Position numbers and translations under genes: made by a program. Of a DNA stretch of 64,000 bases, positions 1-64,000 are shown one piece after another (position 1 is the stretch's first letter; every line of letters starts with the position of its first letter). This DNA comes from Chitinivorax sp. PXF-14 (GTDB taxonomy: Bacteria; Pseudomonadota; Gammaproteobacteria; Burkholderiales; SCOH01), in contig NZ_JBFNXJ010000008.1 of NCBI RefSeq assembly GCF_040812015.1, positions 1 to 64,000 on the forward strand, written 5' to 3'. The notes beneath the pieces were generated by a model. It saw only the letters and a list, made by a program, of their open reading frames with translations, was not told where the DNA came from and did no database searches.

Positions 1-437
1 ATGACGAGTCAAGCCAGAGTTTACGTTGCGCTAATAGCATCAGGTGGCCATCGACGCTAGCCAAGTCAATGAGGCAAAACCTGTCGACTTTGGCTCTCTG
101 CACTACGGCCATGCCGCGATCAGTCGAGTTCATGGGAAAGCTGGGTGCCAGCCACCCCGGTGGCTTGATGGTGCAGGAAGGCCTGCGATCGACTGAGCAC
201 GCGCTGGGTGTCGATGAATTTCTTCACCGCCGTACGCCACTTGATGCCAGACTATCCTGTTATCGGTATAATCGCCGCCACTGATACAGGCTTCCTTATA
301 TCAGTTGTCACATCAGCCTGCTTCCTTGATGTGGTAATGCACTGAAAAAAAGAAAAATATTGTGTCGCCCATTGGTGGGTGACATTGGAAGCGGATCGTA
401 ATTGCCTGCATTCCTAATGCAGAAGCAGTATTTTTAG
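1..437. other. No convincing gene; two small stem-loops
   Basis: No open frame here has a recognisable product or a good ribosome binding site. A 71-codon plus-strand frame (69-284) and a reverse-strand frame are both open, but neither resembles a known family, so I leave them out. Two adjacent stem-loops are visible: CTGATA (281-286) with TATCAG (299-304), and ACATCA (310-315) with TGATGT (327-332). Both loops contain GCTTCCT. The segment becomes AT-rich just before the tRNA. Confidence 0.5.
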
Positions 438-512
438 CTCCCTGTAGTTAAATGGATATAACTTTCCCCTCCTAAGGGAAGATTACAGGTTCGATTCCTG
501 TCGGGGAGGCCA
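438..512 (+). tRNA. tRNA-Arg (anticodon CCT)
   Basis: A complete cloverleaf is visible. The acceptor stem CTCCCTG (438-444) pairs with CGGGGAG. The anticodon stem TTCCC/GGGAA carries the loop CTCCTAA, giving anticodon CCT for the rare AGG codon. The T-arm is ACAGG-TTCGATT-CCTGT and the CCA end is encoded at 510-512. It is followed by a hairpin terminator shared with the convergent mdh gene. Confidence 0.93.
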
Positions 513-533
513 GCTTGGCTGGAGATGGATACA

Positions 534-563
534 AAAAAAGCGGATCGATCGATCCGCTTTTTT
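534..563. terminator. Bidirectional intrinsic terminator between tRNA-Arg and mdh
   Basis: A perfect palindromic stem, GCGGATCGA/TCGATCCGC (540-557), is flanked by six A on the left and six T on the right. It therefore works as a Rho-independent terminator in both directions. It sits 22 bp after the tRNA and 17 bp after the mdh stop codon. Confidence 0.92.
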
Positions 564-579
564 CATTGGCCGAAGCCGC

Positions 580-1566
580 TTACGGCAGCAGGTGCTTGAC
601 GCCGTCGCGCTCTTCGAGCAGCTCGTTCAGCGTGAAGTCCATGCGTTCACGCGAGAAGGCGTCGACTTCCAGGCCTTCGATACGTGTGTATTCACCGTTT
701 TCGCAGGTGACCGGTACGCCGTACATGATGCCTTCCGGAATGCCGTAGGACCCATCGGACGGAATGCCCATGGTGACCCACTTGCCGTTGGTGCCCAGCA
801 CCCAGTCACGGATGTGATCGATTGCTGCGTTGGCAGCAGAAGCCGCCGACGACAGGCCGCGCGCTTCGATGATCGCGGCGCCGCGCTTGCCAACCTTGGG
901 AATGAAGGTTTCCTTGTTCCAGGCTTCGTCGTTGACCTTGGCCTTCAGCGATTGGCCGTTAACGGTCGCGAAGCGGTAGTCCGGGTACATGGTTGGGCTG
1001 TGGTTGCCCCAAACGACCAGGTTCTCGATATCGGCAACGGCAACGCCAGCCTTGGCGGCCAGTTGCGACAGCGCGCGGTTGTGGTCGAGGCGCAGCATTG
1101 CGGTGAAGTTCTTCGCCGGCAGATCCGGTGCGCTCTTCATGGCGATGTAAGCATTGGTGTTGGCAGGGTTGCCGACAACCAGCACCTTCACATCACGGCT
1201 GGCAACCTTGTTCAGGGCAGCGCCTTGAGCGGTGAAGATCTTGGCGTTTTCCAGCAGCAGGTCCTTGCGTTCCATGCCGGGGCCACGCGGACGGGCGCCA
1301 ACCAGCAGGGCCACATCGACATCCTTGAATGCAACTTCCGGATCATCGGTACCAACCATGCCAGCCAGTAGCGGGAAAGCACAGTCTTCCAGCTCCATCA
1401 TCACGCCCTTCAGTGCGGCTTGAGCCTTTTCCATCGGCAGTTCGAGCATTTGCAGGATGACGGGTTGATCCTTGCCCAGCATTTCGCCGCTGGCAATACG
1501 GAACAACAGGCTGTAACCGATCTGACCAGCTGCACCGGTCACGGCAACACGAATAGGACGCTTCAT
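580..1566 (-). CDS. mdh: Malate dehydrogenase
   Basis: NAD-dependent malate dehydrogenase oxidises malate to oxaloacetate in the cytoplasmic TCA cycle. The 328-residue product begins [20 protein letters not shown], which carries the Rossmann GxxGxxG loop. The active-site region reads [13 protein letters not shown], with the catalytic His, and the substrate arginine lies in [14 protein letters not shown]. Length and motifs fit the long-type mdh of proteobacteria. The start at 1566 has a GGGAG ribosome binding site; upstream in-frame codons only extend into the intergenic region. It is divergent from the GntR gene, with a 16-bp palindrome between them. Confidence 0.97.
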
Positions 1567-1796
1567 GTTAACTCCCGAGAATCTATGTGTTTCAGGTTGA
1601 GTAGGGGAAGTCCTGCGCGGCTGGCGAGCCTGCCAAGGCGGTGGCCCAATTTGGGCAACTGCCTGCAAACCCGCAACCAGAGCGGAGATCGGCGACAACA
1701 TACGAAACGTACGCTGTGCTAAATCTTTTAAAGTCTAACATAAAGGAAAACCCGGATGTATGCCGATTGTTGCACTGCGATGAATGGATAATCTTG

Positions 1797-1812
1797 TGTC
1801 TTATATAAGACA
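1797..1812. promoter_or_regulatory. Candidate GntR operator (perfect 16-bp palindrome)
   Basis: TGTCTTATATAAGACA is a perfect palindrome in the mdh-gntR intergenic region, 41 bp before the GntR start codon. Size and symmetry fit an operator of the GntR/HutC type. Autoregulation and control of the divergent mdh are inferred from position. Confidence 0.6.
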
Positions 1813-1852
1813 TGTGTAGACGGTCGAATGTCGTGGTGGTAAAAAGTACGCC

Positions 1853-2578
1853 ATGAAACACGCCGCACCCCGCCGCGCGCCACTCTATCAACAGGTAAAG
1901 ATACTGTTGCTGGAGGCGCTGGAGTCCGGGGAGTGGTTGCAGAACGATGTGTTGCCGAGCGAATTCGAATTGGCTGCGCGCTTCGAAGTCAGCCAGGGTA
2001 CGGTACGCAAGGCTCTGGATGAACTGGTGACGGAGCGGGTGCTGTATCGCCGCCAGGGCAAGGGTACTTTTGTCGCGGCGTATCTTGACGAATGGGATCG
2101 TGCCGGCTTTGTGCTGTCTGGGTTCAATCGCACGCAGGAGGTTGAGAAGGTTCAGCCTGAATTGCTGACGTGCATGCGCGCTAACGCCAGCGAAGAGGTG
2201 TCCGAGGCGCTGGGCGTGAGGCGCGGCGCGCCGGTGGTGTTCGTCAAGCGTCTGCTGCGGCTGAATGGCCGGGTGATGGCCATGGATGACGTGGTGCTGC
2301 CTGGCGACCTGTTCGACGGCCTGGATAGCAGGAAGATTCGCCAGAACGGTGGTGCGCTGTATGAGCTATACCACCGTGTATTTGGTGTGCGGGTGGTGCG
2401 CACGCGAGAGCAGTTGCGGGCCGAGCCGGCCGCCTCCGATGAGGCGAGGTTGCTTGGGGTGGACAAGGGGTCGCCGCTATTGTGTGTGACCCGGGTTGCA
2501 TATGCCGCCGAAGATAAGCCCGTCGAGTGGCGGCGCAGCTGGATCAACACCGAACAGCATGCCTACAGCAGCACTTGA
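1853..2578 (+). CDS. GntR/HutC-family transcriptional regulator (TCA cluster)
   Basis: A 241-residue regulator. The N-terminal winged helix (about residues 8-75) contains the GntR signature LPSEFELAARFEVSQGTVRK. A UTRA effector-binding domain follows (about 95-235), as in HutC-type members. It lies between divergent mdh and the sdh genes, an arrangement seen in other betaproteobacteria, so it probably controls TCA genes in response to a carboxylate-type ligand; the ligand cannot be read from sequence. The palindrome at 1797-1812 is its likely operator. About 280 bp separate it from sdhC, so sdh probably has its own promoter. Confidence 0.9.
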   Translation: MKHAAPRRAPLYQQVKILLLEALESGEWLQNDVLPSEFELAARFEVSQGTVRKALDELVTERVLYRRQGKGTFVAAYLDEWDRAGFVLSGFNRTQEVEKVQPELLTCMRANASEEVSEALGVRRGAPVVFVKRLLRLNGRVMAMDDVVLPGDLFDGLDSRKIRQNGGALYELYHRVFGVRVVRTREQLRAEPAASDEARLLGVDKGSPLLCVTRVAYAAEDKPVEWRRSWINTEQHAYSST

Positions 2579-2860
2579 TGTGGATGGATGTAAGAGGCAA
2601 CCCTGGTGCATTGCATCAAAAAAATGGCTTGAAGGCTATTTTACGGGTTAATGAGCATGGCGTTTTTTGCTAAACTTGCATAGTTTGGCCCGACTCTAGC
2701 CTGATTGTCGCGAAGGGGTGCCCACAAGGCGGACCGAAGCACGGCTGGCAGGGGTGGGTTAGCGCAGGAACAGCCCGTCTGGCTTGGGTCAGATGGGTTG
2801 GTACTTGAGAGGGAAGCTCGGTTTGCGGTTCGCTGCAGGCCGTTAAAAAGGGAATCAACG

Positions 2861-3235
2861 ATGCAAAAACAAAGACCCAAGCACCTGGATCTGCCCAAGA
2901 TCAGGTTGCCCATACCCGGGGTGGTGTCCATTTTGCACCGCGTCAGCGGCGCAGCAATGTTTCTGTCCATTCCATTCGTGATCTGTCTGCTGCAGGGCTC
3001 GCTGAGCTCGGCCGAACAGTTTCAAACTTTTAAGGCCGTTGTCGGCCATCCCTTGATCAAAGTCATTCTTCTCGGGTTGCTGTGGGCGTTCATGCACCAC
3101 GCGGCGGCTGGCGTGCGTTTCCTGTTTCTGGATATGCACAAGGGCACCGAGCTGCACACTGCCCGGGCGACTGCCAAGGCTGTGATTTTCGTTAGCCTGG
3201 TGCTGACCGTCATCGTGGGGGCAATCCTATGGTAA
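2861..3235 (+). CDS. sdhC: Succinate dehydrogenase cytochrome b556 subunit
   Basis: Membrane anchor of complex II that carries haem b and the quinone site. The 124-residue product starts MQKQRPKHLDLPKIRLPIPG and has the SdhC region PGVVSILHRVSG, three membrane segments and the haem-ligand histidine region FMHHAAAGVRFL. The start is set by the AAGGGA ribosome binding site just upstream of 2861. It overlaps sdhD by 7 bp, which points to coupled translation. Confidence 0.96.
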   Translation: MQKQRPKHLDLPKIRLPIPGVVSILHRVSGAAMFLSIPFVICLLQGSLSSAEQFQTFKAVVGHPLIKVILLGLLWAFMHHAAAGVRFLFLDMHKGTELHTARATAKAVIFVSLVLTVIVGAILW

Positions 3236-3576
3236 ACCGTGTAGTAGTGGGGGCTCACTACGGCCTAAGCGACTGGCTCGCGCAACGCATCACCGCTGTC
3301 GTGATGCTGGCGTATGCGGCCGGACTGGTATTGCTTCTGTTGTCGGCGGCAGGCCAGGACTATGAAGGCTGGAAGAACCTGTTCCAGCAAACCTGGGTGC
3401 GAACGTTCAGCACCGTGACGGTGATGGCGCTGCTGTTCCATGCCTGGGTCGGTGTGCGCGACATCTGGATGGATTATGTGCAGCCCGTCGGCATCCGCCT
3501 GACCTTGCATGTGCTGACCATCCTGTGGCTGGTTGGCTGTTTTGTCTATTCCGTTAAAGTGTTGTGGGGTGTGTAA
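3229..3576 (+). CDS. sdhD: Succinate dehydrogenase membrane anchor subunit
   Basis: Second anchor subunit of complex II, 115 residues with three membrane segments. The conserved region FHAWVGVRDIWMDY is where the quinone-site Asp/Tyr and haem-proximal residues lie in SdhD. It overlaps sdhC by 7 bp and its TAA overlaps the sdhA ATG by one base, so the sdh genes are translationally coupled. Confidence 0.96.
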   Translation: MVNRVVVGAHYGLSDWLAQRITAVVMLAYAAGLVLLLLSAAGQDYEGWKNLFQQTWVRTFSTVTVMALLFHAWVGVRDIWMDYVQPVGIRLTLHVLTILWLVGCFVYSVKVLWGV

Positions 3577-5342
3577 TGGCCGTCACTGTTCGTCAATTTG
3601 ATGCAGTCATCGTTGGCGGTGGTGGTGCCGGTCTGCGTGCCGCACTGCAACTGTCCGAGGCCGGTCTCAAGACCGTCGTCCTCTCCAAGGTATTCCCGAC
3701 CCGCTCCCATACCGTTGCAGCACAGGGCGGCATCTCCGCCGCATTGGGCAACGTGCAGGAAGACAAGTGGGAATGGCATATGTACGACACCGTCAAGGGG
3801 TCGGACTGGCTGGGTGACCAGGATGCCATCGAGTTCATGACCCGCAATGCGATCGATGCGGTGATCGAGCTGGAACACTTCGGCATGCCGTTCGACCGTG
3901 TCGATTCCGGTCGTATCTATCAGCGTCCGTTCGGCGGCCACACGGCTAACTTCGGCAAGACGCCGGTTCAGCGCGCCTGTGCCGCAGCCGACCGTACCGG
4001 CCACGCCATGCTGCACACGCTGTATCAGCGCAACGTCCGCGCCAAGACCCAGTTCTTCGTCGAATGGATGGCACTCGACCTGATCCGCGACAGCGAGGGT
4101 GACGTCGTTGGCGTGACCGCGCTGGAAATGGAAACCGGTGAGATCATGATTCTCCATGCGAAGGCCGTGTTGTTCGCGACCGGCGGCTCGGGCCGTATCT
4201 TCGCTGCCTCGACCAATGCTTTCATCAATACCGGTGACGGCCTAGGTATGACAGCTCGTGCCGGCATCCCGCTCGAAGACATGGAGTTCTGGCAGTTCCA
4301 CCCGACGGGTGTGGCTGGCGCCGGCGTGCTGATCACCGAAGGCGTGCGTGGCGAAGGCGGTATCCTGCTGAACGCCAACGGCGAACGCTTCATGGAACGC
4401 TACGCGCCGAACCTCAAGGATCTGGCTCCGCGTGACTTCGTGTCGCGTTGCATGGCGCTCGAGGTGCTCGAAGGCCGCGGCGCGGGCAAGGAAAAGGATC
4501 ACGTGCTGCTGAAGCTGGATCACCTCGGCCCGGACATCATCAAGCAGCGTCTGCCGTCGATCCGCGAAATCGCGATCAAGTTTGCCGGCGTCGACCCGAT
4601 TAAGGAACCGATTCCCGTTATCCCGACCTGCCACTACCAGATGGGCGGTATTCCGACCAACTACCTGGGCGAAGTCGTGGCACCGAAGGGCGACAACCCC
4701 GAAGTACGCGTCAATGGCTTCTATGCGGCCGGTGAGTGTGCATGTACCTCGGTACACGGTGCAAACCGTCTCGGCACCAACTCGCTGCTCGACCTCGTGG
4801 TGTTCGGCAAGTCTGCTGGCAACAGCATGATCGACTACATCCGCAAGGAAATGCCGGCGCACAAGCCTCTGCCCGAGAATGCAGCCGATTTCAGCCTGTC
4901 GCGCGTCAATCGCATCGACACCCAGACCGGTGGCGAAGATGTTGCCGCAGTACGCACCGCGATGCAGAAGGTGGTCCAGGCACGTGCCGGTGTATTCCGT
5001 ACCGACAAGAACCTGGCGCTGGGCGTTGCCGAGATCAAGGAAGTGGCAGAACGTGCCAAGCGCACCCAGATCAAGGACAAGAGCAAGGTGTTCAACATGG
5101 CTCGCGTCGAAGCGCTGGAAATGGAAAACCTCATCGAGGTTGCCGTTGCCACGCTGATCTCTGCCGAGGCCCGCAAGGAATCGCGCGGCGCCCACGCTCA
5201 TGACGACTACCCGACCCGTGACGACGACAACTGGATGAAGCACACGCTGTACCACGCTGCGGATCGCAGCCTGAGCTACAAGCCTGTACACACCAAGCCG
5301 TTGACAGTCGAATACATCCCGCCGAAAGAGCGGACGTTCTAA
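3576..5342 (+). CDS. sdhA: Succinate dehydrogenase flavoprotein subunit
   Basis: Catalytic FAD subunit that oxidises succinate to fumarate. The 588-residue product shows the N-terminal dinucleotide fold AVIVGGGGAGLRAALQL and the covalent-FAD histidine in TRSHTVAAQGG (His45). The capping and active-site regions include HPTGVAGAGVLITEGVRGEG, and the C-terminal part has HGANRLGTNSLLDL. I chose the start at 3576, overlapping the sdhD stop codon, rather than the in-frame codon 12 bp upstream, because MAVTVRQFDAV matches the usual SdhA N-terminus. Confidence 0.97.
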   Translation: MAVTVRQFDAVIVGGGGAGLRAALQLSEAGLKTVVLSKVFPTRSHTVAAQGGISAALGNVQEDKWEWHMYDTVKGSDWLGDQDAIEFMTRNAIDAVIELEHFGMPFDRVDSGRIYQRPFGGHTANFGKTPVQRACAAADRTGHAMLHTLYQRNVRAKTQFFVEWMALDLIRDSEGDVVGVTALEMETGEIMILHAKAVLFATGGSGRIFAASTNAFINTGDGLGMTARAGIPLEDMEFWQFHPTGVAGAGVLITEGVRGEGGILLNANGERFMERYAPNLKDLAPRDFVSRCMALEVLEGRGAGKEKDHVLLKLDHLGPDIIKQRLPSIREIAIKFAGVDPIKEPIPVIPTCHYQMGGIPTNYLGEVVAPKGDNPEVRVNGFYAAGECACTSVHGANRLGTNSLLDLVVFGKSAGNSMIDYIRKEMPAHKPLPENAADFSLSRVNRIDTQTGGEDVAAVRTAMQKVVQARAGVFRTDKNLALGVAEIKEVAERAKRTQIKDKSKVFNMARVEALEMENLIEVAVATLISAEARKESRGAHAHDDYPTRDDDNWMKHTLYHAADRSLSYKPVHTKPLTVEYIPPKERTF

Positions 5343-5363
5343 TCGGTTGGGAAGGATAGCAAG

Positions 5364-6065
5364 ATGAAAGTCAAATTCAGTATTTACCGCTATAACCCGG
5401 ACGTCGACGCCAAGCCCTATATGCAGGACTACGACGTCGAGCTTGAGCCGTCTGACAAGAAGCTGCTCGATGCGCTCATGCGTCTGAAGAGCATCGATGA
5501 TTCGCTGAACTTCCGCCGCTCCTGCCGCGAAGGCGTGTGCGGCTCCGATGCGATGAACATCAATGGCAAGAACGGCCTGGCGTGCATCACCGATGTCGCC
5601 TCGCTGAAGCAACCGATCGAACTGCGCCCGCTGCCTGGGATGCCGGTCATCCGCGACCTGATCGTGGACATGACCCAATTCTTCAATCAGTACAATTCGA
5701 TCAAGCCGTATGTACAAAACGACGAACCGGCCCCGCAGCGCGAACGCCTGCAGTCGCCGGAGGAACGCAAGGAACTGGATGGCCTGTACGAGTGCATTCT
5801 GTGCGCGTGCTGCTCCACTTCGTGCCCGTCGTTCTGGTGGAACCCGGACAAGTTCGTCGGCCCCGCCGGCCTGCTCGCCGCTTACCGCTTCATCGCGGAT
5901 ACGCGTGACCGTGCGACCAACGAACGCCTCGACAACCTCGAGGATCCGTATCGCCTGTTCCGTTGCCACACCATCATGAACTGTGTCGATGTTTGCCCGA
6001 AGGAGCTCAATCCAACGCGCGCCATCGGCAAGATCAAGGACCTGATGGTAAGACGCACGGTGTGA
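5364..6065 (+). CDS. sdhB: Succinate dehydrogenase iron-sulfur subunit
   Basis: Electron-transfer subunit of complex II, 233 residues. The N-terminal plant-type ferredoxin domain has the [2Fe-2S] motif CREGVCGSDAMNING. The C-terminal part has the [4Fe-4S] motif CILCACCSTSC and the [3Fe-4S]/[4Fe-4S] cysteines CHTIMNCVDVCPKELNP. It lies 21 bp after sdhA with an AAGGA-type ribosome binding site, in the same operon. Confidence 0.97.
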   Translation: MKVKFSIYRYNPDVDAKPYMQDYDVELEPSDKKLLDALMRLKSIDDSLNFRRSCREGVCGSDAMNINGKNGLACITDVASLKQPIELRPLPGMPVIRDLIVDMTQFFNQYNSIKPYVQNDEPAPQRERLQSPEERKELDGLYECILCACCSTSCPSFWWNPDKFVGPAGLLAAYRFIADTRDRATNERLDNLEDPYRLFRCHTIMNCVDVCPKELNPTRAIGKIKDLMVRRTV

Positions 6066-6077
6066 GTGGACTGAATC

Positions 6078-6311
6078 ATGAGTGATTTGGACCGCATCCG
6101 CTGGCGCTCACGGCGGGGATTGCTGGAGCTGGACCTGATCTTGGAAAAGTTCGTGGCACAGTATCTGGACCAGCTATCCCCCGAGGAACTAGAGTCCTAC
6201 AAGGATATCCTGTTCCTGCCCGACAACGACCTGCTTGACATGGCGAACGGCAAAACCGACCACCCTGACGGGCGTTTGCAAGCCCTGCTTGAAAAGATAA
6301 GAGCTTGCTGA
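6078..6311 (+). CDS. sdhE: FAD assembly factor SdhE
   Basis: Small (77-residue) helical protein of the SdhE/DUF339 family, which assists covalent FAD attachment to SdhA. The family motif RGxxExD is present as RGLLELD near residue 14. The gene is 12 bp behind sdhB in the sdh operon, the typical betaproteobacterial position. Confidence 0.94.
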   Translation: MSDLDRIRWRSRRGLLELDLILEKFVAQYLDQLSPEELESYKDILFLPDNDLLDMANGKTDHPDGRLQALLEKIRAC

Positions 6312-6368
6312 AGTAGGACAGACGTCGAGACCAGATTTCGACGCTATAACGTAAAAAAACAGAATCGT

Positions 6369-6388
6369 CCGGGCTCGGGAGAGCCCGG
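6369..6388 (+). promoter_or_regulatory. Stem-loop upstream of gltA
   Basis: CCGGGCTC (6369-6376) pairs perfectly with GAGCCCGG (6381-6388) across a GGGA loop, 31 bp before the gltA start codon. No T-run follows, so it is more likely an RNA-processing or stabilising hairpin in the sdhE-gltA spacer than a terminator. Confidence 0.5.
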
Positions 6389-6419
6389 CTTACAGGTTAC
6401 TCTCAAGGAGCTTTACCAC

Positions 6420-7706
6420 ATGGAAAACCGTAAAGTCACGCTTTCGTATGAAGATGGAAAATCGATCGACTTCCCCGTGCTGCCCGGCACGCTGGGTCCG
6501 GACGTCGTCGATATCCGTACGTTCTCCAAGACCGGTATGTTCACCTTCGACCCCGGTTTCCTGGCCACTTCCGCTTGCGAATCGAAGATCACCTTCATCG
6601 ATGGCGACCTGGGCCAACTGTACTACCGTGGCTACCCGATTGAACAACTGGCTGAACACAGCGACTTCCTCGAATCCTGCTACCTGCTGCTGAACGGCGA
6701 GCTGCCGAACGCAGAGGAAAAGAAGAACTTCGACTACACCGTCCTGCGCCATAACATGCTGCATGACCAGATCCTGTCGTTCTTCAAGGGCTTCCGCCGC
6801 GATGCACACCCGATGGCCGTGATGGTTGGCGTGGTGGGCGCACTGTCGGCGTTCTACCATGATTCGCTGGACATCAACGATCCGCATCACCGCGAAGTTT
6901 CGGCATTCCGCCTGATCGCCAAGGTGCCGACAATCGCTGCCCAGGCCTATCGCTACAACAAGGGCCTGCCGTTCTCGTATCCGAAGGCTGGCCTGACCTA
7001 TGCCGAGAACTTCCTGCACATGATGTTCTCGACCCCGGTCTCCGAATACAAGGTGAACCCGGTTCTGGCCCGCGCGCTCGACCGCATCTTCATCCTGCAC
7101 GCCGACCACGAACAGAATGCCTCGACCTCGACCGTCCGTCTGGCTGGCTCGTCGGGCGCCAACCCGTTCGCGTGTATTGCAGCCGGTATCGCTTGCCTGT
7201 GGGGCCCATCGCACGGCGGCGCCAACGAAGCCGTACTGAAAATGCTGGACGAGATCGGCTCGGTCGACAACGTTCCGGCCTTCATGGAAGGCGTGAAGAA
7301 CAAGACGCACAAGCTGATGGGCTTTGGCCACCGCGTGTACAAGAACATGGACCCGCGCGCCAAGATCATGAAGCAGACCTGCGACGAAGTTCTGAACGAA
7401 CTGGGTCTGCACAACGATCCGAAGTTCAAGCTCGCCATGGCGCTGGAAAAGATTGCCCTGGAAGACCCGTACTTCATCGAGCGCAAGCTGTACCCGAACG
7501 TTGACTTCTACTCCGGTATCGTGTTGTCGGCCATCGGCATCCCGGTTTCGATGTTCACGCCTATCTTCGCGCTGGCTCGTACCGTGGGTTGGATCGCACA
7601 CTGGACCGAAATGATTGCCGACCCCGGCATGAAGATCGGCCGTCCGCGCCAGCTGTACACCGGCGCGGTGCGTCGCGACTACGTTCCGGTCGCAGAACGC
7701 AAGTAA
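6420..7706 (+). CDS. gltA: Citrate synthase (type II)
   Basis: Condenses oxaloacetate and acetyl-CoA to citrate. At 428 residues it has the length of the hexameric, NADH-sensitive Gram-negative enzyme. Active-site signatures are visible: [15 protein letters not shown] (catalytic His), [15 protein letters not shown] (second His), and the catalytic Asp in the C-terminal VDFYSGIV region. A CAAGGAG ribosome binding site precedes the ATG. The N-terminal extension carries the [17 protein letters not shown] segment of this subtype. Confidence 0.97.
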
Positions 7707-7916
7707 TCGCTTTGACCGCTGGCGGTCCATCGGGTCGCCAGCCTGGTTGCAGCATATGTGCGTGATCGAGTGGGTGCCTCTCCCCGACGTAGTCGGGGCC
7801 GTCTTGGTATGCCTGTCAGGGCAGGGCGCCGCTCACCCTTCGTTTTTGAAAAACGGAGGTCGTATGTAGCTGTTTGTTGAAATAATTTGAGATAAGCCTT
7901 GAAAGGGGCCTCCGCC
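7707..7916 (+). promoter_or_regulatory. Structured gltA-sucA intergenic leader
   Basis: This 210-bp spacer has no gene but several inverted repeats: CCCCGAC/GTCGGGG around 7782-7799 and CGTTTTTGAAAAACG around 7840-7854. It probably holds a processing site or a separate sucA promoter. Structured sucA leaders are known in some betaproteobacteria, but I cannot confirm membership of any described RNA family. Confidence 0.35.
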
Positions 7917-10751
7917 ATGATGAAAACCATGATGAGCAATTCCTACCTGTTTGGGGGGAATGCGCCGTTTGTCGAAGACCTATACGAACTCTATCTGGCA
8001 GACCCCAGCGCCGTCACGCAGGAGTGGCGGGATTATTTCGACAAACTGCAACAGCTCCCGGGCGCGGCGGACCGTGATGTTCCGCACCTGCCCATCCAGC
8101 AGTCCTTCGTTCAGCTCACCAAGCAACCTCGATTTGCTTCCGGTCAGAGCGTCGCCACCCAGCAGCAAGCCGCGCAGAAGCAGGTTCAAGTCCTGCGCCT
8201 GATCAGCGCCTACCGCATTCTCGGCAACCGCAACGCCAATCTCGATCCGCTCAAGCGTTACGACCAGGTCCATGTACCTGAGCTCGACCCGGCCACCCAC
8301 GGCTTGACCGCCGAGGACATGGCAGTCACCTTCAATACCGGCTCGCTGCAAGGTATTGCCAAGCAGGCCCCGCTGTCCGAGATCGTCAGCGCGCTCAAGC
8401 AGACCTACTGCGGCAGCGTCGGCCTCGAATACATGCACATCATCAGCTCCGAGCAGAAGCACTGGATTCAGGAACGCTTCGAAGGCGTGCGTTCGCGCCC
8501 CGACTTCGATGCAACCAAGAAGAAGCGTATTCTGAAGAAGATCACTGCTGCGGAAACGTTGGAGAAATACCTCCACACCCGTTATGTTGGCCAGAAGCGC
8601 TTTTCGCTGGAAGGCGGCGAGAGCATGATCGCCGCGATCGACGAGCTGATCCAGTTCGCAGGTCAGAAGGGCGTGCAGGAAATGGTCGTCGGCATGGCTC
8701 ACCGCGGCCGTCTGAACGTGTTGGTGAACACGCTGGGCAAGCTGCCGCGCGATCTGTTCTCCGAATTCGAAGGCAAGCACAGCGATGATCTGTCTTCCGG
8801 CGACGTGAAGTACCACAACGGCTTCTCGTCGGACATTCCGACGCCTGGCGGCCCGCTGCACGTGTCGCTGGCGTTCAACCCGTCCCACCTCGAAATCGTC
8901 AACCCAGTAGTCGAAGGTTCGGTGCGTGCCCGTCAACAGCGCCGTGGCGACCGTACCGGCGATCAGGTGATCCCGCTGCTGTTGCATGGCGATGCCGCAT
9001 TTGCCGGCCAGGGCGTGGTCATGGAAACCCTGGCACTGTCCAACACCCGTGGCTACGGCACGGGTGGCACGATCCATTTCGTGATCAACAACCAGATCGG
9101 TTTCACCACCTCGGACCCGCGCGACAGCCGCTCCACGCTGTACTGTACCGACATCGCCAAGATGGTCGATGCGCCGATCATCCACGTCAATGGCGATGAC
9201 CCGGAAGCGGTGGTATTCGTCATGCAGGCGGCACTCGATTTCCGCATGCAGTTCAAGAAGGATGTCGTTATCGATATGGTCTGCTTCCGCAAGCTCGGCC
9301 ATAACGAGGCGGATGATCCGTTCGTGACGCAGCCGATGATGTACAAGAAGATCCAGAAGCATCCTGGCACGCGCAAGCTCTATGCAGACAAGCTGGCCAG
9401 CGAAGGCGTGATCGCCGCAGGTGATGCCGATGCGATGATCAAGAATTACCGTGATGCGCTCGACCGTGGCGAACACGTCGAGCAGACAACGCTGTCAGAC
9501 TACCAGCGCAGCTTCGCGATCGACTTCGGCCAGTTCCGTGGCACGCACTGGGCGCACCCGGTCGACACGACCCTCCCGATGAAGGATCTGCAGCGCCTGT
9601 CCGAAAAGGTCACCACCATTCCCGAAGGCTTCAAGCTGCACCCTGGCGTGCAGAAGAACGTCGTCGAGGCGCGCCGCAAGATGGGCCGTGGCGAGCTTGC
9701 GCTCGACTTCGGCATGGCCGAGACCCTGGCCTACGCCTCGCTGCTCGAAAGCGGCTACGGCGTGCGCATTTCGGGTCAGGATACCGGCCGTGGCACGTTT
9801 ACCCACCGCCACGCGGTGTATCACGACCAGGCTCGCGAGCGCTGGGATCAGGGCGCGTTCGTGCCGCTGCGCAATCTGTCGGATAAGCAGGCCAACTTCC
9901 TGGTGATCGATTCGCTGCTGTCCGAAGAGGCCGTGCTCGGCTTCGAATATGGCTATGCGTCGGCAGAACCGAACGAGCTCGTCATCTGGGAAGCGCAGTT
10001 CGGCGATTTTGCCAACGGTGCGCAGGTCGTCATCGACCAGTTCATCACCTCGGGTGAAACCAAGTGGGGCCGTTACTGTGGCCTGGTGATGAGCCTGCCG
10101 CACGGTTACGACGGCCAGGGGCCCGAGCACTCGTCCTGCCGCGTCGAGCGCTATCTGCAGATGTGTGCCGAGCACAACATTCAGGTCGTGATGCCTTCCA
10201 CCGCGGCCCAATGGTTCCACGTGCTGCGCCGCCAGATGCTGCGCCCCTACAGGAAGCCCCTGATTGTCCCGTTGTCGAAGCGTCTGCTAAAAGCCAAGGA
10301 AGCGTCGTCGGATATCGCCGACCTCACCAATGGTGGCTTCAAGACAGTCATCGGTGAAGTCGATGCGACGATCGATGCCAAGAAGGTGAAACGCGTTGTC
10401 GTATGTTCAGGCCAGGTTTACTACGACCTCGTCAACGCACGTAAGGAACGCAAGGTGACCGATATTGCCATCGTGCGTCTCGAGCAGCTCTACCCGTTCC
10501 CGACCGATACCTTCCAGGAAGAGCTGGCCAAGTTCAGCGCAGCCAAGGAAGTGATGTGGGTGCAGGAAGAGCCGCGTAACCAGGGTGCCTGGCTGTCGAT
10601 TCGCCATCGCCTGGAAGCGGGTCTCGGGCCGAAGCAGACACTGACCTACGCTGGTCGTCCGTCGTCTGCGTCGCCTGCGGTGGGCTATATGAGCAAGCAT
10701 GTTGCACAGCTCAAGGCCTTCCTCGAAGACGCCATGACGCTCAAGAAATAA
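7917..10751 (+). CDS. sucA: 2-Oxoglutarate dehydrogenase E1 component
   Basis: Thiamine-diphosphate decarboxylase of the 2-oxoglutarate dehydrogenase complex, 944 residues, full length. Visible are the N-terminal docking segment (YLFGGNAPFVEDLYELYL), the active-site region MAHRGRLNVLVNTLGK, the ThDP/Mg motif starting HGDAAFAGQG, and the transketolase-like C-terminal half with HGYDGQGPEHSS. The start at 7917 follows a GAAAGGGG ribosome binding site; upstream in-frame TTG codons lack one. sucB follows 73 bp downstream. Confidence 0.97.
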   Translation: MMKTMMSNSYLFGGNAPFVEDLYELYLADPSAVTQEWRDYFDKLQQLPGAADRDVPHLPIQQSFVQLTKQPRFASGQSVATQQQAAQKQVQVLRLISAYRILGNRNANLDPLKRYDQVHVPELDPATHGLTAEDMAVTFNTGSLQGIAKQAPLSEIVSALKQTYCGSVGLEYMHIISSEQKHWIQERFEGVRSRPDFDATKKKRILKKITAAETLEKYLHTRYVGQKRFSLEGGESMIAAIDELIQFAGQKGVQEMVVGMAHRGRLNVLVNTLGKLPRDLFSEFEGKHSDDLSSGDVKYHNGFSSDIPTPGGPLHVSLAFNPSHLEIVNPVVEGSVRARQQRRGDRTGDQVIPLLLHGDAAFAGQGVVMETLALSNTRGYGTGGTIHFVINNQIGFTTSDPRDSRSTLYCTDIAKMVDAPIIHVNGDDPEAVVFVMQAALDFRMQFKKDVVIDMVCFRKLGHNEADDPFVTQPMMYKKIQKHPGTRKLYADKLASEGVIAAGDADAMIKNYRDALDRGEHVEQTTLSDYQRSFAIDFGQFRGTHWAHPVDTTLPMKDLQRLSEKVTTIPEGFKLHPGVQKNVVEARRKMGRGELALDFGMAETLAYASLLESGYGVRISGQDTGRGTFTHRHAVYHDQARERWDQGAFVPLRNLSDKQANFLVIDSLLSEEAVLGFEYGYASAEPNELVIWEAQFGDFANGAQVVIDQFITSGETKWGRYCGLVMSLPHGYDGQGPEHSSCRVERYLQMCAEHNIQVVMPSTAAQWFHVLRRQMLRPYRKPLIVPLSKRLLKAKEASSDIADLTNGGFKTVIGEVDATIDAKKVKRVVVCSGQVYYDLVNARKERKVTDIAIVRLEQLYPFPTDTFQEELAKFSAAKEVMWVQEEPRNQGAWLSIRHRLEAGLGPKQTLTYAGRPSSASPAVGYMSKHVAQLKAFLEDAMTLKK

Positions 10752-10824
10752 GCCACCAAAGTGATGCCAACACCGGGCCGAATACGAAGCGGCCCGGGCA
10801 AAGAATCAAGAATCGGAGATAACG

Positions 10825-12066
10825 ATGCTAATCGAAGTTAAAGTTCCGCAACTCCCTGAATCCGTGGCTGAAGCTACCCTGGTGGCCTGGCACAAGAAAG
10901 AGGGCGAGTATGTCGAGCGCGACGAAAACCTGATCGATCTGGAGACCGATAAGGTCGTGCTGGAACTGCCGGCGCCGCAAGCTGGCGTGCTGGTGAAAAT
11001 CATCAAGAAGGACGGCGAGAGCGCCGTCAGCAACGAGTTGCTCGCGCAGATCGATACCGAAGCCAAGGCCGGCGCTACCGCCCCGGCGGCTGAGGGCAAG
11101 GTTGCCGCAGCGGCTGCGGAAGTAGGCATCCCGGCCTCGGCTGTCGGCTTCGGCACGGCCGTCATGCCGGCCGCACGCAAGCTCGCCGACGAGCAGGGCG
11201 TGGACACCAGCAAGGTTGAGGGCACCGGCCGTGGTGGCCGTGTCACCAAGGAAGATGTGACAGCCGCCACAAGTGCCCCCAAGGCTGCGGCACCGGCTGC
11301 TGCCGCCCCGGCCAAGGCGCCACTGGCTGCCGCACCGGCTGTTCAGTTGTCCGGCGCCCTGGGTGATCGCCCCGAACAGCGCGTGCCGATGTCGCGCCTG
11401 CGTGCCCGCGTTGCCGAGCGTCTGGTGCAGTCGCAGCAGACTAACGCCATCCTGACCACGTTCAATGAAGTGAACATGGCGCCGGTGATGGAGCTGCGCA
11501 ACAAGTACAAGGATCGCTTCGAGAAGGAGCACGGCATCAAGCTCGGCTTCATGGGTTTCTTCGTGAAGGCGGTCGTGCATGCGCTGAAGAAGTACCCGAT
11601 CGTCAATGCCTCGGTCGACGGCAACGATATCGTCTACCACGGCTACTTCGACATCGGCGTGGCGGTTGGCAGCCCGCGTGGCCTCGTGGTGCCGATCATC
11701 CGTAATGCCGACCAGCTGAGCCTGGCCGAGGTCGAGAAGCAGATCGCCGATTTCGGCAAGCGTGCGCAGGAAGGCAAGCTCGGCATCGAAGAGCTGTCGG
11801 GCGGCACCTACACCATTTCCAATGGCGGCACCTTCGGCTCGATGATGTCGACACCGATCATCAACCCGCCGCAGTCCGCGATCCTTGGCATGCATGCCAC
11901 CAAGGAGCGCGCCGTGGTCGAAAACGGCCAGGTTGTCGTGCGCCCGATGATGTACCTCGCGCAGTCCTACGACCACCGCATCATCGATGGCCGCGAAGCG
12001 GTGCTGAGCCTGGTCGCGATCAAGGAAGCGATCGAAGACCCGGCCCGCCTGCTGCTGGATCTGTAA
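10825..12066 (+). CDS. sucB: 2-Oxoglutarate dehydrogenase E2 (dihydrolipoyl succinyltransferase)
   Basis: The E2 core transfers the succinyl group to CoA. The 413-residue product starts with a lipoyl domain, with the lipoyl-lysine in [14 protein letters not shown] (about residue 43). An Ala/Pro linker, a peripheral-subunit-binding domain ([18 protein letters not shown], about 110-150) and the catalytic acyltransferase domain follow, with [13 protein letters not shown] near the C-terminus. A GGAG ribosome binding site precedes the ATG. Confidence 0.97.
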
Positions 12067-12078
12067 TACAGCCCTGAG

Positions 12079-12108
12079 CGGGGTGGTCACGAGCCACCCC
12101 GTGTTTTT
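12079..12108 (+). terminator. Hairpin with T-run between sucB and lpdA
   Basis: CGGGGTGG (12079-12086) pairs with CCACCCCG (12094-12101), followed by TGTTTTT. It has the shape of an intrinsic terminator inside the suc operon. It may be a partial terminator that lowers lpdA expression, or a stabilising 3' hairpin for the sucAB message. Confidence 0.6.
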
Positions 12109-12134
12109 CACCTGCTTATCAAACAGAGGGACCC

Positions 12135-13565
12135 ATGTCCAAATCCTTCGACGTCGTCGTGATCGGCGCAGGCCCCGGTGGCTACGTGGCCGCCATCCGC
12201 GCAGCCCAGCTTGGCTTTTCCACCGCTTGTATCGACGAGAACAAGAGTGCTGCGGGCAAGCCGGCCCTGGGCGGCACCTGCCTGAACGTCGGCTGCATCC
12301 CGTCCAAGGCGCTGCTCGAATCGTCCGAGCAATTCCACAAGATCCAGCACGAAGCGGAAGTGCATGGCATCAGCGTGTCCGGCGCGTCGGTCGATGTGCC
12401 GAAGATGATTGCCCGCAAGCGCAAGATCGTCGACCAGTTCACCGGCGGTATCACCATGCTGTTCAAGAAGAACAAGGTGACCAGCCTGCACGGCCACGGC
12501 AAGATTCTCAAACGCGAGAACGAGAAGTGGTTGATCGAGGTGGCGGGCGACGCGGCTGAAGTCGTCGAGGCCAAGCACGTGATCATCGCATCGGGCTCCA
12601 AGCCGCGTTATATCCCCGGTATCGACGTCGACAACGTGGACATCCTCGACAACGTCGGCGCACTGGAACTGCAAGCCGTGCCGAAGCGCCTGGGCGTGAT
12701 CGGCGCCGGCGTGATCGGCCTGGAAATGGGTAGCGTATGGAAGCGCCTCGGCGCCGAAGTGACGGTGCTCGAAGCGATGCCATCGTTCCTGGCCGCAGCC
12801 GACGATGAAGTGTCGAAGCTTGCTCTACGCATCTTCACCAAGGACCTGGGTCTCGACATTCAGACCGGCGTGAAGATCGGTGAGGTGAAGAAGTCCAAGA
12901 AGGGCATCAGCATCAATTACACCGATGCCGCCGGCGCTGCCCAGGCGCTCGAGGTCGACAAGCTCATCGTGGCCGTTGGCCGCGTGCCCAACACCGACGG
13001 CATCGCTGCGCCGGAAGTCGGCCTGCGTTTCGATCAGCGCGGCTTCATCGAAGTCGACGGCCACTGCCATACCGGTATTCCCAACATCTGGGCGGTGGGC
13101 GACGTGGTGCGTGGCCCGATGCTTGCGCACAAGGCATCGGAAGAGGGCGTGGCAGTTGCCGAGCGGATCGCAGGGCAGAAGCCGCACCTCGATTTCAATA
13201 CCGTACCGTGGGTGATCTACACCGCACCGGAAATCGCCTGGGTCGGCAAGACCGAGCAACAGTTGAAGGCAGAGGGCGTCGAGTACAAGAAGGGCAGCTT
13301 CCCGTTTGCTGCCAATGGCCGTGCGCACAGTCTGAACGCGGCACAAGGCTTCGTGAAGATGCTGGCCGATGCCAAGACCGATCGCATCCTCGGCGTGCAT
13401 ATCGTTGGGCCGGTGGCGGGTGAGCTGATTTCCGAAGCCGTGGTCGCGATGGAATTTGCCGCGAGCAGCGAAGATATCGCCCGCATCATCCACGCCCACC
13501 CGAGCCTGGCGGAAGTCATGCACGAAGCCGCGCTGGGCTGCGACAAGCGCGCCATCCACAACTAA
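12135..13565 (+). CDS. lpdA: Dihydrolipoyl dehydrogenase (E3)
   Basis: FAD/NAD flavoprotein that reoxidises the lipoyl groups of E2. It has 476 residues, with the FAD motif [15 protein letters not shown], the redox-active disulfide in [17 protein letters not shown], the NAD motif [16 protein letters not shown], and the C-terminal catalytic His-Glu pair in [15 protein letters not shown]. It has no N-terminal lipoyl domain, so it is of the 2-oxoglutarate dehydrogenase type. A GAGGGAC ribosome binding site lies just upstream. Confidence 0.97.
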
Positions 13566-13653
13566 TTCAGGAGCGAGGCGTGGGGCGCCGCAACAAGCGG
13601 TGCTCTGATCCTCACCCCTCAATCCTAACTCCTTTAAATACGAGGAATTTGCA

Positions 13654-14823
13654 ATGAATCTGCACGAATACCAAGCGAAAGAGCTGCTGGCCAAATATGG
13701 CCTGCCGGTTCAACAAGGCATTCTGGCCAACACGCCGGAGGAAGCTGCCAATGCCTTCCGTGGCCTCGCTGGCAAGTTTGCCGTGATCAAGGCTCAAGTC
13801 CACGCTGGTGGCCGCGGCAAGGCCGGTGGCGTGAAGGTGGTAAAGTCGGCAGATGAGGCCGCTGAAGTGGCCAAGGGCCTACTCGGCACCCGCCTGGTGA
13901 CTTACCAGACTGATTCCAACGGCCAGCCGGTACACAGCGTACTGGTGTGCGAGGACATGTATCCAGTTCAGCGCGAACTCTATCTGGGCGCAGTGGTAGA
14001 CCGCTCCAGCCGTCGCGTGACCTTCATGGCCTCGACCGAAGGCGGCGTCGAGATCGAAGAAGTGGCGCACAACACGCCGGAAAAGATCCTCAAGGTAACG
14101 GTTGACCCGCTGGTTGGCCTGCTGCCGTTCCAGGCTCGTGAAGTCGGCTTCCAGCTCGGCCTGAACGATGACCAGATCAAGCAGTTCACCAAGCTGATGA
14201 TGGGGGCCTACAAGGCCTTCGTTGACAACGATTTCGCCCTGTTCGAAATCAACCCGCTGGCGATCCGTGGCGATGGCAGCCTGTGCTGCGTCGATGCCAA
14301 GGTTGGTATCGACTCCAACGCGATGTTCCGTCAGCCGGCCCTGGCCGCTGCGCGCGACAAGTCGCAGGAGAACGAGCGCGAGCTGAAGGCTTCCGAATTC
14401 GACCTGAACTATGTCGCACTCGAAGGCAACATCGGCTGCATGGTGAACGGTGCCGGCCTGGCCATGGCGACCATGGACATCATCAAGCTCTACGGCGGCC
14501 AACCGGCCAACTTCCTGGACGTTGGCGGCGGTGCAACCAAAGAGCGCGTGATCGAAGCGTTCAAGCTGATCCTCGCTGACCCGTCGGTACAGGGCGTGCT
14601 GATCAACATCTTCGGCGGTATCGTGCGTTGCGACATGATTGCCGAGGCGATCATCGCTGCGGTGAAGGAGGTCAACGTGACCGTGCCGGTCGTGGTTCGT
14701 CTGGAAGGCAACAATGCCGAACTGGGCGCGAAGATCCTGTCCGATTCCGGCCTGACGCTGATCCCGGCGCAAGGCTTGGCCGATGCGGCACAGAAGATCG
14801 TTGCAGCGGTTAAAGCTGCCTAA
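13654..14823 (+). CDS. sucC: Succinyl-CoA synthetase beta subunit
   Basis: Nucleotide-binding subunit of succinate-CoA ligase. The 389-residue product has an N-terminal ATP-grasp fold ([31 protein letters not shown]) and a C-terminal CoA-ligase domain with [13 protein letters not shown] and [11 protein letters not shown]. It is preceded by an ACGAGGAAT ribosome binding site and followed 24 bp later by sucD. Confidence 0.97.
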
Positions 14824-14847
14824 CCTCACCAGCATTAGGAGTTCGAA

Positions 14848-15732
14848 ATGAGCGTATTGGTCAACAAAGATACGAAAGTGCTGGTGCAAGGTTTCACCGG
14901 CAAGAATGGTACTTTCCACTCGGAACAGGCACTGGCCTACGGCACCAAGGTAGTCGGCGGCGTTACCCCGGGCAAGGGTGGCACCACCCACCTGAACCTG
15001 CCGGTATTCAACACCATGCGCGATGCGGTCAACGCCACCCAGGCTGACGCTTCCGTGATCTATGTGCCGGCCCCGTTCGTGCTGGATTCGATCATCGAAG
15101 CCGTCGACGCCGGCGTGAAGCTGATCGTCACCATCACCGAAGGCGTGCCGACACTGGACATGCTGAAGGTGAAGCGCTACGTCGAAGCCAGCGGCTCGCG
15201 CCTGATCGGGCCGAACTGCCCCGGCATCATCACCCCGGGCGAGTGCAAGATCGGCATCATGCCAGGTCACATCCACAAGCCGGGCCGTATCGGCATTGTG
15301 TCGCGCTCCGGCACGCTGACCTATGAAGCCGTCGCGCAGACCACCGCGGCCGGCCTGGGCCAGTCGACATGTATCGGTATCGGCGGCGACCCAATCCCGG
15401 GCACCAGCCACATCGATGCGCTGCAACTGTTCCAGGACGACCCGCAGACCGAGGCGATCATCATGATCGGTGAAATCGGCGGCACGGCGGAAGAAGAGGC
15501 TGCCGAGTACGCCAAGGCTCACGTGACCAAGCCTATCGTCGGCTATATCGCTGGCGTGACGGCACCGAAGGGCAAGCGCATGGGCCACGCCGGCGCGATC
15601 ATCTCCGGCGGCAAGGGCACGGCGGAAGAGAAGTTCGCCGCGTTCGAAAAAGCAGGTATCGCCTATACCCGCAGCCCGGCAGAACTCGGCTCGACCATGG
15701 TCAAGCTGCTGCAGGAAAAGGGTATGCTGTAA
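14848..15732 (+). CDS. sucD: Succinyl-CoA synthetase alpha subunit
   Basis: CoA-binding and phosphohistidine subunit, 294 residues. The N-terminal CoA-binding Rossmann domain includes [17 protein letters not shown], and the phospho-histidine motif is [14 protein letters not shown]. It is the last gene of the TCA cluster; a strong terminator follows about 27 bp after its stop codon. Confidence 0.97.
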
Positions 15733-15759
15733 GCCAGTCTTACGGCAGGCAAACAGAGA

Positions 15760-15790
15760 CAACGCCACCTTCGGGTGGCGTTGTTTTTTT
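15760..15790 (+). terminator. Intrinsic terminator after sucD
   Basis: CAACGCCACC/GGTGGCGTTG (15760-15783) forms a 10-bp stem with a short TTCG-type loop, followed by a run of T to 15790. It closes the TCA operon. Confidence 0.93.
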
Positions 15791-15888
15791 GGGTGGCGGC
15801 TTGATGGCTGCTGAGCTATGAATCAATAGTCGTTCAAGGTGTTCGGGTAGCAGGCGTTCGAGGCAGGGCGAATCCAAGGAGTGCCGAC

Positions 15889-16491
15889 ATGAACAGGCGG
15901 TGGCTGGCCGCAGCATTGCTGTTGAGTGCGAATCAGGCCTGGGCGGACATCACGCCCATCTTCGACGAGAACCTGGAAGCGCAGGCAGGGCAGGAGGGCA
16001 TTTCGATCATCCTGAACATCCGCGCGCACCTGGCGTCCATCCAGTGGTTTGACGATGGCGACATGCTGACCTTTGGGGATGTCGCCTTCGGTAGTGGCCC
16101 GCTGCAGCGCCGTGTGCCGGTGCTGGATCCCTCCGCGCCACTGGCGTTTCGCGCGGGCGGGATGGACTACCAGAATCCGATCGACTTTGCCGGCCCGATC
16201 CGAATCGATGCCATCTTGCTGGAGAGCGCAACATTCGAATCGACCTCTGCCAGCGGGACGCAGCTTACCCAAAGCTATGTGGACTGGTTCAGGCAGACTG
16301 CACAGGATATGAATCTTGCACAACCCGACGTCGTTACCGGCACGCAGACGATCATGATCGATCTGCCGCGCATCAGGCTCAGCATGCGCTTCGGTTCCAT
16401 CTCGGTGGGGGCAAACGGCGCCTCCATGGGGGCGCTGGAAGTCAAGGCGCTGGAGTTGAGTCCGACGACCGTGGCAATCTGGCCGCATTGA
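15889..16491 (+). CDS. Exported protein of unknown function
   Basis: The 200-residue product begins with a clear Sec signal peptide (MNRRWLAAALLLSANQAWA, cleavage about residue 19). The mature part is polar and lacks further membrane segments, cysteines or a recognisable catalytic motif. It alternates short beta-like stretches ending in VGANGASMGALEVKALEL, which suggests a secreted beta-rich or pilus/surface-associated protein, but I cannot assign a family. It stands alone between the sucD terminator and the tRNA-Leu pair; the ribosome binding site (AAGGAG) is good. Confidence 0.75.
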   Translation: MNRRWLAAALLLSANQAWADITPIFDENLEAQAGQEGISIILNIRAHLASIQWFDDGDMLTFGDVAFGSGPLQRRVPVLDPSAPLAFRAGGMDYQNPIDFAGPIRIDAILLESATFESTSASGTQLTQSYVDWFRQTAQDMNLAQPDVVTGTQTIMIDLPRIRLSMRFGSISVGANGASMGALEVKALELSPTTVAIWPH

Positions 16492-16501
16492 TCGCCAGGG
16501 C

Positions 16502-16537
16502 AAAAAAATACGCAGCAAGCAGAACTTGCGGCGTATT
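16502..16537 (-). terminator. Terminator of the tRNA-Leu pair
   Basis: Read on the minus strand, AATACGCCGCAAG pairs with CTTGCTGCGTATT (one mismatch) and a T-run of seven follows. It lies directly downstream of the second tRNA-Leu. Confidence 0.85.
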
Positions 16538-16545
16538 CCGGAATT

Positions 16546-16632
16546 TGGTGCCCAGGAGAGGACTCGAACCTCCACAGTGTTGCCACCGCTAGGACCTGAA
16601 CCTAGTGCGTCTACCAATTCCGCCACCTGGGC
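16546..16632 (-). tRNA. tRNA-Leu (anticodon CAG), copy 2
   Basis: 87-nt class II tRNA with a long variable arm. On the minus strand the acceptor is GCCCAGG paired with CCTGGGC, the anticodon stem-loop is CTAGG-TTCAGGT-CCTAG (anticodon CAG), and the CCA end is encoded. It is identical over its full length to the copy at 16677-16763, 44 bp upstream in transcription order. Confidence 0.95.
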
Positions 16633-16676
16633 AATTACATCTTGATCATACAGACCGGACACTCAAAAAACAGCTT

Positions 16677-16763
16677 TGGTGCCCAGGAGAGGACTCGAAC
16701 CTCCACAGTGTTGCCACCGCTAGGACCTGAACCTAGTGCGTCTACCAATTCCGCCACCTGGGC
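16677..16763 (-). tRNA. tRNA-Leu (anticodon CAG), copy 1
   Basis: Same 87-nt tRNA-Leu(CAG) sequence as the neighbouring copy, CCA encoded. The two genes form a tandem transcription unit on the minus strand, divergent from rnr, and end at the hairpin at 16502-16537. Confidence 0.95.
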
Positions 16764-16830
16764 CTGTATAATCGCTGCAGCGCAGTACTGCACACCGCAG
16801 AGACTGCGCATTATATAGAGGAAGTCAGCT

Positions 16831-19110
16831 TTGTCAAATAAAAAGTCAAAAGAACCGAATAATACAAATAATCCCGCCAAAGAAAGCCTGCGCCTCAATG
16901 ACCCCTTCCTGGCACGCGAGCAGGCAAATTATCCAAATCCCCTGCCGAGCCGGGAATTCATTCTGCAGTTGCTGACGGACAAGGGCGTGCCGATGGCCGC
17001 CAATGAGCTCTCGGGCCTGCTCGACATCACCGAAGAAGAACAAGTGCTGTTCGAGCGCCGCCTGCGCGCCATGGAGCGCGACGGCGAGATCATGGTCAAC
17101 CGCAAGGGCGCCATTTGCATGCCGGAGAAGCTGGAGCTGATCAAAGGCCGCGTGCAGGGACATGCGGACGGCTTTGGCTTTCTCGTACCCGACGACGGCA
17201 GCGCCGATCTGTTCCTGAGCCCCAAGGAAATGCACAAGGTGCTGCACGGCGATCGTGCCCTGGTGAAAGAGCTCGGAAAAGACTTCAAGGGCCGCCGTGA
17301 AGGCCGTGTGGTCGAAGTGATTGAGCGTGCCAACAAACGGTTGGTCGGCCGCCTGTATACCGAACGGGGCGTGATATTCGTCGTCGCGGAAGACAAGCGC
17401 ATCAACCAGGACATCCTGATCGGGCCGGAGGACGGCGCCGGCGCGCAGGCCGGGCAAGTGGTCACGGTAGAGATACTGACCCAGCCTAACAAGTATGCCC
17501 AACCGATCGGCCGTGTCGTCGAAGTGCTCGGCAATTATGCCGACCCCGGCATGGAGATCGAGATCGCCTTGCGCAAGCATGACTTGCCATTCGAGTTCTC
17601 CGAGGCGGCCGAGGCACAGGCCAGGAAAACCCCGAAGAAGGTCCGCAAGGCCGACTGGAAGCCCGATGAAGGGCTGAAGCGGGAAGACATCACCGATCTG
17701 CCGCTGGTCACCATCGATGGCGAAACCGCCAGGGACTTCGACGATGCCGTGTATTGCGAGCCCGCCGGCAAGGGCTGGCGCCTCGTCGTCGCGATTGCCG
17801 ACGTCAGCCATTATGTTCGCCCCGGCGATGCGCTGGATGTGGCTTCACGCGAGCGCGGCAACTCGGTCTATTTCCCTCGGCGGGTGATCCCGATGTTGCC
17901 GGAGGCATTGTCCAACGGCATCTGCTCGCTGAATCCGGAAGTCGAGCGCCTGTGCATGGTGTGCGACATGCAGGTGTCGGCGAAGGGGAGCATCAAGCGT
18001 TATCGTTTCTACCCGGCGGTGATGCACTCCAAGGCGCGGCTGACCTACACCAAGGTGTGGGACATGCTGCAGAACCCGAAGGGCAAGGACACCAAGCAGT
18101 ACAAGAAGCTGTTGCCCCACCTCAACGATCTGTACACGCTGTTCAAGGTCTTGCTCGGCGCGCGCCAAAGCCGCGGTGCGATCGACTTCGAAACCACCGA
18201 AACGCAGATGGTGTTCGACGATCAGGGCAAGATCGAGAAGATCATCCCGGTGATGCGCAATGACGCCCATCGCCTGATCGAGGAGTGCATGCTGGCGGCC
18301 AACGTCTGCGCGTCGGATTTTCTGGAATCCAACGAGCACCCGGCGCTGTATCGCATCCATGAAGGGCCGACACCGGAGAAGCTCGAAAACCTGCGCGCCC
18401 TGCTGCGCGAGTTCGCGTTGACGCTGCCTGGCGGCGACGAGCCGCATGCCAAGGACTACGCCAAGCTGTTGCTGCAGGTCAAGGACCGGCCCGAGGCCGC
18501 GCTGCTGCAGACGGCCATGCTGCGTTCGCTACAACAGGCCGTTTACAGCCCAGACAACGTCGGCCATTTCGGCTTGGCCTATGACGGCTATACGCATTTC
18601 ACCTCGCCGATCCGCCGTTACCCGGATCTGCTGGTGCATCGGGCCATCAAGGCTGTTCTGCGCAAGGACAAGTACAAGCCGGGCATGAAGTGGTCGGAGC
18701 TCGGCGAGCATTGCTCGATGACCGAGCGTCGCGCCGATGACGCCAGCCGTGACGTGCAAAACTGGCTCAAGTGCTACTACATGCGCGACCGGGTGGGTGA
18801 CAGCTTCGATGGCACGATCAGCGCGGCTACCGGCTTTGGCATCTTCGTGCTGCTCGACGAGGTGTATGTCGAGGGCCTGGTGCATGTGTCCGAGCTCGGC
18901 AGCGACTATTTCCGCTATGAGCAGGCGCTGCATAGCTTGATCGGCGAGCGTACCGGTAAGCGCTACCGTCTCGGCGACAGGGTCCGGATCAAGGTGGTGA
19001 GGGTGGACATGGAGTCGAGCCGCATCGATTTCGTGCTGGACGAGCCAGTCGAGGAGCCCGCCCCGGAGACTCCGGCACGTCCCCGTCGCCCAGCCCGCAA
19101 GAAGCAGTAG
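16831..19110 (+). CDS. rnr: Ribonuclease R
   Basis: 3'-5' exoribonuclease that degrades structured RNA. The 759-residue product has an N-terminal helix-turn-helix (about 40-100), cold-shock domains (about 105-240), the RNB catalytic domain with LVTIDGETARDFDDAVYCE (metal-binding aspartates) and HFTSPIRRYPDLLVHRAIK, then an S1 domain with GFGIFVLLDEVYVEGLVHV. The basic C-terminal tail (RPRRPARKKQ) is short compared with E. coli RNase R. Translation starts at a TTG 9 bp after GAGGA; no ATG fits better. Confidence 0.95.
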   Translation: MSNKKSKEPNNTNNPAKESLRLNDPFLAREQANYPNPLPSREFILQLLTDKGVPMAANELSGLLDITEEEQVLFERRLRAMERDGEIMVNRKGAICMPEKLELIKGRVQGHADGFGFLVPDDGSADLFLSPKEMHKVLHGDRALVKELGKDFKGRREGRVVEVIERANKRLVGRLYTERGVIFVVAEDKRINQDILIGPEDGAGAQAGQVVTVEILTQPNKYAQPIGRVVEVLGNYADPGMEIEIALRKHDLPFEFSEAAEAQARKTPKKVRKADWKPDEGLKREDITDLPLVTIDGETARDFDDAVYCEPAGKGWRLVVAIADVSHYVRPGDALDVASRERGNSVYFPRRVIPMLPEALSNGICSLNPEVERLCMVCDMQVSAKGSIKRYRFYPAVMHSKARLTYTKVWDMLQNPKGKDTKQYKKLLPHLNDLYTLFKVLLGARQSRGAIDFETTETQMVFDDQGKIEKIIPVMRNDAHRLIEECMLAANVCASDFLESNEHPALYRIHEGPTPEKLENLRALLREFALTLPGGDEPHAKDYAKLLLQVKDRPEAALLQTAMLRSLQQAVYSPDNVGHFGLAYDGYTHFTSPIRRYPDLLVHRAIKAVLRKDKYKPGMKWSELGEHCSMTERRADDASRDVQNWLKCYYMRDRVGDSFDGTISAATGFGIFVLLDEVYVEGLVHVSELGSDYFRYEQALHSLIGERTGKRYRLGDRVRIKVVRVDMESSRIDFVLDEPVEEPAPETPARPRRPARKKQ

Positions 19111-19426
19111 TCGCCACCATCCACAGCTTTTGGGGAAAAAGCTGTGGATGGCTTGTGGGTAAATGGCGTAGCGAGCTGTCCGGGCACGGGATTTTCTGGG
19201 GTGCACATGAATTAATCAGCTCATGCTGATACACTAAAAGGCCTGAAAATCCAGCTGTGTCAAGCCTTGCTGTGTTCCGGACATGCCAGCCTTATCCACG
19301 GTTTGTCTGGACAGCCATGTGAACTGGCTGTGGATAGTTTTGCTAAGCATCTGGCAGGATTGGCTTTTCATCTGGCTGCTCAATAAACCGCCATCTCCAT
19401 TCCCGCGCCATCAATCCAGTTGTTTC
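19111..19426 (+). other. Intergenic region with long hairpin and DnaA-box-like sites
   Basis: A 15-bp inverted repeat, CCATCCACAGCTTTT (19117-19131) with AAAAGCTGTGGATGG (ending 19151), lies just after rnr and may act as its transcript end although no T-run follows. Three one-mismatch DnaA-box-like nonamers follow: TGTGGGTAA (19154-19162), TTATCCACG (19292-19300) and TGTGGATAG (19329-19337). No gene is evident until 19427. Confidence 0.45.
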
Positions 19427-20214
19427 ATGAGGCTATACGAGCAAGCCGGGCAGGCACTGCTGTGCCGTGACATCGATGCCAAGTTGGCGCAGACAGATGC
19501 ACTTCATCGCGGCTGGCGGCTGGGGCGGGTCGAGCTCGAAGATGACTGCTCCGTCCATCCGGTCGACAACCCCGGCAGGCCCGAGCGGCCGTTGCTGGTG
19601 CATCCCAGCAAGGTCGAACGGCGCAAGCTCGGCTCGGTGGAGGGCCGGGCGGTGCTGATATACGACATCGCCCACATCGAGTTCAATGCGGTCAATCTGG
19701 TCCTGGATGCGGTTCATCGCTTCCGCGGTTTGCCGCCGGACTATTACGGTGACTGGCTGCGCGTTGCACAGGAAGAGGCCAGCCATTTCCGCTTATTGCG
19801 TAGCCGGCTGACTGCGCTCGGTTTTCAATATGGAGACTTTACCGCCCACGATGGCTTGTGGGCGATGGCCGTCAAGACCGCAGACGACCCACTGGCGCAG
19901 ATGGCGTTGGTTCCCCGCATCCCGGAGGCGCGCGGGGCTCAATGTGATGCTTGGCATCAAGGCCAGGTTACGCAGGGTGGGTGACGCGGAAACGGCGGGC
20001 ATGCTTGATATCATCCTGCGTGACGAGATCGGCCATGTGGCGATCGGTAACCATTGGCTCCACTATCTCTGCGAGTCGTGCGGGCTCGATCTGATCGAGT
20101 CTTTCAAGACGCTGCGCCGCGAACGAGGTGGCCCGGGTATCGTTGGCGAGTGCCCGCATCCAGGCTGGATTTGACGAAACGGAATTGAGGCTGCTGGCCG
20201 CTGGTTGCGCATAG
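19427..20214 (+). pseudogene. DUF455 (ferritin-like) family protein, frameshifted twice
   Basis: DUF455 proteins are MiaE-like helical diiron-fold proteins. The first frame (MRLYEQAGQALLCRD...) keeps the typical iron-ligand pattern: HIEFNAVNLVLDAVHRF, then QEEASHFRLLRSRL. It breaks at about 19933 in a run of four G. Removing one base restores EARGLNVMLGIKARLRRVGD and the ligand segment DEIGHVAIGN in another frame. A second shift between about 20110 and 20130 is needed to reach the family ending ARIQAGFDETELRLL and the TAG at 20212. Either the gene is decayed or there are two sequence errors; the intact motifs suggest recent loss. Confidence 0.75.
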
Positions 20215-20254
20215 AAAGAAAGCCGCTGGTGCGGCTTTCTTCGTGACGGGCTGA

Positions 20255-21184
20255 TCAGGCGATCTGGTTCAGCCCCTTGGGGAGGGAGAACACCACGTTC
20301 TCTTCTACTCCCTGTAGTTCCGCCACTTCGCTCGCGCCAAGCTCGCGAATCCGGGTGATGACGGCCTGCACCAGGACTTCCGGTGCCGAGGCGCCGGCGG
20401 TCACGCCCACCCGTTGCTGGCCTACAAACCATTCCGGCTTGAGCTGGTCGGCGTTATCCACCATGTAGGCTGGGCGCCCCAGGTTCTCCGCCACTTCGCG
20501 CAGGCGGTTCGAGTTGGAGCTGTTGGGCGAGCCAAGCACGATGACCACATCGGCCTCTGCCGAGAGCTTCTTCACGGCATCCTGGCGATTTTGCGTGGCA
20601 TAGCAGATGTCGTCCTTCTTCGGGCCGACAATCGCCGGGAAGCGCTGGCGCAGCGCGTCGATGACCGTTGCGGCATCGTCAACCGACAGCGTGGTCTGCG
20701 TGACATAGGCGAGTTTGTCGGCGTCGCGCACGGAGAGGTGTTCGACGTCGGCGGCGGTTTCGACCAGGTACATGCCGCCGTCAGCTTGTCCCATGGTGCC
20801 CTCCACCTCGGGATGCCCTTTGTGGCCGATCATCACGATCTCGAAGCCGTTTTCACGCATCTTCTTGACCTCGACATGCACCTTGGTCACGAGCGGGCAG
20901 GTCGCATCATAAACCTTCAGGCCGCGCGACTCGGCCTCCTGGCGGACGGCCTGGGAAACACCGTGGGCGCTGAAGATCAGTGTGCTGCCGGCCGGCACTT
21001 CGGCCAGATCCTCGATGAAGATGGCGCCCTTGCGCTTGAGGTCCTCGACCACGAACTTGTTGTGGACCACCTCGTGGCGGACATAGATGGGCGCGCCGAA
21101 CTGCTGCAAGGCGCGTTCGACGATGGCGATGGCGCGGTCGACACCGGCACAGAAACCACGCGGGTTGGCGAGGAGAACCTGCAT
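20255..21184 (-). CDS. ispH: 4-Hydroxy-3-methylbut-2-enyl diphosphate reductase
   Basis: Last step of the MEP isoprenoid pathway; a [4Fe-4S] enzyme giving IPP and DMAPP. The 309-residue product has the three cluster cysteines in [25 protein letters not shown] and [12 protein letters not shown], plus the substrate segment [11 protein letters not shown]. It is the last gene of the reverse-strand block ribF-ileS-lspA-ispH; lspA ends 77 bp upstream, a neighbourhood common in proteobacteria. Confidence 0.97.
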
Positions 21185-21261
21185 AAAGTCGTCTTGTCTT
21201 GAAAAATCAGTGGCTTATTGTAACGCGTGAGCCCGCCTTCCGGCGAGCCCACACGAAAGGC

Positions 21262-21720
21262 TTACTGTGGCTGCCGTTTCAGGCTATCGAGGACCAGCAG
21301 CACTGCGCCGACGGTAATCGCGCTATCCGCCACATTGAAGGCTGGCCAGAAATAGCTGCTGTAGTAGACCTGGATGAAGTCGACCACGTGGCCGTAGGCC
21401 ACCCGGTCGATCAGATTGCCGAGCGCTCCGCCGAGAATCAGGCTGAGCGCCAGGCTCAGCAGCCTGTTCTCATGGTGCCGGCGCAATACCCAGACGATCG
21501 CGCCTGAGGCAACAACGGCGATCAGGCTGAACAAATGGCGCTGCCAGCCGCTCTCTTGTGCGAGAAAGCTGAAGGCGGCGCCCTTGTTGTAGGCAAGGAC
21601 CAGATTGAACGACGGCAGCACGGGGATCACCTGACCGTAATGCAGGGCGCTATCGACCCAGAGCTTGGTCAGCTGGTCGAGAACGATCACGACCAGCGCC
21701 AGGGACAGCCACTTACGCAT
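21262..21720 (-). CDS. lspA: Lipoprotein signal peptidase (signal peptidase II)
   Basis: Inner-membrane aspartic protease that cleaves prolipoproteins. The 152-residue product has four hydrophobic segments, with the catalytic aspartates in [19 protein letters not shown] and [13 protein letters not shown] chose [10 protein letters not shown] at 21720: it overlaps the 3' end of ileS by 8 bp, as usual for ileS-lspA, whereas the in-frame codon 24 bp upstream adds residues not typical of the family. Confidence 0.95.
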
Positions 21721-24535
21721 GAACACGAGCCTCTCCCTTGCCATGCAGATTGCTCACACAACGACCGCAGATCGCCGGGTGGGCGGCATCCTGCCCAACA
21801 TCGGCACGATAGTGCCAGCAGCGCTCGCACTTTTGCTGCGCGCTCGCGTTGACGGTGATCTCGAGGGCCTCGCCTTTGTCGACGCGCGCTGCGGAGGTGA
21901 TCAGTACGAAGCGCAGATCGTCACCAAGCGATGTCAGCAGATCGTAAAGCTCGCCGCCTGCGGTCACCGTGACTTCGGCCTGTAGCGACGAGCCGATGGC
22001 GCCCGCCACACGGACTTCCTCGATCTGCTTCTGCACCTGCGAGCGCAGTTCGCGCAGTTGACCCCAGCGTGCTTGCAGGCGCTCGCCGATGGTCACGTCC
22101 ACCACCGGGAACTCATACCACGTATGCAGGAAGATGGAGTCATCGTGTTTGCCGGTGAGCCAGCTCCAGGCTTCTTCCGCGGTGAAGCTCAGGATCGGTG
22201 AGAGCAGTCGGACCAGGCTGTGGGTGATGTGATGCAGCGTGGTCTGTGCCGCGCGTCGAGCCTTGGAATCGACGCCCGAGGTATAGAGGCGGTCCTTCAG
22301 GATGTCGAGGTAGAACGCGCCGAGCTCTTCCGAGCAGTAGGCCGTCAGCTCCTGCACCGCATGGTGGAAGGCGTAGCGCTGGTAATGGCTGGCCGAATCG
22401 CGCCCGGCGAATTCAGCCAGACGCTCCTGCAGCGACTTGGCCTGCACGATTGCGTACTGGTCGATTTCGAGCAGCTGGTCGAAAGGCAGCAACTGTGTCT
22501 TGGCGTCGAAGTCGCTCAGATTGGCGAGCAGGAAGCGCAAGGTGTTGCGGATGCGGCGGTAGGCCTCGGTCACACGCTTGAGGATCTCGTCGGAGATGGC
22601 CAGATCGCCCGAGTAGTCCGTCGACGCAACCCACAGACGCAGGATGTCGGCGCCGAGCGTGTCGTTGACCTTCTGTGGTGCCACCACATTGCCCTTGGAC
22701 TTGGACATCTTCATGCCCTGGCCATCGACCACGAAGCCATGCGTCAGCAGTTGCTTGTAGGGTGCGTGACCAAAGGTGGCGCAGCCGGTCAGCAGCGAGG
22801 ACTGGAACCAGCCGCGGTGCTGGTCCGAGCCTTCGAGATAGAGATCAGCCGGGAAATCATCGCTCGGGTCGAGGCGGGCCATATCCTCGCGCTGCTTGAC
22901 CACCGCGTAGTGGGTCGAGCCGGAATCGAACCAGACATCCATGGTGTCATTGAGCTTGCGGTACTGATCAGCCTCGTCGCCGAGCAGCTCTTTCGGGTCG
23001 AGCGCGAACCAGGCCTCGATGCCGCCAGTCTCGATGCGCTTGGCCACGGCTTCCAGCAGCTCTTGCGAGCGGGGGTGCAGCTCGCCGGTTTCCTTGTGCT
23101 CGAACAGGGTCATCGGCACGCCCCAGTAGCGCTGGCGCGATACGCACCAGTCCGGGCGGTTGTTGATCATCGCTTCGAGGCGGGCGCGGCCCCAGGCCGG
23201 GAAGAACTGTGTGTCCTCAACGGCTTTCTGGGCGCGGGTGCGCAACGTTTTGCCGTCGGCCACCTGCTTGTCCATGCCGATGAACCACTGGCTGGTGGCG
23301 CGGAAGATGACTGGGGTTTTGTGGCGCCAGCAGTGCGGGTAGCTGTGGTTGAGGCGCTTCATGACGAGCAGGGCGCCATGTTGTTCGAGCGCTTCGACAA
23401 CGGTCTTGTTGGCGTCCCAGATCAGCTGGCCACCGAATTGCGGCAGGCTCGTCACGTACTTGCCATCCGGGCCAACCGGGTTGTTGACCGGCAGGTTGTA
23501 GTGCTGGCCGACCAGGTAATCCTCCAGGCCATGTGCGGGGGCGGTGTGGACCAGTCCGGTACCGGCCTCCAGCGTCACGTGCAGGCCGCAGATGATCGGC
23601 ACTTCCTTGTCGTAGAACGGGTGCTTGAGCTTCAGGTGCTCGAGCGCGGCGCCCTTGCACTGGCCCACGACTTCGACCGATTCAAAGCCGTAGCGCTGGA
23701 GCGCAAACTCGGCCAGATCGCGGGCCAGGATCAGCAGGCCTTTTTCGGTTTCGATCAGGTCGTAGATAATTTCAGGGTGCACCGACACCGCCTCGTTGGC
23801 GGGCAAGGTCCACGGGGTGGTGGTCCAGATCACAGCATAGGCGGCTTCGCCATTGACGGACGCACCGAATGCCTGACGCAGGGCGGCATTGTCGACGACG
23901 CGGAAGGCGACGTCGATTGCCGGCGAATTCTTGTCCTGGTATTCAACTTCGGCTTCGGCCAGCGATGAACCGCAGTCAAGGCACCAGTACACCGGCTTGG
24001 CGCCCTTGAACAGGTAGCCATTGTTGTGGATGTGGCCGAGGGTGCGCACGATGTCGGCCTCGGTTCTGGTGTTCATGGTTTTATAGGGGTTGTCCCAGTC
24101 GCCCAGGATGCCGAGGCGGATGAAATCGGCCTTCTGGCGCTCGATCTGGCCCTCTGCATACTCGCGGCACAGCTTGCGGAAGTCATTCGGGTCGAGATGC
24201 TTGCCGTGCACCTTCTCGATCTGGTGTTCGATCGGCAGGCCGTGGCAATCCCAGCCCGGCACGTAGGGGGCGTCGAAACCGGCCAGGGTCTTGGATTTGA
24301 CGATGATGTCCTTCAACACCTTGTTGACCGCGTGGCCGATGTGGATATCGCCGTTGGCATAGGGCGGGCCGTCGTGCAGGATGAACTTCGGGCGCCCCTT
24401 GGCGGCATCGCGGATCTGCTTGTAGAGCTGGCGTTGCTGCCATTGCTGGATCATGCCGGGCTCGCGTTTGGCGAGGTCGCCGCGCATCGGGAAGCCGGTA
24501 TCGGGAAGGTTGAGCGTGTTCTTGTAATCAGCCAT
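21713..24535 (-). CDS. ileS: Isoleucyl-tRNA synthetase
   Basis: Class I aminoacyl-tRNA synthetase charging tRNA-Ile, 940 residues. It shows the HIGH motif ([13 protein letters not shown]), the CP1 editing domain, the KMSKS motif ([12 protein letters not shown]) and the C-terminal zinc cysteines [12 protein letters not shown] / [10 protein letters not shown]. It lies between ribF and lspA, the conserved proteobacterial order. Confidence 0.97.
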
Positions 24536-24600
24536 GGTTCAAATCCACATTGAATTCTGTTGTTTGCCGCTGCATGGGGCGGCGTGTCGCGGCAGCCGGG

Positions 24601-25536
24601 TCACCCTTGCTGCCGCGAGGCAAAATAGGCGCGTGTATTGGCCACGTCGCGCGCGATGGCATGCGTGAGCTCATCGAGGCCGTTGTATTTTTCCTCGTCG
24701 CGGAGCTTTTTCAGGAAATCCACGCGCAAATGCTCGCCATAAATACTGCGCTCGAAGTCGAACAGATTGACTTCGAGCGTGGTCCTCCCGTTGGCGGTGA
24801 CGGTAGGGCGCAGGCCCAGGCTCGCCGCGCCCTGGTAGATGCGATCGTCGAGGCCATGGACCTCGACCACGAAGATGCCCTTCAGCGGCGGCTGGTTGTG
24901 CTTGACCTGGATGTTCGCCGTCGGAAAGCCGAGCGTACGGCCCAGCTTGTCGCCATGCATGACACGGCCGCTGATCGAATAGGGCCGCCCAAGCAGGTGG
25001 CCGGCCAGCTCGCAATCGCCGTTCGCCAGCGCCTCGCGTACGGCCGTGCTGGATACGCGCAAATCGCCGAAGGTAACGCTGTGCATGGCATCGGTAGCGA
25101 AGCCATGCACCTGGCCTGCGGCGGTCAATGTGTCGAAGTTGCCGGCGCGCTTGGCGCCGAAACAGAAGTCGTCACCGACCAGGACATAACGCGTGCCGAT
25201 GCGCCGCACCAGTACATCGTCAACGAAGTCTTGTGCGGATAGGGAGGCAAATTCACGAGTGAAGCGGCAGACGAACACGCGATCAATGCCGAAGCCGGCT
25301 AGCAGTTCGAGCTTCTCGCGCAGGCTGGTCAGCCGGGCCGGGGCCGCGTCGGGCGTGAACAGCTCGCGCGGATGCGGCTCGAAGGTCATGACCGCTGAAT
25401 GGATGCCACGCCGGGCCGCTTCATCAACGAGTTTCCGCAACATGGCCTGGTGTCCGAGATGGACGCCATCGAAGTTGCCAATGGTCAGCGCACACGGCGT
25501 GCCATCCGTCACAAAAGGCGAGCGAATTACCTGCAT
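24601..25536 (-). CDS. ribF: Bifunctional riboflavin kinase / FAD synthetase
   Basis: Converts riboflavin to FMN and then FAD. The 311-residue product has the N-terminal nucleotidyltransferase domain with GNFDGVHLGHQAML and VGDDFCFGAKRAGNF, and a C-terminal flavokinase domain with GRTLGFPTANIQV and EVNLFDFERSIYGE. It is first in the ribF-ileS-lspA-ispH block and ends 65 bp before the ileS start. Confidence 0.97.
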   Translation of the reverse strand: MQVIRSPFVTDGTPCALTIGNFDGVHLGHQAMLRKLVDEAARRGIHSAVMTFEPHPRELFTPDAAPARLTSLREKLELLAGFGIDRVFVCRFTREFASLSAQDFVDDVLVRRIGTRYVLVGDDFCFGAKRAGNFDTLTAAGQVHGFATDAMHSVTFGDLRVSSTAVREALANGDCELAGHLLGRPYSISGRVMHGDKLGRTLGFPTANIQVKHNQPPLKGIFVVEVHGLDDRIYQGAASLGLRPTVTANGRTTLEVNLFDFERSIYGEHLRVDFLKKLRDEEKYNGLDELTHAIARDVANTRAYFASRQQG

Positions 25537-25681
25537 GAAATCCGTGAATATTCAAAGCCCGATGAGGGCCTGGAGCTTGCTCTCGGCTGTGGCAAACTGC
25601 GCCCAGCGAGCAGGCCCCAAAAATGATTCAAAAGGATTGAATTGTAACGGCTTGGGGGGAGGGGGTCCAGCCGGGCGCCGC

Positions 25682-26062
25682 TTACCAGCCGGGTGTCGGG
25701 CTGCGCGTCAGTGCGACTGCCACGATATAGGCGAAGGTCAATAGCGCCAGTGCAAACGCACCGGCCCTGACGGGCTTGCTGCGCCCACGTTTCAGCGCGA
25801 CCATCCCCAGGCCGATGTAGGCGAGCAGTGCCAGCACCTTCGCTGTCAGCCAGGGCATGACGAAGGGGTACTGGTGAGACCAGACTGCCAGCGTAATCGC
25901 CGCCGTCAGCAACAGCGTATCGTTGATGTGCGGCGCAATCTTTACCCAGCGGCGCGTCAGCATCGGTGAGTCAGTCAGCATCCAGATGCCGCGGGTGATG
26001 AACAGGCTGATGCTGATGCCCGCGCAGAGCATGTGGATGTGTTTGATGGCGAGATAGCTCAT
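25682..26062 (-). CDS. SirB2-family integral membrane protein
   Basis: 126-residue hydrophobic protein with four predicted membrane segments. The start MSYLAIKHIHMLCAGISIS and the segment RGIWMLTDSPMLTRRWVKIA match the SirB/YchQ family (invasion gene expression up-regulator), whose biochemical role is unknown. The start at 26062 is 2 bp after the stop of the upstream small gene, so the two are probably co-transcribed. Confidence 0.85.
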   Translation of the reverse strand: MSYLAIKHIHMLCAGISISLFITRGIWMLTDSPMLTRRWVKIAPHINDTLLLTAAITLAVWSHQYPFVMPWLTAKVLALLAYIGLGMVALKRGRSKPVRAGAFALALLTFAYIVAVALTRSPTPGW

Positions 26063-26064
26063 GT

Positions 26065-26373
26065 CTATTTTTCTTGATCGTGATTGTCGTGTTCGCCCAG
26101 CAACTGCCAGACGGCTCGCTCGATGTGAATCCCGAGCGGGAAATGCTCGAGAAAATCGGCGCGCAGGTCTGGTGCGAACACATCGAGATAGCGATCGAGC
26201 ATCGCCTGATCGGCAGCCTTCGCCCGGATGCGCAGGCGCCCCGCAGCACTTTCGAGTGTGATGCCGGCAAAGCAGTCGGTATCGAGCATATCGAGTACCG
26301 TCAGTTGCGCATGAGCCGACACCGCGTCGAACCATTCGTCTTCTATAGTGAGCGTCAGCTCGTAAATCAGCAT
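26065..26373 (-). CDS. Small protein of unknown function
   Basis: 102 residues starting MLIYELTLTIEDEWFD and ending in an acidic/His-rich tail (LLGEHDNHDQEK). No signal peptide or membrane segment is seen. The N-terminal beta-alpha pattern resembles short ferredoxin-like antiparallel folds (DUF4286-like), but I am not confident of a family. It is divergent from rlmM (50 bp apart) and 2 bp upstream of the SirB-like gene. Confidence 0.7.
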   Translation of the reverse strand: MLIYELTLTIEDEWFDAVSAHAQLTVLDMLDTDCFAGITLESAAGRLRIRAKAADQAMLDRYLDVFAPDLRADFLEHFPLGIHIERAVWQLLGEHDNHDQEK

Positions 26374-26422
26374 GGCCAGCCCTGCAAACCGTATAATCGC
26401 GGAATTTAAGCGAAATCCGCTC

Positions 26423-27487
26423 ATGCCTGCAAATCCGCGTTCATTTCTTGTCTACTGCCGTCCCGGTTTCGAGCGCGAAGCCGCGTCCGAACTGGTTGAG
26501 CAGGCTTCCATGATCGGGCTCGACGGCGAGGCAAGCGCAGAAGAAGGGCAGGGGTTCGTCTCCTGGCAAGGCCAGGGGGTAAACCCTCGCCGCATGCAGG
26601 AGCTTCGTTTCGATCAACTGATCTTCGCACGCCAACTGCTGCAAGCCTACGATTGCTTGACACTGCCGGAACAGGACCGCTTGTCGCCACTCCTGGCCGC
26701 CATCGCCGAGATTCCCGACAAATTCTCGGATGTCGTGTTCGAAGGCCCGGATACCAACGACGGCAAGGCGCTGTCGGGCTTCTTCAAACGCTTTCAGCCG
26801 AAACTGATCGAGTCGCTGCAGGCGGCAAAACGTCTGGCCGAACCGAGCAAGGCGGCACCCAGGTTGCACCTGTTCTGGCTCGACAAGCAGCACTGCCTGC
26901 CGGCCTTGAGCTACCTGCACAACCGCAGCGAATGGCCGATGGGGATCCCTCGCCTCAAGATGCCGCACGAAGCCCCGAGCCGATCCACGCTCAAACTCGT
27001 CGAAGCCCTGCACACCCTGATGAGCGACAACGAGTTGCGCGAGCGCATGCGGGCAGGGCAGCGCGCGGTCGATCTGGGCGCCGCGCCGGGCGGCTGGACC
27101 TGGCAGCTGGTCAACCGTGGGCTGAAGGTGATCGCCGTCGACAACGGCCCACTCAAAGGCAGCCTGGTCGACGATCCGCTGGTCCAGCACCTGCGCGAGG
27201 ATGGGCTCAGGTATCGACCACGCAAGGCCGTAGACTGGGTCGTCTGCGACATGGTGGAAAAGCCGTCCCGCATCGCCCAGCTCATCGCCGGCTGGCTTGC
27301 TGACGGTGCGGCTCGCCAAGCGATCTTCAATCTGAAACTACCGATGAAAAAGCGCTATGACGAGGTTCATCGGTGCTTTGCCATCATTGATGACATCCTG
27401 GATCGCGCTGGCCTGTCCTATATCTTGCGGGCAAAGCAGCTGTATCACGATCGCGAGGAAATCACCTGTTTCCTCGCCAAAAAATAG
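26423..27487 (+). CDS. rlmM: 23S rRNA (C2498) 2'-O-ribose methyltransferase
   Basis: SAM-dependent RNA methyltransferase of 354 residues. It has an N-terminal THUMP-like region ([17 protein letters not shown]) and a C-terminal FtsJ/Rossmann domain with the SAM loop [18 protein letters not shown], and the family segment [21 protein letters not shown] chose the start [15 protein letters not shown] at 26423; the extension upstream would run into the divergent gene's leader. Confidence 0.95.
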
Positions 27488-27578
27488 CCTGTACGCCACG
27501 CCTGCGGCGGATATACTGACGCGGAAAGCGCATCAGAGCTCACCAACAATATCAAACCAACCACAAGGGGATACCGCT

Positions 27579-28010
27579 ATGTTTAAGGAATTCAAAGAGT
27601 TTGCCATGCGTGGGAACGTCGTCGACCTAGCCGTCGGTGTCGTGATCGGCGCTGCATTCGGCAAGATTGTCGACTCCTTGGTCAAAGACATCATCATGCC
27701 GCCCATCGGCCTCATCCTGGGCAAGGTCGACTTTTCCAACATGTTCCTGACGCTCAAGGACGGCAGCAAGCTCGCCGGCCCCTACGAAACACTCAAAACA
27801 GCTCAGGAGGCCGGCGCCGTCACACTGAATGTTGGCCTGTTCGCCAATGCGCTGGTCAGTTTCATCATCGTCGCTTTTGCCATCTTCCTGGTAGTGAAGG
27901 CCATCAATCGCCTGAGGCGTGAAGAAGAAGCCGCACCCGAAGCGCCGGCGCCAACACCAGAAGACATTGTGCTGCTGCGAGAAATTCGGGACAGTCTCAA
28001 GAGCAAATAA
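27579..28010 (+). CDS. mscL: Large-conductance mechanosensitive channel
   Basis: Inner-membrane channel that releases solutes on hypo-osmotic shock. The 143-residue product has the N-terminal helix [20 protein letters not shown], the pore-lining segment [19 protein letters not shown], a periplasmic loop, a second transmembrane helix ([19 protein letters not shown]) and a charged cytoplasmic C-terminal helix. The ribosome binding site is ACAAGGGG. Confidence 0.97.
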
Positions 28011-28408
28011 CGCAGGAATTAGTGTGTGATTGGTGAGGCCGCCACTTGGCGGTCCCGCCGTGAAATGTGGCGGTTGGGAATGATTTCAATAGTTCGCATA
28101 ATGTATATTATGTCAAATCGCCAATCAAGAATTCGCCGCGCTTCGATTTTATATTTTCCCGCGCCTTCGGCGACAATGCACGCTGGAGGCGTGGCACGGG
28201 CTGTACCTGCGGCTTGGTTCTCCAGGTTCCTCGCACACGCAACATCTCTCTTGAAAATGCAGGCGTCCACTTGGGCGATGTTCTGACTCGACAATGCCAG
28301 ATACTTGTTGCGGAGGGTAAGTAATCGCTAGCTGCAGGCGCAATACCTGGCGATGGGATTGGTGCTTGCAAGATATACTTTAGCCATTGAAGACCAGGCG
28401 ATTCACAA
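28011..28408. other. Intergenic region with inverted repeats, no gene seen
   Basis: A short hairpin, CCGCC/GGCGG (28039-28052), follows mscL. CATAAT-GTAT-ATTATG (28097-28112) is a perfect AT-rich inverted repeat. Short open frames on both strands lack family resemblance and ribosome binding sites. Base composition is lower in GC than on either side, so this may be the left edge of an acquired segment. Confidence 0.45.
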
Positions 28409-28822
28409 ATGGGCGATACACCGATGGGGTTGGCGGGCGGTAAGTTTGAGCTGAGAGGTGCTGTGTGGATGCTGGTGGGTGGGAAAAACTTCGGCGGCAA
28501 GGGTCGTATCGAGTTGCTGGTCAAGATTGGCGAATATGGCTCGATTGCGCAGGCGGCGAAGGCCATGAGAATGAGCTACAAGGCCGCATGGGACGCGGTC
28601 GATACCATGAACAACCTGGCGGGGGCTGCATTGGTGGAGCGTTTGGCCGGCGGAAAAGGTGGCGGCGGCACGCGTTTGACGCAACGCGGTGAGCGGCTGG
28701 TGGCGCAATTCAAGCTCATCGAGCATGAGCATCGTTGTTTTGTCGAGCGCTTGAGTCAGCGGCTGCAAGAAATGAGCGATGATGGTGAGCCTGTCAGATT
28801 TTCTATGTGCAAGAGGTCATGA
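28409..28822 (+). CDS. modE: ModE-type regulator, DNA-binding domain only
   Basis: 137-residue winged-helix protein of the ModE N-terminal/LysR-like type: KGRIELLVKIGEYGSIAQAA, then AMRMSYKAAWDAVDTMN and the wing GGKGGGGTRLTQRGERL. Full-length ModE continues with two molbindin (TOBE/MOP) domains that bind molybdate; here the protein ends at about the domain border. Single-domain ModE proteins exist, so this may be natural, but a broken transposase starts 24 bp after the stop codon and may have removed the sensor part. Six ModE-like operators in this window are its likely targets. No obvious strong ribosome binding site is present. Confidence 0.8.
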   Translation: MGDTPMGLAGGKFELRGAVWMLVGGKNFGGKGRIELLVKIGEYGSIAQAAKAMRMSYKAAWDAVDTMNNLAGAALVERLAGGKGGGGTRLTQRGERLVAQFKLIEHEHRCFVERLSQRLQEMSDDGEPVRFSMCKRS

Positions 28823-28845
28823 GATGATTCTGAAAGGAGCCCCTC

Positions 28846-29057
28846 ATGCCCACCATGCCCGCTAAGAAGACCAAGAAACCCAACTCCCCAGGCTCATTCC
28901 TGACGAGCTGATCGACCCGCTCCTGGCGCAGGTCGACGGCAAGGATGCCGAATCGATTCTCGGCGAATCGGGCTTGGTCGGCCTCCTCACCTGGAAACAG
29001 GCGGCCAATCAGTTCGCCATTCTGTTCGGCGAGCGTTTCACCAACGCCCTAGGCTGA
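28846..29057 (+). pseudogene. Remnant of an IS256-type transposase
   Basis: The plus strand encodes MPTMPAKKTKKPNSP in one frame, then, after a shift, IPDELIDPLLAQVDGKDAES and ILGESGLVGLLTWKQAANQF. This is the N-terminal part of an IS256/Mutator-type transposase as found in betaproteobacteria. A stop codon ends the first frame at about 28909; the second frame ends at 29055. The rest of the transposase, including the catalytic DDE region, is missing, as are recognisable terminal repeats. An AAGGAG ribosome binding site is still present. Confidence 0.7.
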
Positions 29058-29185
29058 GATTTGCTTAACCGACCTCAGCACACAGAATTTCTGACACCTC
29101 CTCCTCCCCTTTTTTTGGTGTGGCGGCAAAAATCAAGTAGCCAGCCCCTCCCCTGCTTCCAATATTCTCTCATCGTCTACAAGAC

Positions 29186-29199
29186 TTGATTTTTATCAA
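29186..29199. promoter_or_regulatory. FNR/ANR box, perfect consensus
   Basis: TTGATTTTTATCAA matches the FNR consensus TTGAT-N4-ATCAA in all ten defined positions. The gap to the -10-like TTATAT at 29222-29227 is exactly 22 bp, which places the box at about -41.5 as in class II FNR-activated promoters. It should activate the DUF2325 unit without oxygen. Confidence 0.8.
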
Positions 29200-29207
29200 A
29201 CAATAAG

Positions 29208-29231
29208 CGATATATATTGGCTTATATTTCG
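29208..29231. promoter_or_regulatory. ModE-like operator A
   Basis: CGATATAT-N8-ATATTTCG; 7 of 8 half-site bases are symmetric. It has the 8+8+8 layout shared by all six sites in this window. It lies 8 bp after the FNR box and covers the -10-like TTATAT, so bound ModE would be expected to block this promoter. Confidence 0.7.
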
Positions 29232-29385
29232 GTCATGTCGGCCACCACCTAGCGGGGTGGCTGTGGCTGCAGTAATTCCGACCATTGGCACCGGTCTTAT
29301 GGACAAGTGGCATGTAGCAGAATAGCGCTCGGGAAGGGGGTGATGCCAGAAATGGCAGCGCTCATTGCATCGGTGTGATGACCGA
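29229..29385 (+). ncRNA. Structured leader RNA, candidate Mo-cofactor-type riboswitch
   Basis: Within the roughly 237-nt leader of the DUF2325 gene, TCGGTCAT (29229-29236) pairs with ATGACCGA (29378-29385) over 157 nt. Enclosed are hairpins GCCACC/GGTGGC (29241-29261), GCTGCA/TGTAGC (29266-29318, one G-U) with inner GACC/GGTC (29280-29296), and AGCGCT/AGCGCT (29324-29362) capped by TGCCA-GAAA-TGGCA (29344-29357), a GNRA tetraloop. The size and multi-arm shape resemble the molybdenum-cofactor riboswitch, and all neighbours concern Mo, but I cannot verify the conserved core. The predicted transcript start (about 29233) would trim the outer helix by 2-4 bp. Confidence 0.45.
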
Positions 29386-29414
29386 GGCCCTGCTTGGGAT
29401 AATATTGCTTCGTT

Positions 29415-29444
29415 TATCGTTATATAAAAAAAGATATAACGATA
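29415..29444. promoter_or_regulatory. ModE-like operator B (perfect)
   Basis: TATCGTTATAT (29415-29425) and ATATAACGATA (29434-29444) are perfect 11-bp inverted repeats separated by AAAAAAAG. The inner 24 bp (29418-29441) has the CGTTATAT-N8-ATATAACG form, very close to the E. coli ModE consensus. It stands 26 bp before the DUF2325 ATG. Confidence 0.88.
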
Positions 29445-29470
29445 TTTAAAACGGAAATTTGAGTACATTC

Positions 29471-30784
29471 ATGAAACAGATCGCTCGCTTACTTGAGGAA
29501 ACTTACAGGCCGCCCGTACAGCTTTCCCAGTCTTCGGTGCGGGTGATGCCGCGCATCCGTCACAAGATCTGGGAGTTGCCGCCTACCTGCCATTGCCCAC
29601 TGGTCGGCACCTGCCTGTCAGTTGACGATTTGCGCCAACTGGCAAGGCGCGCAGGCCTGGATACCCAGGACATGTCCGACTATCTGTTGCATTCCGTGGT
29701 GGTTGACCTGTGCGGTAGCAGGTCTGAAGTTGCCGAGCTGCTCCAGCGCAGCCTCGACCAACGCTACACCCTCTCCATTCGACGGTTCGCCAAGGCCAAG
29801 TGTGGCAACGAGATCCTTGCGCTGTGGCGACAGGCGGTTGACGACGGGAATATTGCCGGAAGCCTGTGGGCCGCCTGGACGCACCCCTGCATTGGCGACG
29901 AGGAAGGCGGCGCCATCTACGGCGATGTCCACATGCTGTCGCATCAGCTGGGTGCGCAGGAGCGTTCGGAACGGCGGCGCTTACTCGCCGTAGAGCAAAA
30001 GAACACGCATTTGCACGACGAAGTCTCCTGCCTGCGGGAGCGTCTCGTTAGCTCTCAACTCGAGCAGAAACGTTGCGCGGAATTGCTCAATGCCAGCAGG
30101 GCTGAAGTTGACAGGCTGGCGACCCAGATCAAGTTCAACGAGACCGCGCTGCTGACGGTGAGCCAGACCGATGCATCGAACAGGTCGCTTGAACGACGCA
30201 ACGAGGCGCTCAGTATGCGTCTGACGTTGATGGAGCAACGTCATGCCACACAATTGCGCCAGATCGTGGAACTGGAAAGCGAGCTTGCGCGTTCGCGTGA
30301 AGCGCAACGGCTTGCCAATGCGGTAGCCAAAGCCGCGCCGATAGCGGAAATCGACACGCCACGCGATACGCCGGCGCACCCAGATGCGGCGCTTGATATC
30401 GATCTCTCCGGCCGTCGCATACTCTGCATCGGAGGGCGTCCCGGTGCTGTCGACCACTATCGCAGGCTGGTTGAAACGAGTGGCGGGTACTTTATCCACC
30501 ACGACGGCGGCCAGGAAGAAAATGCACATCGACTGGATACGTTCGTCAGCAGCGCCGATGCTGTCATTTGCTTTGCCAGCCACGTATCGCATTCCGCTTA
30601 CTGGCGGATAAAAAGTGCCTGCAAGCAGCGCGGGCTCGACTGCCTGTTCCTGAGATCCGGGGGGATCACCAGCTTTGCCCGTAGCCTGGATGGTCTGGCC
30701 GAGGCATTTGCCGGAACCTGCGCTGCGCCAGCCAGGCACATGAATTCACAACGAAATGGGGTGCACGCCTTGCAGAATGCGTGA
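29471..30784 (+). CDS. DUF2325 domain protein, Mo-region
   Basis: 437 residues (a TTG 12 bp upstream is an alternative start). The N-terminal part has a cysteine cluster, PPTCHCPLVGTCL (about residues 38-50), that could hold a metal or FeS centre. A long charged helical section (about 160-290) looks like coiled coil. The C-terminal DUF2325 domain (about 320-415) runs from RRILCIGGRPGAVDHYRRLV through HHDGGQEENAHRL to ADAVICFASHVSHSAYWRIK, a Rossmann-like fold of unknown function. FNR and ModE boxes plus a structured leader precede it, and the molybdoenzyme genes follow. The role is unknown; sensing or regulation tied to the next genes is an inference. Confidence 0.85.
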   Translation: MKQIARLLEETYRPPVQLSQSSVRVMPRIRHKIWELPPTCHCPLVGTCLSVDDLRQLARRAGLDTQDMSDYLLHSVVVDLCGSRSEVAELLQRSLDQRYTLSIRRFAKAKCGNEILALWRQAVDDGNIAGSLWAAWTHPCIGDEEGGAIYGDVHMLSHQLGAQERSERRRLLAVEQKNTHLHDEVSCLRERLVSSQLEQKRCAELLNASRAEVDRLATQIKFNETALLTVSQTDASNRSLERRNEALSMRLTLMEQRHATQLRQIVELESELARSREAQRLANAVAKAAPIAEIDTPRDTPAHPDAALDIDLSGRRILCIGGRPGAVDHYRRLVETSGGYFIHHDGGQEENAHRLDTFVSSADAVICFASHVSHSAYWRIKSACKQRGLDCLFLRSGGITSFARSLDGLAEAFAGTCAAPARHMNSQRNGVHALQNA

Positions 30785-30915
30785 CCTGTGTTGATTGGCG
30801 ACGCAGGCACTATAGACGTGCAGGGAAAGCCGAAACGGCGGCGCTATTTTCCGGTTTTGGACTGCGAGAAACAATCGGGCAGCCTCGTGAGAGAGCATGC
30901 CATTTTTTTGTCAAC

Positions 30916-30939
30916 CGTTATATACAAGTAAATATTGCG
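30916..30939. promoter_or_regulatory. ModE-like operator C (degenerate)
   Basis: CGTTATAT-N8-ATATTGCG; the left half is consensus and the right half matches at 6 of 8 positions. It lies 88 bp upstream of the molybdoenzyme start codon and has the same 24-bp geometry as the other sites. Confidence 0.55.
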
Positions 30940-30965
30940 CTGCCGTAGAGCAGCAAATACAAAAA

Positions 30966-30981
30966 CCCCGCAACGACGGGG
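30966..30981 (+). promoter_or_regulatory. Leader hairpin before the molybdoenzyme gene
   Basis: CCCCG (30966-30970) and CGGGG (30977-30981) form a short GC stem after a run of A, immediately before two consecutive ribosome binding sites (GAGGAG at 30984 and AGGAG at 31016). Confidence 0.4.
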
Positions 30982-30992
30982 TGAGGAGACAT

Positions 30993-31070
30993 ATGAAAGA
31001 CCTGACGACACACCCCAGGAGATCATATGTTATTTGGCAGGACAAAAAAGAATCCGATCAAGCTCCCTGA
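30993..31070 (+). CDS. Possible 25-codon leader peptide
   Basis: An ATG at 30993 follows GAGGAGACAT, a good ribosome binding site. The frame reads MKDLTTHPRRSYVIWQDKKE and ends at TGA 31068-31070, overlapping the molybdoenzyme start codon (31027) in another frame. Either it is a translational-coupling leader peptide, or the first ribosome binding site is accidental. No homology is claimed. Confidence 0.3.
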   Translation: MKDLTTHPRRSYVIWQDKKESDQAP

Positions 31071-33231
31071 GCACGGTGCCGTCGAGTGGAAGTATGCTAC
31101 CTGCGGCTATTGTTCCACCGGCTGCTCGATCGAAGTCGGCCTGAACGCCGAAGGCAAGGCCGTCGCGTCGCGCGGCGTGGCCGATGCCGACGTGAACCGC
31201 GGCAAGCTCTGCGTGAAGGGGCTGGTCGAGCACCGGCTGTTCGACACCGCCGGGCGCGGCATGTACCCGATGAAGCGCAAGCACTGGTCCGACCCGTGGG
31301 AGCGTACGACTTGGGACGAGGCATTCACGCTGCTGCACGACGGCATTCGCGGCATCCAGGCCAAGTATGGGCGCGACTCGGTGGCCGTCATCTCCACCGG
31401 CCAGATGCTGACCGAGGAGTTCTACACGCTGGGCAAGCTCACGCGCGGCCTGATCGGCACCAACACCTATGACGGCAATACCACGCTGTGCATGGCATCC
31501 GCTGTGTCGGGCTACAAGCGCTCGTTCGGCTCGGACGGCCCGCCCGGCTGTTACGACGACTTTTCGCATACCAATTGCCTGATCGCCTGGGGCTCAAACC
31601 TGCCCGAGCAGCACCCCATCATCTATTACCGGATGAAGGATGCGCAGGAGAAACGCCACTTTCCGCTGATCGTGGTCGATCCGCGCCTGACTATGCTGGG
31701 CCAGAATGCCGATATTTACCTGCCGCTCACGCCGGGTACGGATGTCGTGCTGCAGAACGCGATGATGCACGTCATCTTCAAAGAGGGGCTCGAAGACAAG
31801 CGCTACATCGAGGCCAACACCAACGGCCTCGAAGAGCTCAAGGCCGAGGTGGCCAAGTGGGACCCGACCACGGCATCGAAGGTTTGCGGCATCAATGAAG
31901 AAACCATCCGCGTCGTTGCCCGGCTGTTTGCCAAGGCCAACCCGGCGATGTGCATCTGGACCATGGGCATCAACCAGTCCACGCACGGCTCGGATGGTGT
32001 CGTCGGCATCAACAACCTGTGCCTGATCACCGGCAACGTGGGCCGCCCGGGCGGCGCGCCGCTGTCGATCACCGGCCAGTGCAATGCCATGGGCACACGC
32101 GAATGGTCGTCGGCATCCGGGCTGCCTAACTACCGGCTGCTTGAGTACGAGAAGGATAGGCTGGAGATCGCCAATTTCTGGAATATCGACCCCGAGTTCC
32201 TGCCCAAGAAGGTCGGCCCGAAGCAGACCGACATCTACCAGGTGATGGAGGCCGGCGCGATCAAGGGTATGTGGCTGGTGGCCACCAACCCGATGACCTC
32301 GCTCCCCAATACCTCGCGCGTGCGCAAGGCGATGGAACAGCTTGAATTCTGCTGCGTGCAGGACTGCTACACCGATACCGAGAGCGCCCAGTACGCCACC
32401 CTGTATCTGCCTGCCGGCACGTGGGCGGAGAAAAACGGCGTGATGACCAATACCGAACGGCGCATCAACCTCGTCAACCCAGTCGTGCCGTGCCCGGGCG
32501 AAGCCAAGCCCGATCTGTGGATATTCAACCGTGCCGCCGAGCGCTTCAATACCGAAGGCCGGGTGAAGTTTCCGGAAAAGGCGGCGGATATCTTTCTGGA
32601 GATGCGCGAGATCTCGCGCGGGCGCTTGTCCGATATCTCCGGCATGGATCATGCGCTGCTCGAAAAGAGCCGCGGCATCCAGTGGCCCTACACCGCCGAG
32701 CAGGTGGCCCGTGGCGAGCCGCCACCCAAGGGTGGCAAGCGGCTCTACACCGTGGACGGCACCTTCCGCTATCCCGATGGCAAGGCCAAGCTGATCGCCC
32801 TGCCCTTCGTGGTCAATTACGAGGTGCCCGACGACGAGTATCCGTTCTGGCTCAATACCGGCCGCCTGATCGAGCACTGGCACGGCCGCACCAAGACCGG
32901 AAAGATCGGCAACAACAACAAGTTCAGCCCGATCCCATTCATCGAGATGAACCCCGATGCCGCCGGCGAGCTCGGTGTGCGCGAGGGCGAATACGTGCGA
33001 CTGGTGTCGCGCCGCTCCGATGCTGTGGTGATGGCCAAGCTGACCAGCCGGGTGCGCAAGAACATGGTGTTCCTGCCCTTCCATTTCCACGACTGTGCCA
33101 ACCGGCTCACCATCGCCAACCTCGATCCTCACTCGCGGCAGCCGGCCTACAAGCAGTCCGCCGTCCGCATCGAGACCATCGCCAACCAGTACGAAGCGGC
33201 GATCTTGAGCAAGGAAATGCGGACGTTTTGA
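31027..33231 (+). CDS. NapA/NasA-like molybdopterin oxidoreductase, cytoplasmic
   Basis: 734-residue Mo/W-bis-MGD enzyme. It has an N-terminal [4Fe-4S] site (CGYCSTGC, later GKLCVKG), central molybdopterin-binding domains with SFGSDGPPGCYDDF and WTMGINQSTHGSDGV, and a C-terminal dinucleotide-binding domain (FWLNTGRLIEHWHGRTKTGK). The probable metal ligand is the cysteine in TTLCMASAV, as in NapA/NasA. There is no Tat signal, so it works in the cytoplasm. The next gene encodes a combined FeS and membrane-anchor partner, suggesting a quinol-linked respiratory or quinone-reducing enzyme with a cytoplasmic active site. Nitrate is one possible substrate; formate, selenate or another oxyanion cannot be excluded. 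ModE site C lies upstream. Confidence 0.88.
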   Translation: MLFGRTKKNPIKLPEHGAVEWKYATCGYCSTGCSIEVGLNAEGKAVASRGVADADVNRGKLCVKGLVEHRLFDTAGRGMYPMKRKHWSDPWERTTWDEAFTLLHDGIRGIQAKYGRDSVAVISTGQMLTEEFYTLGKLTRGLIGTNTYDGNTTLCMASAVSGYKRSFGSDGPPGCYDDFSHTNCLIAWGSNLPEQHPIIYYRMKDAQEKRHFPLIVVDPRLTMLGQNADIYLPLTPGTDVVLQNAMMHVIFKEGLEDKRYIEANTNGLEELKAEVAKWDPTTASKVCGINEETIRVVARLFAKANPAMCIWTMGINQSTHGSDGVVGINNLCLITGNVGRPGGAPLSITGQCNAMGTREWSSASGLPNYRLLEYEKDRLEIANFWNIDPEFLPKKVGPKQTDIYQVMEAGAIKGMWLVATNPMTSLPNTSRVRKAMEQLEFCCVQDCYTDTESAQYATLYLPAGTWAEKNGVMTNTERRINLVNPVVPCPGEAKPDLWIFNRAAERFNTEGRVKFPEKAADIFLEMREISRGRLSDISGMDHALLEKSRGIQWPYTAEQVARGEPPPKGGKRLYTVDGTFRYPDGKAKLIALPFVVNYEVPDDEYPFWLNTGRLIEHWHGRTKTGKIGNNNKFSPIPFIEMNPDAAGELGVREGEYVRLVSRRSDAVVMAKLTSRVRKNMVFLPFHFHDCANRLTIANLDPHSRQPAYKQSAVRIETIANQYEAAILSKEMRTF

Positions 33232-33302
33232 GCCTGATTCCAGGCCCGCATCAATCGTGACAAGCAGGCACGGCCGCCGGCAACCAGCTGGGCGGCCTGG
33301 CG

Positions 33303-33420
33303 CTGCCGCGAAATTAGGTCGTAGGTCAGACTTCAGTCCGACCTGCAAAAACCGCATATTTTCGCGGCAGTAAGGCGACCGGCGAGTTCACGGTTGATCC
33401 GGAATTGGGATAACCCGCGC
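33303..33420. repeat. Nested inverted-repeat element
   Basis: The outer arms CTGCCGCGAAA (33303-33313) and TTTCGCGGCAG (33360-33370) are perfect inverted repeats. Inside lies AGGTCAGACT-TC-AGTCCGACCT (33323-33344, one mismatch), and just outside CGCGC-AACA-GCGCG (about 33417-33430). The layout is that of a REP/BIME- or MITE-like extragenic palindrome inserted between the molybdoenzyme gene and its membrane partner. Confidence 0.6.
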
Positions 33421-33456
33421 AACAGCGCGCCTACGATCAAGAGCACATTCAATATC

Positions 33457-35403
33457 ATGTTTCAACGCCGAGAAAACGAACCCGACTATGCCTGTCTCAA
33501 GGACAGGCCGAGCAAATCACACAACACCTGGGGCAAGTCGATCGAGACGGTACCCGATGACGACCCTCGCCGGGGCAAAAGCCTCAACATCAATGGCGAT
33601 AACTGGGTCAGCGATAACCCCAACCGCTACAAGCAGCACGGTTTTTACTTCAACGCCGACAACTGCATCGCCTGCCATGCCTGCGAGGCGGCCTGCTCCG
33701 AAAAGAACGACAATCCGGCGCACCATGCCTTCCGCTCGGTCGGCTTCGTCGAGGGCGGCAGCTTTCCGAACATGACGCGGCTCAACATCTCGCTGGCCTG
33801 CAACCATTGCGACGATCCGGCCTGCCTCAAGGGCTGCCCGACACGGGCCTACACCAAATTCGCCGAATACGGTGCCGTGTTGCAGGACCCCAACATCTGC
33901 TTCGGTTGCGGCTACTGCACTTGGGTCTGCCCCTACAACGCGCCGCAGCTCGACCCGCTCAGGGGCGTGGTGAGCAAGTGCAATATGTGCGTGGATCGGC
34001 TTGAGGTGGGGCTCAAACCTGCCTGCGTATCAGCCTGCGTCGGCAAGGCGCTCGACTTCGGCGTGGTCGAAAACGTCCCGGATGGCCGCATCCAGTCCAA
34101 GATAGCGATCCCCGGCTTTCCCGACCCCAACATCACGCACCCCAATGTGCGTTTCCAGCAGGTGCGCAATCTGCCGCGCGACATGCACCGCGTCGACAGC
34201 ATGCCGATCCGCTATCACCGCAACGAAGAAACCAACCATTACCAGCCGATGCTCGACCCCAAGCACGGCTTCGAGCGCGACTGGAACCTGATCAAGCTGC
34301 TGACCTCGCACGAAATCTCGCACGTGGCCTTCACCTTGACGGCACAACTTGCCGCCGGCGCCTTCGTGCTGCTAGCGGCGCTGGGCCCGCTGCTGGCGCC
34401 ACTGCGGGCGCTGCACGGCAGCATGGCGTGGCTGCCGCTGCTGTCCGTCATGTTTGCGCTGCTGATGTACGGCATGCTCAAACTCAACCTGCACCTGGGC
34501 AAGCCTCACCGCTTCTACCGTGGCTACTACGGCCTGCGCTATTCGCCGGTATCCAAGGAGATATTCGGCGTGACCGTGTTCACCGTGGGGCTCAGCGGCT
34601 ACCTGGTATGGGCGCTGGTCAAGACGGCCGGCGCCACCATCGCGGGCTGGCTGGGGCGCGTCATCCCGATCGAGTGGTTCAATCACCCAGCGGTGAACAT
34701 CCTGCAGTGGTGCTGCGTCGCCGTGGGGCTGGCGGGCATCGGCTACGGCGGCTTTTACATGATCCGGCTCTACCGCATCAAGGCCCGCCCCTACTGGAAC
34801 CACTGGCACACCGACGCCAGCTTCGTCGGCTCGGCGCTGTCGCTGGGCGCGCTGCTGCCGCTGGCAATCGCCTGGCCGTTTGGGCTGATGAGCGACGCAC
34901 TGTTGCAGATCATGGCCGCCGTATCGGCCCTGGGCTTGGCGCTGGAAGGCAGCGCCCTGCTGGCGCACGCGCGCGATCTGCGCGATGCCAAGAGCGAAGG
35001 CGCCGCGTCGTTCTACATTCAGACCACCAAGTACGGCTATTCCTACCTGTTGCGCAATGGCTTGCTCGGCGCGGCGCTGTGTATGGCCGTGGGGCTGGCG
35101 CTCATGCCCGAGATGCGATGGTTCCTGCTGCCGCCGCTGTTCGCGCTGGCGCTGTCGCAGTCGGTGATCGGGCGGGCGCTGTTTTTCGCAGCGGTGATCC
35201 CTACCACCATGCCGGGCGCCTTCTTCTGGCGCAACCCAGGCTTTGTCGAGCACGCACGCGAAGTCGGCCTGGCCGACATGCCGCAGGTCGGGGTGGCCTA
35301 TGAGCACCATCATCCGTTCAAGATCGGCGAATTGCTGGATACGATCAGGACCACGACCTGGCGGGAAATGCTCGCGCAGACGAAGCGCGTATTTACCGGG
35401 TGA
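33457..35403 (+). CDS. Fused four-cluster ferredoxin / DmsC-type membrane anchor
   Basis: 648 residues. The N-terminal third is a DmsB/PhsB-like ferredoxin with four cysteine sets: CIACHACEAACSEKN, CNHCDDPACLKGC, CFGCGYCTWVCPYN and CNMCVDRL with CVSACVGKAL. The C-terminal two thirds form a DmsC-like anchor with about eight membrane helices (about 290-630). It would pass electrons between the quinone pool and the molybdoenzyme encoded upstream. B and C subunits are usually separate, so this is a fusion. I chose ATG 33457 (MFQRRENEPDYACLKDRPS); an in-frame TTG at 33394 lies in the repeat element and is unlikely. Confidence 0.88.
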   Translation: MFQRRENEPDYACLKDRPSKSHNTWGKSIETVPDDDPRRGKSLNINGDNWVSDNPNRYKQHGFYFNADNCIACHACEAACSEKNDNPAHHAFRSVGFVEGGSFPNMTRLNISLACNHCDDPACLKGCPTRAYTKFAEYGAVLQDPNICFGCGYCTWVCPYNAPQLDPLRGVVSKCNMCVDRLEVGLKPACVSACVGKALDFGVVENVPDGRIQSKIAIPGFPDPNITHPNVRFQQVRNLPRDMHRVDSMPIRYHRNEETNHYQPMLDPKHGFERDWNLIKLLTSHEISHVAFTLTAQLAAGAFVLLAALGPLLAPLRALHGSMAWLPLLSVMFALLMYGMLKLNLHLGKPHRFYRGYYGLRYSPVSKEIFGVTVFTVGLSGYLVWALVKTAGATIAGWLGRVIPIEWFNHPAVNILQWCCVAVGLAGIGYGGFYMIRLYRIKARPYWNHWHTDASFVGSALSLGALLPLAIAWPFGLMSDALLQIMAAVSALGLALEGSALLAHARDLRDAKSEGAASFYIQTTKYGYSYLLRNGLLGAALCMAVGLALMPEMRWFLLPPLFALALSQSVIGRALFFAAVIPTTMPGAFFWRNPGFVEHAREVGLADMPQVGVAYEHHHPFKIGELLDTIRTTTWREMLAQTKRVFTG

Positions 35404-35473
35404 GCGGGCGCCAACGGCGCAAGGTGGATTTACGCAACGCCGTGAGCGATGCCCGTACTTGCTGTATGGGTAA

Positions 35474-35487
35474 TTGATCGGGATCAA
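35474..35487. promoter_or_regulatory. FNR/ANR box, perfect consensus
   Basis: TTGATCGGGATCAA matches TTGAT-N4-ATCAA fully. It lies 98 bp before the DUF2478 start codon and 26 bp before ModE-like site D. The -10-like TATATT at 35517 is 29 bp away, more than the ideal 22 bp, so the promoter position is uncertain. Confidence 0.75.
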
Positions 35488-35513
35488 CGTATATCCAGAA
35501 CTGTCTGGTGCGA

Positions 35514-35537
35514 CGCTATATTAGATAGTATATTCCG
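35514..35537. promoter_or_regulatory. ModE-like operator D
   Basis: CGCTATAT-N8-ATATTCCG; the left half is consensus-like and the right half agrees at 6 of 8 positions, with the same 24-bp spacing. It overlaps the likely -10 region of the promoter of the DUF2478-to-exbD operon. Confidence 0.65.
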
Positions 35538-35571
35538 CGTCACGACTTGGTCATGACGAGCGAGGATCGAG

Positions 35572-36075
35572 ATGATTGAGCGTCCGGAAATGAAGATCGC
35601 CGCGATTGTCCACCGCGCAGCGCGGCGAAATGCAGATCAGCTGCTTGCGGAATCTGCCATGGCGCTGCGCCGGCACGGTTATCGCGTACGCGGGTTGTTG
35701 CAGACGGATATAGCGCCAAGCGGTGGCATGGGCAAGCGCATGCTGCTCACCGACGTCAGCAATGGCAGGGCCTTCCCGATTTCGCAAGACCTCGGCGTCG
35801 GCTCGGCCGCGTGCTGCGTCGATCCGGGCGGAATTGCCGATGCCAGCGTCGTGCTGCGCGACGCCTTGCATGACAAGGCCGACGTGATCGTCGTCAACCG
35901 CTTTGGCTCGCTCGAAGCGTCAGGGCAAGGCTTGAGCACGGAAATGCTGGCACTGATGAGCGCGGGCATACCGCTCGTTACCGTGGTCGAAGAGCGCTTT
36001 GTCGACGCGTGGCGGTTATTCACTGGCTCGGCGTCGATCGAGCTCGCACCCCGGGCCGGATTGCTGCGTGCCTAG
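35572..36075 (+). CDS. DUF2478 family protein
   Basis: 167 residues of the DUF2478 family, recognised by AAIVHRAARRNADQLLAE, GYRVRGLLQT, CCVDPGGIADASVVL and DVIVVNRFGSLEASGQGLS. The fold looks P-loop/nucleotide-triphosphatase-like, although a clear Walker A is absent. Members are often encoded beside molybdate transport or Mo-enzyme genes, but no function is established. It is the first gene of a run that reaches exbD and sits behind an FNR box and ModE site D. The GAGGATCGAG ribosome binding site supports the start. Confidence 0.85.
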   Translation: MIERPEMKIAAIVHRAARRNADQLLAESAMALRRHGYRVRGLLQTDIAPSGGMGKRMLLTDVSNGRAFPISQDLGVGSAACCVDPGGIADASVVLRDALHDKADVIVVNRFGSLEASGQGLSTEMLALMSAGIPLVTVVEERFVDAWRLFTGSASIELAPRAGLLRA

Positions 36076-36161
36076 CTTGCCAGCGTCGGGCTGCACACGA
36101 CATGGATGGACACGGCTTCAGACGTAGCCGATCCGCAACAGATGCAGGGGAATGAACGGAT

Positions 36162-36956
36162 ATGACCATTGCCGCAATCGATTTTGGCCGCCTCTATCGC
36201 GATCACTTTGCCGCGGCCTCGCATGCGCCCAAGCCGGCGAGCGCCTGGAATTCGCGCGCCAGCGGCATCGGCCTCAAAGACCTGCAGAGCCCCTATGCCG
36301 ACGCGTTCATCGCGCGCATGGATCTGTCGGGGGCAAGTACTCTGCTGGATGTCGGCTGTGGCGCAGGCACGATCTGCCTGCCGCTCGCCAGCAGGCTGCA
36401 GCGGGTCTATGCGCTCGATTACAGCGACGCCATGCTGGGCGTATTGCGGGATCACGCTGCGAGCCTCGCGCTGGGCAACGTCGAGACCCTGCACAAAGCC
36501 TGGGCCGACGATTGGGACGACGTGCCGCCCTGTGACATCGTGGTCGCCTCGCGCTCTACCGTGGTCGAGGACATGGAATCTGCGCTGCGCAAATTGAACG
36601 GCAAGGCCTTGCGCCGCGTCTATCTGACCAACCTGGTCGGCGGCAGCTTCATCGACCCGGCCATACCGGCAATGCTCGGTCGCAAGCAGCCGCCCCTGCC
36701 GGACTACATCTACATCGTGAACATCCTTTACCGCATGGGGGTCCACCCCCGGCTCGATTACATCGAAAGCGACAAGCTGCCGGCCAGCGCCGGCGATTTC
36801 GCGAGCGTGGCCAGGCAGGTGTCGTGGTCACTTGGCGAGTTGTCGGCCGATGAGCTCGACAGGCTGCGCGACTGGCACGCCGGCAGCGCGTCCAGGGTGC
36901 CACCCGCCCCGGCGATGCGCTGGGCCTTCATTTCCTGGGACACGACGCCAGGCTAG
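36162..36956 (+). CDS. Class I SAM-dependent methyltransferase (first)
   Basis: 264 residues with the SAM-binding motif I TLLDVGCGAGTICLPLASRL (about 66-85), motif II ALDYSDAMLGVLRDHA and a post-motif CDIVVASRSTVVEDM. The C-terminal part is not of a family I can name. It is followed by the radical SAM gene (71 bp) and precedes the transporter genes, so a small-molecule methylation step in making a metal ligand is the likely role; the substrate is unknown. An AGGGGAA ribosome binding site precedes the ATG. Confidence 0.8.
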   Translation: MTIAAIDFGRLYRDHFAAASHAPKPASAWNSRASGIGLKDLQSPYADAFIARMDLSGASTLLDVGCGAGTICLPLASRLQRVYALDYSDAMLGVLRDHAASLALGNVETLHKAWADDWDDVPPCDIVVASRSTVVEDMESALRKLNGKALRRVYLTNLVGGSFIDPAIPAMLGRKQPPLPDYIYIVNILYRMGVHPRLDYIESDKLPASAGDFASVARQVSWSLGELSADELDRLRDWHAGSASRVPPAPAMRWAFISWDTTPG

Positions 36957-36992
36957 GCACTTCTCCATCTATCCGAGCATTTTTTTGAATGC

Positions 36993-37016
36993 CGCTATAT
37001 ACGAAACAACACACCG
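36993..37016. promoter_or_regulatory. ModE-like operator E (half-site)
   Basis: CGCTATAT-N8-ACACACCG: a good left half and a weak right half (5 of 8). It ends directly before the GAGGAG ribosome binding site of the radical SAM gene. It could be an internal control point or chance. Confidence 0.35.
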
Positions 37017-37027
37017 AGGAGTGATTC

Positions 37028-38098
37028 ATGCAACCAGTCGTCGACACCCTCGCCGCAACACCGGTGCAGCGAGATCAAATCCACCTGCCAGCGCATTTCG
37101 ATAAACAGGATGTGCTGGAACTCTATCGCCGATCGGCTGATCCGGCGTTCGCCAGTGAGCTCTTCCGGACGGCAAGCCAGTTGCGCGATAGCCATCTCGG
37201 CCAGCTCCCCTGGTGGTCTGCCGGCATCTCTGCCATCACGCCGTGTAAAGTCGAGCCGCTGTGCACCTACTGCACGTTCTTCACCCATCGGGCGGCGGCA
37301 ACGAGCGACATCGTCGCGGCGGCCAAAGCCATCGTCGACATGGGCATCCGCCACCTTCACCTGTCCGGCGGTACGCGGGTGGTGGCCGGCGACGACCCCG
37401 CATCGGGATTCGACGAACGGCTGATCGAGATCGTCGCGGCCATACAGGCCGAGCTGGAAGTGGAGATCGAGGTCAACGTCGGGCCATCCCTGACGCGCGA
37501 CGGCGTGCGCACCCTGAAAGCGCTGGGCGTGGCCGCCATCACCAGCTCGCTGGAGATGCTGAATCCGGCCGTATTTGCGCGCTTCAAGCCCGGCGACAGC
37601 CTGAGCGGCCGCATCCGCCTGATGGAAATCTGCGAGGAAGAAGGCATGCCCATCCGCTCGATGATGCTGGTCGGGCTGGAAGATACCGACGAAGACCGGA
37701 TCGACCACCTGTTGTTCCTGCGCCGTTTCTCGATGCTGCGCCACCTGCGCCTGTCGCGCTACATGCCGTTTCCCGGTGCTTCCGCCGGGGGCGTGCGCTG
37801 CTCGCCGTGGCCGATCGCCAGGCTGACGGCGATTGCCCGGCTGATGTTCCCGTCCATCGATCTGGGCCTCGCCGCCGGCAACAGCCCGGATGACATCGCG
37901 CTGTGGTGGCTTGCCGGCGGCGGCAACCAGGTGCTCGGCGCCAGCGCCTCGATGAAGGACCCCCGCAGCAAGCAGGGTAGCGAAGCACGCTCCATCTCGG
38001 TGGGAGAGCGCATCGTTGTCCACGACAACATGCGCCAGATCACTCGTTACTTGGGCGAGCTTGGCTTGACGCCGACATTCACACCCGTAAACAACTGA
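37028..38098 (+). CDS. Radical SAM enzyme of the HmdB/BioB-like type
   Basis: 356 residues. The cluster-binding motif is CKVEPLCTYC (Cys73, Cys79, Cys82), CX5CX2C instead of the usual CX3CX2C; this spacing is known from HmdB (HcgA), which builds the FeGP cofactor of [Fe]-hydrogenase. The rest follows a BioB-like barrel: HLHLSGGTRVV, EVEIEVNVGPSLTRDGV, SLEMLNPAVFARFKPGDSL (SAM-contact region) and RSMMLVGLEDTDEDRI. No [Fe]-hydrogenase gene is present. It lies between a methyltransferase and a TonB receptor gene, so synthesis of a small heterocyclic metal ligand is inferred. A GAGGAG ribosome binding site supports the start. Confidence 0.85.
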   Translation: MQPVVDTLAATPVQRDQIHLPAHFDKQDVLELYRRSADPAFASELFRTASQLRDSHLGQLPWWSAGISAITPCKVEPLCTYCTFFTHRAAATSDIVAAAKAIVDMGIRHLHLSGGTRVVAGDDPASGFDERLIEIVAAIQAELEVEIEVNVGPSLTRDGVRTLKALGVAAITSSLEMLNPAVFARFKPGDSLSGRIRLMEICEEEGMPIRSMMLVGLEDTDEDRIDHLLFLRRFSMLRHLRLSRYMPFPGASAGGVRCSPWPIARLTAIARLMFPSIDLGLAAGNSPDDIALWWLAGGGNQVLGASASMKDPRSKQGSEARSISVGERIVVHDNMRQITRYLGELGLTPTFTPVNN

Positions 38099-38114
38099 CA
38101 AACAAGGGAATCTG

Positions 38115-40337
38115 ATGCGCAGTTCACATCAACCAACAGCTCTCGCGGTAGCCATCGCCGCCATCTATGCCATGACGCCGGGGCTCGGCTGGGCTGCCGA
38201 CGCCGTGTTGCCGGAAGTCACCGTCAATGGCGCGCCGTCCGACGGCAAAGTGTTCACCTCCGACCCGCAGCCGACACCCAAGAGCAGCATCGGCAAGGCC
38301 GGCCTGACTCTGTTTGGCGGCCCGGCCCAGACCAGCCTCTATGCGCCGATGAATCAGCTGCCCTCGACCATCGTCGAAAGCCCCGATCCGTATGGTCTGA
38401 GCTTGACGCGGAACATCAACATCCGTGGCAAGGGCGATTTTCACGTCACCCGCAACGTCGAAGGCCTGCCACTGTCCGGGATCGTCGGCGGCGCCGATCT
38501 GTTTGACCTGGAAAACGTCGAGCAGCTCGAGGTCTATCGTGGCGGCATCGCGGCAAACCAGGGCTTGGGCGTGTCCAACGCAACCGGTGTGGTCAATCAG
38601 CAATTGCTCGCCCCGCGCAACCGTTTCGGCGTCTTGGGCAAGCAGGCCGTCGGCTCGTACGACTTCCGCCGCACCTTTGTACGCCTGGACTCGGGCACGC
38701 TCGCCAGCAGCGGCACCCGCGCCTTCCTGTCAGCCTCCAACAGCGCCAGCGACAAATGGAAAGGCGGCGGTGACACGATGCGCAACAACGCCATGCTGGG
38801 CATCAGCCAGCAGCTGGGCGAGCGCGTCCAGGTGGACCTCGACATGGTCTACAACAAGTTCAAGGGGAACACCTATCGTTCCTTGAGCTATGCCCAGCTG
38901 CAGTCGCTGAGCGACAACTACAAGTATGACTACAACACCTCGCTGACGGGCAACGCCGCCGCCGACGTCAACTATTACGATTTCAACCGTGCCCAGTATG
39001 AAAACTACGCGGCACTGGCCAATATCGACGTCAAATTGTCGGACTCGCAACATCTCCTGCTGAAGCCCTACTACTGGAAAGACAACGGGATCTCGTATTC
39101 CGCCAGCGGATCGACCGTGCAGATCTGGCATCAGCAGAACGACAACGTCGGCAGCGTGCTCGAATACCAGGGGCGCTATGGCGTGGGCACGGAGCTCATC
39201 GCGGGCTACTGGTTCCAGGCGATGCAGCCGCCCCCGCCGCCGACAGACCAGATGAAATACACGGTCAATGCCAATGGTGGCCTGACCTACGCAGGCTGGG
39301 CAACGCTGGCCAAGATCGATCGCTTCAAATTCAGCAGCCCTTACGTCCAGGCGACCCAGAACATCGGCCAGACGATCGTCAGCGGTGGGCTGCGCTATAT
39401 GGATCTCGGCGCGCCGCAGATGCGTTACTACAAGACCGCCGGGCTGCCCGACGTCTCGTATGACCAGATCTGGGGGTACAACCCGACGCTGGATGCCAAT
39501 GCCGCCGTCGCGGCAAAACATCATCGGGCGCTGCTGCCCAATATTGGGGTGCGCCAGGAAATCAGCTCGGCATGGAGCGCCAGCGCGTCCTATAGCCGCA
39601 AGTTCGGTCGCCCGGACTGGGGGCCGCAAGCCAGCAACTACATCAGCAATGAAGCTGCGTTTGTTGCCAAGGGTGTGACGCTGCAATCGCTGGTTGATGG
39701 GGTCAAGCCCGAGCTGTCGGATCAGTTCGACATCAGCGTGCCCTACAGGAATGGCGGGCTGACCGTCGTGCCGACGCTGTTCCTGGCGAAAAACCAGAAT
39801 CGCCAGGTGATGGTGGTGGACCCGGCGCTGGGCGGCCTATCCTATTACCGCTCGACCGCGAAGACCACCGGCTACGGCGTCGAGCTGGAAGGCGGGCTCG
39901 ATCTCGGCAGCACCTGGTCGATTTTCGGATCGGGAACACTGGCTTCCGAAACCTACGATCAGGACACGCCGACACTGGCTGGCGGCGCGACGATGGGAAC
40001 CAAGGGCAAGCAGATTCCGAACGCCCCGAAGCTCATGCTCAAGGGCGGCTTCACCTATCGCTGGCAGGACCTCAGCGTGTCGCCGCTCATGCGCTACGTG
40101 GGGTATCGCTATGGCGACTCGACGCAGACCCAGAAGGTGGGCAGCTATTCCGTGTTCGACCTGAACGCCGGTTACGGCTTCAGCAAGGCGGTCCGGCTCG
40201 ACCTGACGGTAGCGAACCTGTTCGACAGGAAATACATCTCGGAGATCTCGACCAACGACTTCAACCTGAATGGCGCAACGGCGTACTATGCCGGCGCACC
40301 GAGAACGGTTGCCGCAACAATCAGCGCGCAGTACTGA
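38115..40337 (+). CDS. TonB-dependent outer-membrane receptor
   Basis: 740 residues with a signal peptide (cleaved about residue 28, GLGWA-ADA), a TonB-box-like LPEVTVNG just after it, a plug domain (about 60-200; RNINIRGKGDFHVTRNVEGL, LEVYRGGIAANQG) and a 22-strand-type barrel ending in an aromatic residue (ISAQY). The ligand cannot be read from sequence. Position 16 bp after the radical SAM gene and before an ABC importer, with TonB-ExbBD in the same run, shows a complete uptake route for a complexed metal. Confidence 0.92.
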   Translation: MRSSHQPTALAVAIAAIYAMTPGLGWAADAVLPEVTVNGAPSDGKVFTSDPQPTPKSSIGKAGLTLFGGPAQTSLYAPMNQLPSTIVESPDPYGLSLTRNINIRGKGDFHVTRNVEGLPLSGIVGGADLFDLENVEQLEVYRGGIAANQGLGVSNATGVVNQQLLAPRNRFGVLGKQAVGSYDFRRTFVRLDSGTLASSGTRAFLSASNSASDKWKGGGDTMRNNAMLGISQQLGERVQVDLDMVYNKFKGNTYRSLSYAQLQSLSDNYKYDYNTSLTGNAAADVNYYDFNRAQYENYAALANIDVKLSDSQHLLLKPYYWKDNGISYSASGSTVQIWHQQNDNVGSVLEYQGRYGVGTELIAGYWFQAMQPPPPPTDQMKYTVNANGGLTYAGWATLAKIDRFKFSSPYVQATQNIGQTIVSGGLRYMDLGAPQMRYYKTAGLPDVSYDQIWGYNPTLDANAAVAAKHHRALLPNIGVRQEISSAWSASASYSRKFGRPDWGPQASNYISNEAAFVAKGVTLQSLVDGVKPELSDQFDISVPYRNGGLTVVPTLFLAKNQNRQVMVVDPALGGLSYYRSTAKTTGYGVELEGGLDLGSTWSIFGSGTLASETYDQDTPTLAGGATMGTKGKQIPNAPKLMLKGGFTYRWQDLSVSPLMRYVGYRYGDSTQTQKVGSYSVFDLNAGYGFSKAVRLDLTVANLFDRKYISEISTNDFNLNGATAYYAGAPRTVAATISAQY

Positions 40338-40347
40338 GGCGGCCGTC

Positions 40348-41412
40348 ATGCTTCGAGAACGCGCGATGGCGACACTTGTCCCGCCGGATGCAGGCTTGCT
40401 GAGGCAGCGGCTCCGCCTCCGCCGCATGCTGCCCTTGCTGGTGGCGGTGCTTGCCATCGCCGTGGTGTCGATGGGGCTCGGCCACTATCCGCTCGCGCCA
40501 GGCGCCGTGCTCGAGGTTCTCTGGTCGGCCTTGACGGGCACCCCGTCGACGCAGCCGCCGGCAGCAGGCAACGTGCTGCTGGCGGTGCGCCTGCCGCGGG
40601 TGCTGGCTGCGCTGCTGGTCGGCGCGAGCCTGGCGGCGGCGGGTGCGGCCTACCAGACCCTGTTTCGCAATCCGCTGGCCTCGCCTGCCCTCCTCGGCGT
40701 GTCTGCCGGGGCGGGCTTCGGTGCGTCGCTGGCGATGCTGCTGCATGGCAGCGCCCTGCTCGTGCAAGGCTCTGCCTTTGCTGGCGGCATCGCCGCCGTG
40801 GCCGCTGCACTGCTCATCGCGAGCCGGCTGGGGCGCGGCTCGGCCCTGGTGCTGATCCTGTCCGGCCTGATCATTTCTGCGCTGTTCCAGGCGCTGACCT
40901 CCTCGCTGAAATACGTCGCCGATCCGCTCGATACCTTGCCGGCGATCGTGTTCTGGCTGCTCGGTGGCCTGGGGCGGGTGTCCATGGCCGATCTGGCGTG
41001 GGCCGCACCGTTCTCGCTGGCCGGGATAGCCATCATGCTGCTGCTGCGTTGGCCGACGCAGGTGCTCGAAGCCGGCGACGAAGAGGCCCGCACGCTGGGG
41101 ATCAGGGTCCAGCCGGTGCGGCTGCTGATGATCGCCGCGGCAACGCTGACCACGGCGGCGGCAGTCAGCATCTCCGGCGTCGTTGGCTGGGTGGGGCTGC
41201 TGGTTCCGCATCTGGCGCGGCTCGTGGTTGGCCCTGCCTACACCGTATTGTTGCCGGCATCGATCCTGACCGGCGCCGGCTACCTGCTGCTGGTGGATGA
41301 TCTCTGCCGTACCGCATTCCGCTTGGAGCTACCGCTCGGCATCGCCACCGCGGTGCTTGGCGCCCCCGTGTTCGTGGCCGTGCTCCTTCGGGCGAGGCGC
41401 CAATGGTCCTGA
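40348..41412 (+). CDS. FecCD/BtuC-type ABC importer permease
   Basis: 354 residues with about ten membrane helices. Family signatures are VLLAVRLPRVLAALLVGASL, AAAGAAYQTLFRNPLASPAL, LGVSAGAGFGASLAML and GVVGWVGLLVPHLARLVVGP. Type II importers carry iron-siderophores, cobalamin or haem, and in Haemophilus influenzae (MolB) molybdate/tungstate. The start at 40348 follows GAGG; a second in-frame ATG lies 18 bp further in. It overlaps the ATPase gene by 10 bp. Confidence 0.93.
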   Translation: MLRERAMATLVPPDAGLLRQRLRLRRMLPLLVAVLAIAVVSMGLGHYPLAPGAVLEVLWSALTGTPSTQPPAAGNVLLAVRLPRVLAALLVGASLAAAGAAYQTLFRNPLASPALLGVSAGAGFGASLAMLLHGSALLVQGSAFAGGIAAVAAALLIASRLGRGSALVLILSGLIISALFQALTSSLKYVADPLDTLPAIVFWLLGGLGRVSMADLAWAAPFSLAGIAIMLLLRWPTQVLEAGDEEARTLGIRVQPVRLLMIAAATLTTAAAVSISGVVGWVGLLVPHLARLVVGPAYTVLLPASILTGAGYLLLVDDLCRTAFRLELPLGIATAVLGAPVFVAVLLRARRQWS

Positions 41413-42167
41413 AAGTAAACGGGCTGACATTCCGCCATGGGCCAGGCCAGGCCGTGCTGCTCGACGGCATCGACCTGGCCGTTGAAGCGGGCCAGGTGCT
41501 GTGTTTGCTCGGGCCCAACGGCTCAGGCAAGACCACCTTGCTGCGCTGCATTATCGGCGGGCTCGCGGCGGAGCGCGGCGACATCCGCATCGACGGCGAA
41601 TCGGACATGGCGCCGCGCCTGCTCGCGCGCAGGCTGGCCTATGTGCCGCAAGCCAGCGGCGACAGCGGCCTGTCTCTGCTCGATACGGTGCTCATGGGGC
41701 GCACCCCGCACCTGCCGGCGCTGGCATTGCCGGGGCGGCACGATATGTCGCTGGCGCTGCACGCCCTGGAGCGTGTCGGCATTGCCCATCTGGCCGCGCG
41801 GCCATTCAACCGTGTCAGCGGCGGCGAGCGCCAGCTGGCCCTGATCGCCCGCGCCCTGGCACAGGCCCCGCGCCTGCTGGTGATGGATGAGCCGACCGCC
41901 AGCCTCGATCTCGGCAATCAGGTGCGCGTGCTGCGCACCATCCGGCATCTGGCCTCGGAGGGCATGGCGGTGCTGGTGAGCTCGCATCAGCCCGAGCACG
42001 CCTTGCTGCTCGATGCGCATGTCGCCGCGCTCCGCGCTGGGCGGATCGTGGCGGCTGGCACGGCGCGCGAGGTGCTGCAGCCGGATACGCTGACCCGCCT
42101 CTACGGCACCCCGATAGACATCGTCGCCCGGCACGGCGTGACGGTGGCTTGTGTTCCACGGCTCTGA
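41403..42167 (+). CDS. ABC importer ATP-binding protein
   Basis: 254 residues with all ABC ATPase motifs: Walker A LLGPNGSGKTTLLRC, Q-loop YVPQASG, signature FNRVSGGERQLALIARAL, Walker B LLVMDEPTASLD, and switch His in LVSSHQPEHAL. It is FecE/BtuD/MolC-like and partners the overlapping permease gene. Confidence 0.95.
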   Translation: MVLKVNGLTFRHGPGQAVLLDGIDLAVEAGQVLCLLGPNGSGKTTLLRCIIGGLAAERGDIRIDGESDMAPRLLARRLAYVPQASGDSGLSLLDTVLMGRTPHLPALALPGRHDMSLALHALERVGIAHLAARPFNRVSGGERQLALIARALAQAPRLLVMDEPTASLDLGNQVRVLRTIRHLASEGMAVLVSSHQPEHALLLDAHVAALRAGRIVAAGTAREVLQPDTLTRLYGTPIDIVARHGVTVACVPRL

Positions 42168-42185
42168 CACGACAGGGATCTCATC

Positions 42186-43211
42186 TTGCTGAAGCAACTC
42201 GTTGTACTGATCATCGTCCTGCTCTGTGCCCAGGCACAGGCGGCGCCGATGCGAACCTTGCAGGACATGGCGGGCGACCGCGTCGAGGTCCCCGTGACGG
42301 TGCGGCGGGTGGCCACCATCGGCGCGGTGCCGGTGCTCAACAGCCTGGTGTTCGCCGTGGGCATGAACAACACGCTGATCAACGGGCTGCCGGACTTCGC
42401 CAGAAAACCGCGCTGGTCGTATCAGGCTGTATTTGCGCCGCAAACCGCCAGCCTGCCCTCGATGCAGAACAGCGACCGCACGGCGAACGTGGAGGCGCTG
42501 CTGCAGGCGGCGCCGGACGCCGTCCTGACCATGGACCGCGCCGGTGCGGAAAGCCTGCGCCGGATGGGCATTCCGGCCATCTACATCGCCTGGCGCCAGC
42601 CGCAGGACGTGAAAGCCGCCGTGCAGTTGCTGGGCTCGCTGTTTGACCAGCCGCAGGCGGCACAACGCTACGCGAGCTACTTCGACGCGACCCTGGCACG
42701 CGTCAGCCGGACCTTGCAGCGAGCCAATCCAGCGCGGCCGCGCGTGCTCTATTTCAGCCCGGCAACGCTCACCCAGCCGCATCTCGTCGCCGAATGGTGG
42801 ATACGCGCCGCCGGCGGAAGCAGCGTGACCGACGACGGCCGCACCATCGAGTCGCGCAGCTTCACGCTGGAACAGATGCTGGCCTGGGATCCGGACATCC
42901 TCATCGTCTCCGGCCATGAAGATGCCGAGGCGATACGCCGCGAACCGCGCTTCGCCGGCATGCGGGCCGTGCGCGCCGGCCGGATCCTGGTCGCGCCCTG
43001 TGCGGCCCATACCTGGGGCAACCGTACCGCCGAACAGCCGCTGACTGTCCTGTGGGCGGCAAAGCATTTCCATCCAGCGCTGTTTGCCGACCTGAATCTG
43101 GAAACGGAAACCCGACGCTTCTATCGCGAGATATTCGGCGTCACCCTGTCCGCCGCCCAGATCAACGAAATACTGGCGGGAGGACCGCGCGGTGCTCCCG
43201 CCCTTCAGTAG
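42186..43211 (+). CDS. Periplasmic metal-complex-binding protein (class III)
   Basis: 341 residues with a signal peptide (MLKQLVVLIIVLLCAQAQA) and the two-lobed BtuF/FhuD/MolA-like fold: RTLQDMAGDRVEVPVTVRRV, ANVEALLQAAPDAVLTMD, then an interlobe helix and LEQMLAWDPDILIVSGHED. The single early Cys lacks a good lipobox, so it is probably soluble. Translation starts at TTG 42186 with GGGAT upstream. It completes the importer encoded just before. Confidence 0.88.
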   Translation: MLKQLVVLIIVLLCAQAQAAPMRTLQDMAGDRVEVPVTVRRVATIGAVPVLNSLVFAVGMNNTLINGLPDFARKPRWSYQAVFAPQTASLPSMQNSDRTANVEALLQAAPDAVLTMDRAGAESLRRMGIPAIYIAWRQPQDVKAAVQLLGSLFDQPQAAQRYASYFDATLARVSRTLQRANPARPRVLYFSPATLTQPHLVAEWWIRAAGGSSVTDDGRTIESRSFTLEQMLAWDPDILIVSGHEDAEAIRREPRFAGMRAVRAGRILVAPCAAHTWGNRTAEQPLTVLWAAKHFHPALFADLNLETETRRFYREIFGVTLSAAQINEILAGGPRGAPALQ

Positions 43212-43244
43212 TGTTTCTTCTTAATGTCGAGAGAGAGGTTGTGT

Positions 43245-44282
43245 ATGGGTTGCTCGAAAGAAAACATCGCACTCGTCGACGCCAGCATGCCGACGTCGGT
43301 TGCCTGGCTGCATGACATCGTTGACGGGTTCAAGGCGTTCCAGGTATTGCGGGCCGGGTTTCAGGCCGGCTTGTTCGACTGGCTGGAACAGCACGGCCCG
43401 GCAAGCAAGGCGGATATCGCCAGTGCCCTGGGCCTGCGCGGCGCGCACCTCGGCGCCTTGCTGCAGACGATGGAGGAGCTGGGCCTGCTGGATTCGAGCG
43501 AAGGCGGCTACTCGCTGGCCGCCGGTATGAGTGCCGTATTGTGCCAAAGCAGCCCATGGTGCCAGGCCGGCGTGCTTGAAGCGCTGCTTAGGCCTGCCAG
43601 CGGCTGGCACGATATGGGGCGGTTCCTGTCCGAAACATGGCAGGCCGCACCGGCGCCGGCCGCGCCCTCGCTCCTGCTGCACCCCTTGTTCGCGGAAGCC
43701 CAGCGGCTGGTTGTGCGCTATGGCCAGCGCCAGCTGGAACGCAGCAGCGACGCGCCGATGCGCACCTTGCTGTGCTTCGACGGCAGCGACGGCCTGTTCG
43801 CGGTCATGCTTTGCCAGCGCTTTCCTGATCTCGACGTCACCATCGTCGTGCAGCCGGAAGCCATCGCCAGCACCGAGGCCGCTGTGGCGACTTGCGGCTT
43901 GGCCGATCGTTGCCGGGTTCAGGCCGGCACGCCGCTCGAATCGCCTGTCGACGGGCAATATGACCAGATCGTGCTGTTCCATAGCCTCTACGCGGTGCGC
44001 AAATCGGTAGCCGCCGCATTGGCCGCCGTCGCGGGCCGGCTCGCGCCCGGCGGCGAGCTGTGCAGCGCCCACTGGTTCTGCCAGGAGGCCTGCAAGGCGG
44101 CACCGGGTGGTTTGCGCGATCTGGACAAGGCCGTGATCACCGATAGCCATCCACTCTGCGGCGTCGAACGTTTCTGCCCGCGCCTGGAAGAAGCGGGCCT
44201 GGCGCAGGCCGAACAAGCCGACCTGGCCGGCGCATTCGGCACTACCAAGCTGCATTTCGCGCGCCGCCCGGCCAGCGCGTGA
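43245..44282 (+). CDS. SAM-dependent methyltransferase with winged-helix N-domain (second)
   Basis: 345 residues (start at 43245, 8 bp after GAGAGAGG; an ATG at 43224 lacks a ribosome binding site). The N-terminal domain resembles O-methyltransferase dimerisation/winged-helix domains: GFKAFQVLRAGFQAGLFDWL, GPASKADIASALGLRGAHLG. The C-terminal Rossmann part has LLCFDGSDGLFAVMLCQRFP and a DQIVLFHSLYAV segment. Such enzymes methylate hydroxyl groups of small molecules. Early cysteines (MGCSKEN) are present. The place between transporter genes and DUF364 suggests action on the same ligand. Confidence 0.8.
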   Translation: MGCSKENIALVDASMPTSVAWLHDIVDGFKAFQVLRAGFQAGLFDWLEQHGPASKADIASALGLRGAHLGALLQTMEELGLLDSSEGGYSLAAGMSAVLCQSSPWCQAGVLEALLRPASGWHDMGRFLSETWQAAPAPAAPSLLLHPLFAEAQRLVVRYGQRQLERSSDAPMRTLLCFDGSDGLFAVMLCQRFPDLDVTIVVQPEAIASTEAAVATCGLADRCRVQAGTPLESPVDGQYDQIVLFHSLYAVRKSVAAALAAVAGRLAPGGELCSAHWFCQEACKAAPGGLRDLDKAVITDSHPLCGVERFCPRLEEAGLAQAEQADLAGAFGTTKLHFARRPASA

Positions 44283-44292
44283 CAGGGTCGCC

Positions 44293-45156
44293 ATGCCAAT
44301 TGCCCCCTGGCCTGACAGGCATATCCCAACCACCTTGCTGGCGGAGCTGCACGCGGCGGTGCTGGCGCGGCTCGGCAGCGATGCCCAGTCGCTGCGTATT
44401 GCCCGCGCCGTGCTCGGCATCTTCTTTACCGGCGTCAAGCTCGACAACGGCGCCGGGGGCCTGTGCGCCACGCCGGTCAAGAGCGTGCCGGAGGCCGTGT
44501 GCTGCCCCAGCTCGGCCAAAGCCATGCCGACGCCCGGCAAGATTGCCGGGCGCCTGGCAACGCAGGTGCTCGACGATCTTTACCGGCCGCAGGATTTGCG
44601 CCGGGCGCTGGCGATCGCCACGCTCAATGCCTTGGCGGAGACGCTATGGATGCGGGACGGCCCGCCGGCGGGCATCGATGTCCGCGAGGGCGACGCCTTC
44701 AGCGCTCTTTCGCTCCAGCCGGGGCAGCGGGTGGCCTTGGTCGGCGCCTTTCCACCCTATATGCGCGAGCTTCGCCGGCGCGGCCAGCCATTCAACGTGC
44801 TGGAGCTCGATCCGGCGACCTTGAAGCCCGAAGAGCTGCCCTACTATATTCCCGGCGAACGGGCGCCCGAGGTCATCCCTCATGCCGATGTTTTCATCAC
44901 TACCGGCACGACCTTGATCAACGGTAGCCTGGATGGCCTGTTGCGGCTGTTGTCGCCGGGCGCCCAGGCGGCTGTCATCGGGCCGACGGCAACACTGATC
45001 GCGCATCCCTACGCGGCCAGAGGCGTCACTGTCGTCGGTGGCACGCGCGTCGTTGCGGCCGACGACCTGCTCGATCTGCTGGCGGAAGGCGGCTCCGGCT
45101 ATCACTTCTTCGGCAAGACGGTCGAGCGCGTCACGCTCTGCCTGACTACGCCATGA
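44293..45156 (+). CDS. DUF4213/DUF364 protein, putative metal-chelation protein
   Basis: 287 residues. The N-terminal part (about 10-110) matches the DUF4213 enolase-like fold: GIFFTGVKLDNGAGGLCATP, then a Cys pair in EAVCCPSSAKAM. The C-terminal DUF364 Rossmann-like part has GQRVALVGAFPPYMREL, NVLELDP, ADVFITTGTTLINGSLDGLL and VIGPTATLIAHPYAARG. The family is annotated as a possible heavy-metal chelation domain and often accompanies FecCD-type importers; its function is not established. It could release, store or modify the imported metal complex. Its stop codon overlaps the tonB ATG. Confidence 0.85.
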   Translation: MPIAPWPDRHIPTTLLAELHAAVLARLGSDAQSLRIARAVLGIFFTGVKLDNGAGGLCATPVKSVPEAVCCPSSAKAMPTPGKIAGRLATQVLDDLYRPQDLRRALAIATLNALAETLWMRDGPPAGIDVREGDAFSALSLQPGQRVALVGAFPPYMRELRRRGQPFNVLELDPATLKPEELPYYIPGERAPEVIPHADVFITTGTTLINGSLDGLLRLLSPGAQAAVIGPTATLIAHPYAARGVTVVGGTRVVAADDLLDLLAEGGSGYHFFGKTVERVTLCLTTP

Positions 45157-45887
45157 TGCCGCTGCCGGCGGAAGAATGCTTCCTGGGCAGCGCCGTGCCA
45201 CGGCCGGCGCGAGAGGAACAGCGGCTGCGACCGCGCCAAGCCGTGCAGTGGCTCGCCGTCGCCATGGCCCATGCCGCCGTGGCGGGCATGATCTGGCAAA
45301 CACCGGCCGCACCGCAGTCCGCGCGCGAATCGGTGATCCAGGCAACGCTGATTTCGCCCAGGCCGCCAGCGCCGCCACAAGTACAACCGCCGCTGCCTGT
45401 CCCCGTCGCGCCCAGGCCCGAGGCGAAGCCCGCCACGGCGAAACCGGCGGTGCAACAACGCACCGTCGAACGTCCGGCCGAGTCATCGCTGCTCGCCGCG
45501 CAGGAGATGCCGGCAGGCGCGAGCGCCATACCGGCGCCAGCGGCACCGGCTGTTGCCAGTGCGCCCAGGGAACCTGCCGCGAGTGTGCCAGACACGCCGC
45601 CCGCCCAGCCGACCCCGCCCGTGTTCGACGCAGACTATCTCGACAACCCGGCGCCACCCTATCCGCAGGCATCGCGCCGCTTCGGCGAGAAGGGGGTCGT
45701 GCTGCTGCGCGTGCTGGTATCGCCCGCGGGGCGGGCCGAGCGCGTCGAGATCAAGCAGTCTTCCGGGTTCGTGCGGCTCGACTCCGCCGCCAGCGGCGCA
45801 GTCGCCGGCTGGCGTTTCGTCCCCGCCAGGCGCGGTGAACAGAGCGTCGCCGCCTGGGTATTGGTTCCGATTTCCTTCGTTTTGTAA
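45153..45887 (+). CDS. tonB: TonB energy-transducing protein
   Basis: 244 residues. A single membrane helix near residues 30-50 is followed by a Pro/Ala-rich periplasm-spanning segment with KPA repeats (about 65-155) and the TonB C-terminal domain (PPYPQASRRFGEKGVVLLRV, GFVRLDSAASGAVAGWRFVP). It couples the proton-motive force to the receptor encoded in the same run. The ATG overlaps the DUF364 stop codon. Confidence 0.93.
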   Translation: MMPLPAEECFLGSAVPRPAREEQRLRPRQAVQWLAVAMAHAAVAGMIWQTPAAPQSARESVIQATLISPRPPAPPQVQPPLPVPVAPRPEAKPATAKPAVQQRTVERPAESSLLAAQEMPAGASAIPAPAAPAVASAPREPAASVPDTPPAQPTPPVFDADYLDNPAPPYPQASRRFGEKGVVLLRVLVSPAGRAERVEIKQSSGFVRLDSAASGAVAGWRFVPARRGEQSVAAWVLVPISFVL

Positions 45888-45900
45888 TGTGAGTTACACC

Positions 45901-46626
45901 ATGGATGATTCTGCTCTCGGCTTTGCCCACTTTCTTGCCCAATCGGACAATGTGGCACGCTTCATTTTGCTCACGATGCTGCTGGCCTCGGTGGCCACCT
46001 GGGGCATCCTCATCGATAGCCTGGTCGGCCATTGGCTGCAGCGCCGGCGCGGCACGCTCTTTCTGGCGCGATTCCGCAACGCGCGCAACCTGCTGGAAGT
46101 GGCCGATGGATTGAGCACGGCTGCCGGTAGCCCCTACGCTAGGCTCACCCGCATCGCGCTCGATTCGGCCAGCCATTACGGCGTGCACGATGCCAGCCAC
46201 CTCGATGCCGCCGGCGGCCTGACGGAATTCCTCACGCGCACCTTGCGGCAGGGAATCGAGGACGAAAACATGCGCTTCGAACGTGGCCTCACCCTGCTCG
46301 CCTCGATCGGCTCGACCGCACCGTTCGTCGGCCTGTTCGGTACGGTATGGGGCATCTACCACGCCTTGCTGGCGATCGGCCAATCCGGGCAGGGTACGCT
46401 GGACAAGGTGGCCGGCCCGGTCGGCGAAGCGCTGATCATGACCGCGATCGGCCTGGCCGTCGCCATCCCCTCGGTGCTCGGATACAACGCGCTGACCCGC
46501 AAGAACCGCCTGGCGCTCAGCCGCCTCGACGCCTTCGGGCACGATCTGCTGACCATGGTGGTGACCGGCGCGCCACTGTTGCGGAGCAAGCACATGAATG
46601 CACGCAACGATACGGGAGCGGCATGA
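45901..46626 (+). CDS. exbB: Biopolymer transport protein ExbB
   Basis: 241 residues with three membrane helices. ExbB/TolQ signatures are RFERGLTLLASIGSTAPFVG, LFGTVWGIYHALLAIG and VGEALIMTAIGLAVAIPSVL. It forms the proton channel with ExbD. It starts 13 bp after tonB, and its TGA overlaps the exbD ATG. Confidence 0.95.
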   Translation: MDDSALGFAHFLAQSDNVARFILLTMLLASVATWGILIDSLVGHWLQRRRGTLFLARFRNARNLLEVADGLSTAAGSPYARLTRIALDSASHYGVHDASHLDAAGGLTEFLTRTLRQGIEDENMRFERGLTLLASIGSTAPFVGLFGTVWGIYHALLAIGQSGQGTLDKVAGPVGEALIMTAIGLAVAIPSVLGYNALTRKNRLALSRLDAFGHDLLTMVVTGAPLLRSKHMNARNDTGAA

Positions 46627-47045
46627 TGGCATTCGGGACACTCAATTCCGGCGCGGGCGGCGGGCGCCCCGTCGCCGAGATCAACCTGATCCCCCTGGTT
46701 GACGTCATGCTGGTTCTACTTGTGGTGTTCATCGTCACCGCGCCATTGCTGACTCACGCCGTCAAGCTGGAATTGCCGCGCGCCAGCAGCCGGCCCAACA
46801 CCTCGTCGGCCAAGCACATCGAGATCGCCTTGCAGGCGAACGGCACCCTGTACTGGAACGGCACCGCGATCACGCGCGCGGAGCTGGAGCAGCGTGCCGC
46901 ACAGCTCGCCCTACAGGCGCCGGATACCGACATCCACCTGCAAGGCGATGCCAGCGTGCCCTACGGCGATATGGCAAAGACCCTCTCCGCTCTTGCGCGA
47001 CATGGCTTGTCGCGGGTCGGCTTTGTCACCGATCCGTCCAACTGA
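46623..47045 (+). CDS. exbD: Biopolymer transport protein ExbD
   Basis: 140 residues: a short cytoplasmic N-terminus, one membrane helix with the essential aspartate in INLIPLVDVMLVLLVVFIVT, and a periplasmic domain. Last gene of the compact run that starts with the DUF2478 gene. The start codon overlaps the exbB stop codon. Confidence 0.94.
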   Translation: MMAFGTLNSGAGGGRPVAEINLIPLVDVMLVLLVVFIVTAPLLTHAVKLELPRASSRPNTSSAKHIEIALQANGTLYWNGTAITRAELEQRAAQLALQAPDTDIHLQGDASVPYGDMAKTLSALARHGLSRVGFVTDPSN

Positions 47046-47424
47046 GCTGCGCTCGGGCTGCAGCGACACGCAGCCTGCCTGACAAGGGCTGGCCCGATGG
47101 CCCGGCCCGCCACGCGTGCATGGCTGTTCCCTTTGTGCTTGCGCCATGGCGGCGTGGCAAGCCATCGCCAGCCTTCACTCCGCCGCGGATTGACCACGCG
47201 CAGCGTGTTGCACCCCACCTGCCCCGCAGCACGGTGGCCGGGTGCGCCCCGGCGCTGTTTCAACGATTGTCTGCCCGCCTGGCAGCCCCATCTCGGTGAA
47301 TGGCGGGCCCAGCTTGCCTCTTGCCTGTGCATGACGGCATGGCGGGCTGGCTGATACCCCCTGAAGCGGCCGCATGGCGCCGTAAATGACGCCGGTGGGC
47401 GTACATGGCCCGCTTTTTGCTCTT
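47046..47424. other. Intergenic region, no gene seen
   Basis: The spacer between exbD and the nitrate reductase gene is GC-rich with short open frames on both strands but no ribosome binding sites or family matches. No T-run terminator for the exbD operon is visible. The only clear signal is ModE-like site F at its right end. Confidence 0.5.
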
Positions 47425-47448
47425 CGTTATATATGTTTGGATATAGCG
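47425..47448. promoter_or_regulatory. ModE-like operator F (near perfect)
   Basis: CGTTATAT-N8-ATATAGCG, with symmetry reaching 10 bp per arm (TTCGTTATAT / ATATAGCGAA, one mismatch). It lies 18 bp before the nitrate reductase ATG. No FNR box accompanies it, in keeping with an assimilatory enzyme. Confidence 0.85.
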
Positions 47449-47466
47449 AATGTGGGGGTGGTGCAG

Positions 47467-50400
47467 ATGAACGCCAACAAGACCGTCAAGTCCGTCTGCC
47501 CCTATTGCGGGGTTGGCTGCGGCATTGTCATGGAAGTTGCCGGCCCGCGCGTGATCAAGGTGTCGGGCGACAAGCAGCACCCGACCAATTTCGGCCGGCT
47601 GTGCACCAAGGGTAATACCTGCATCCAGGCGATCGCCGAATCGGGCCGGCTCGAGCACGCCTATCTGCGCGGCAAGCGCCAGCAGGAGCCCGCGCGGGTC
47701 GCCATGGAGGTGGCCATCAAGGAGACGGCGCGGCGCCTCAAGGCCATTGTCGGCACCCATGGGCCGGATGCGGTGGCGCTCTACGTGTCGGGGCAGATGT
47801 CGCTCGAGGCGCAGTATCTCGCCAACAAGCTGGCCAAGGGCTTCATCGGCACCAACAATATCGAGTCCAACTCACGCCTCTGCATGGCGAGCGCCGGCAG
47901 CGGCTACAAGCTATCTCTGGGCTCGGACGGGCCGCCGGGCTCGTACCAGGACTTCGACCGAGCGGACCTGTTCTTCGTCATCGGCGCCAACATGGCGGAC
48001 TGCCATCCGATCCTGTTCCTGCGCTTGATGGACCGGGTCAAGGCCGGCGCGAAACTGATCGTCGTCGATCCGCGCCGCAACGCGACGGCAGACAAGGCCG
48101 GGCTCTATCTGCAGATCAAGCCGGGCACCGATCTGGCGCTGCTCAACGGCCTGTTGCACCTGCTGGTGAAGAACGGCCACACCGATGCGGATTTCATTGC
48201 CGAATTCACGCAAGGCTGGGAGGCGATGCCGGCCTTCCTCGACGATTACGCGCCGCACAAGGTGGCCGAGATCACCGGCATCCCCGAAGCCGATATCCGC
48301 CAGGCGGCGGACTGGATCGGGGCCGCCCGCGAGTGGATGAGCTGCTGGACCATGGGGCTCAACCAGAGCACGCATGGCACCTGGAACACCAATGCGATCT
48401 GCAACCTGCATCTCGCTACCGGCGCCATCTGTCGCCCCGGCAGCGGGCCCTTCTCGCTCACCGGCCAGCCCAACGCGATGGGCGGGCGCGAGATGGGCTA
48501 TATGGGGCCGGGCCTGCCGGGCCAGCGCTCGGTGCTGGTGGACAAGGAACGCGCCTTTGTCGAGGACTTGTGGGGCATTGCCCCCGGCACGCTGCGCCCC
48601 GAGTCGGGCGGCGGCACCATAGCCATGTTCGAGGACATGCAGGCCGGCAGGATCAAGGCGTGCTGGATCATCTGCACCAACCCGGTGGCCACCGTACCCA
48701 ATCGCAAGAACGTCATCGCCGGCCTCGAGGCCGCCGAGCTGGTGATCACGCAGGATGCCTTTCTCGATACCGAGACCAACCGCTTTGCGGACATCCTGCT
48801 GCCCGGCGCGTTATGGGCCGAGGCAGAGGGCGTCATGATCAACTCGGAACGCAATATGACGCTGATGCAGCAAGCCGTCGAGCCGCCGGGCGAGGCGCTG
48901 GCCGACTGGCAGATCATCGCCCGCGTGGCCTGCGAGATGGGCTATGCGCATGCCTTTACTTACGGCAGCGCGGCAGATGTGTTCGACGAGCTCAAGCTGG
49001 CCTGGAACCCCAAGACCGGCTACGACATCCGCGGGGCAAGCCATGAGCGGCTGCGCCAGTCCCCGCTGCAGTGGCCCTGCGCGCCCGGCCCGGCGCATGA
49101 CCGCAACCCGCTCCGTTATCTCAACGACGGCATCAGCCAGACCCTCAGAACCCGCGAAGACGGCAGCCAGCCGCTCATTGCCTTCGCCACCGAGAGCGGC
49201 AAGGCGGCCTTCCTGCCCAGGCCCCACATGCCGCCAGCCGAGATGCCGGACGCCGACTTCCCCTTTGTGCTCAACACCGGCCGGCTGCAGCACCAGTGGC
49301 ACACGATGACCAAGACCGGCAAGGTGCCGACACTGAACAAGCTCAACCCGTGGCCGTTCGTCGAGATCCACCCCGACGATGCGGCCGTGCTCGGCATCCG
49401 CGACAAGGATCGCGTGGAAATCCGCTCGCGGCGCGGCCGTGCGCTGCTGCCCGCGCAGCTCACCGACCGCGTACGGCCCGGCAACTGTTTTGCGCCATTT
49501 CACTGGAACGACGTATTCGGGGACGATCTGGCGATCAACGCCGTCACCGCTGACGCCGTCGACCCGATCTCGCTGCAACCCGAATTCAAGTTCTGTGCCG
49601 TCGCCTTGCTGCGCGCCGCAGAAACCCCCATCCAACAGTCGGCGACTGGTGCGGACGACGGCGTCCCGCCACGCGCCAGCGCAGGCCCGTCGCCCCATGC
49701 CAACAAGGAACTCACCATGAAGCAGATCGATGCGCTGGCCAGCCTGCTGGACCTCGATGCCGCGCCCGCCCTGGCGTTGGCGCCGCATGAACAACGCTAT
49801 ATGCAAGGCTATCTGAGCGCGCTTCGTACCGAGGCTGCGCGCGAGGCCGGCGGCGTGCCGGTATTGCCGGCCACGGCGCCATTCGAGGCGGGCAAGCGCC
49901 TGATGCTCGACGGCATGCTGGCCGGGCTGTTTGCCCGCACCTGGCTGGCCGATGACGGGCTCCAGGCCCCGGCCCTGCCGGAGCCGGCCAGTGACGCCAG
50001 CGCGGCGGCGAAACCGCGGGTCGCCATCGTGTGGGCCTCGCAGACAGGCAATGCCGAAACCCACGCTGGCCAGTGTGGCCAGCGGCTCAAGGCCGAGGGC
50101 TACGATGTCACGCTGGCCAGCATGGACGCTGTCCATGCGTCCGACCTGGCCACGTTCAGCCACCTGCTGCTGTTGACCAGCACCTTCGGTGATGGCGATC
50201 CACCCGACAACGGCAGCGCCTTGTGGGCTGCCCTGCAGGCCGATGGCGCCCCACGGTTCGCGCAGACGCGGTATTCGGTGCTGGCGTTGGGTGACTCGAA
50301 CTATGACCAGTTCTGCGGCTTCGGCCGCAAGCTCGATGCGCGGCTGGCGCACCTCGGCGCCCAGCGGCTGTGCCCCAGGGCCGACTGCGAGCCGGACTAC

Positions 50401-51657
50401 CAGGAAACAGCCAGAGCCTGGCTGGATGCGGTAGTCCAGGCGCTTGCGGTCCCCGCCCTGCAAGCGCCTGCCAGCCCAGTGCCGGTGCTGGCCGGCGCCG
50501 TCGAACCTGCCGGGCTGCCTGCTACCGCCGAGGTGGCCGGCTACAGCCGCAGCCAGCCGCTACGCACGCGGCTCGTGCAAAATCGCCTGCTCAATGCGGC
50601 CGGCGCCGAGAAAGAAACCCGGCAATATGCCTTTGACCTTGCCGGCAGCGGTTTTCACTATGAGGCAGGCGATGCGCTGGGGGTCTGGCCCACCAACTGC
50701 GCCAACCTGGTCGGTGACATGCTGGGCGCCCTCAAGCTGCCGGCCGCCAGCATCGTGCGGGTCAAGGGCCACGGCGAGCTTGCGCTGGGCGAGGCATTGT
50801 CACGCCACCATGACATCACCCGCATCACGCCCGAAGTATTGCAGTTCGTACATGAGCGCACCGGCAGCGACGAGCTCGCCGCACTGCTGCAGCCGGACAA
50901 CAAGGAGGCGCTCAGGCAGTGGCTGTGGGGCCGGCAGCTCATCGACCTGCTGCGCGCCTTCCCGGTTGCCGCCAGCGCGGCCGACTGGCTGGCCGTGCTG
51001 AAACGGCTGCAGCCGCGCCTGTATTCGATCTCGTCGAGCCCGAAAACGACACCGGGGCAGGTCCAGCTCACCGTATCCACCGTGCGCTATGGCTGTGAAG
51101 GCAAGCTGCACGGCGGCGTCTGCTCGACCTTCCTGGCCGACCGGGCGGCCGAGGTCGAGGTGCCGATCTTCGTGCAGCAGTCGGCGCATTTCCGCCCGCC
51201 CGCCAACCCGAACGCACCGATGATCATGGTCGGCCCGGGCACCGGCATCGCGCCGTTCCGTGCCTTTCTTCAGGAGCGGCGGGCAACGGGCGCACCGGGG
51301 CGCAACTGGCTGTTCTTCGGCGAGCAGCGCGCCGCAACCGACTTCTATTACCGCGACGAGTTGGAAGGCATGCAGCGTGATGGCCTGCTGCATCGGCTCG
51401 ATACCGCCTTCTCCCGCGACCAGGCCGACAAGGTTTACGTCCAGCATCGCATGCTCGAACACGGCGCGCAGCTTTGGGCCTGGCTCGAGGAAGGGGGACA
51501 TTTCTTCGTCTGTGGCGACGCCAGCCGCATGGCTCGGGATGTCGATGCCGCGCTCAAGCAGGTGGTGCAGGCCCACGGCGCGATGAGCGCGGACGACGCG
51601 GCGGCTTATGTCGGCAGGATGGCGCAGGACAAGCGCTATGTCAGGGACGTGTACTAG
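47467..51657 (+). CDS. nasA: Assimilatory nitrate reductase fused to CysJ-like diflavin reductase
   Basis: 1396 residues, two enzymes in one chain. Residues 1 to about 720 are a NasA-type molybdoenzyme: [4Fe-4S] motif CPYCGVGCG, metal-ligand Cys in [26 protein letters not shown], and a C-terminal pterin domain. After a linker come a flavodoxin domain ([23 protein letters not shown]), an FAD domain ([22 protein letters not shown]) and an NADPH domain ([18 protein letters not shown]), ending YVRDVY as in CysJ. NADPH electrons would thus reach nitrate without a separate reductase. Such fusions are known. No nitrite reductase or nitrate transporter gene is nearby. Confidence 0.93.
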
Positions 51658-51926
51658 CGCCAGATGGGGCGTGGCATGCGCCCGGACCTGTACAGCGGAT
51701 GGGGGGCGCTCGCAGTACGCCTGCGGGCTTTTCCCGGGCGCATGGGGTGTTGGCCGGAGGCGAGCCAGGGCGCGCTTGATCCACACCACTGCCCTGCCCG
51801 CTCAAATGCTTAAGCGCCAGCTAAGTTTTGGGCAATACCATGGCTGCTTTCGAATTCAGTCACGGTGCCGGGGCCTGCACGATTGGCAGGAAGGCCCCGC
51901 GCACGTCGGCACGGGTGAAGACCGCC

Positions 51927-52529
51927 ATGAACATGCTGGAAACCTACAATCGGCAGCTATTTCTTGCCATCAATGCCGGGCCGGATACCCCGCTATCCGT
52001 CATCCACCTGACCGCGTTCCTGGCGGACGACGCGATCTTCCTGCTGCCCGTCCTGCTGGCGGGGCTATGGCTGTGGGGCCGCTTGCCCAAGCGCGAGCTG
52101 GTGGTGCGGGCAAGCTGCGTTACCTTGCTTGCCTTGGGCCTGAACCAGCTGATCATCCTGCTGTGGCCGCATCCACGGCCATTCATGATCGGGCTTGGCC
52201 ATACCTGGCTGGCCCATGCGGCGGAATCCTCGTTTCCGAGCGACCACACCACCGTCTTCGCCGCGCTCGCCGTCACCTGGCTCATGGGCGAGCTGGCCTC
52301 GCTGGGGATCGTGATCCTCGGCGTCGGGCTTGGGGTGGGCTGGGCGCGCGTCTATCTGGGCGTGCATTTTCCGCTTGATATCGTGGGCGGGCTGATGGTT
52401 GCCGGCTGCAGCTACGCCTTGCTGATTCCCGCATGGCGCCGATTCGGCCCGACGCTGACGCTGCGGGTGCAAATGCTGTACCGGCATCTCTTCGCCCTGC
52501 CGATTGGCGCAGGGTGGCTGAAAGCCTAG
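51927..52529 (+). CDS. PAP2-family membrane phosphatase (undecaprenyl-diphosphatase-like)
   Basis: 200 residues with five to six membrane helices and the PAP2 active-site motifs: HPRPFMIGLGH, SSFPSDHTT and RVYLGVHFPLDIVGG. It resembles BcrC/YbjG enzymes that dephosphorylate undecaprenyl diphosphate in the periplasm; lipid A phosphatases share the fold. I chose MNMLETYNRQLFLAIN at 51927; an in-frame ATG at 51840 would add an untypical hydrophilic stretch. It stands alone downstream of nasA. Confidence 0.88.
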   Translation: MNMLETYNRQLFLAINAGPDTPLSVIHLTAFLADDAIFLLPVLLAGLWLWGRLPKRELVVRASCVTLLALGLNQLIILLWPHPRPFMIGLGHTWLAHAAESSFPSDHTTVFAALAVTWLMGELASLGIVILGVGLGVGWARVYLGVHFPLDIVGGLMVAGCSYALLIPAWRRFGPTLTLRVQMLYRHLFALPIGAGWLKA

Positions 52530-52751
52530 CTGGCGCTGTCTCTCGCTGCCGCCGTGAGGCCGCGGCCCGGCGTTGCCGTGGCGCCGAGCCTGGCGGGTGG
52601 CCGCCCCGCGGGTAGCCGCCCCACAATTGGCCACCCCGGCAACAGACCACCCCACTGATGGTGCGCTGGCGCGCGGTGCCAGCGGTGAAACTGCGGCGCG
52701 ACGATATCCAGATGATCGATATGGCTCGCAAAATTCCTTGTTAATGGAAAT

Positions 52752-52767
52752 TAAATCCATTATATTG
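52752..52767. promoter_or_regulatory. Candidate operator of the XRE-cupin regulator
   Basis: ATCCA-TTATAT-TGGAT is an inverted repeat within an AT-rich patch that stands out from the GC-rich surroundings, a few bases before the ATG at 52773. It overlaps the likely -10 region, so autorepression is plausible. Confidence 0.5.
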
Positions 52768-52772
52768 GATTA

Positions 52773-53357
52773 ATGAATGTCGATTCCCTCATCGCCAAAC
52801 GCGTCCGCGACCTGCGCAAGCAGCGCGGCCACACGCTGGACAAGCTGGCCGAGCTGAGCGGCGTCAGCCGCTCGATGATCTCGTTGATCGAGCGCGAGGA
52901 AACCAGCCCGACGGCCGCCGTGCTCAACAAGCTGGCCGATGCGCTCGGTGTCACGCTGGCCTCGCTGTTCGCCGACGAAACCCAGGGCACGGCGGAGCTG
53001 CCGCTTGCCCGCTTCGCACAGCAGCCGGTGTGGCAGGACCCCGCCTCCGGCTATGTCCGGCGCCAGGTGTCGCCGGGTGGCTACGCATCGCCGATCGAGC
53101 TGGTCGAGGTGATGTTCCCGCCCGGCGAGACGGTGGCCTTCGACAATCCGACGCGGAACATCGCCACGCACCAGCAGGTCTGGATGCTCGAAGGCGCGAT
53201 GGAGATCACCACGGAAGAACGGACATGGCAGCTCCACGCCGGCGATTGCCTGGCGATGGTGCTTGGCCAGCGCATCGTCTTTCGCAACCCGACCGGCGAG
53301 CCGGCGCGCTATGCAGTCGTGCTGACCAGCCTGGCATTTACCTCAAGGAGACCGTGA
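52773..53357 (+). CDS. XRE-family regulator with cupin domain
   Basis: 194 residues. The N-terminal helix-turn-helix (about 5-62) contains VRDLRKQRGHTLDKLAELSG and VSRSMISLIEREETSPT. The C-terminal cupin (about 105-185) contains VEVMFPPGETVAFDN and QVWMLEGAMEITTEERTWQL, probably binding a small ligand. The stop codon overlaps the start of the GNAT gene, so it likely controls and is co-expressed with it. Confidence 0.92.
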   Translation: MNVDSLIAKRVRDLRKQRGHTLDKLAELSGVSRSMISLIEREETSPTAAVLNKLADALGVTLASLFADETQGTAELPLARFAQQPVWQDPASGYVRRQVSPGGYASPIELVEVMFPPGETVAFDNPTRNIATHQQVWMLEGAMEITTEERTWQLHAGDCLAMVLGQRIVFRNPTGEPARYAVVLTSLAFTSRRP

Positions 53358-53887
53358 TGAGCGAGCCCACCATCGTGCGCTGCACGTTCGAGCGACATGC
53401 AGACGCCATCCTGGACATTTTCAACGACGCGATCCTGAATTCGACCGCCTTGTACGACTACAAGCCGCGGCCGCCCGAGAGCATGGTGACGTGGTTCGAC
53501 GCCAAGCGGGCCGGCGGTTTCCCGGTGATCGGCATCGAGGACGAAGACGGCACGCTGCTGGGCTTCGGCAGCTACGGCACGTTTCGCGGCTGGCCCGCCT
53601 ACAAGTACACGGTGGAGCATTCGGTCTATGTGCACAAGGGCCATCGCGGGCGCGGGCTTGGCCGCGTGATCATGCAGGCCCTGATCGCGGCGGCCCGGCA
53701 AAACGGCGTGCACGCCATGATGGGCGGCATCGACGCGACGAACGCCGGCAGCATTGCGCTGCACGGGCAGCTTGGCTTCAGGCACGTTGGCACCTTGCCC
53801 GAGGTCGGCTTCAAGTTCGGCCGCTGGCTCGATCTGGCCTTCTATCAGCTGCTGCTGGAAACACCGGCCCACCCCGTTGACGGCTAA
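53357..53887 (+). CDS. GNAT N-acetyltransferase, phosphinothricin/Met-sulfoximine type
   Basis: 176 residues of the Pat/MddA-like GNAT group. Signs are the N-terminal IVRCTFERHADAILDIFNDAI and YDYKPRPPESMVTWF, the acetyl-CoA loop VHKGHRGRGLGRVIMQALI, and the C-terminal HGQLGFRHVGTLPEVGFKFG. Members acetylate amino-acid analogues such as methionine sulfone/sulfoximine or phosphinothricin. Translationally coupled to the XRE-cupin regulator. Confidence 0.92.
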   Translation: MSEPTIVRCTFERHADAILDIFNDAILNSTALYDYKPRPPESMVTWFDAKRAGGFPVIGIEDEDGTLLGFGSYGTFRGWPAYKYTVEHSVYVHKGHRGRGLGRVIMQALIAAARQNGVHAMMGGIDATNAGSIALHGQLGFRHVGTLPEVGFKFGRWLDLAFYQLLLETPAHPVDG

Positions 53888-53949
53888 GCCGCCCGGCGCC
53901 GTGGCCATGAAGCGAGGCCAGCTGCAGGTGCGGCGCCAGCCGGCATCAC

Positions 53950-54537
53950 TCAACCGGGCAGGCCTGCGCGCTGCCTGACCGACCGGCGGGCCTCGTCCAA
54001 CATGCGGGTTGACCGCTCGTCATCGGCGATGCCACGTACGATCGCCATGGCGCCAACCATCTCGAACAGGATCGACGCCGCCAGCACCTCCGGCTCGGGC
54101 TGCGCCAGTCGGCGCAGCGTGCCGGCGATCTCCGCGATCATCATCTGTATGCCGACCTCGAAGCGTTGCCTGGCGGCAGGCGTCATGCGTGCCACGTCGC
54201 CGGACAGGGCGACGGCTGGGCATCCCTTGTCGCGCCGGTCGCGGTGCAGCGGGCTCAGGTAAAGGTCGATGTAGTCACCCATGCCCTTGACAGGGTCGGC
54301 ATTGGCAATAACCTTGTGCAACGCCGCCATCCGTTCTTCGAACATGTAGTCGATCGCCTCGACAAGCAGCGCATCCTTGGACTTGAAGTGGGCATAGAAG
54401 CCCCCGTGCGTCAGCCCGGCCTTGGACATCAGCGTGGCCACGCCGATCTTGTCCGGCCCGTACTGGCGAATGGCCTTGGCGGCCGCCATCACCACCTTGC
54501 GGTGCGTCCGCTGTTTATGTTCCGGGTCGTAGCGCAT
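53950..54537 (-). CDS. TetR-family repressor
   Basis: 195 residues. The N-terminal TetR helix-turn-helix (about 8-60) reads RKVVMAAAKAIRQYGPDKIG then LMSKAGLTHGGFYAHFKSKD. The C-terminal domain has the RDKGCPAVALSGDVARM segment of the YxaF/LmrA-like type. I use the start MRYDPEHKQRTHRK at 54537. It is divergent from the thioesterase gene, and matching operator-like repeats lie in front of each gene. Confidence 0.92.
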   Translation of the reverse strand: MRYDPEHKQRTHRKVVMAAAKAIRQYGPDKIGVATLMSKAGLTHGGFYAHFKSKDALLVEAIDYMFEERMAALHKVIANADPVKGMGDYIDLYLSPLHRDRRDKGCPAVALSGDVARMTPAARQRFEVGIQMMIAEIAGTLRRLAQPEPEVLAASILFEMVGAMAIVRGIADDERSTRMLDEARRSVRQRAGLPG

Positions 54538-54550
54538 GGCGATTCCATCG

Positions 54551-54574
54551 ATTCGATGATGACCATCATATTGT
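54551..54574. promoter_or_regulatory. TetR operator, repressor side
   Basis: CGATGATGACCATCATATTG lies 14-37 bp before the tetR start codon. It aligns base by base with the core of the site at 54825-54848 (TATGATGACCGTCATATTA). Confidence 0.65.
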
Positions 54575-54824
54575 GGCTGCCAGCCGCCGCCAAGCGCCCT
54601 GAACACCGCGACCGATGCCCGGGCCAGCTTGCCTTGCGCCATGGCGCCGCAGATTGGAGATCTGTCGCTGGGTGTATCACCGGCGCTTCGATCGGATTGG
54701 GAATGCCGTGACTATTGGGCCATGGTGCGAGCGCGGTCAGTCACAACTCGCATCATGGCGCTTTAGCATGATCATCGTCATGCAACTTGGGCAGGAGGGG
54801 CGCACTTGCACATCGCTGGTGACG

Positions 54825-54848
54825 ATAATATGATGACCGTCATATTAT
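54825..54848. promoter_or_regulatory. TetR operator, thioesterase side
   Basis: ATAATATGA-TGACCG-TCATATTAT is a perfect 9-bp inverted repeat with a 6-bp spacer. It lies upstream of the thioesterase gene and shares its core with the site before tetR. Confidence 0.72.
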
Positions 54849-54932
54849 TGGCGTCTAATGCACTGGAACCTGTATCAAGCGACGATCACCAAGAACGCCG
54901 CCTGCCCCCTACCCATCAAGGATCGTTTGCCC

Positions 54933-55712
54933 ATGACCACGCTCTCGCAACTCATCGACATTTTCTCGCCGACCACCCCGTTCACCCCACCCGCCAACTG
55001 GTTTCAAGGGCGAACCGCCTACGGTGGGTTGTCCGCCGCCCTGGCGCTGCAGGCGGTACTGGCTCAGCCCGACGGCGAGATGCCATCGCTGAGGTCGGCG
55101 CAGATCACTTACATCGCGCCGATGGCGGATGGGCTGACCTTCCAGGTACAAGCGCTGCGCCAGGGCAAGTCGGCTAGCTCGGTGGCGGTTGATTGCCTGG
55201 TCGACGGCTCGATTGCGTTGCGCGCCGCCTTCATCTTCGCCAACGCCCGCCAGAGCCGCTACCACCACGAGCTCACCGTCCGCCCCGAGGTCCGGGCACC
55301 TGAAAGCTATGCGCCGCCGCCCAGCAAGGCGCCGCTACCAATATTTTTCAGCAACTTCGACATACGTTTTGTCAGTGCCGCGGTGCCCGGCTCCGGCTCG
55401 GATACCCCCGAGCTGCTGGCCTGGGTCAGGCTCAGGGAGGCTGCTGGCGTGGCGCCGCAGGTGGCGCTGCTGGCGCTCGGCGACTGCCTGCCGCCTGCGA
55501 CCATGGCCTGCTTCACCGAGCCGGCCCCGATCAGCTCGATGAACTGGACCGTCGATTTCGTGCAGCAGCCGGCCGATACGACGGGCTGGTTCCTGCTGCG
55601 CTCGCGTAGCCTGCACGCGGGCGAGGGCTATTCCTACCAGCTGATGGAGGTGTGGGACGAGGCCGGCAAGCTGGTGATGATAGGCAGCCAGACGGTTGCG
55701 ATCTTTGCCTGA
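54933..55712 (+). CDS. Acyl-CoA thioesterase family protein (double hotdog)
   Basis: 259 residues of the TesB-like thioesterase group. The N-terminal hotdog half has NWFQGRTAYGGLSAALALQA and RSAQITYIAPMADGLTFQVQ; the C-terminal half has MNWTVDFVQQPADTTGWFLL, SRSLHAGEGYSYQLMEVWDE and LVMIGSQTVAIF. It would hydrolyse acyl-CoA of unknown chain type. I chose MTTLSQLIDIF at 54933 after AAGGAT. Regulation by the divergent TetR protein is likely. Confidence 0.88.
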   Translation: MTTLSQLIDIFSPTTPFTPPANWFQGRTAYGGLSAALALQAVLAQPDGEMPSLRSAQITYIAPMADGLTFQVQALRQGKSASSVAVDCLVDGSIALRAAFIFANARQSRYHHELTVRPEVRAPESYAPPPSKAPLPIFFSNFDIRFVSAAVPGSGSDTPELLAWVRLREAAGVAPQVALLALGDCLPPATMACFTEPAPISSMNWTVDFVQQPADTTGWFLLRSRSLHAGEGYSYQLMEVWDEAGKLVMIGSQTVAIFA

Positions 55713-55867
55713 GATGGGGAGCAGGCATCGTGGTTAGACGGCGCTCGACCCTGCTGCCGATGTTCCCGGCCAGGTGCGGGCCGTAGGCCACCTGCCCGCC
55801 GTTCGGGCGATGGCAAATCCGCCATCGCGTTCGCAAGCCGGCGATGAGCTGTGGTACATTGGGCCCC

Positions 55868-56227
55868 ATGTCGTGGGCCAAGTGGATCATCATTTGCTGG
55901 ATTGCCGTCTGCGTGCCGGTGGGCACGGTCATGGCGGCGCTGATGCCATGGTGCATCGACGGCAAGCCCGCGGCCGTGTCGCAGGCATCCATCGACCAGC
56001 ACGCGCACATGGCGCATGAGGCCAAGGCTGGCACCCATTCCCACGATGGCAAGTCCAAGTCGCATCAGGCCGCCTGCGAGAAGTGCGATCTCTGCAGCCA
56101 GGCCGCGCTCGATACGCCGGTGCTGCAGCTCCCGCCGCTGCCGCAGGCCCCGCAGTTCAACGCCCGCCTGGTGGCGTTGTCACCCCAGCACGTCCCCCAT
56201 CCGCTGTACCGACCTCCTTTAGCCTGA
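55868..56227 (+). CDS. Small exported His/Cys-rich protein
   Basis: 119 residues with an N-terminal hydrophobic segment (WAKWIIICWIAVCVPVGTVM) followed by a periplasmic part rich in His and Cys: HAHMAHEAKAGTHSHDGKS, then CEKCDLCSQAALD. The pattern suggests metal binding, and copper genes lie downstream. DUF2946-like proteins look similar, but I cannot fix the family. Confidence 0.65.
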   Translation: MSWAKWIIICWIAVCVPVGTVMAALMPWCIDGKPAAVSQASIDQHAHMAHEAKAGTHSHDGKSKSHQAACEKCDLCSQAALDTPVLQLPPLPQAPQFNARLVALSPQHVPHPLYRPPLA

Positions 56228-56453
56228 GCCCCGCCGCCCGCGCGCCAATTGCCGCCGGGTTGTCACTTGTCGCGTGCCGTCTGTCCGCGAGGCACGCTGT
56301 CGCGCCATCCATCGGCGTGAATCAGGTTTCACGAGGTTTTCATGTACACCATTTCCCCACGCCGAGCGTGGGTCGGACCAGAGCGCGCCTTGCGCATCGG
56401 CCCGACTGGCACGGCGTCACTGGCAGGCAGCGAGGCTAGCGGCTCGCCACGGC

Positions 56454-56467
56454 TTGACCTGAGTCAA
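56454..56467. promoter_or_regulatory. FNR-like box before the copper genes
   Basis: TTGACCTGAGTCAA is a symmetric site that differs from FNR consensus by one base per half (TTGAC for TTGAT). TATACT at 56489-56494 follows after 21 bp, close to the 22 bp of class II FNR promoters. A different regulator with TTGAC half-sites is possible. Confidence 0.45.
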
Positions 56468-56522
56468 CGCCGGGCGCCGCGGCCCGCCTATACTGGGGGC
56501 TCATTCTCGCGCCCCCGACCCG

Positions 56523-56942
56523 ATGCGGATCCTCAGAAAACACCTGCGCCAGCTCTGCTGCCTGATGGCCGCAGGATGGGTGTTTTCGCTCGCGCTGGCG
56601 GCGCTGCCGGGCTGCTTGCAGGCCGAGGCACTGGGCCAGCCCGGCCCAGTGGCGACCATGGCTGCGCGCCATATCGTCGGCGACGGCCACCCTGCGCATC
56701 CCGCACATTCCAACAGTGCGACGGCTGCCTGCACGAAGCACTGCGACGATGCCCAGGCCGGCACGGTCAAGCTACCGCCAGCCGACACGCCACTGGCCGC
56801 CGTATTCGTGTTGCTGGCCTACGGCCTGATGCAGTTCGCGCTGCAGTTGCGCGTGCGGCCCGCCAGGCCATGCTGGCCCGCCAGCTGGGCCGTGGTGGCC
56901 GCCCCGCCCGCTACCATCCGCTTCCACCGCTTCAACGATTAG
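56523..56942 (+). CDS. Small exported protein with C-terminal membrane helix
   Basis: 139 residues: signal peptide (LCCLMAAGWVFSLALAALPG), a His/Cys-containing middle (HIVGDGHPAHPAHSN, CTKHCDD) and a membrane helix (LAAVFVLLAYGLMQFALQL). The order is like that of small copper-associated periplasmic proteins found beside multicopper oxidases. The specific role is unknown. It is the first gene after the FNR-like promoter. Confidence 0.65.
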   Translation: MRILRKHLRQLCCLMAAGWVFSLALAALPGCLQAEALGQPGPVATMAARHIVGDGHPAHPAHSNSATAACTKHCDDAQAGTVKLPPADTPLAAVFVLLAYGLMQFALQLRVRPARPCWPASWAVVAAPPATIRFHRFND

Positions 56943-57054
56943 CCCTGCCCTCCCGCCCGGGCCACACGCTGCTCACCCTGGAGCGCCGCGCCTGGCCGGG
57001 TACTGCTATTCCGCTTTCCCTTTACTCAGTGTTTCAACCGACAGGAGTGTTGTC

Positions 57055-57486
57055 ATGAACAAGCCACTAGCCATTGTTACGTCTCTTGCCTTCATGCTGG
57101 CTGCCGGTGCGGCCTTTGCTGTCGATGAGCATCATCCCGAGCCGGCGAAGCCCGCCGCCACCGCCAAGAGCAAGACGGCCAAGCCAGCGCCATCGGCTGC
57201 GCAGATGGACGAGATGATGAAAAAAATGCAGGACATGCACGACAGGATGACGGCCGCCAAGACGCCCGAAGAACGCCAGCAGCTGATGAATGATCAGCGC
57301 AAGCTGATGCAGGACGGCATGGCGATGATGAAGGGCACCAGCGGCATGGGCTGCCCGATGATGGATGGCAAGGGCGGCGGCATGATGATGGGTGGCGACG
57401 CCATGGGCAAGCGCATGGACATGATGCAGCTGATGATGGAAATGATGATGGACCGCGAGGCGGGCACCATGCCCATGGCCAAGTAA
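57055..57486 (+). CDS. Met-rich periplasmic protein, probable copper binding
   Basis: 143 residues with a signal peptide (KPLAIVTSLAFMLAAGAAFA). The mature protein has an A/K/P-rich start and a methionine-dense second half (MDEMMKKMQDMHDRM, GMGCPMMDG, GGGMMMGGDAMG, MMQLMMEMMMD). Methionine clusters bind Cu(I) in CopC/CusF/PcoE-type proteins. Placed 25 bp before the multicopper oxidase gene. Confidence 0.75.
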   Translation: MNKPLAIVTSLAFMLAAGAAFAVDEHHPEPAKPAATAKSKTAKPAPSAAQMDEMMKKMQDMHDRMTAAKTPEERQQLMNDQRKLMQDGMAMMKGTSGMGCPMMDGKGGGMMMGGDAMGKRMDMMQLMMEMMMDREAGTMPMAK

Positions 57487-57511
57487 GCCATCCAGTCAGG
57501 ATACGATATTG

Positions 57512-58999
57512 ATGAATAGACGCGATTTTCTGGCCTCACTCGGGGGCCTCTCCCTCCTCGGCCTGGCGCCGGGCCGCGCCCAGGCTGGCACCATGCACGC
57601 CATGGCGCATGCCGTGGCCGCGCCGGTCGAGCTGGCGCCGCTCGATGCGCTGCCCGGCGGTGCTCCGCTTGGCGCGCTGACCCGGCTGGCCAATACCAGC
57701 GGCCAGCCGGGCCTGTTCCGCGCGACGCTGCGCGCGGCTCCGGTCAACATGCCCTTGATCGCCGCCGGCCAGACCGAGTTCTGGGCCTACAACGACGGCC
57801 TGCCCGGCCCGCTGATCGAGGTCAGCGAGGGCGATACCGTCGAGATCCTGTTCGAGAACCGGCTGCCGCGGGCGACGACGGTACATTGGCACGGCCTGCC
57901 GATCCCGCCCGAGCAGGACGGCAATCCGCAGGATCCGGTGCCGCCCGGCGGCCAGCGCCGCTACCGCTTCACGCTGCCCGTCGGCAGCGCCGGCACCTAC
58001 TGGTATCACCCGCACCCGCATGGCGACACGCCGGAGCAGGTCTACCGCGGCCTCGCCGGGCCCTTCGTGGTGCGCGCCAAGGCCGACCCGCTGGCCGGCA
58101 TCGCCGAGCGCCATGTACTGATCTCCGACCTCAAACTTGCCCGCGACGGCAGCATTGCGCCCAATGATGCCAATGACGAGATGAACGGCCGCGAAGGCCA
58201 GTTCGTGCTGGTCAACGGGCAGCATCGGCCGGTGATCGTTTTCGATGCGGCCGGGCGCGAGCGCTGGCGCGTGTGGAATGCCACCAGTGCGCGCTACCTG
58301 CAGCTCACCCTGCCGGGCGCCACGCTGACGCTGGTCGGCACCGATGGCGGGCTGCTGGAGAAGCCGCAGGCCGGCCTCGGCGAGCTACTGCTGGCGCCGG
58401 GCCAGCGCGTCGAGCTGATCGTCGATGCCGGCACGGCGGGCGGCATGGCCGAGCTGGTCGCCGCCCCCTATGCGCGCGGCAAGATGGGCGATGTGGCGCC
58501 GGACCAGCCGGTGCGCCTGCTGAGCGTCGATTTCGGCAGCCCGCGGGCCACAGTACCCGCGCCGCTGCCCGCCACGCTGGCCCGCATCGATGCGCTGGGC
58601 AAGCCACGGGCCGGGAAGCGCGTGGTGTTCAGCGAACGGATGTCGATGGCCGGCGGGCAGCACAGCATGACCTTCCTGATCAACGGCAGGCTGTTCGACA
58701 TGAAGCGCATCGACTTCGTCAGCCGTGCCGGCCAGGTCGAGCTGTGGGAAATCGCCAACGAGGCTGACATGGATCACCCCTTCCACATCCACGGCACGCA
58801 GTTCCAGGTGGTCGAGCGCGTGCAGGATGGCAAGACGGTGAAGGCGCCTTACCGCGCCTGGCACGACACCATCAACGTCAAGCCCGGTGAGACCGTGCGC
58901 ATCAAGCTGGTGCAGCACTTCAAGGGTATCCGCATGTTCCATTGCCACATTCTCGAACACGAGGGCGCCGGCATGATGGGACAGCTCAGGGTCGTGTGA
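57512..58999 (+). CDS. Multicopper oxidase, Tat-exported
   Basis: 495 residues. A Tat signal (MMNRRDFLASLGGLSLLGLA) exports the folded enzyme. Copper sites: TVHWHGLPIP and YWYHPHPHGDT in the first cupredoxin domain, HPFHIHGTQFQV and FHCHILEHEGAGMMGQL in the last, giving the type 1 Cys-His-Met and the trinuclear centre. It is a CueO/SufI-like laccase, likely oxidising Cu(I) in the periplasm. No long Met-rich insert like that of CueO is seen; the separate Met-rich protein upstream may serve this need. Confidence 0.92.
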   Translation: MNRRDFLASLGGLSLLGLAPGRAQAGTMHAMAHAVAAPVELAPLDALPGGAPLGALTRLANTSGQPGLFRATLRAAPVNMPLIAAGQTEFWAYNDGLPGPLIEVSEGDTVEILFENRLPRATTVHWHGLPIPPEQDGNPQDPVPPGGQRRYRFTLPVGSAGTYWYHPHPHGDTPEQVYRGLAGPFVVRAKADPLAGIAERHVLISDLKLARDGSIAPNDANDEMNGREGQFVLVNGQHRPVIVFDAAGRERWRVWNATSARYLQLTLPGATLTLVGTDGGLLEKPQAGLGELLLAPGQRVELIVDAGTAGGMAELVAAPYARGKMGDVAPDQPVRLLSVDFGSPRATVPAPLPATLARIDALGKPRAGKRVVFSERMSMAGGQHSMTFLINGRLFDMKRIDFVSRAGQVELWEIANEADMDHPFHIHGTQFQVVERVQDGKTVKAPYRAWHDTINVKPGETVRIKLVQHFKGIRMFHCHILEHEGAGMMGQLRVV

Positions 59000-59061
59000 G
59001 CCCGTATCAAACCGTCAGGGCCGGCTGCCGTGCCGGCCATTGCTGAAAACAGGAGTGACAG

Positions 59062-59493
59062 ATGAGCAAATTACGTACCTTCTTTGCAACCCTCGCGCTG
59101 GTCGCACCATTGGTGCAGGCCGCCACGCCGGTAACCCTCTACAAGAGCCCGACCTGCGGCTGCTGCGAGGCCTATGTGAGCTACCTCAAGGCCAACGGCT
59201 TCGATGTCGAGGCGATCAACAGCAACGACATGGACCGCATCAAGCAGGCGCACCGTGTCGGCAACCTCAACAGCTGCCACACGGCGCTGATCGGCGGCTA
59301 CGTGGTCGAGGGCCATGTGCCGGTCGCGGCAATCCAGAAACTGCTGCGTGACAGGCCGAAACTCGTCGGCATCAGCGTGCCGGGCATGCCGGCGAACTCG
59401 CCCGGCATGGGCGAGATGAAGCCCGGCACGCTGACTGTCTACGCCATCGCGCAGCAGGAACGCGCCAAGCCTGCCGTGTTCTCCGTCGAATAA
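59062..59493 (+). CDS. DUF411 periplasmic metal-binding protein
   Basis: 143 residues with a signal peptide (LRTFFATLALVAPLVQA). The DUF411 motif YKSPTCGCCEAYVSYL gives a CxCC metal site, followed by NDMDRIKQAHRVG, SCHTALIGGYVVEGHVP and GISVPGMPANSPGM. DUF411 proteins are thioredoxin-like and occur with copper resistance genes. It lies 62 bp after the oxidase. Confidence 0.9.
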   Translation: MSKLRTFFATLALVAPLVQAATPVTLYKSPTCGCCEAYVSYLKANGFDVEAINSNDMDRIKQAHRVGNLNSCHTALIGGYVVEGHVPVAAIQKLLRDRPKLVGISVPGMPANSPGMGEMKPGTLTVYAIAQQERAKPAVFSVE

Positions 59494-59521
59494 ACCCACC
59501 ACCATCAAGGAACGTCAAATC

Positions 59522-60532
59522 ATGCGAAATACAGTGAAACTGGCCATTGCCTGCGCCATGCTGAGCCTGGGCTGGGCCGTGGCCGCGCCGAGCGGCACCG
59601 TCTACACCGCCAACGAGCGCGATGGCTCGGTCAGTCAGGTCGACCTTGCCAGCGGGCAAGTCGTCACCGTCAAGCTCGACATCGTGCCGCACAATGTACA
59701 GGTGTCGCCGGACGGCAAATGGCTGCTGGCCACCGGCATGCCCGCGCATGGCGGGCACCAGGGGCATGGCGGCCATGGTGGCGGCGGTGGGCTGCTCGAA
59801 GTATTCAGCACCACCGGATTCGATCAACCGCTGTTCACGCTGCCCGCCGGCGATCACCCGGCCCACGTGGTGACGGATCAGGCCGGCAAGCGCGCCTTCG
59901 TGACGGATTCGGCAGCCGACGAGGTGCAGGTGTTCGACCTCGACACGCGCAGCCGCGTCGGCGCGGTCAAGACCGGAAAATTCCCGCACGGCCTGCGGCT
60001 GAGCCCCGACGGCAAGACCTTGTACGTAGCGAACATGAAGAGCAACAGCGTGTCGGTGATCGACACGGAGCGCGCCGCCGAGGTCGCCCGCATCCCGGTC
60101 GGCAAGGCGCCGGTGCAGGTCGGCTTTGCGCCGGGCGGCAACGAAGCCTATGTCTCGCTGAGCGGCGAAAACCGGCTCGGCATCATCGACACCGCCACGC
60201 GCAAACTGGTCGCCAAGCTGCCGGTCGGCCGCCTGCCCATCCAGATGTACGCCACACCGGACGGCAAGCAGCTCTATGTCGCCAACCAGGGCAGCACCAG
60301 TCAGCCCGACGACCGGGTATCGGTCATCGACCCGGCCGCCCGCAAGGTCCTCGCCACGCTGACCACCGGCAAGGGCGCGCACGGCGTGGCGATCAGCCGC
60401 GACGGCGCCTATGCCTTCGTCAGCAATATCGAGGCGGGCACCTTTTCGGTCATCGACACGGCAAGCAGGCAGGTGATCGCGACGCACCATGTCGGCGCGG
60501 GCCCGAACGGCATCAGCTATCGGCCGGACTGA
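59522..60532 (+). CDS. YVTN/YncE-family beta-propeller protein, periplasmic
   Basis: 336 residues with a signal peptide (cleaved about residue 20). Repeated blades contain SPDGKTLYVAN-type motifs: VQVSPDGKWLLATG, LRLSPDGKTLYVANMKS, QMYATPDGKQLYVANQG, AISRDGAYAFVSN. A His/Gly insert (HGGHQGHGGHGGGG) may bind metal. Function is unknown; it follows DUF411 by 28 bp and likely belongs to the copper operon. Confidence 0.88.
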   Translation: MRNTVKLAIACAMLSLGWAVAAPSGTVYTANERDGSVSQVDLASGQVVTVKLDIVPHNVQVSPDGKWLLATGMPAHGGHQGHGGHGGGGGLLEVFSTTGFDQPLFTLPAGDHPAHVVTDQAGKRAFVTDSAADEVQVFDLDTRSRVGAVKTGKFPHGLRLSPDGKTLYVANMKSNSVSVIDTERAAEVARIPVGKAPVQVGFAPGGNEAYVSLSGENRLGIIDTATRKLVAKLPVGRLPIQMYATPDGKQLYVANQGSTSQPDDRVSVIDPAARKVLATLTTGKGAHGVAISRDGAYAFVSNIEAGTFSVIDTASRQVIATHHVGAGPNGISYRPD

Positions 60533-60706
60533 GCCTGGTGCAGCCCGCCCCTCTTCCCGCATGACGAAGGCCGCCATCCGGCGGCGCCCCCGGCGGCCCG
60601 CACGGGCCGCCTTCATTGGGGCATGAGGGCCGGCTCTGGGACGTGAGCAGGTGTCGATGGCTTGCCCGAGCCATCTAAGGTCAGGCTCGATTGCGGGGTG
60701 GCCGCG

Positions 60707-61255
60707 CTAATCCGCGGCCGTCTCAACATCGTAGTAAATCGACAATGGGGATAGCGCGCCCCTGGCGGCCTGGGGCCTGATGGTGCGCGACTGGGTGAAC
60801 AGGAAATGCAGGAAGGGCAGCCACTCCGTCTGCATCGCGAGTGACGATGCCCCCCGGCTCTGGCTCAACGCGTCATGCAGGCGCAGCAAATGGGCCGCCA
60901 GCAGCGGATCTTCGATCATCGTGCCCGCGAGCTCCGGCTCGCAGCTGGTGCCCGTCAGCTCTTCGGCGATGTCGCGCAGCAGATTGGCCGACACGCGAAA
61001 CGTCTTGAGCGTATAGGGCTCCCCGCCGCTGCTCACGCCGTCGTGAATCTCGCCTGGCGGCATCAGCGAAATGCGCCCGGGCCCGAGCAGCACCGCCTCG
61101 CCGTTCACACATTGCCGTTGAATGCCACGCGTCACCAGCCCGACATGGTAGTCGAGATGGCAGTGGCGATCGAAGCTGAACGCCGAGAAATATCACTCCC
61201 CCAGGACCAGCCCCGGTACATCGGCGATACGTTGGTACTGGATGTCGTCTTTCAT
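60707..61255 (-). pseudogene. Decayed AraC-type regulator (ligand-binding part only)
   Basis: Read on the minus strand, MKDDIQYQRIADVPGLVLGE is followed by an in-frame TGA (61193-61195), then YFSAFSFDRHCHLDYHVGLV, the conserved start of AraC-type cupin domains. The frame continues to EWLPFLHFLFTQSRTIRPQA and ends shortly after, without the two helix-turn-helix motifs. Both the internal stop and the missing DNA-binding domain show loss of function. Confidence 0.75.
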
Positions 61256-61539
61256 GTCGGGAGCCATTCTCCCTCCCGCTTGGGGGTCGAATGGCGACAT
61301 GGCCAAAACACTATCGTAGCGCAGCTTGGCCCCTTGGCAGTGTCAGCCGCGCGTTGCCATCTAAGGCCCCGGCGGTGGGCTGTGATGGCCTCCCCACGCG
61401 GGCCCGAGAATGTCAATAAATAACCCATGATTGTCAACGGCAACTCTGTCTGGGATGGGCGCCAGCCGGCAAACTTGGCGCCATAACCACACAATACCCG
61501 CCAGACGATAGGGCGCGGATTGAACACCCAAGGAGACAC

Positions 61540-62058
61540 ATGTCAACGACGCTTTCCCGCCGGACCTTCCTCAAGGCCGGCATTTTCGGGGGGCTGGCAC
61601 TCGTCACGGCGGGCGGTATCTACCGCCTCACGCATGCAGCCGACACGCCACGCCATTTCACGCTCGATGCCGATGCCCGCGCCATCCTCGCGGCAGTGGC
61701 ACCGGTGATCCTGGCGGGTGCGATCAAGCATGGCGAGCCCGATGTCGAGGCCGCCGTCGAGCGCACCCATAAGACGATCCTGGCCTTACCGCTGGCGACG
61801 CAGAAGGAAATCCAGGACCTGTTCGCGCTGCTCGCGCTGACGGCCACACGGCGCTTTCTCGCCGGCCTGTCGGCCGACTGGGCCGATGCCCCGCCGGCGG
61901 AGATCGCTGCCTTCCTGCAGCGCTGGCGCGTACACAGCCTCGGCACGCTGCAGACCATCTACCACGCGCTGCACGATCTCGTGATCGGCGGCTGGTATGG
62001 CGACGAATCGACCTGGGACGCCATCGGCTATCCCGGCCCGCTCAAAGCACTCAGCTGA
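61540..62058 (+). CDS. Tat-signal protein, GMC dehydrogenase small subunit type
   Basis: 172 residues. A Tat signal (TLSRRTFLKAGIFGGLAL) is followed by a helical domain similar to gluconate 2-dehydrogenase subunit 3 and related small partners of GMC oxidoreductases (HFTLDADARAILAAVAPVIL, WRVHSLGTLQTIYHALHDLV, GGWYGDESTWDAIGYPGP). It would carry the flavoprotein through the Tat system. The GMC gene starts 14 bp downstream. Confidence 0.82.
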   Translation: MSTTLSRRTFLKAGIFGGLALVTAGGIYRLTHAADTPRHFTLDADARAILAAVAPVILAGAIKHGEPDVEAAVERTHKTILALPLATQKEIQDLFALLALTATRRFLAGLSADWADAPPAEIAAFLQRWRVHSLGTLQTIYHALHDLVIGGWYGDESTWDAIGYPGPLKALS

Positions 62059-62072
62059 ACAAGGCAGACACC

Positions 62073-63701
62073 ATGACCACGAGCCCCATTCCAGATCCCA
62101 TCCAGACCGGCCTTGCGTCCGGCTGGCAGGTCATCGACGCCTCCACGCTCGATGCCGACCGTCAATTCGAAACCGATGTGGTGATCATCGGCACCGGCGC
62201 CGGTGGCGGCGTGACTGCCGACATTCTCAGCGAGGCAGGCCTGAAGGTGTTGCTGATCGAAGAAGGACCGCTGAAGTCGTCGAAGGATTTCAAGATGCGC
62301 GAGGCGCAAGCCTACCCTGCCCTGTACCAGGAGTCGGCGGCGCGCAAGACCAAGGACAAGGCGATCAACATCCTGCAGGGCCGCAGCGTCGGCGGCTCGA
62401 CCACGGTCAACTGGACCTCGAGCTTCCGCACGCCGGAGAGCACGCTGCATCACTGGCAACAGCACTTCGGCCTGACCGGCTACTCGCCCGAGGCGATGGC
62501 GCCGTGGTTCGCGCAGATGGAGCAGCGGCTGCACATCGCCCCGTGGGCCGGCACGCCGAACGAAAACAACGATCTGCTGCGGCGCGGTGCGGATAAGCTC
62601 GGCATCCACACCGCCGTCATCCCGCGCAACGTGAACGGGTGCTGGAACCTGGGCTACTGCGGCATGGGCTGCCCGACCAATGCCAAGCAATCGATGCTGG
62701 TGACCACCATCCCGGCGGCGCTGTGGCGCGGCGGGGTGCTGCTGACCCGCACGCGCGCCGAGAAGCTGGTCTTCAAGGGCGACAGCGCCGACAGCCTGTC
62801 CTGCGTGGCGCTGGGCGCGGATGGCCTGGCACCGACCGGCAGGGCCATCACCGTGCGGGCCCGCCACTACATCGTGGCCGGCGGCGCCATCAATTCGCCG
62901 GCCCTGCTGCTGCGCTCCGGCGCGCCGGACCCGCACCAGTTGCTCGGCAAGCGCACCTTTCTGCACCCGGTGGTGCTGTCGGCAGCCTTGTACGACCAGA
63001 AGGTCGAGGCGTTCTCCGGCGCGCCGCAGTCGATCTATTCCGATCACTTCCTGAAAACGGCGGCGGTCGATGGGCCGATCGGCTACAAGCTGGAGGTGCC
63101 GCCGCTGCACCCCCTGCTGATCTCGGCCACGCTCGGCGGCTTTGGCCAGCACCATGCGCAGCTGATGCAGCAGTTCTCGCAGCTGCAGGTGACCATCGCG
63201 CTGCTGCGCGACGGCTTTCATGAGGACTCGATCGGCGGTACGGTCGAGCTGCGCGATGACGGTTCGCCGGTGCTTGATTACCCGATCAGCGATTTTGTCT
63301 GGGACGGCGCGCGGCGCGCATTGCTGACGATGGCGGAAATCCAGTTCGCGGCCGGTGCGCGGGCGGTCTACCCCGGGCATGAAATGGCCGATGGCTACAC
63401 GAGCTGGCAGAGCGCCAAACAGGCCATCGGGGCGCTGTCCTACAAGCCGCTGCTGACGAAGGTCGTGTCGGCACACGTGATGGGTGGCTGTACGATGTCA
63501 GACGACATCAAACTCGGCGTGGTGTCGTCAACGGGCCGCTACCATGGTGTACGCAATCTGTCGGTGCACGATGGCTCGCTGTTTCCGACCTCGATCGGCG
63601 CCAACCCGCAGCTGTCGATCTACGGCCTGAGCTGCCGCCTGGCCAGCCAGTTGGCGCAGCAGCTGACCGGCAGGCCGGTGACGCCACTGCAGCCGGCCTA
63701 G
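62073..63701 (+). CDS. GMC-family FAD oxidoreductase
   Basis: 542 residues. The FAD motif VVIIGTGAGGGVTADILSEA lies near residue 32, the GMC signature region GRSVGGSTTVNWTSSFRTPE near 108, a Cys-rich stretch (CWNLGYCGMGCPTNAK) near 190 that may hold an FeS centre, and the catalytic His region VVSAHVMGGCTMS with the final NPQLSIYGLSCRLA. It probably oxidises an alcohol or sugar in the periplasm, exported with the Tat-signal partner. The substrate is unknown. Confidence 0.9.
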   Translation: MTTSPIPDPIQTGLASGWQVIDASTLDADRQFETDVVIIGTGAGGGVTADILSEAGLKVLLIEEGPLKSSKDFKMREAQAYPALYQESAARKTKDKAINILQGRSVGGSTTVNWTSSFRTPESTLHHWQQHFGLTGYSPEAMAPWFAQMEQRLHIAPWAGTPNENNDLLRRGADKLGIHTAVIPRNVNGCWNLGYCGMGCPTNAKQSMLVTTIPAALWRGGVLLTRTRAEKLVFKGDSADSLSCVALGADGLAPTGRAITVRARHYIVAGGAINSPALLLRSGAPDPHQLLGKRTFLHPVVLSAALYDQKVEAFSGAPQSIYSDHFLKTAAVDGPIGYKLEVPPLHPLLISATLGGFGQHHAQLMQQFSQLQVTIALLRDGFHEDSIGGTVELRDDGSPVLDYPISDFVWDGARRALLTMAEIQFAAGARAVYPGHEMADGYTSWQSAKQAIGALSYKPLLTKVVSAHVMGGCTMSDDIKLGVVSSTGRYHGVRNLSVHDGSLFPTSIGANPQLSIYGLSCRLASQLAQQLTGRPVTPLQPA

Positions 63702-63726
63702 CGGTGCCATGCGGCTGCGGGATGAG

Positions 63727-64000
63727 TCAGCGGGGTGCGCTGCCGCCCGCGGCTTGCAGGCGTCCGGCATGGGTGTAGATCACCAGGTTACCGCTACGTG
63801 CAAAGCCGGCCAGCGTGACCGCGGTTGTATCCGCAAGCCGCACAGCCAGCGCCGTCGGGGCCGATACCGCCGCCAGAATGCCGGCGCCGATCGAGGCGGT
63901 CTTGAGCACCATCTCGTAGCTGGCGCGGCTGGTGACGATCACCGCGCCGCGCTGGCGATCTTCGTTGCCGCTCGCCAGTGTGCCGGCCAGCTTGTCGAGT
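63727..64000 (-). CDS. fdhD: Formate dehydrogenase accessory sulfurtransferase FdhD (partial)
   Basis: Only the C-terminal about 90 residues are in the window; the gene runs past the right edge. The fragment LDKLAGTLASG then AVIVTSRASYEMVLKTASIG and APTALAVRLADTTAVTLAGF is characteristic of FdhD, which sulfurates the Mo cofactor for formate dehydrogenase. It is convergent with the GMC gene. Another Mo-enzyme maturation gene here fits the wider theme. Confidence 0.92.
   Translation of the reverse strand, partial: LDKLAGTLASGNEDRQRGAVIVTSRASYEMVLKTASIGAGILAAVSAPTALAVRLADTTAVTLAGFARSGNLVIYTHAGRLQAAGGSAPR

Follow-up and report, generated by a model that had tools for sequence, protein, structure and literature searches.

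A run of twelve genes on one strand, at positions 35572–47045 of the window (the whole 64,000-nucleotide stretch analysed), is best explained as an operon induced by molybdenum starvation, which would scavenge chelated Mo with a ligand made or tailored by a radical SAM enzyme (rSAM); we assign this reading a probability of roughly 0.55. As far as sequences can tell, both the link of the cluster to Mo and its control by ModE and FNR are strongly supported by independent genomes. The earlier note on this DNA had proposed an undescribed system for making and importing a metal ligand under ModE control. The control and the Mo link stood, based on modE plus an Fe-only nitrogenase, on modABC plus Mop and on ModE sites in both full relatives of the cluster, whereas the making of the ligand is a step which we still infer.

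Gene content and predicted control of the cluster

Families were assigned by profile searches, and the compact same-strand run claimed before was borne out for all twelve genes, in position as in family. They are listed in order together with the flanking molybdoenzymes.

31027..33231, + strand: molybdopterin oxidoreductase, NasA/Fdh-alpha-like (NCBIfam)
33394..35403, + strand: fused DmsB-type Fe-S/DmsC-type membrane subunit (NCBIfam for the N-terminal half; membrane half from sequence)
35572..36075, + strand: DUF2478 protein, NTPase_1-like (PF10649, E 4e-48)
36162..36956, + strand: SAM methyltransferase 1 (PF13649)
37028..38098, + strand: HmdB/HcgA-like rSAM, CX5CX2C (profile search and motif)
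38115..40337, + strand: TonB-dependent outer-membrane receptor, TBDT (PF00593)
~40348..41412, + strand: FecCD-type permease, start uncertain (PF01032, E 1e-77)
41403..42167, + strand: ABC ATPase (PF00005)
42186..43211, + strand: FecB-type periplasmic binding protein, SBP (closest by sequence among ligand-tested proteins: MolA, HI_1472)
43224..44282, + strand: methyltransferase 2 with dimerisation domain, SibL-like (profile search)
44293..45156, + strand: DUF4213-DUF364 protein (PF04016, E 4e-40)
45153..45887, + strand: TonB (PF03544)
45901..46626, + strand: ExbB (PF01618)
46623..47045, + strand: ExbD (PF02472)
47469..51657, + strand: NasA-type molybdoenzyme fused to a CysJ-like flavoprotein (NCBIfam; start read from sequence)

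The FecB-type SBP at 42186 had been left unnamed as a separate gene in the earlier note. The cluster comprises a TBDT, TonB-ExbBD and an ABC importer, and its candidates for ligand synthesis are the rSAM and the two methyltransferases. As claimed before, profile searches found no classical siderophore-synthesis family among the cluster genes; catechol, NRPS and NIS genes are absent from the cluster, and no exporter gene was seen in it. Molybdoenzymes were indeed found on both sides (31027–35403 and 47469–51657), and both have a ModE site in front (30914 and 47423). The predicted regulatory features of the region are as follows.

28409..28822, + strand: second ModE, single-domain (DNA-binding only), ~7 kb upstream of the cluster (TIGR00637 over cut-off; HTH_1 only)
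29206..29233, unstranded: another ModE palindrome (17/20)
29416..29443, unstranded: near-perfect ModE palindrome before a DUF2325 gene (19/20, top in 64 kb)
30914..30941, unstranded: ModE site before the upstream molybdoenzyme (16/20)
35474..35487, unstranded: perfect FNR box TTGATCGGGATCAA (10/10, P<0.001)
35512..35539, unstranded: ModE-like palindrome, putative operator of the cluster (weight matrix, local shuffle P 0.001)
36991..37018, unstranded: second, weaker ModE-like site before the rSAM gene (P 0.006–0.01)
47423..47450, unstranded: ModE site before the nitrate-reductase-like gene (17/20)

In the palindrome scan of the 64 kb, shuffles reached maxima of 12–14 out of 20. The weight matrix was trained on other sites, and the site at 35512–35539 ranks fifth in the 64 kb after the four training sites; 9 bp separate the site at 36991–37018 from the start codon of the rSAM gene. 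Both are weaker than the ModE sites of the neighbouring genes. The palindromes exceed chance expectation in the window (P 0.001 at 35512 and 0.01 at 36991) and in the two related loci L002 and L003 (P<0.0005). The best Fur boxes before the cluster (10/18 and 9/18, P 0.52 and 0.76) are no better than shuffles, so the claim of ModE- and FNR-like rather than Fur-like operators holds. Scans for NikR, CRP and NtrC boxes before the cluster yielded nothing exceeding shuffles, and no Moco riboswitch precedes the gene run. A TIGR00637 search revealed two ModE proteins encoded in the genome, one on C4 and the single-domain copy at 28409, which is 53% identical to the full-length one over 98 residues.

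Relatives in other genomes and the molybdenum link

The core rSAM-TBDT-FecCD-ATPase-SBP recurs with 62–74% identity in two other genomes (66–69% for the TBDT). The full core was found in these three genomes only; a ModE site precedes the operon in 3/3 of them and is strong in both relatives. The gene set is rare and horizontally spread, and to judge from the sequences the rSAM is co-inherited with the transporter in all three. Further rSAM orthologs were found neither in 399 genomes of the same order and 399 of the same phylum nor in plasmids, viral contigs or 93 genomes from the family to which L003 belongs; for the order of G996, a fourth genome, the search covered G996 alone.

The neighbourhoods point to Mo-regulated or Mo-transport genes. 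In L003, a Desulfocapsaceae MAG, a single-domain modE lies divergent from the core, and the order is rSAM-TBDT-FecCD-ATPase-SBP-TonB, a NifA/AnfA-type activator, anfH, NifI-like genes and anfD, G, K and O. This nitrogenase is classified as Fe-only, with ANFD, AnfG and AnfK but not VNFD, VnfG and VnfK over their cut-offs. In A. vinelandii, anfA is repressed by Mo through ModE (PMC9542535); directly before the L003 activator gene no comparable ModE site was detected. L002 has an MFS gene near the cluster. In G996, modA-modB-modC are directly followed by homologous FecCD, ATPase, TBDT and SBP genes; a ModE-like site precedes modA, and a di-Mop gene lies in the vicinity. G996 contains no rSAM ortholog (best match E 6e-6), which indicates that the importer can work without the rSAM. 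Since ModABC is encoded in the window's own genome as well as in G996, an importer of the cluster type would not be their only Mo route. Consistent company of iron, nickel or cobalt genes, named earlier as speaking against the proposal, was also looked for in other genomes, and the proposal was left standing.

The methyltransferases and DUF364 lie outside the conserved core. The suggested co-occurrence was recovered for the rSAM with TonB/FecCD genes and ModE sites in three genomes but not for DUF364, which in the other genomes is not tied to the rSAM: it is missing altogether from G765, and in the relative which has it (G766, the second genome) the ortholog, 77% identical, sits in a mod locus (L037) together with a DUF2478 homolog (46%). 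DUF364 homologs in the same order, mostly ~28% identical, lie in neighbourhoods which, as far as fetched, contain neither cluster nor mod homologs, except for two weak partial matches (a ModA-like and a DmsB-type frame), and only one weak ModE-like site. Among the papers searched, none dealt with DUF2478 and molybdenum.

The radical SAM enzyme and competing readings

Profiles place the rSAM among enzymes of the BioB/HydE/PylB/HmdB type. The CX5CX2C motif is present in all three rSAMs (CKVEPLCTYC in the window, CELEPLCTYC and CEIEPSCTYC in the relatives). An AlphaFold model from the three sequences was too poor for use (pLDDT 47). The CX5CX2C motif has been described as unique to HcgA, whose 2-pyridinol product is methylated by HcgC (PMC10100467). 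The window enzyme resembles HcgA/HmdB of [Fe]-hydrogenase cofactor synthesis in this motif and in profile similarity (TIGR03957, E 2e-33), but differs in a score of 115.9 bits, far under the equivalog cut-off of 320.9 bits, in an extra conserved C-terminal region of ~75 residues and in its placement in a bacterial transport operon. As the rSAM is the first core gene and related to an enzyme building a metal-binding pyridinol, the cluster may make an undescribed molybdenum "siderophore", and production of an exported ligand by the rSAM is plausible.

The genes had been credited with ligand synthesis plus both membrane transport steps. The transport genes and the retention of the rSAM with them agree with this; the position of the methyltransferases and DUF364 outside the core, the lack of an exporter in the window cluster and the rSAM-free G996 do not. 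Co-inheritance with the importer, the lack of any further linked synthesis gene in L003, and the same non-core genes and lack of an exporter in the window cluster would also suit an enzyme that opens or modifies an imported Mo-ligand complex for metal release, the ligand coming from other organisms. We consider this unlikely, as known members of the BioB/HydE/PylB/HmdB type build small molecules. The anaerobic heme-opening rSAM enzymes, which act after TonB/ABC heme import, belong to another branch.

An iron siderophore system under Mo control, explained by a higher iron demand of Mo-starved cells using Fe-only nitrogenase, would fit the best TBDT profile (TonB-siderophore) and the TonB siderophore receptor operons activated in A. 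vinelandii without Mo and V (PMC9542535). It is rendered improbable by the window's genome, searched and found to lack nitrogenase while carrying the ModE sites, by the missing Fur-like box and by the homologous transporter set directly after modABC in G996. Tungsten or vanadium as cargo has similarly poor prospects: MolA also binds tungstate (PMC4031551) and DUF364 genes occur near Mo, W and V transport genes (PMC2954201), but the linked nitrogenase is Fe-only and not of the V type, the flanking enzymes are nitrate-reductase-like, and ModABC and Mop are neighbours. A role apart from metal scavenging, in the uptake of an organic cofactor (a corrinoid, for example) or in intracellular FeGP-like cofactor synthesis, is very improbable: the FecCD permease and the ATPase have their best scores with BtuC/F420-0 transporter models and the rSAM resembles a cofactor enzyme, but no such model reaches its cut-off, no cobalamin riboswitch occurs in the window, L002 or L003 (Rfam matches are tRNAs only), and independent genomes link the set to Mo genes.

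Proposed pathway and nearest known systems

For the preferred Mo-scavenging operon we propose the following scenario. The cluster would be expressed under Mo shortage (ModE off) combined with low oxygen (FNR on), and the rSAM would make or tailor a small ligand, possibly of the pyridinol type, which the two methyltransferases may decorate and which would presumably be exported. The Mo-ligand complex might enter through the TonB receptor, energized by the cluster's own TonB-ExbB-ExbD, and pass to the FecB-type SBP for import by the FecCD/ATPase transporter. Inside the cell, the complex or the metal is probably handled by DUF364 and DUF2478 for delivery to Mo cofactor synthesis, and the Mo would feed the flanking nitrate-reductase-type enzymes. 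A dedicated Mo metallophore with a pyridinol-type chelator built by an HcgA-like rSAM, the first metallophore so made and transferred en bloc across phyla together with receptor and importer, is suggested more tentatively, its odds falling somewhat short of even.

Nitrogen fixation and nitrate use are Mo-limited in many waters and soils, and the molybdophores known to us are iron siderophores with a second job. If the proposal is true, a ModE-controlled set equipped with a receptor, energy proteins and an rSAM of its own would be a purpose-built Mo route; DUF364, a family whose part in metal chelation has so far been a guess, would gain a concrete pathway, and the cluster would point to new chemistry for natural metal ligands. 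The Mo/V-uptake ligands of A. vinelandii are catechol siderophores. There, Mo- and V-complexing compounds are taken up under limitation (PMC3440940), and TonB receptor and ABC operons controlled by VnfA1 are induced without Mo and V (PMC9542535). The cluster likewise joins TonB receptor and ABC genes, with predicted induction by Mo shortage, but has an rSAM, no catechol, NRPS or NIS genes, and apparently direct ModE/FNR control. The methylolanthanin lanthanophore/lut cluster is similar to the proposed system in combining a metal-specific ligand for a non-iron metal with TBDT and ABC components (PMC11317620), but differs in metal, ligand chemistry and genes. The ModABC/ModE/Mop molybdate system corresponds in regulator type and genomic company; its transporter is of another family, and the classical system has no outer-membrane step.

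Closest in importer makeup (FecCD permease, ATPase and FecB-type SBP) is MolBCA (HI1470-1472), the molybdate/tungstate importer of Haemophilus influenzae with a Type II permease/ATPase, a low-affinity carrier of free molybdate (PMC4031551); the window cluster adds TBDT, TonB-ExbBD, rSAM and ModE/FNR operators. This precedent had been invoked for Mo or W as a reasonable cargo. For Mo, which we take as the cargo and which is well supported by genomic context, the mod linkage and the ranking of the SBP agree: compared with ligand-tested proteins of the PDB, its profile scores highest against MolA (E 6.7e-15), and its model (pLDDT 63, used for ranking only) matches MolA with a Foldseek E-value of 1e-14, at only 16% identity in the structural alignment.

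Gene content and operators of the cluster

The same-strand run of named gene families described in the earlier note proved to be real and consists of twelve genes with Pfam or NCBIfam matches, which are spaced by short gaps or overlap. The families had been correctly listed, except that the binding protein (Peripla_BP_2) had not been given on its own.

35474: perfect FNR box
35512: ModE-like site
35572 to 47045, + strand: cluster of DUF2478, methyltransferase, radical SAM enzyme (rSAM), TonB-dependent receptor (TBDT), FecCD, ABC ATPase, Peripla_BP_2 binding protein (SBP), dimerisation-type methyltransferase (methyltransferase 2), DUF4213-DUF364, TonB, ExbB and ExbD
36991: ModE-like site

No exporter gene was seen within the cluster. 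A scan of the whole 64 kb for the ModE palindrome ATCGNTATATA-N6-TATATANCGAT yielded 29416 (score 19), 47423 (17), 29206 (17), 30914 (16), 36991 (14) and 35512 (14) as the six best sites. The maxima in 20 shuffled windows were 12–14, and the two cluster sites are marginal when judged on palindrome score alone. When scored with a weight matrix derived from nine sites, all outside the cluster, 35512 takes fifth place in the window behind four of these training sites (local P 0.001); 36991 reaches a P of 0.01. Matches to Fur-, NikR-, CRP- and NtrC-like boxes did not rise above those in shuffles, and Rfam indicated neither a cobalamin nor a Moco riboswitch. The operators are ModE- and FNR-like and not Fur-like, as previously claimed.

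Elsewhere in the window, the DUF2325 gene (29459; region 29186–30784) lies behind a perfect FNR box, TTGATTTTTATCAA, and a pair of strong ModE palindromes. A single-domain ModE, the second of this genome, is encoded at 28409 and directly followed by a short coding remnant with a disrupted frame (28840–29060), which resembles the beginning of an IS256-type transposase. Positions 47469–51657 encode a one-frame fusion of a NasA-type molybdoenzyme and a CysJ-like flavoprotein.

The genome contains no nitrogenase-family protein. Its contig C4 carries ModE-ModA-ModB-ModC plus a di-Mop gene. The same mod locus (L035) includes, at 8567–11185, a gene similar to the N-terminal part of methyltransferase 2 and, after it, another TonB receptor; a strong ModE site (L035 11158) lies directly ahead of these two genes. 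The receptor, beside modEABC and Mop, has a homolog in the mod array of another genome, G996.

Relatives of the radical SAM gene

Relatives of the rSAM gene are very rare: none was found in ca. 800 genomes sampled from the order and phylum, and two emerged from 84,980 species genomes in a pattern-based scan with one query sequence, which detects close relatives only. Both, L002 from a MAG labelled Janthinobacterium and L003 from a Desulfocapsaceae MAG of a different phylum, keep the order rSAM-TBDT-FecCD-ATPase-SBP at 62–74% identity. The cross-phylum identities come close to the window–L002 values, and no second rSAM copy occurs among 93 genomes of the L003 family, a pattern suggestive of horizontal transfer.

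The L002 genome has its sole DUF364 gene (77%) and a DUF2478 gene (46%) together with ModE, Mop and ModA in the mod locus, which gives the two window genes the look of mod-locus members added to the uptake core. The DUF364 structure paper (PMC2954201) had already pointed out Mo, W and V transport genes nearby and put forward a function involving metal chelators. The same mod region contains a further TBDT (L037 4110–6251) adjoining a ModA-like SBP_bac_11 protein (3243–4091). The nitrogenase genes of L002 are of the nif rather than the anf type, as far as pairwise identities indicate.

L003 has a divergent gene for a single-domain ModE (TIGR00637, E 1e-25, slightly below cut-off), and the interval separating it from the rSAM gene contains the strongest ModE site of the locus (9728, P<0.0005). 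Downstream of the SBP gene follow, past a 150-bp gap, TonB and, after 55 bp, a same-strand NifA/AnfA-type activator, then anfH, NifI-like genes, anfD, anfG, anfK and anfO; anfD, G, K and O exceed the Fe-only cut-offs, while the V-type models stay below theirs. As no ModE site comparable to 9728 directly precedes the activator, it may belong to the transcript of the uptake genes despite the gap ahead of TonB. The stretch 9728–18900, from rSAM up to and including the activator, may be one operon under ModE control; metal uptake and control of Fe-only nitrogenase would then share one transcript. In A. vinelandii, anfA is repressed by Mo via ModE-type regulators (PMC9542535), and together with the ModE/anf linkage of L003 a Mo-starvation role is the natural reading of this arrangement.

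Proposed cargo and ligand

Mo-responsive control and a complete uptake route across both membranes are well supported by context. We infer that Mo, and not W, V or Fe, is the cargo and that the rSAM makes the ligand. A PDB search with a three-SBP profile returned first three structural-genomics proteins and then the molybdate/tungstate-binding MolA (HI_1472, 6.7e-15), ahead of YiuA and CeuE; MolA also ranks fifth in a Foldseek search with a moderate SBP model. At only 16% identity to MolA, this supports, but cannot prove, that the SBP binds an oxyanion or a Mo complex.

The best match of the rSAM protein is HmdB (E 2e-33), though far under the HmdB model cut-off, and its motif is C73-X5-C79-X2-C82. 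CX5CX2C is described as a peculiarity of HcgA among rSAM enzymes; HcgA converts small cell metabolites into a 2-pyridinol, which is then methylated by HcgC (PMC10100467). An HcgA-type rSAM with two methyltransferases next to it is suggestive of a pyridinol-type chelator. In the main counter-reading, the rSAM alters the incoming complex and thereby frees the metal. TonB/ABC operons induced without Mo are already known from A. vinelandii (PMC9542535), as are molybdophores in the form of siderophores (PMC9542535, PMC3440940); for the cluster, there is a credible path to a more surprising outcome. Within the open-access literature covered, 16 papers mention molybdophores, and their titles and abstract openings name no rSAM-built one.

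A more distant locus

G996, of the same class as the window genome, lacks both an rSAM ortholog and DUF364. Its array (L065) starts with ModA (49%), ModB (61%) and ModC (51%), a gene whose sequence reads as TauE-like and a luciferase-like monooxygenase. It continues with FecCD (45–48%), ATPase (45–46%), three TBDTs, of which one shares 36% identity with the cluster TBDT and another 34% with that of the C4 mod locus, and three SBPs of FecB type, among them one at 38%. For the latter, the genome search gave one TGA within the matched stretch, yet a 400-aa open frame spans it. All genes from modABC through the SBPs are co-oriented, a di-Mop gene comes next in the opposite orientation, and a ModE-like site precedes modA. 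A luciferase-like monooxygenase (32% identical) also lies 3' of the SBP gene in L002, so that two loci out of four (L002 7841–8956, L065 13239–14219) have such a gene adjoining those for uptake, and its product could act on the ligand.
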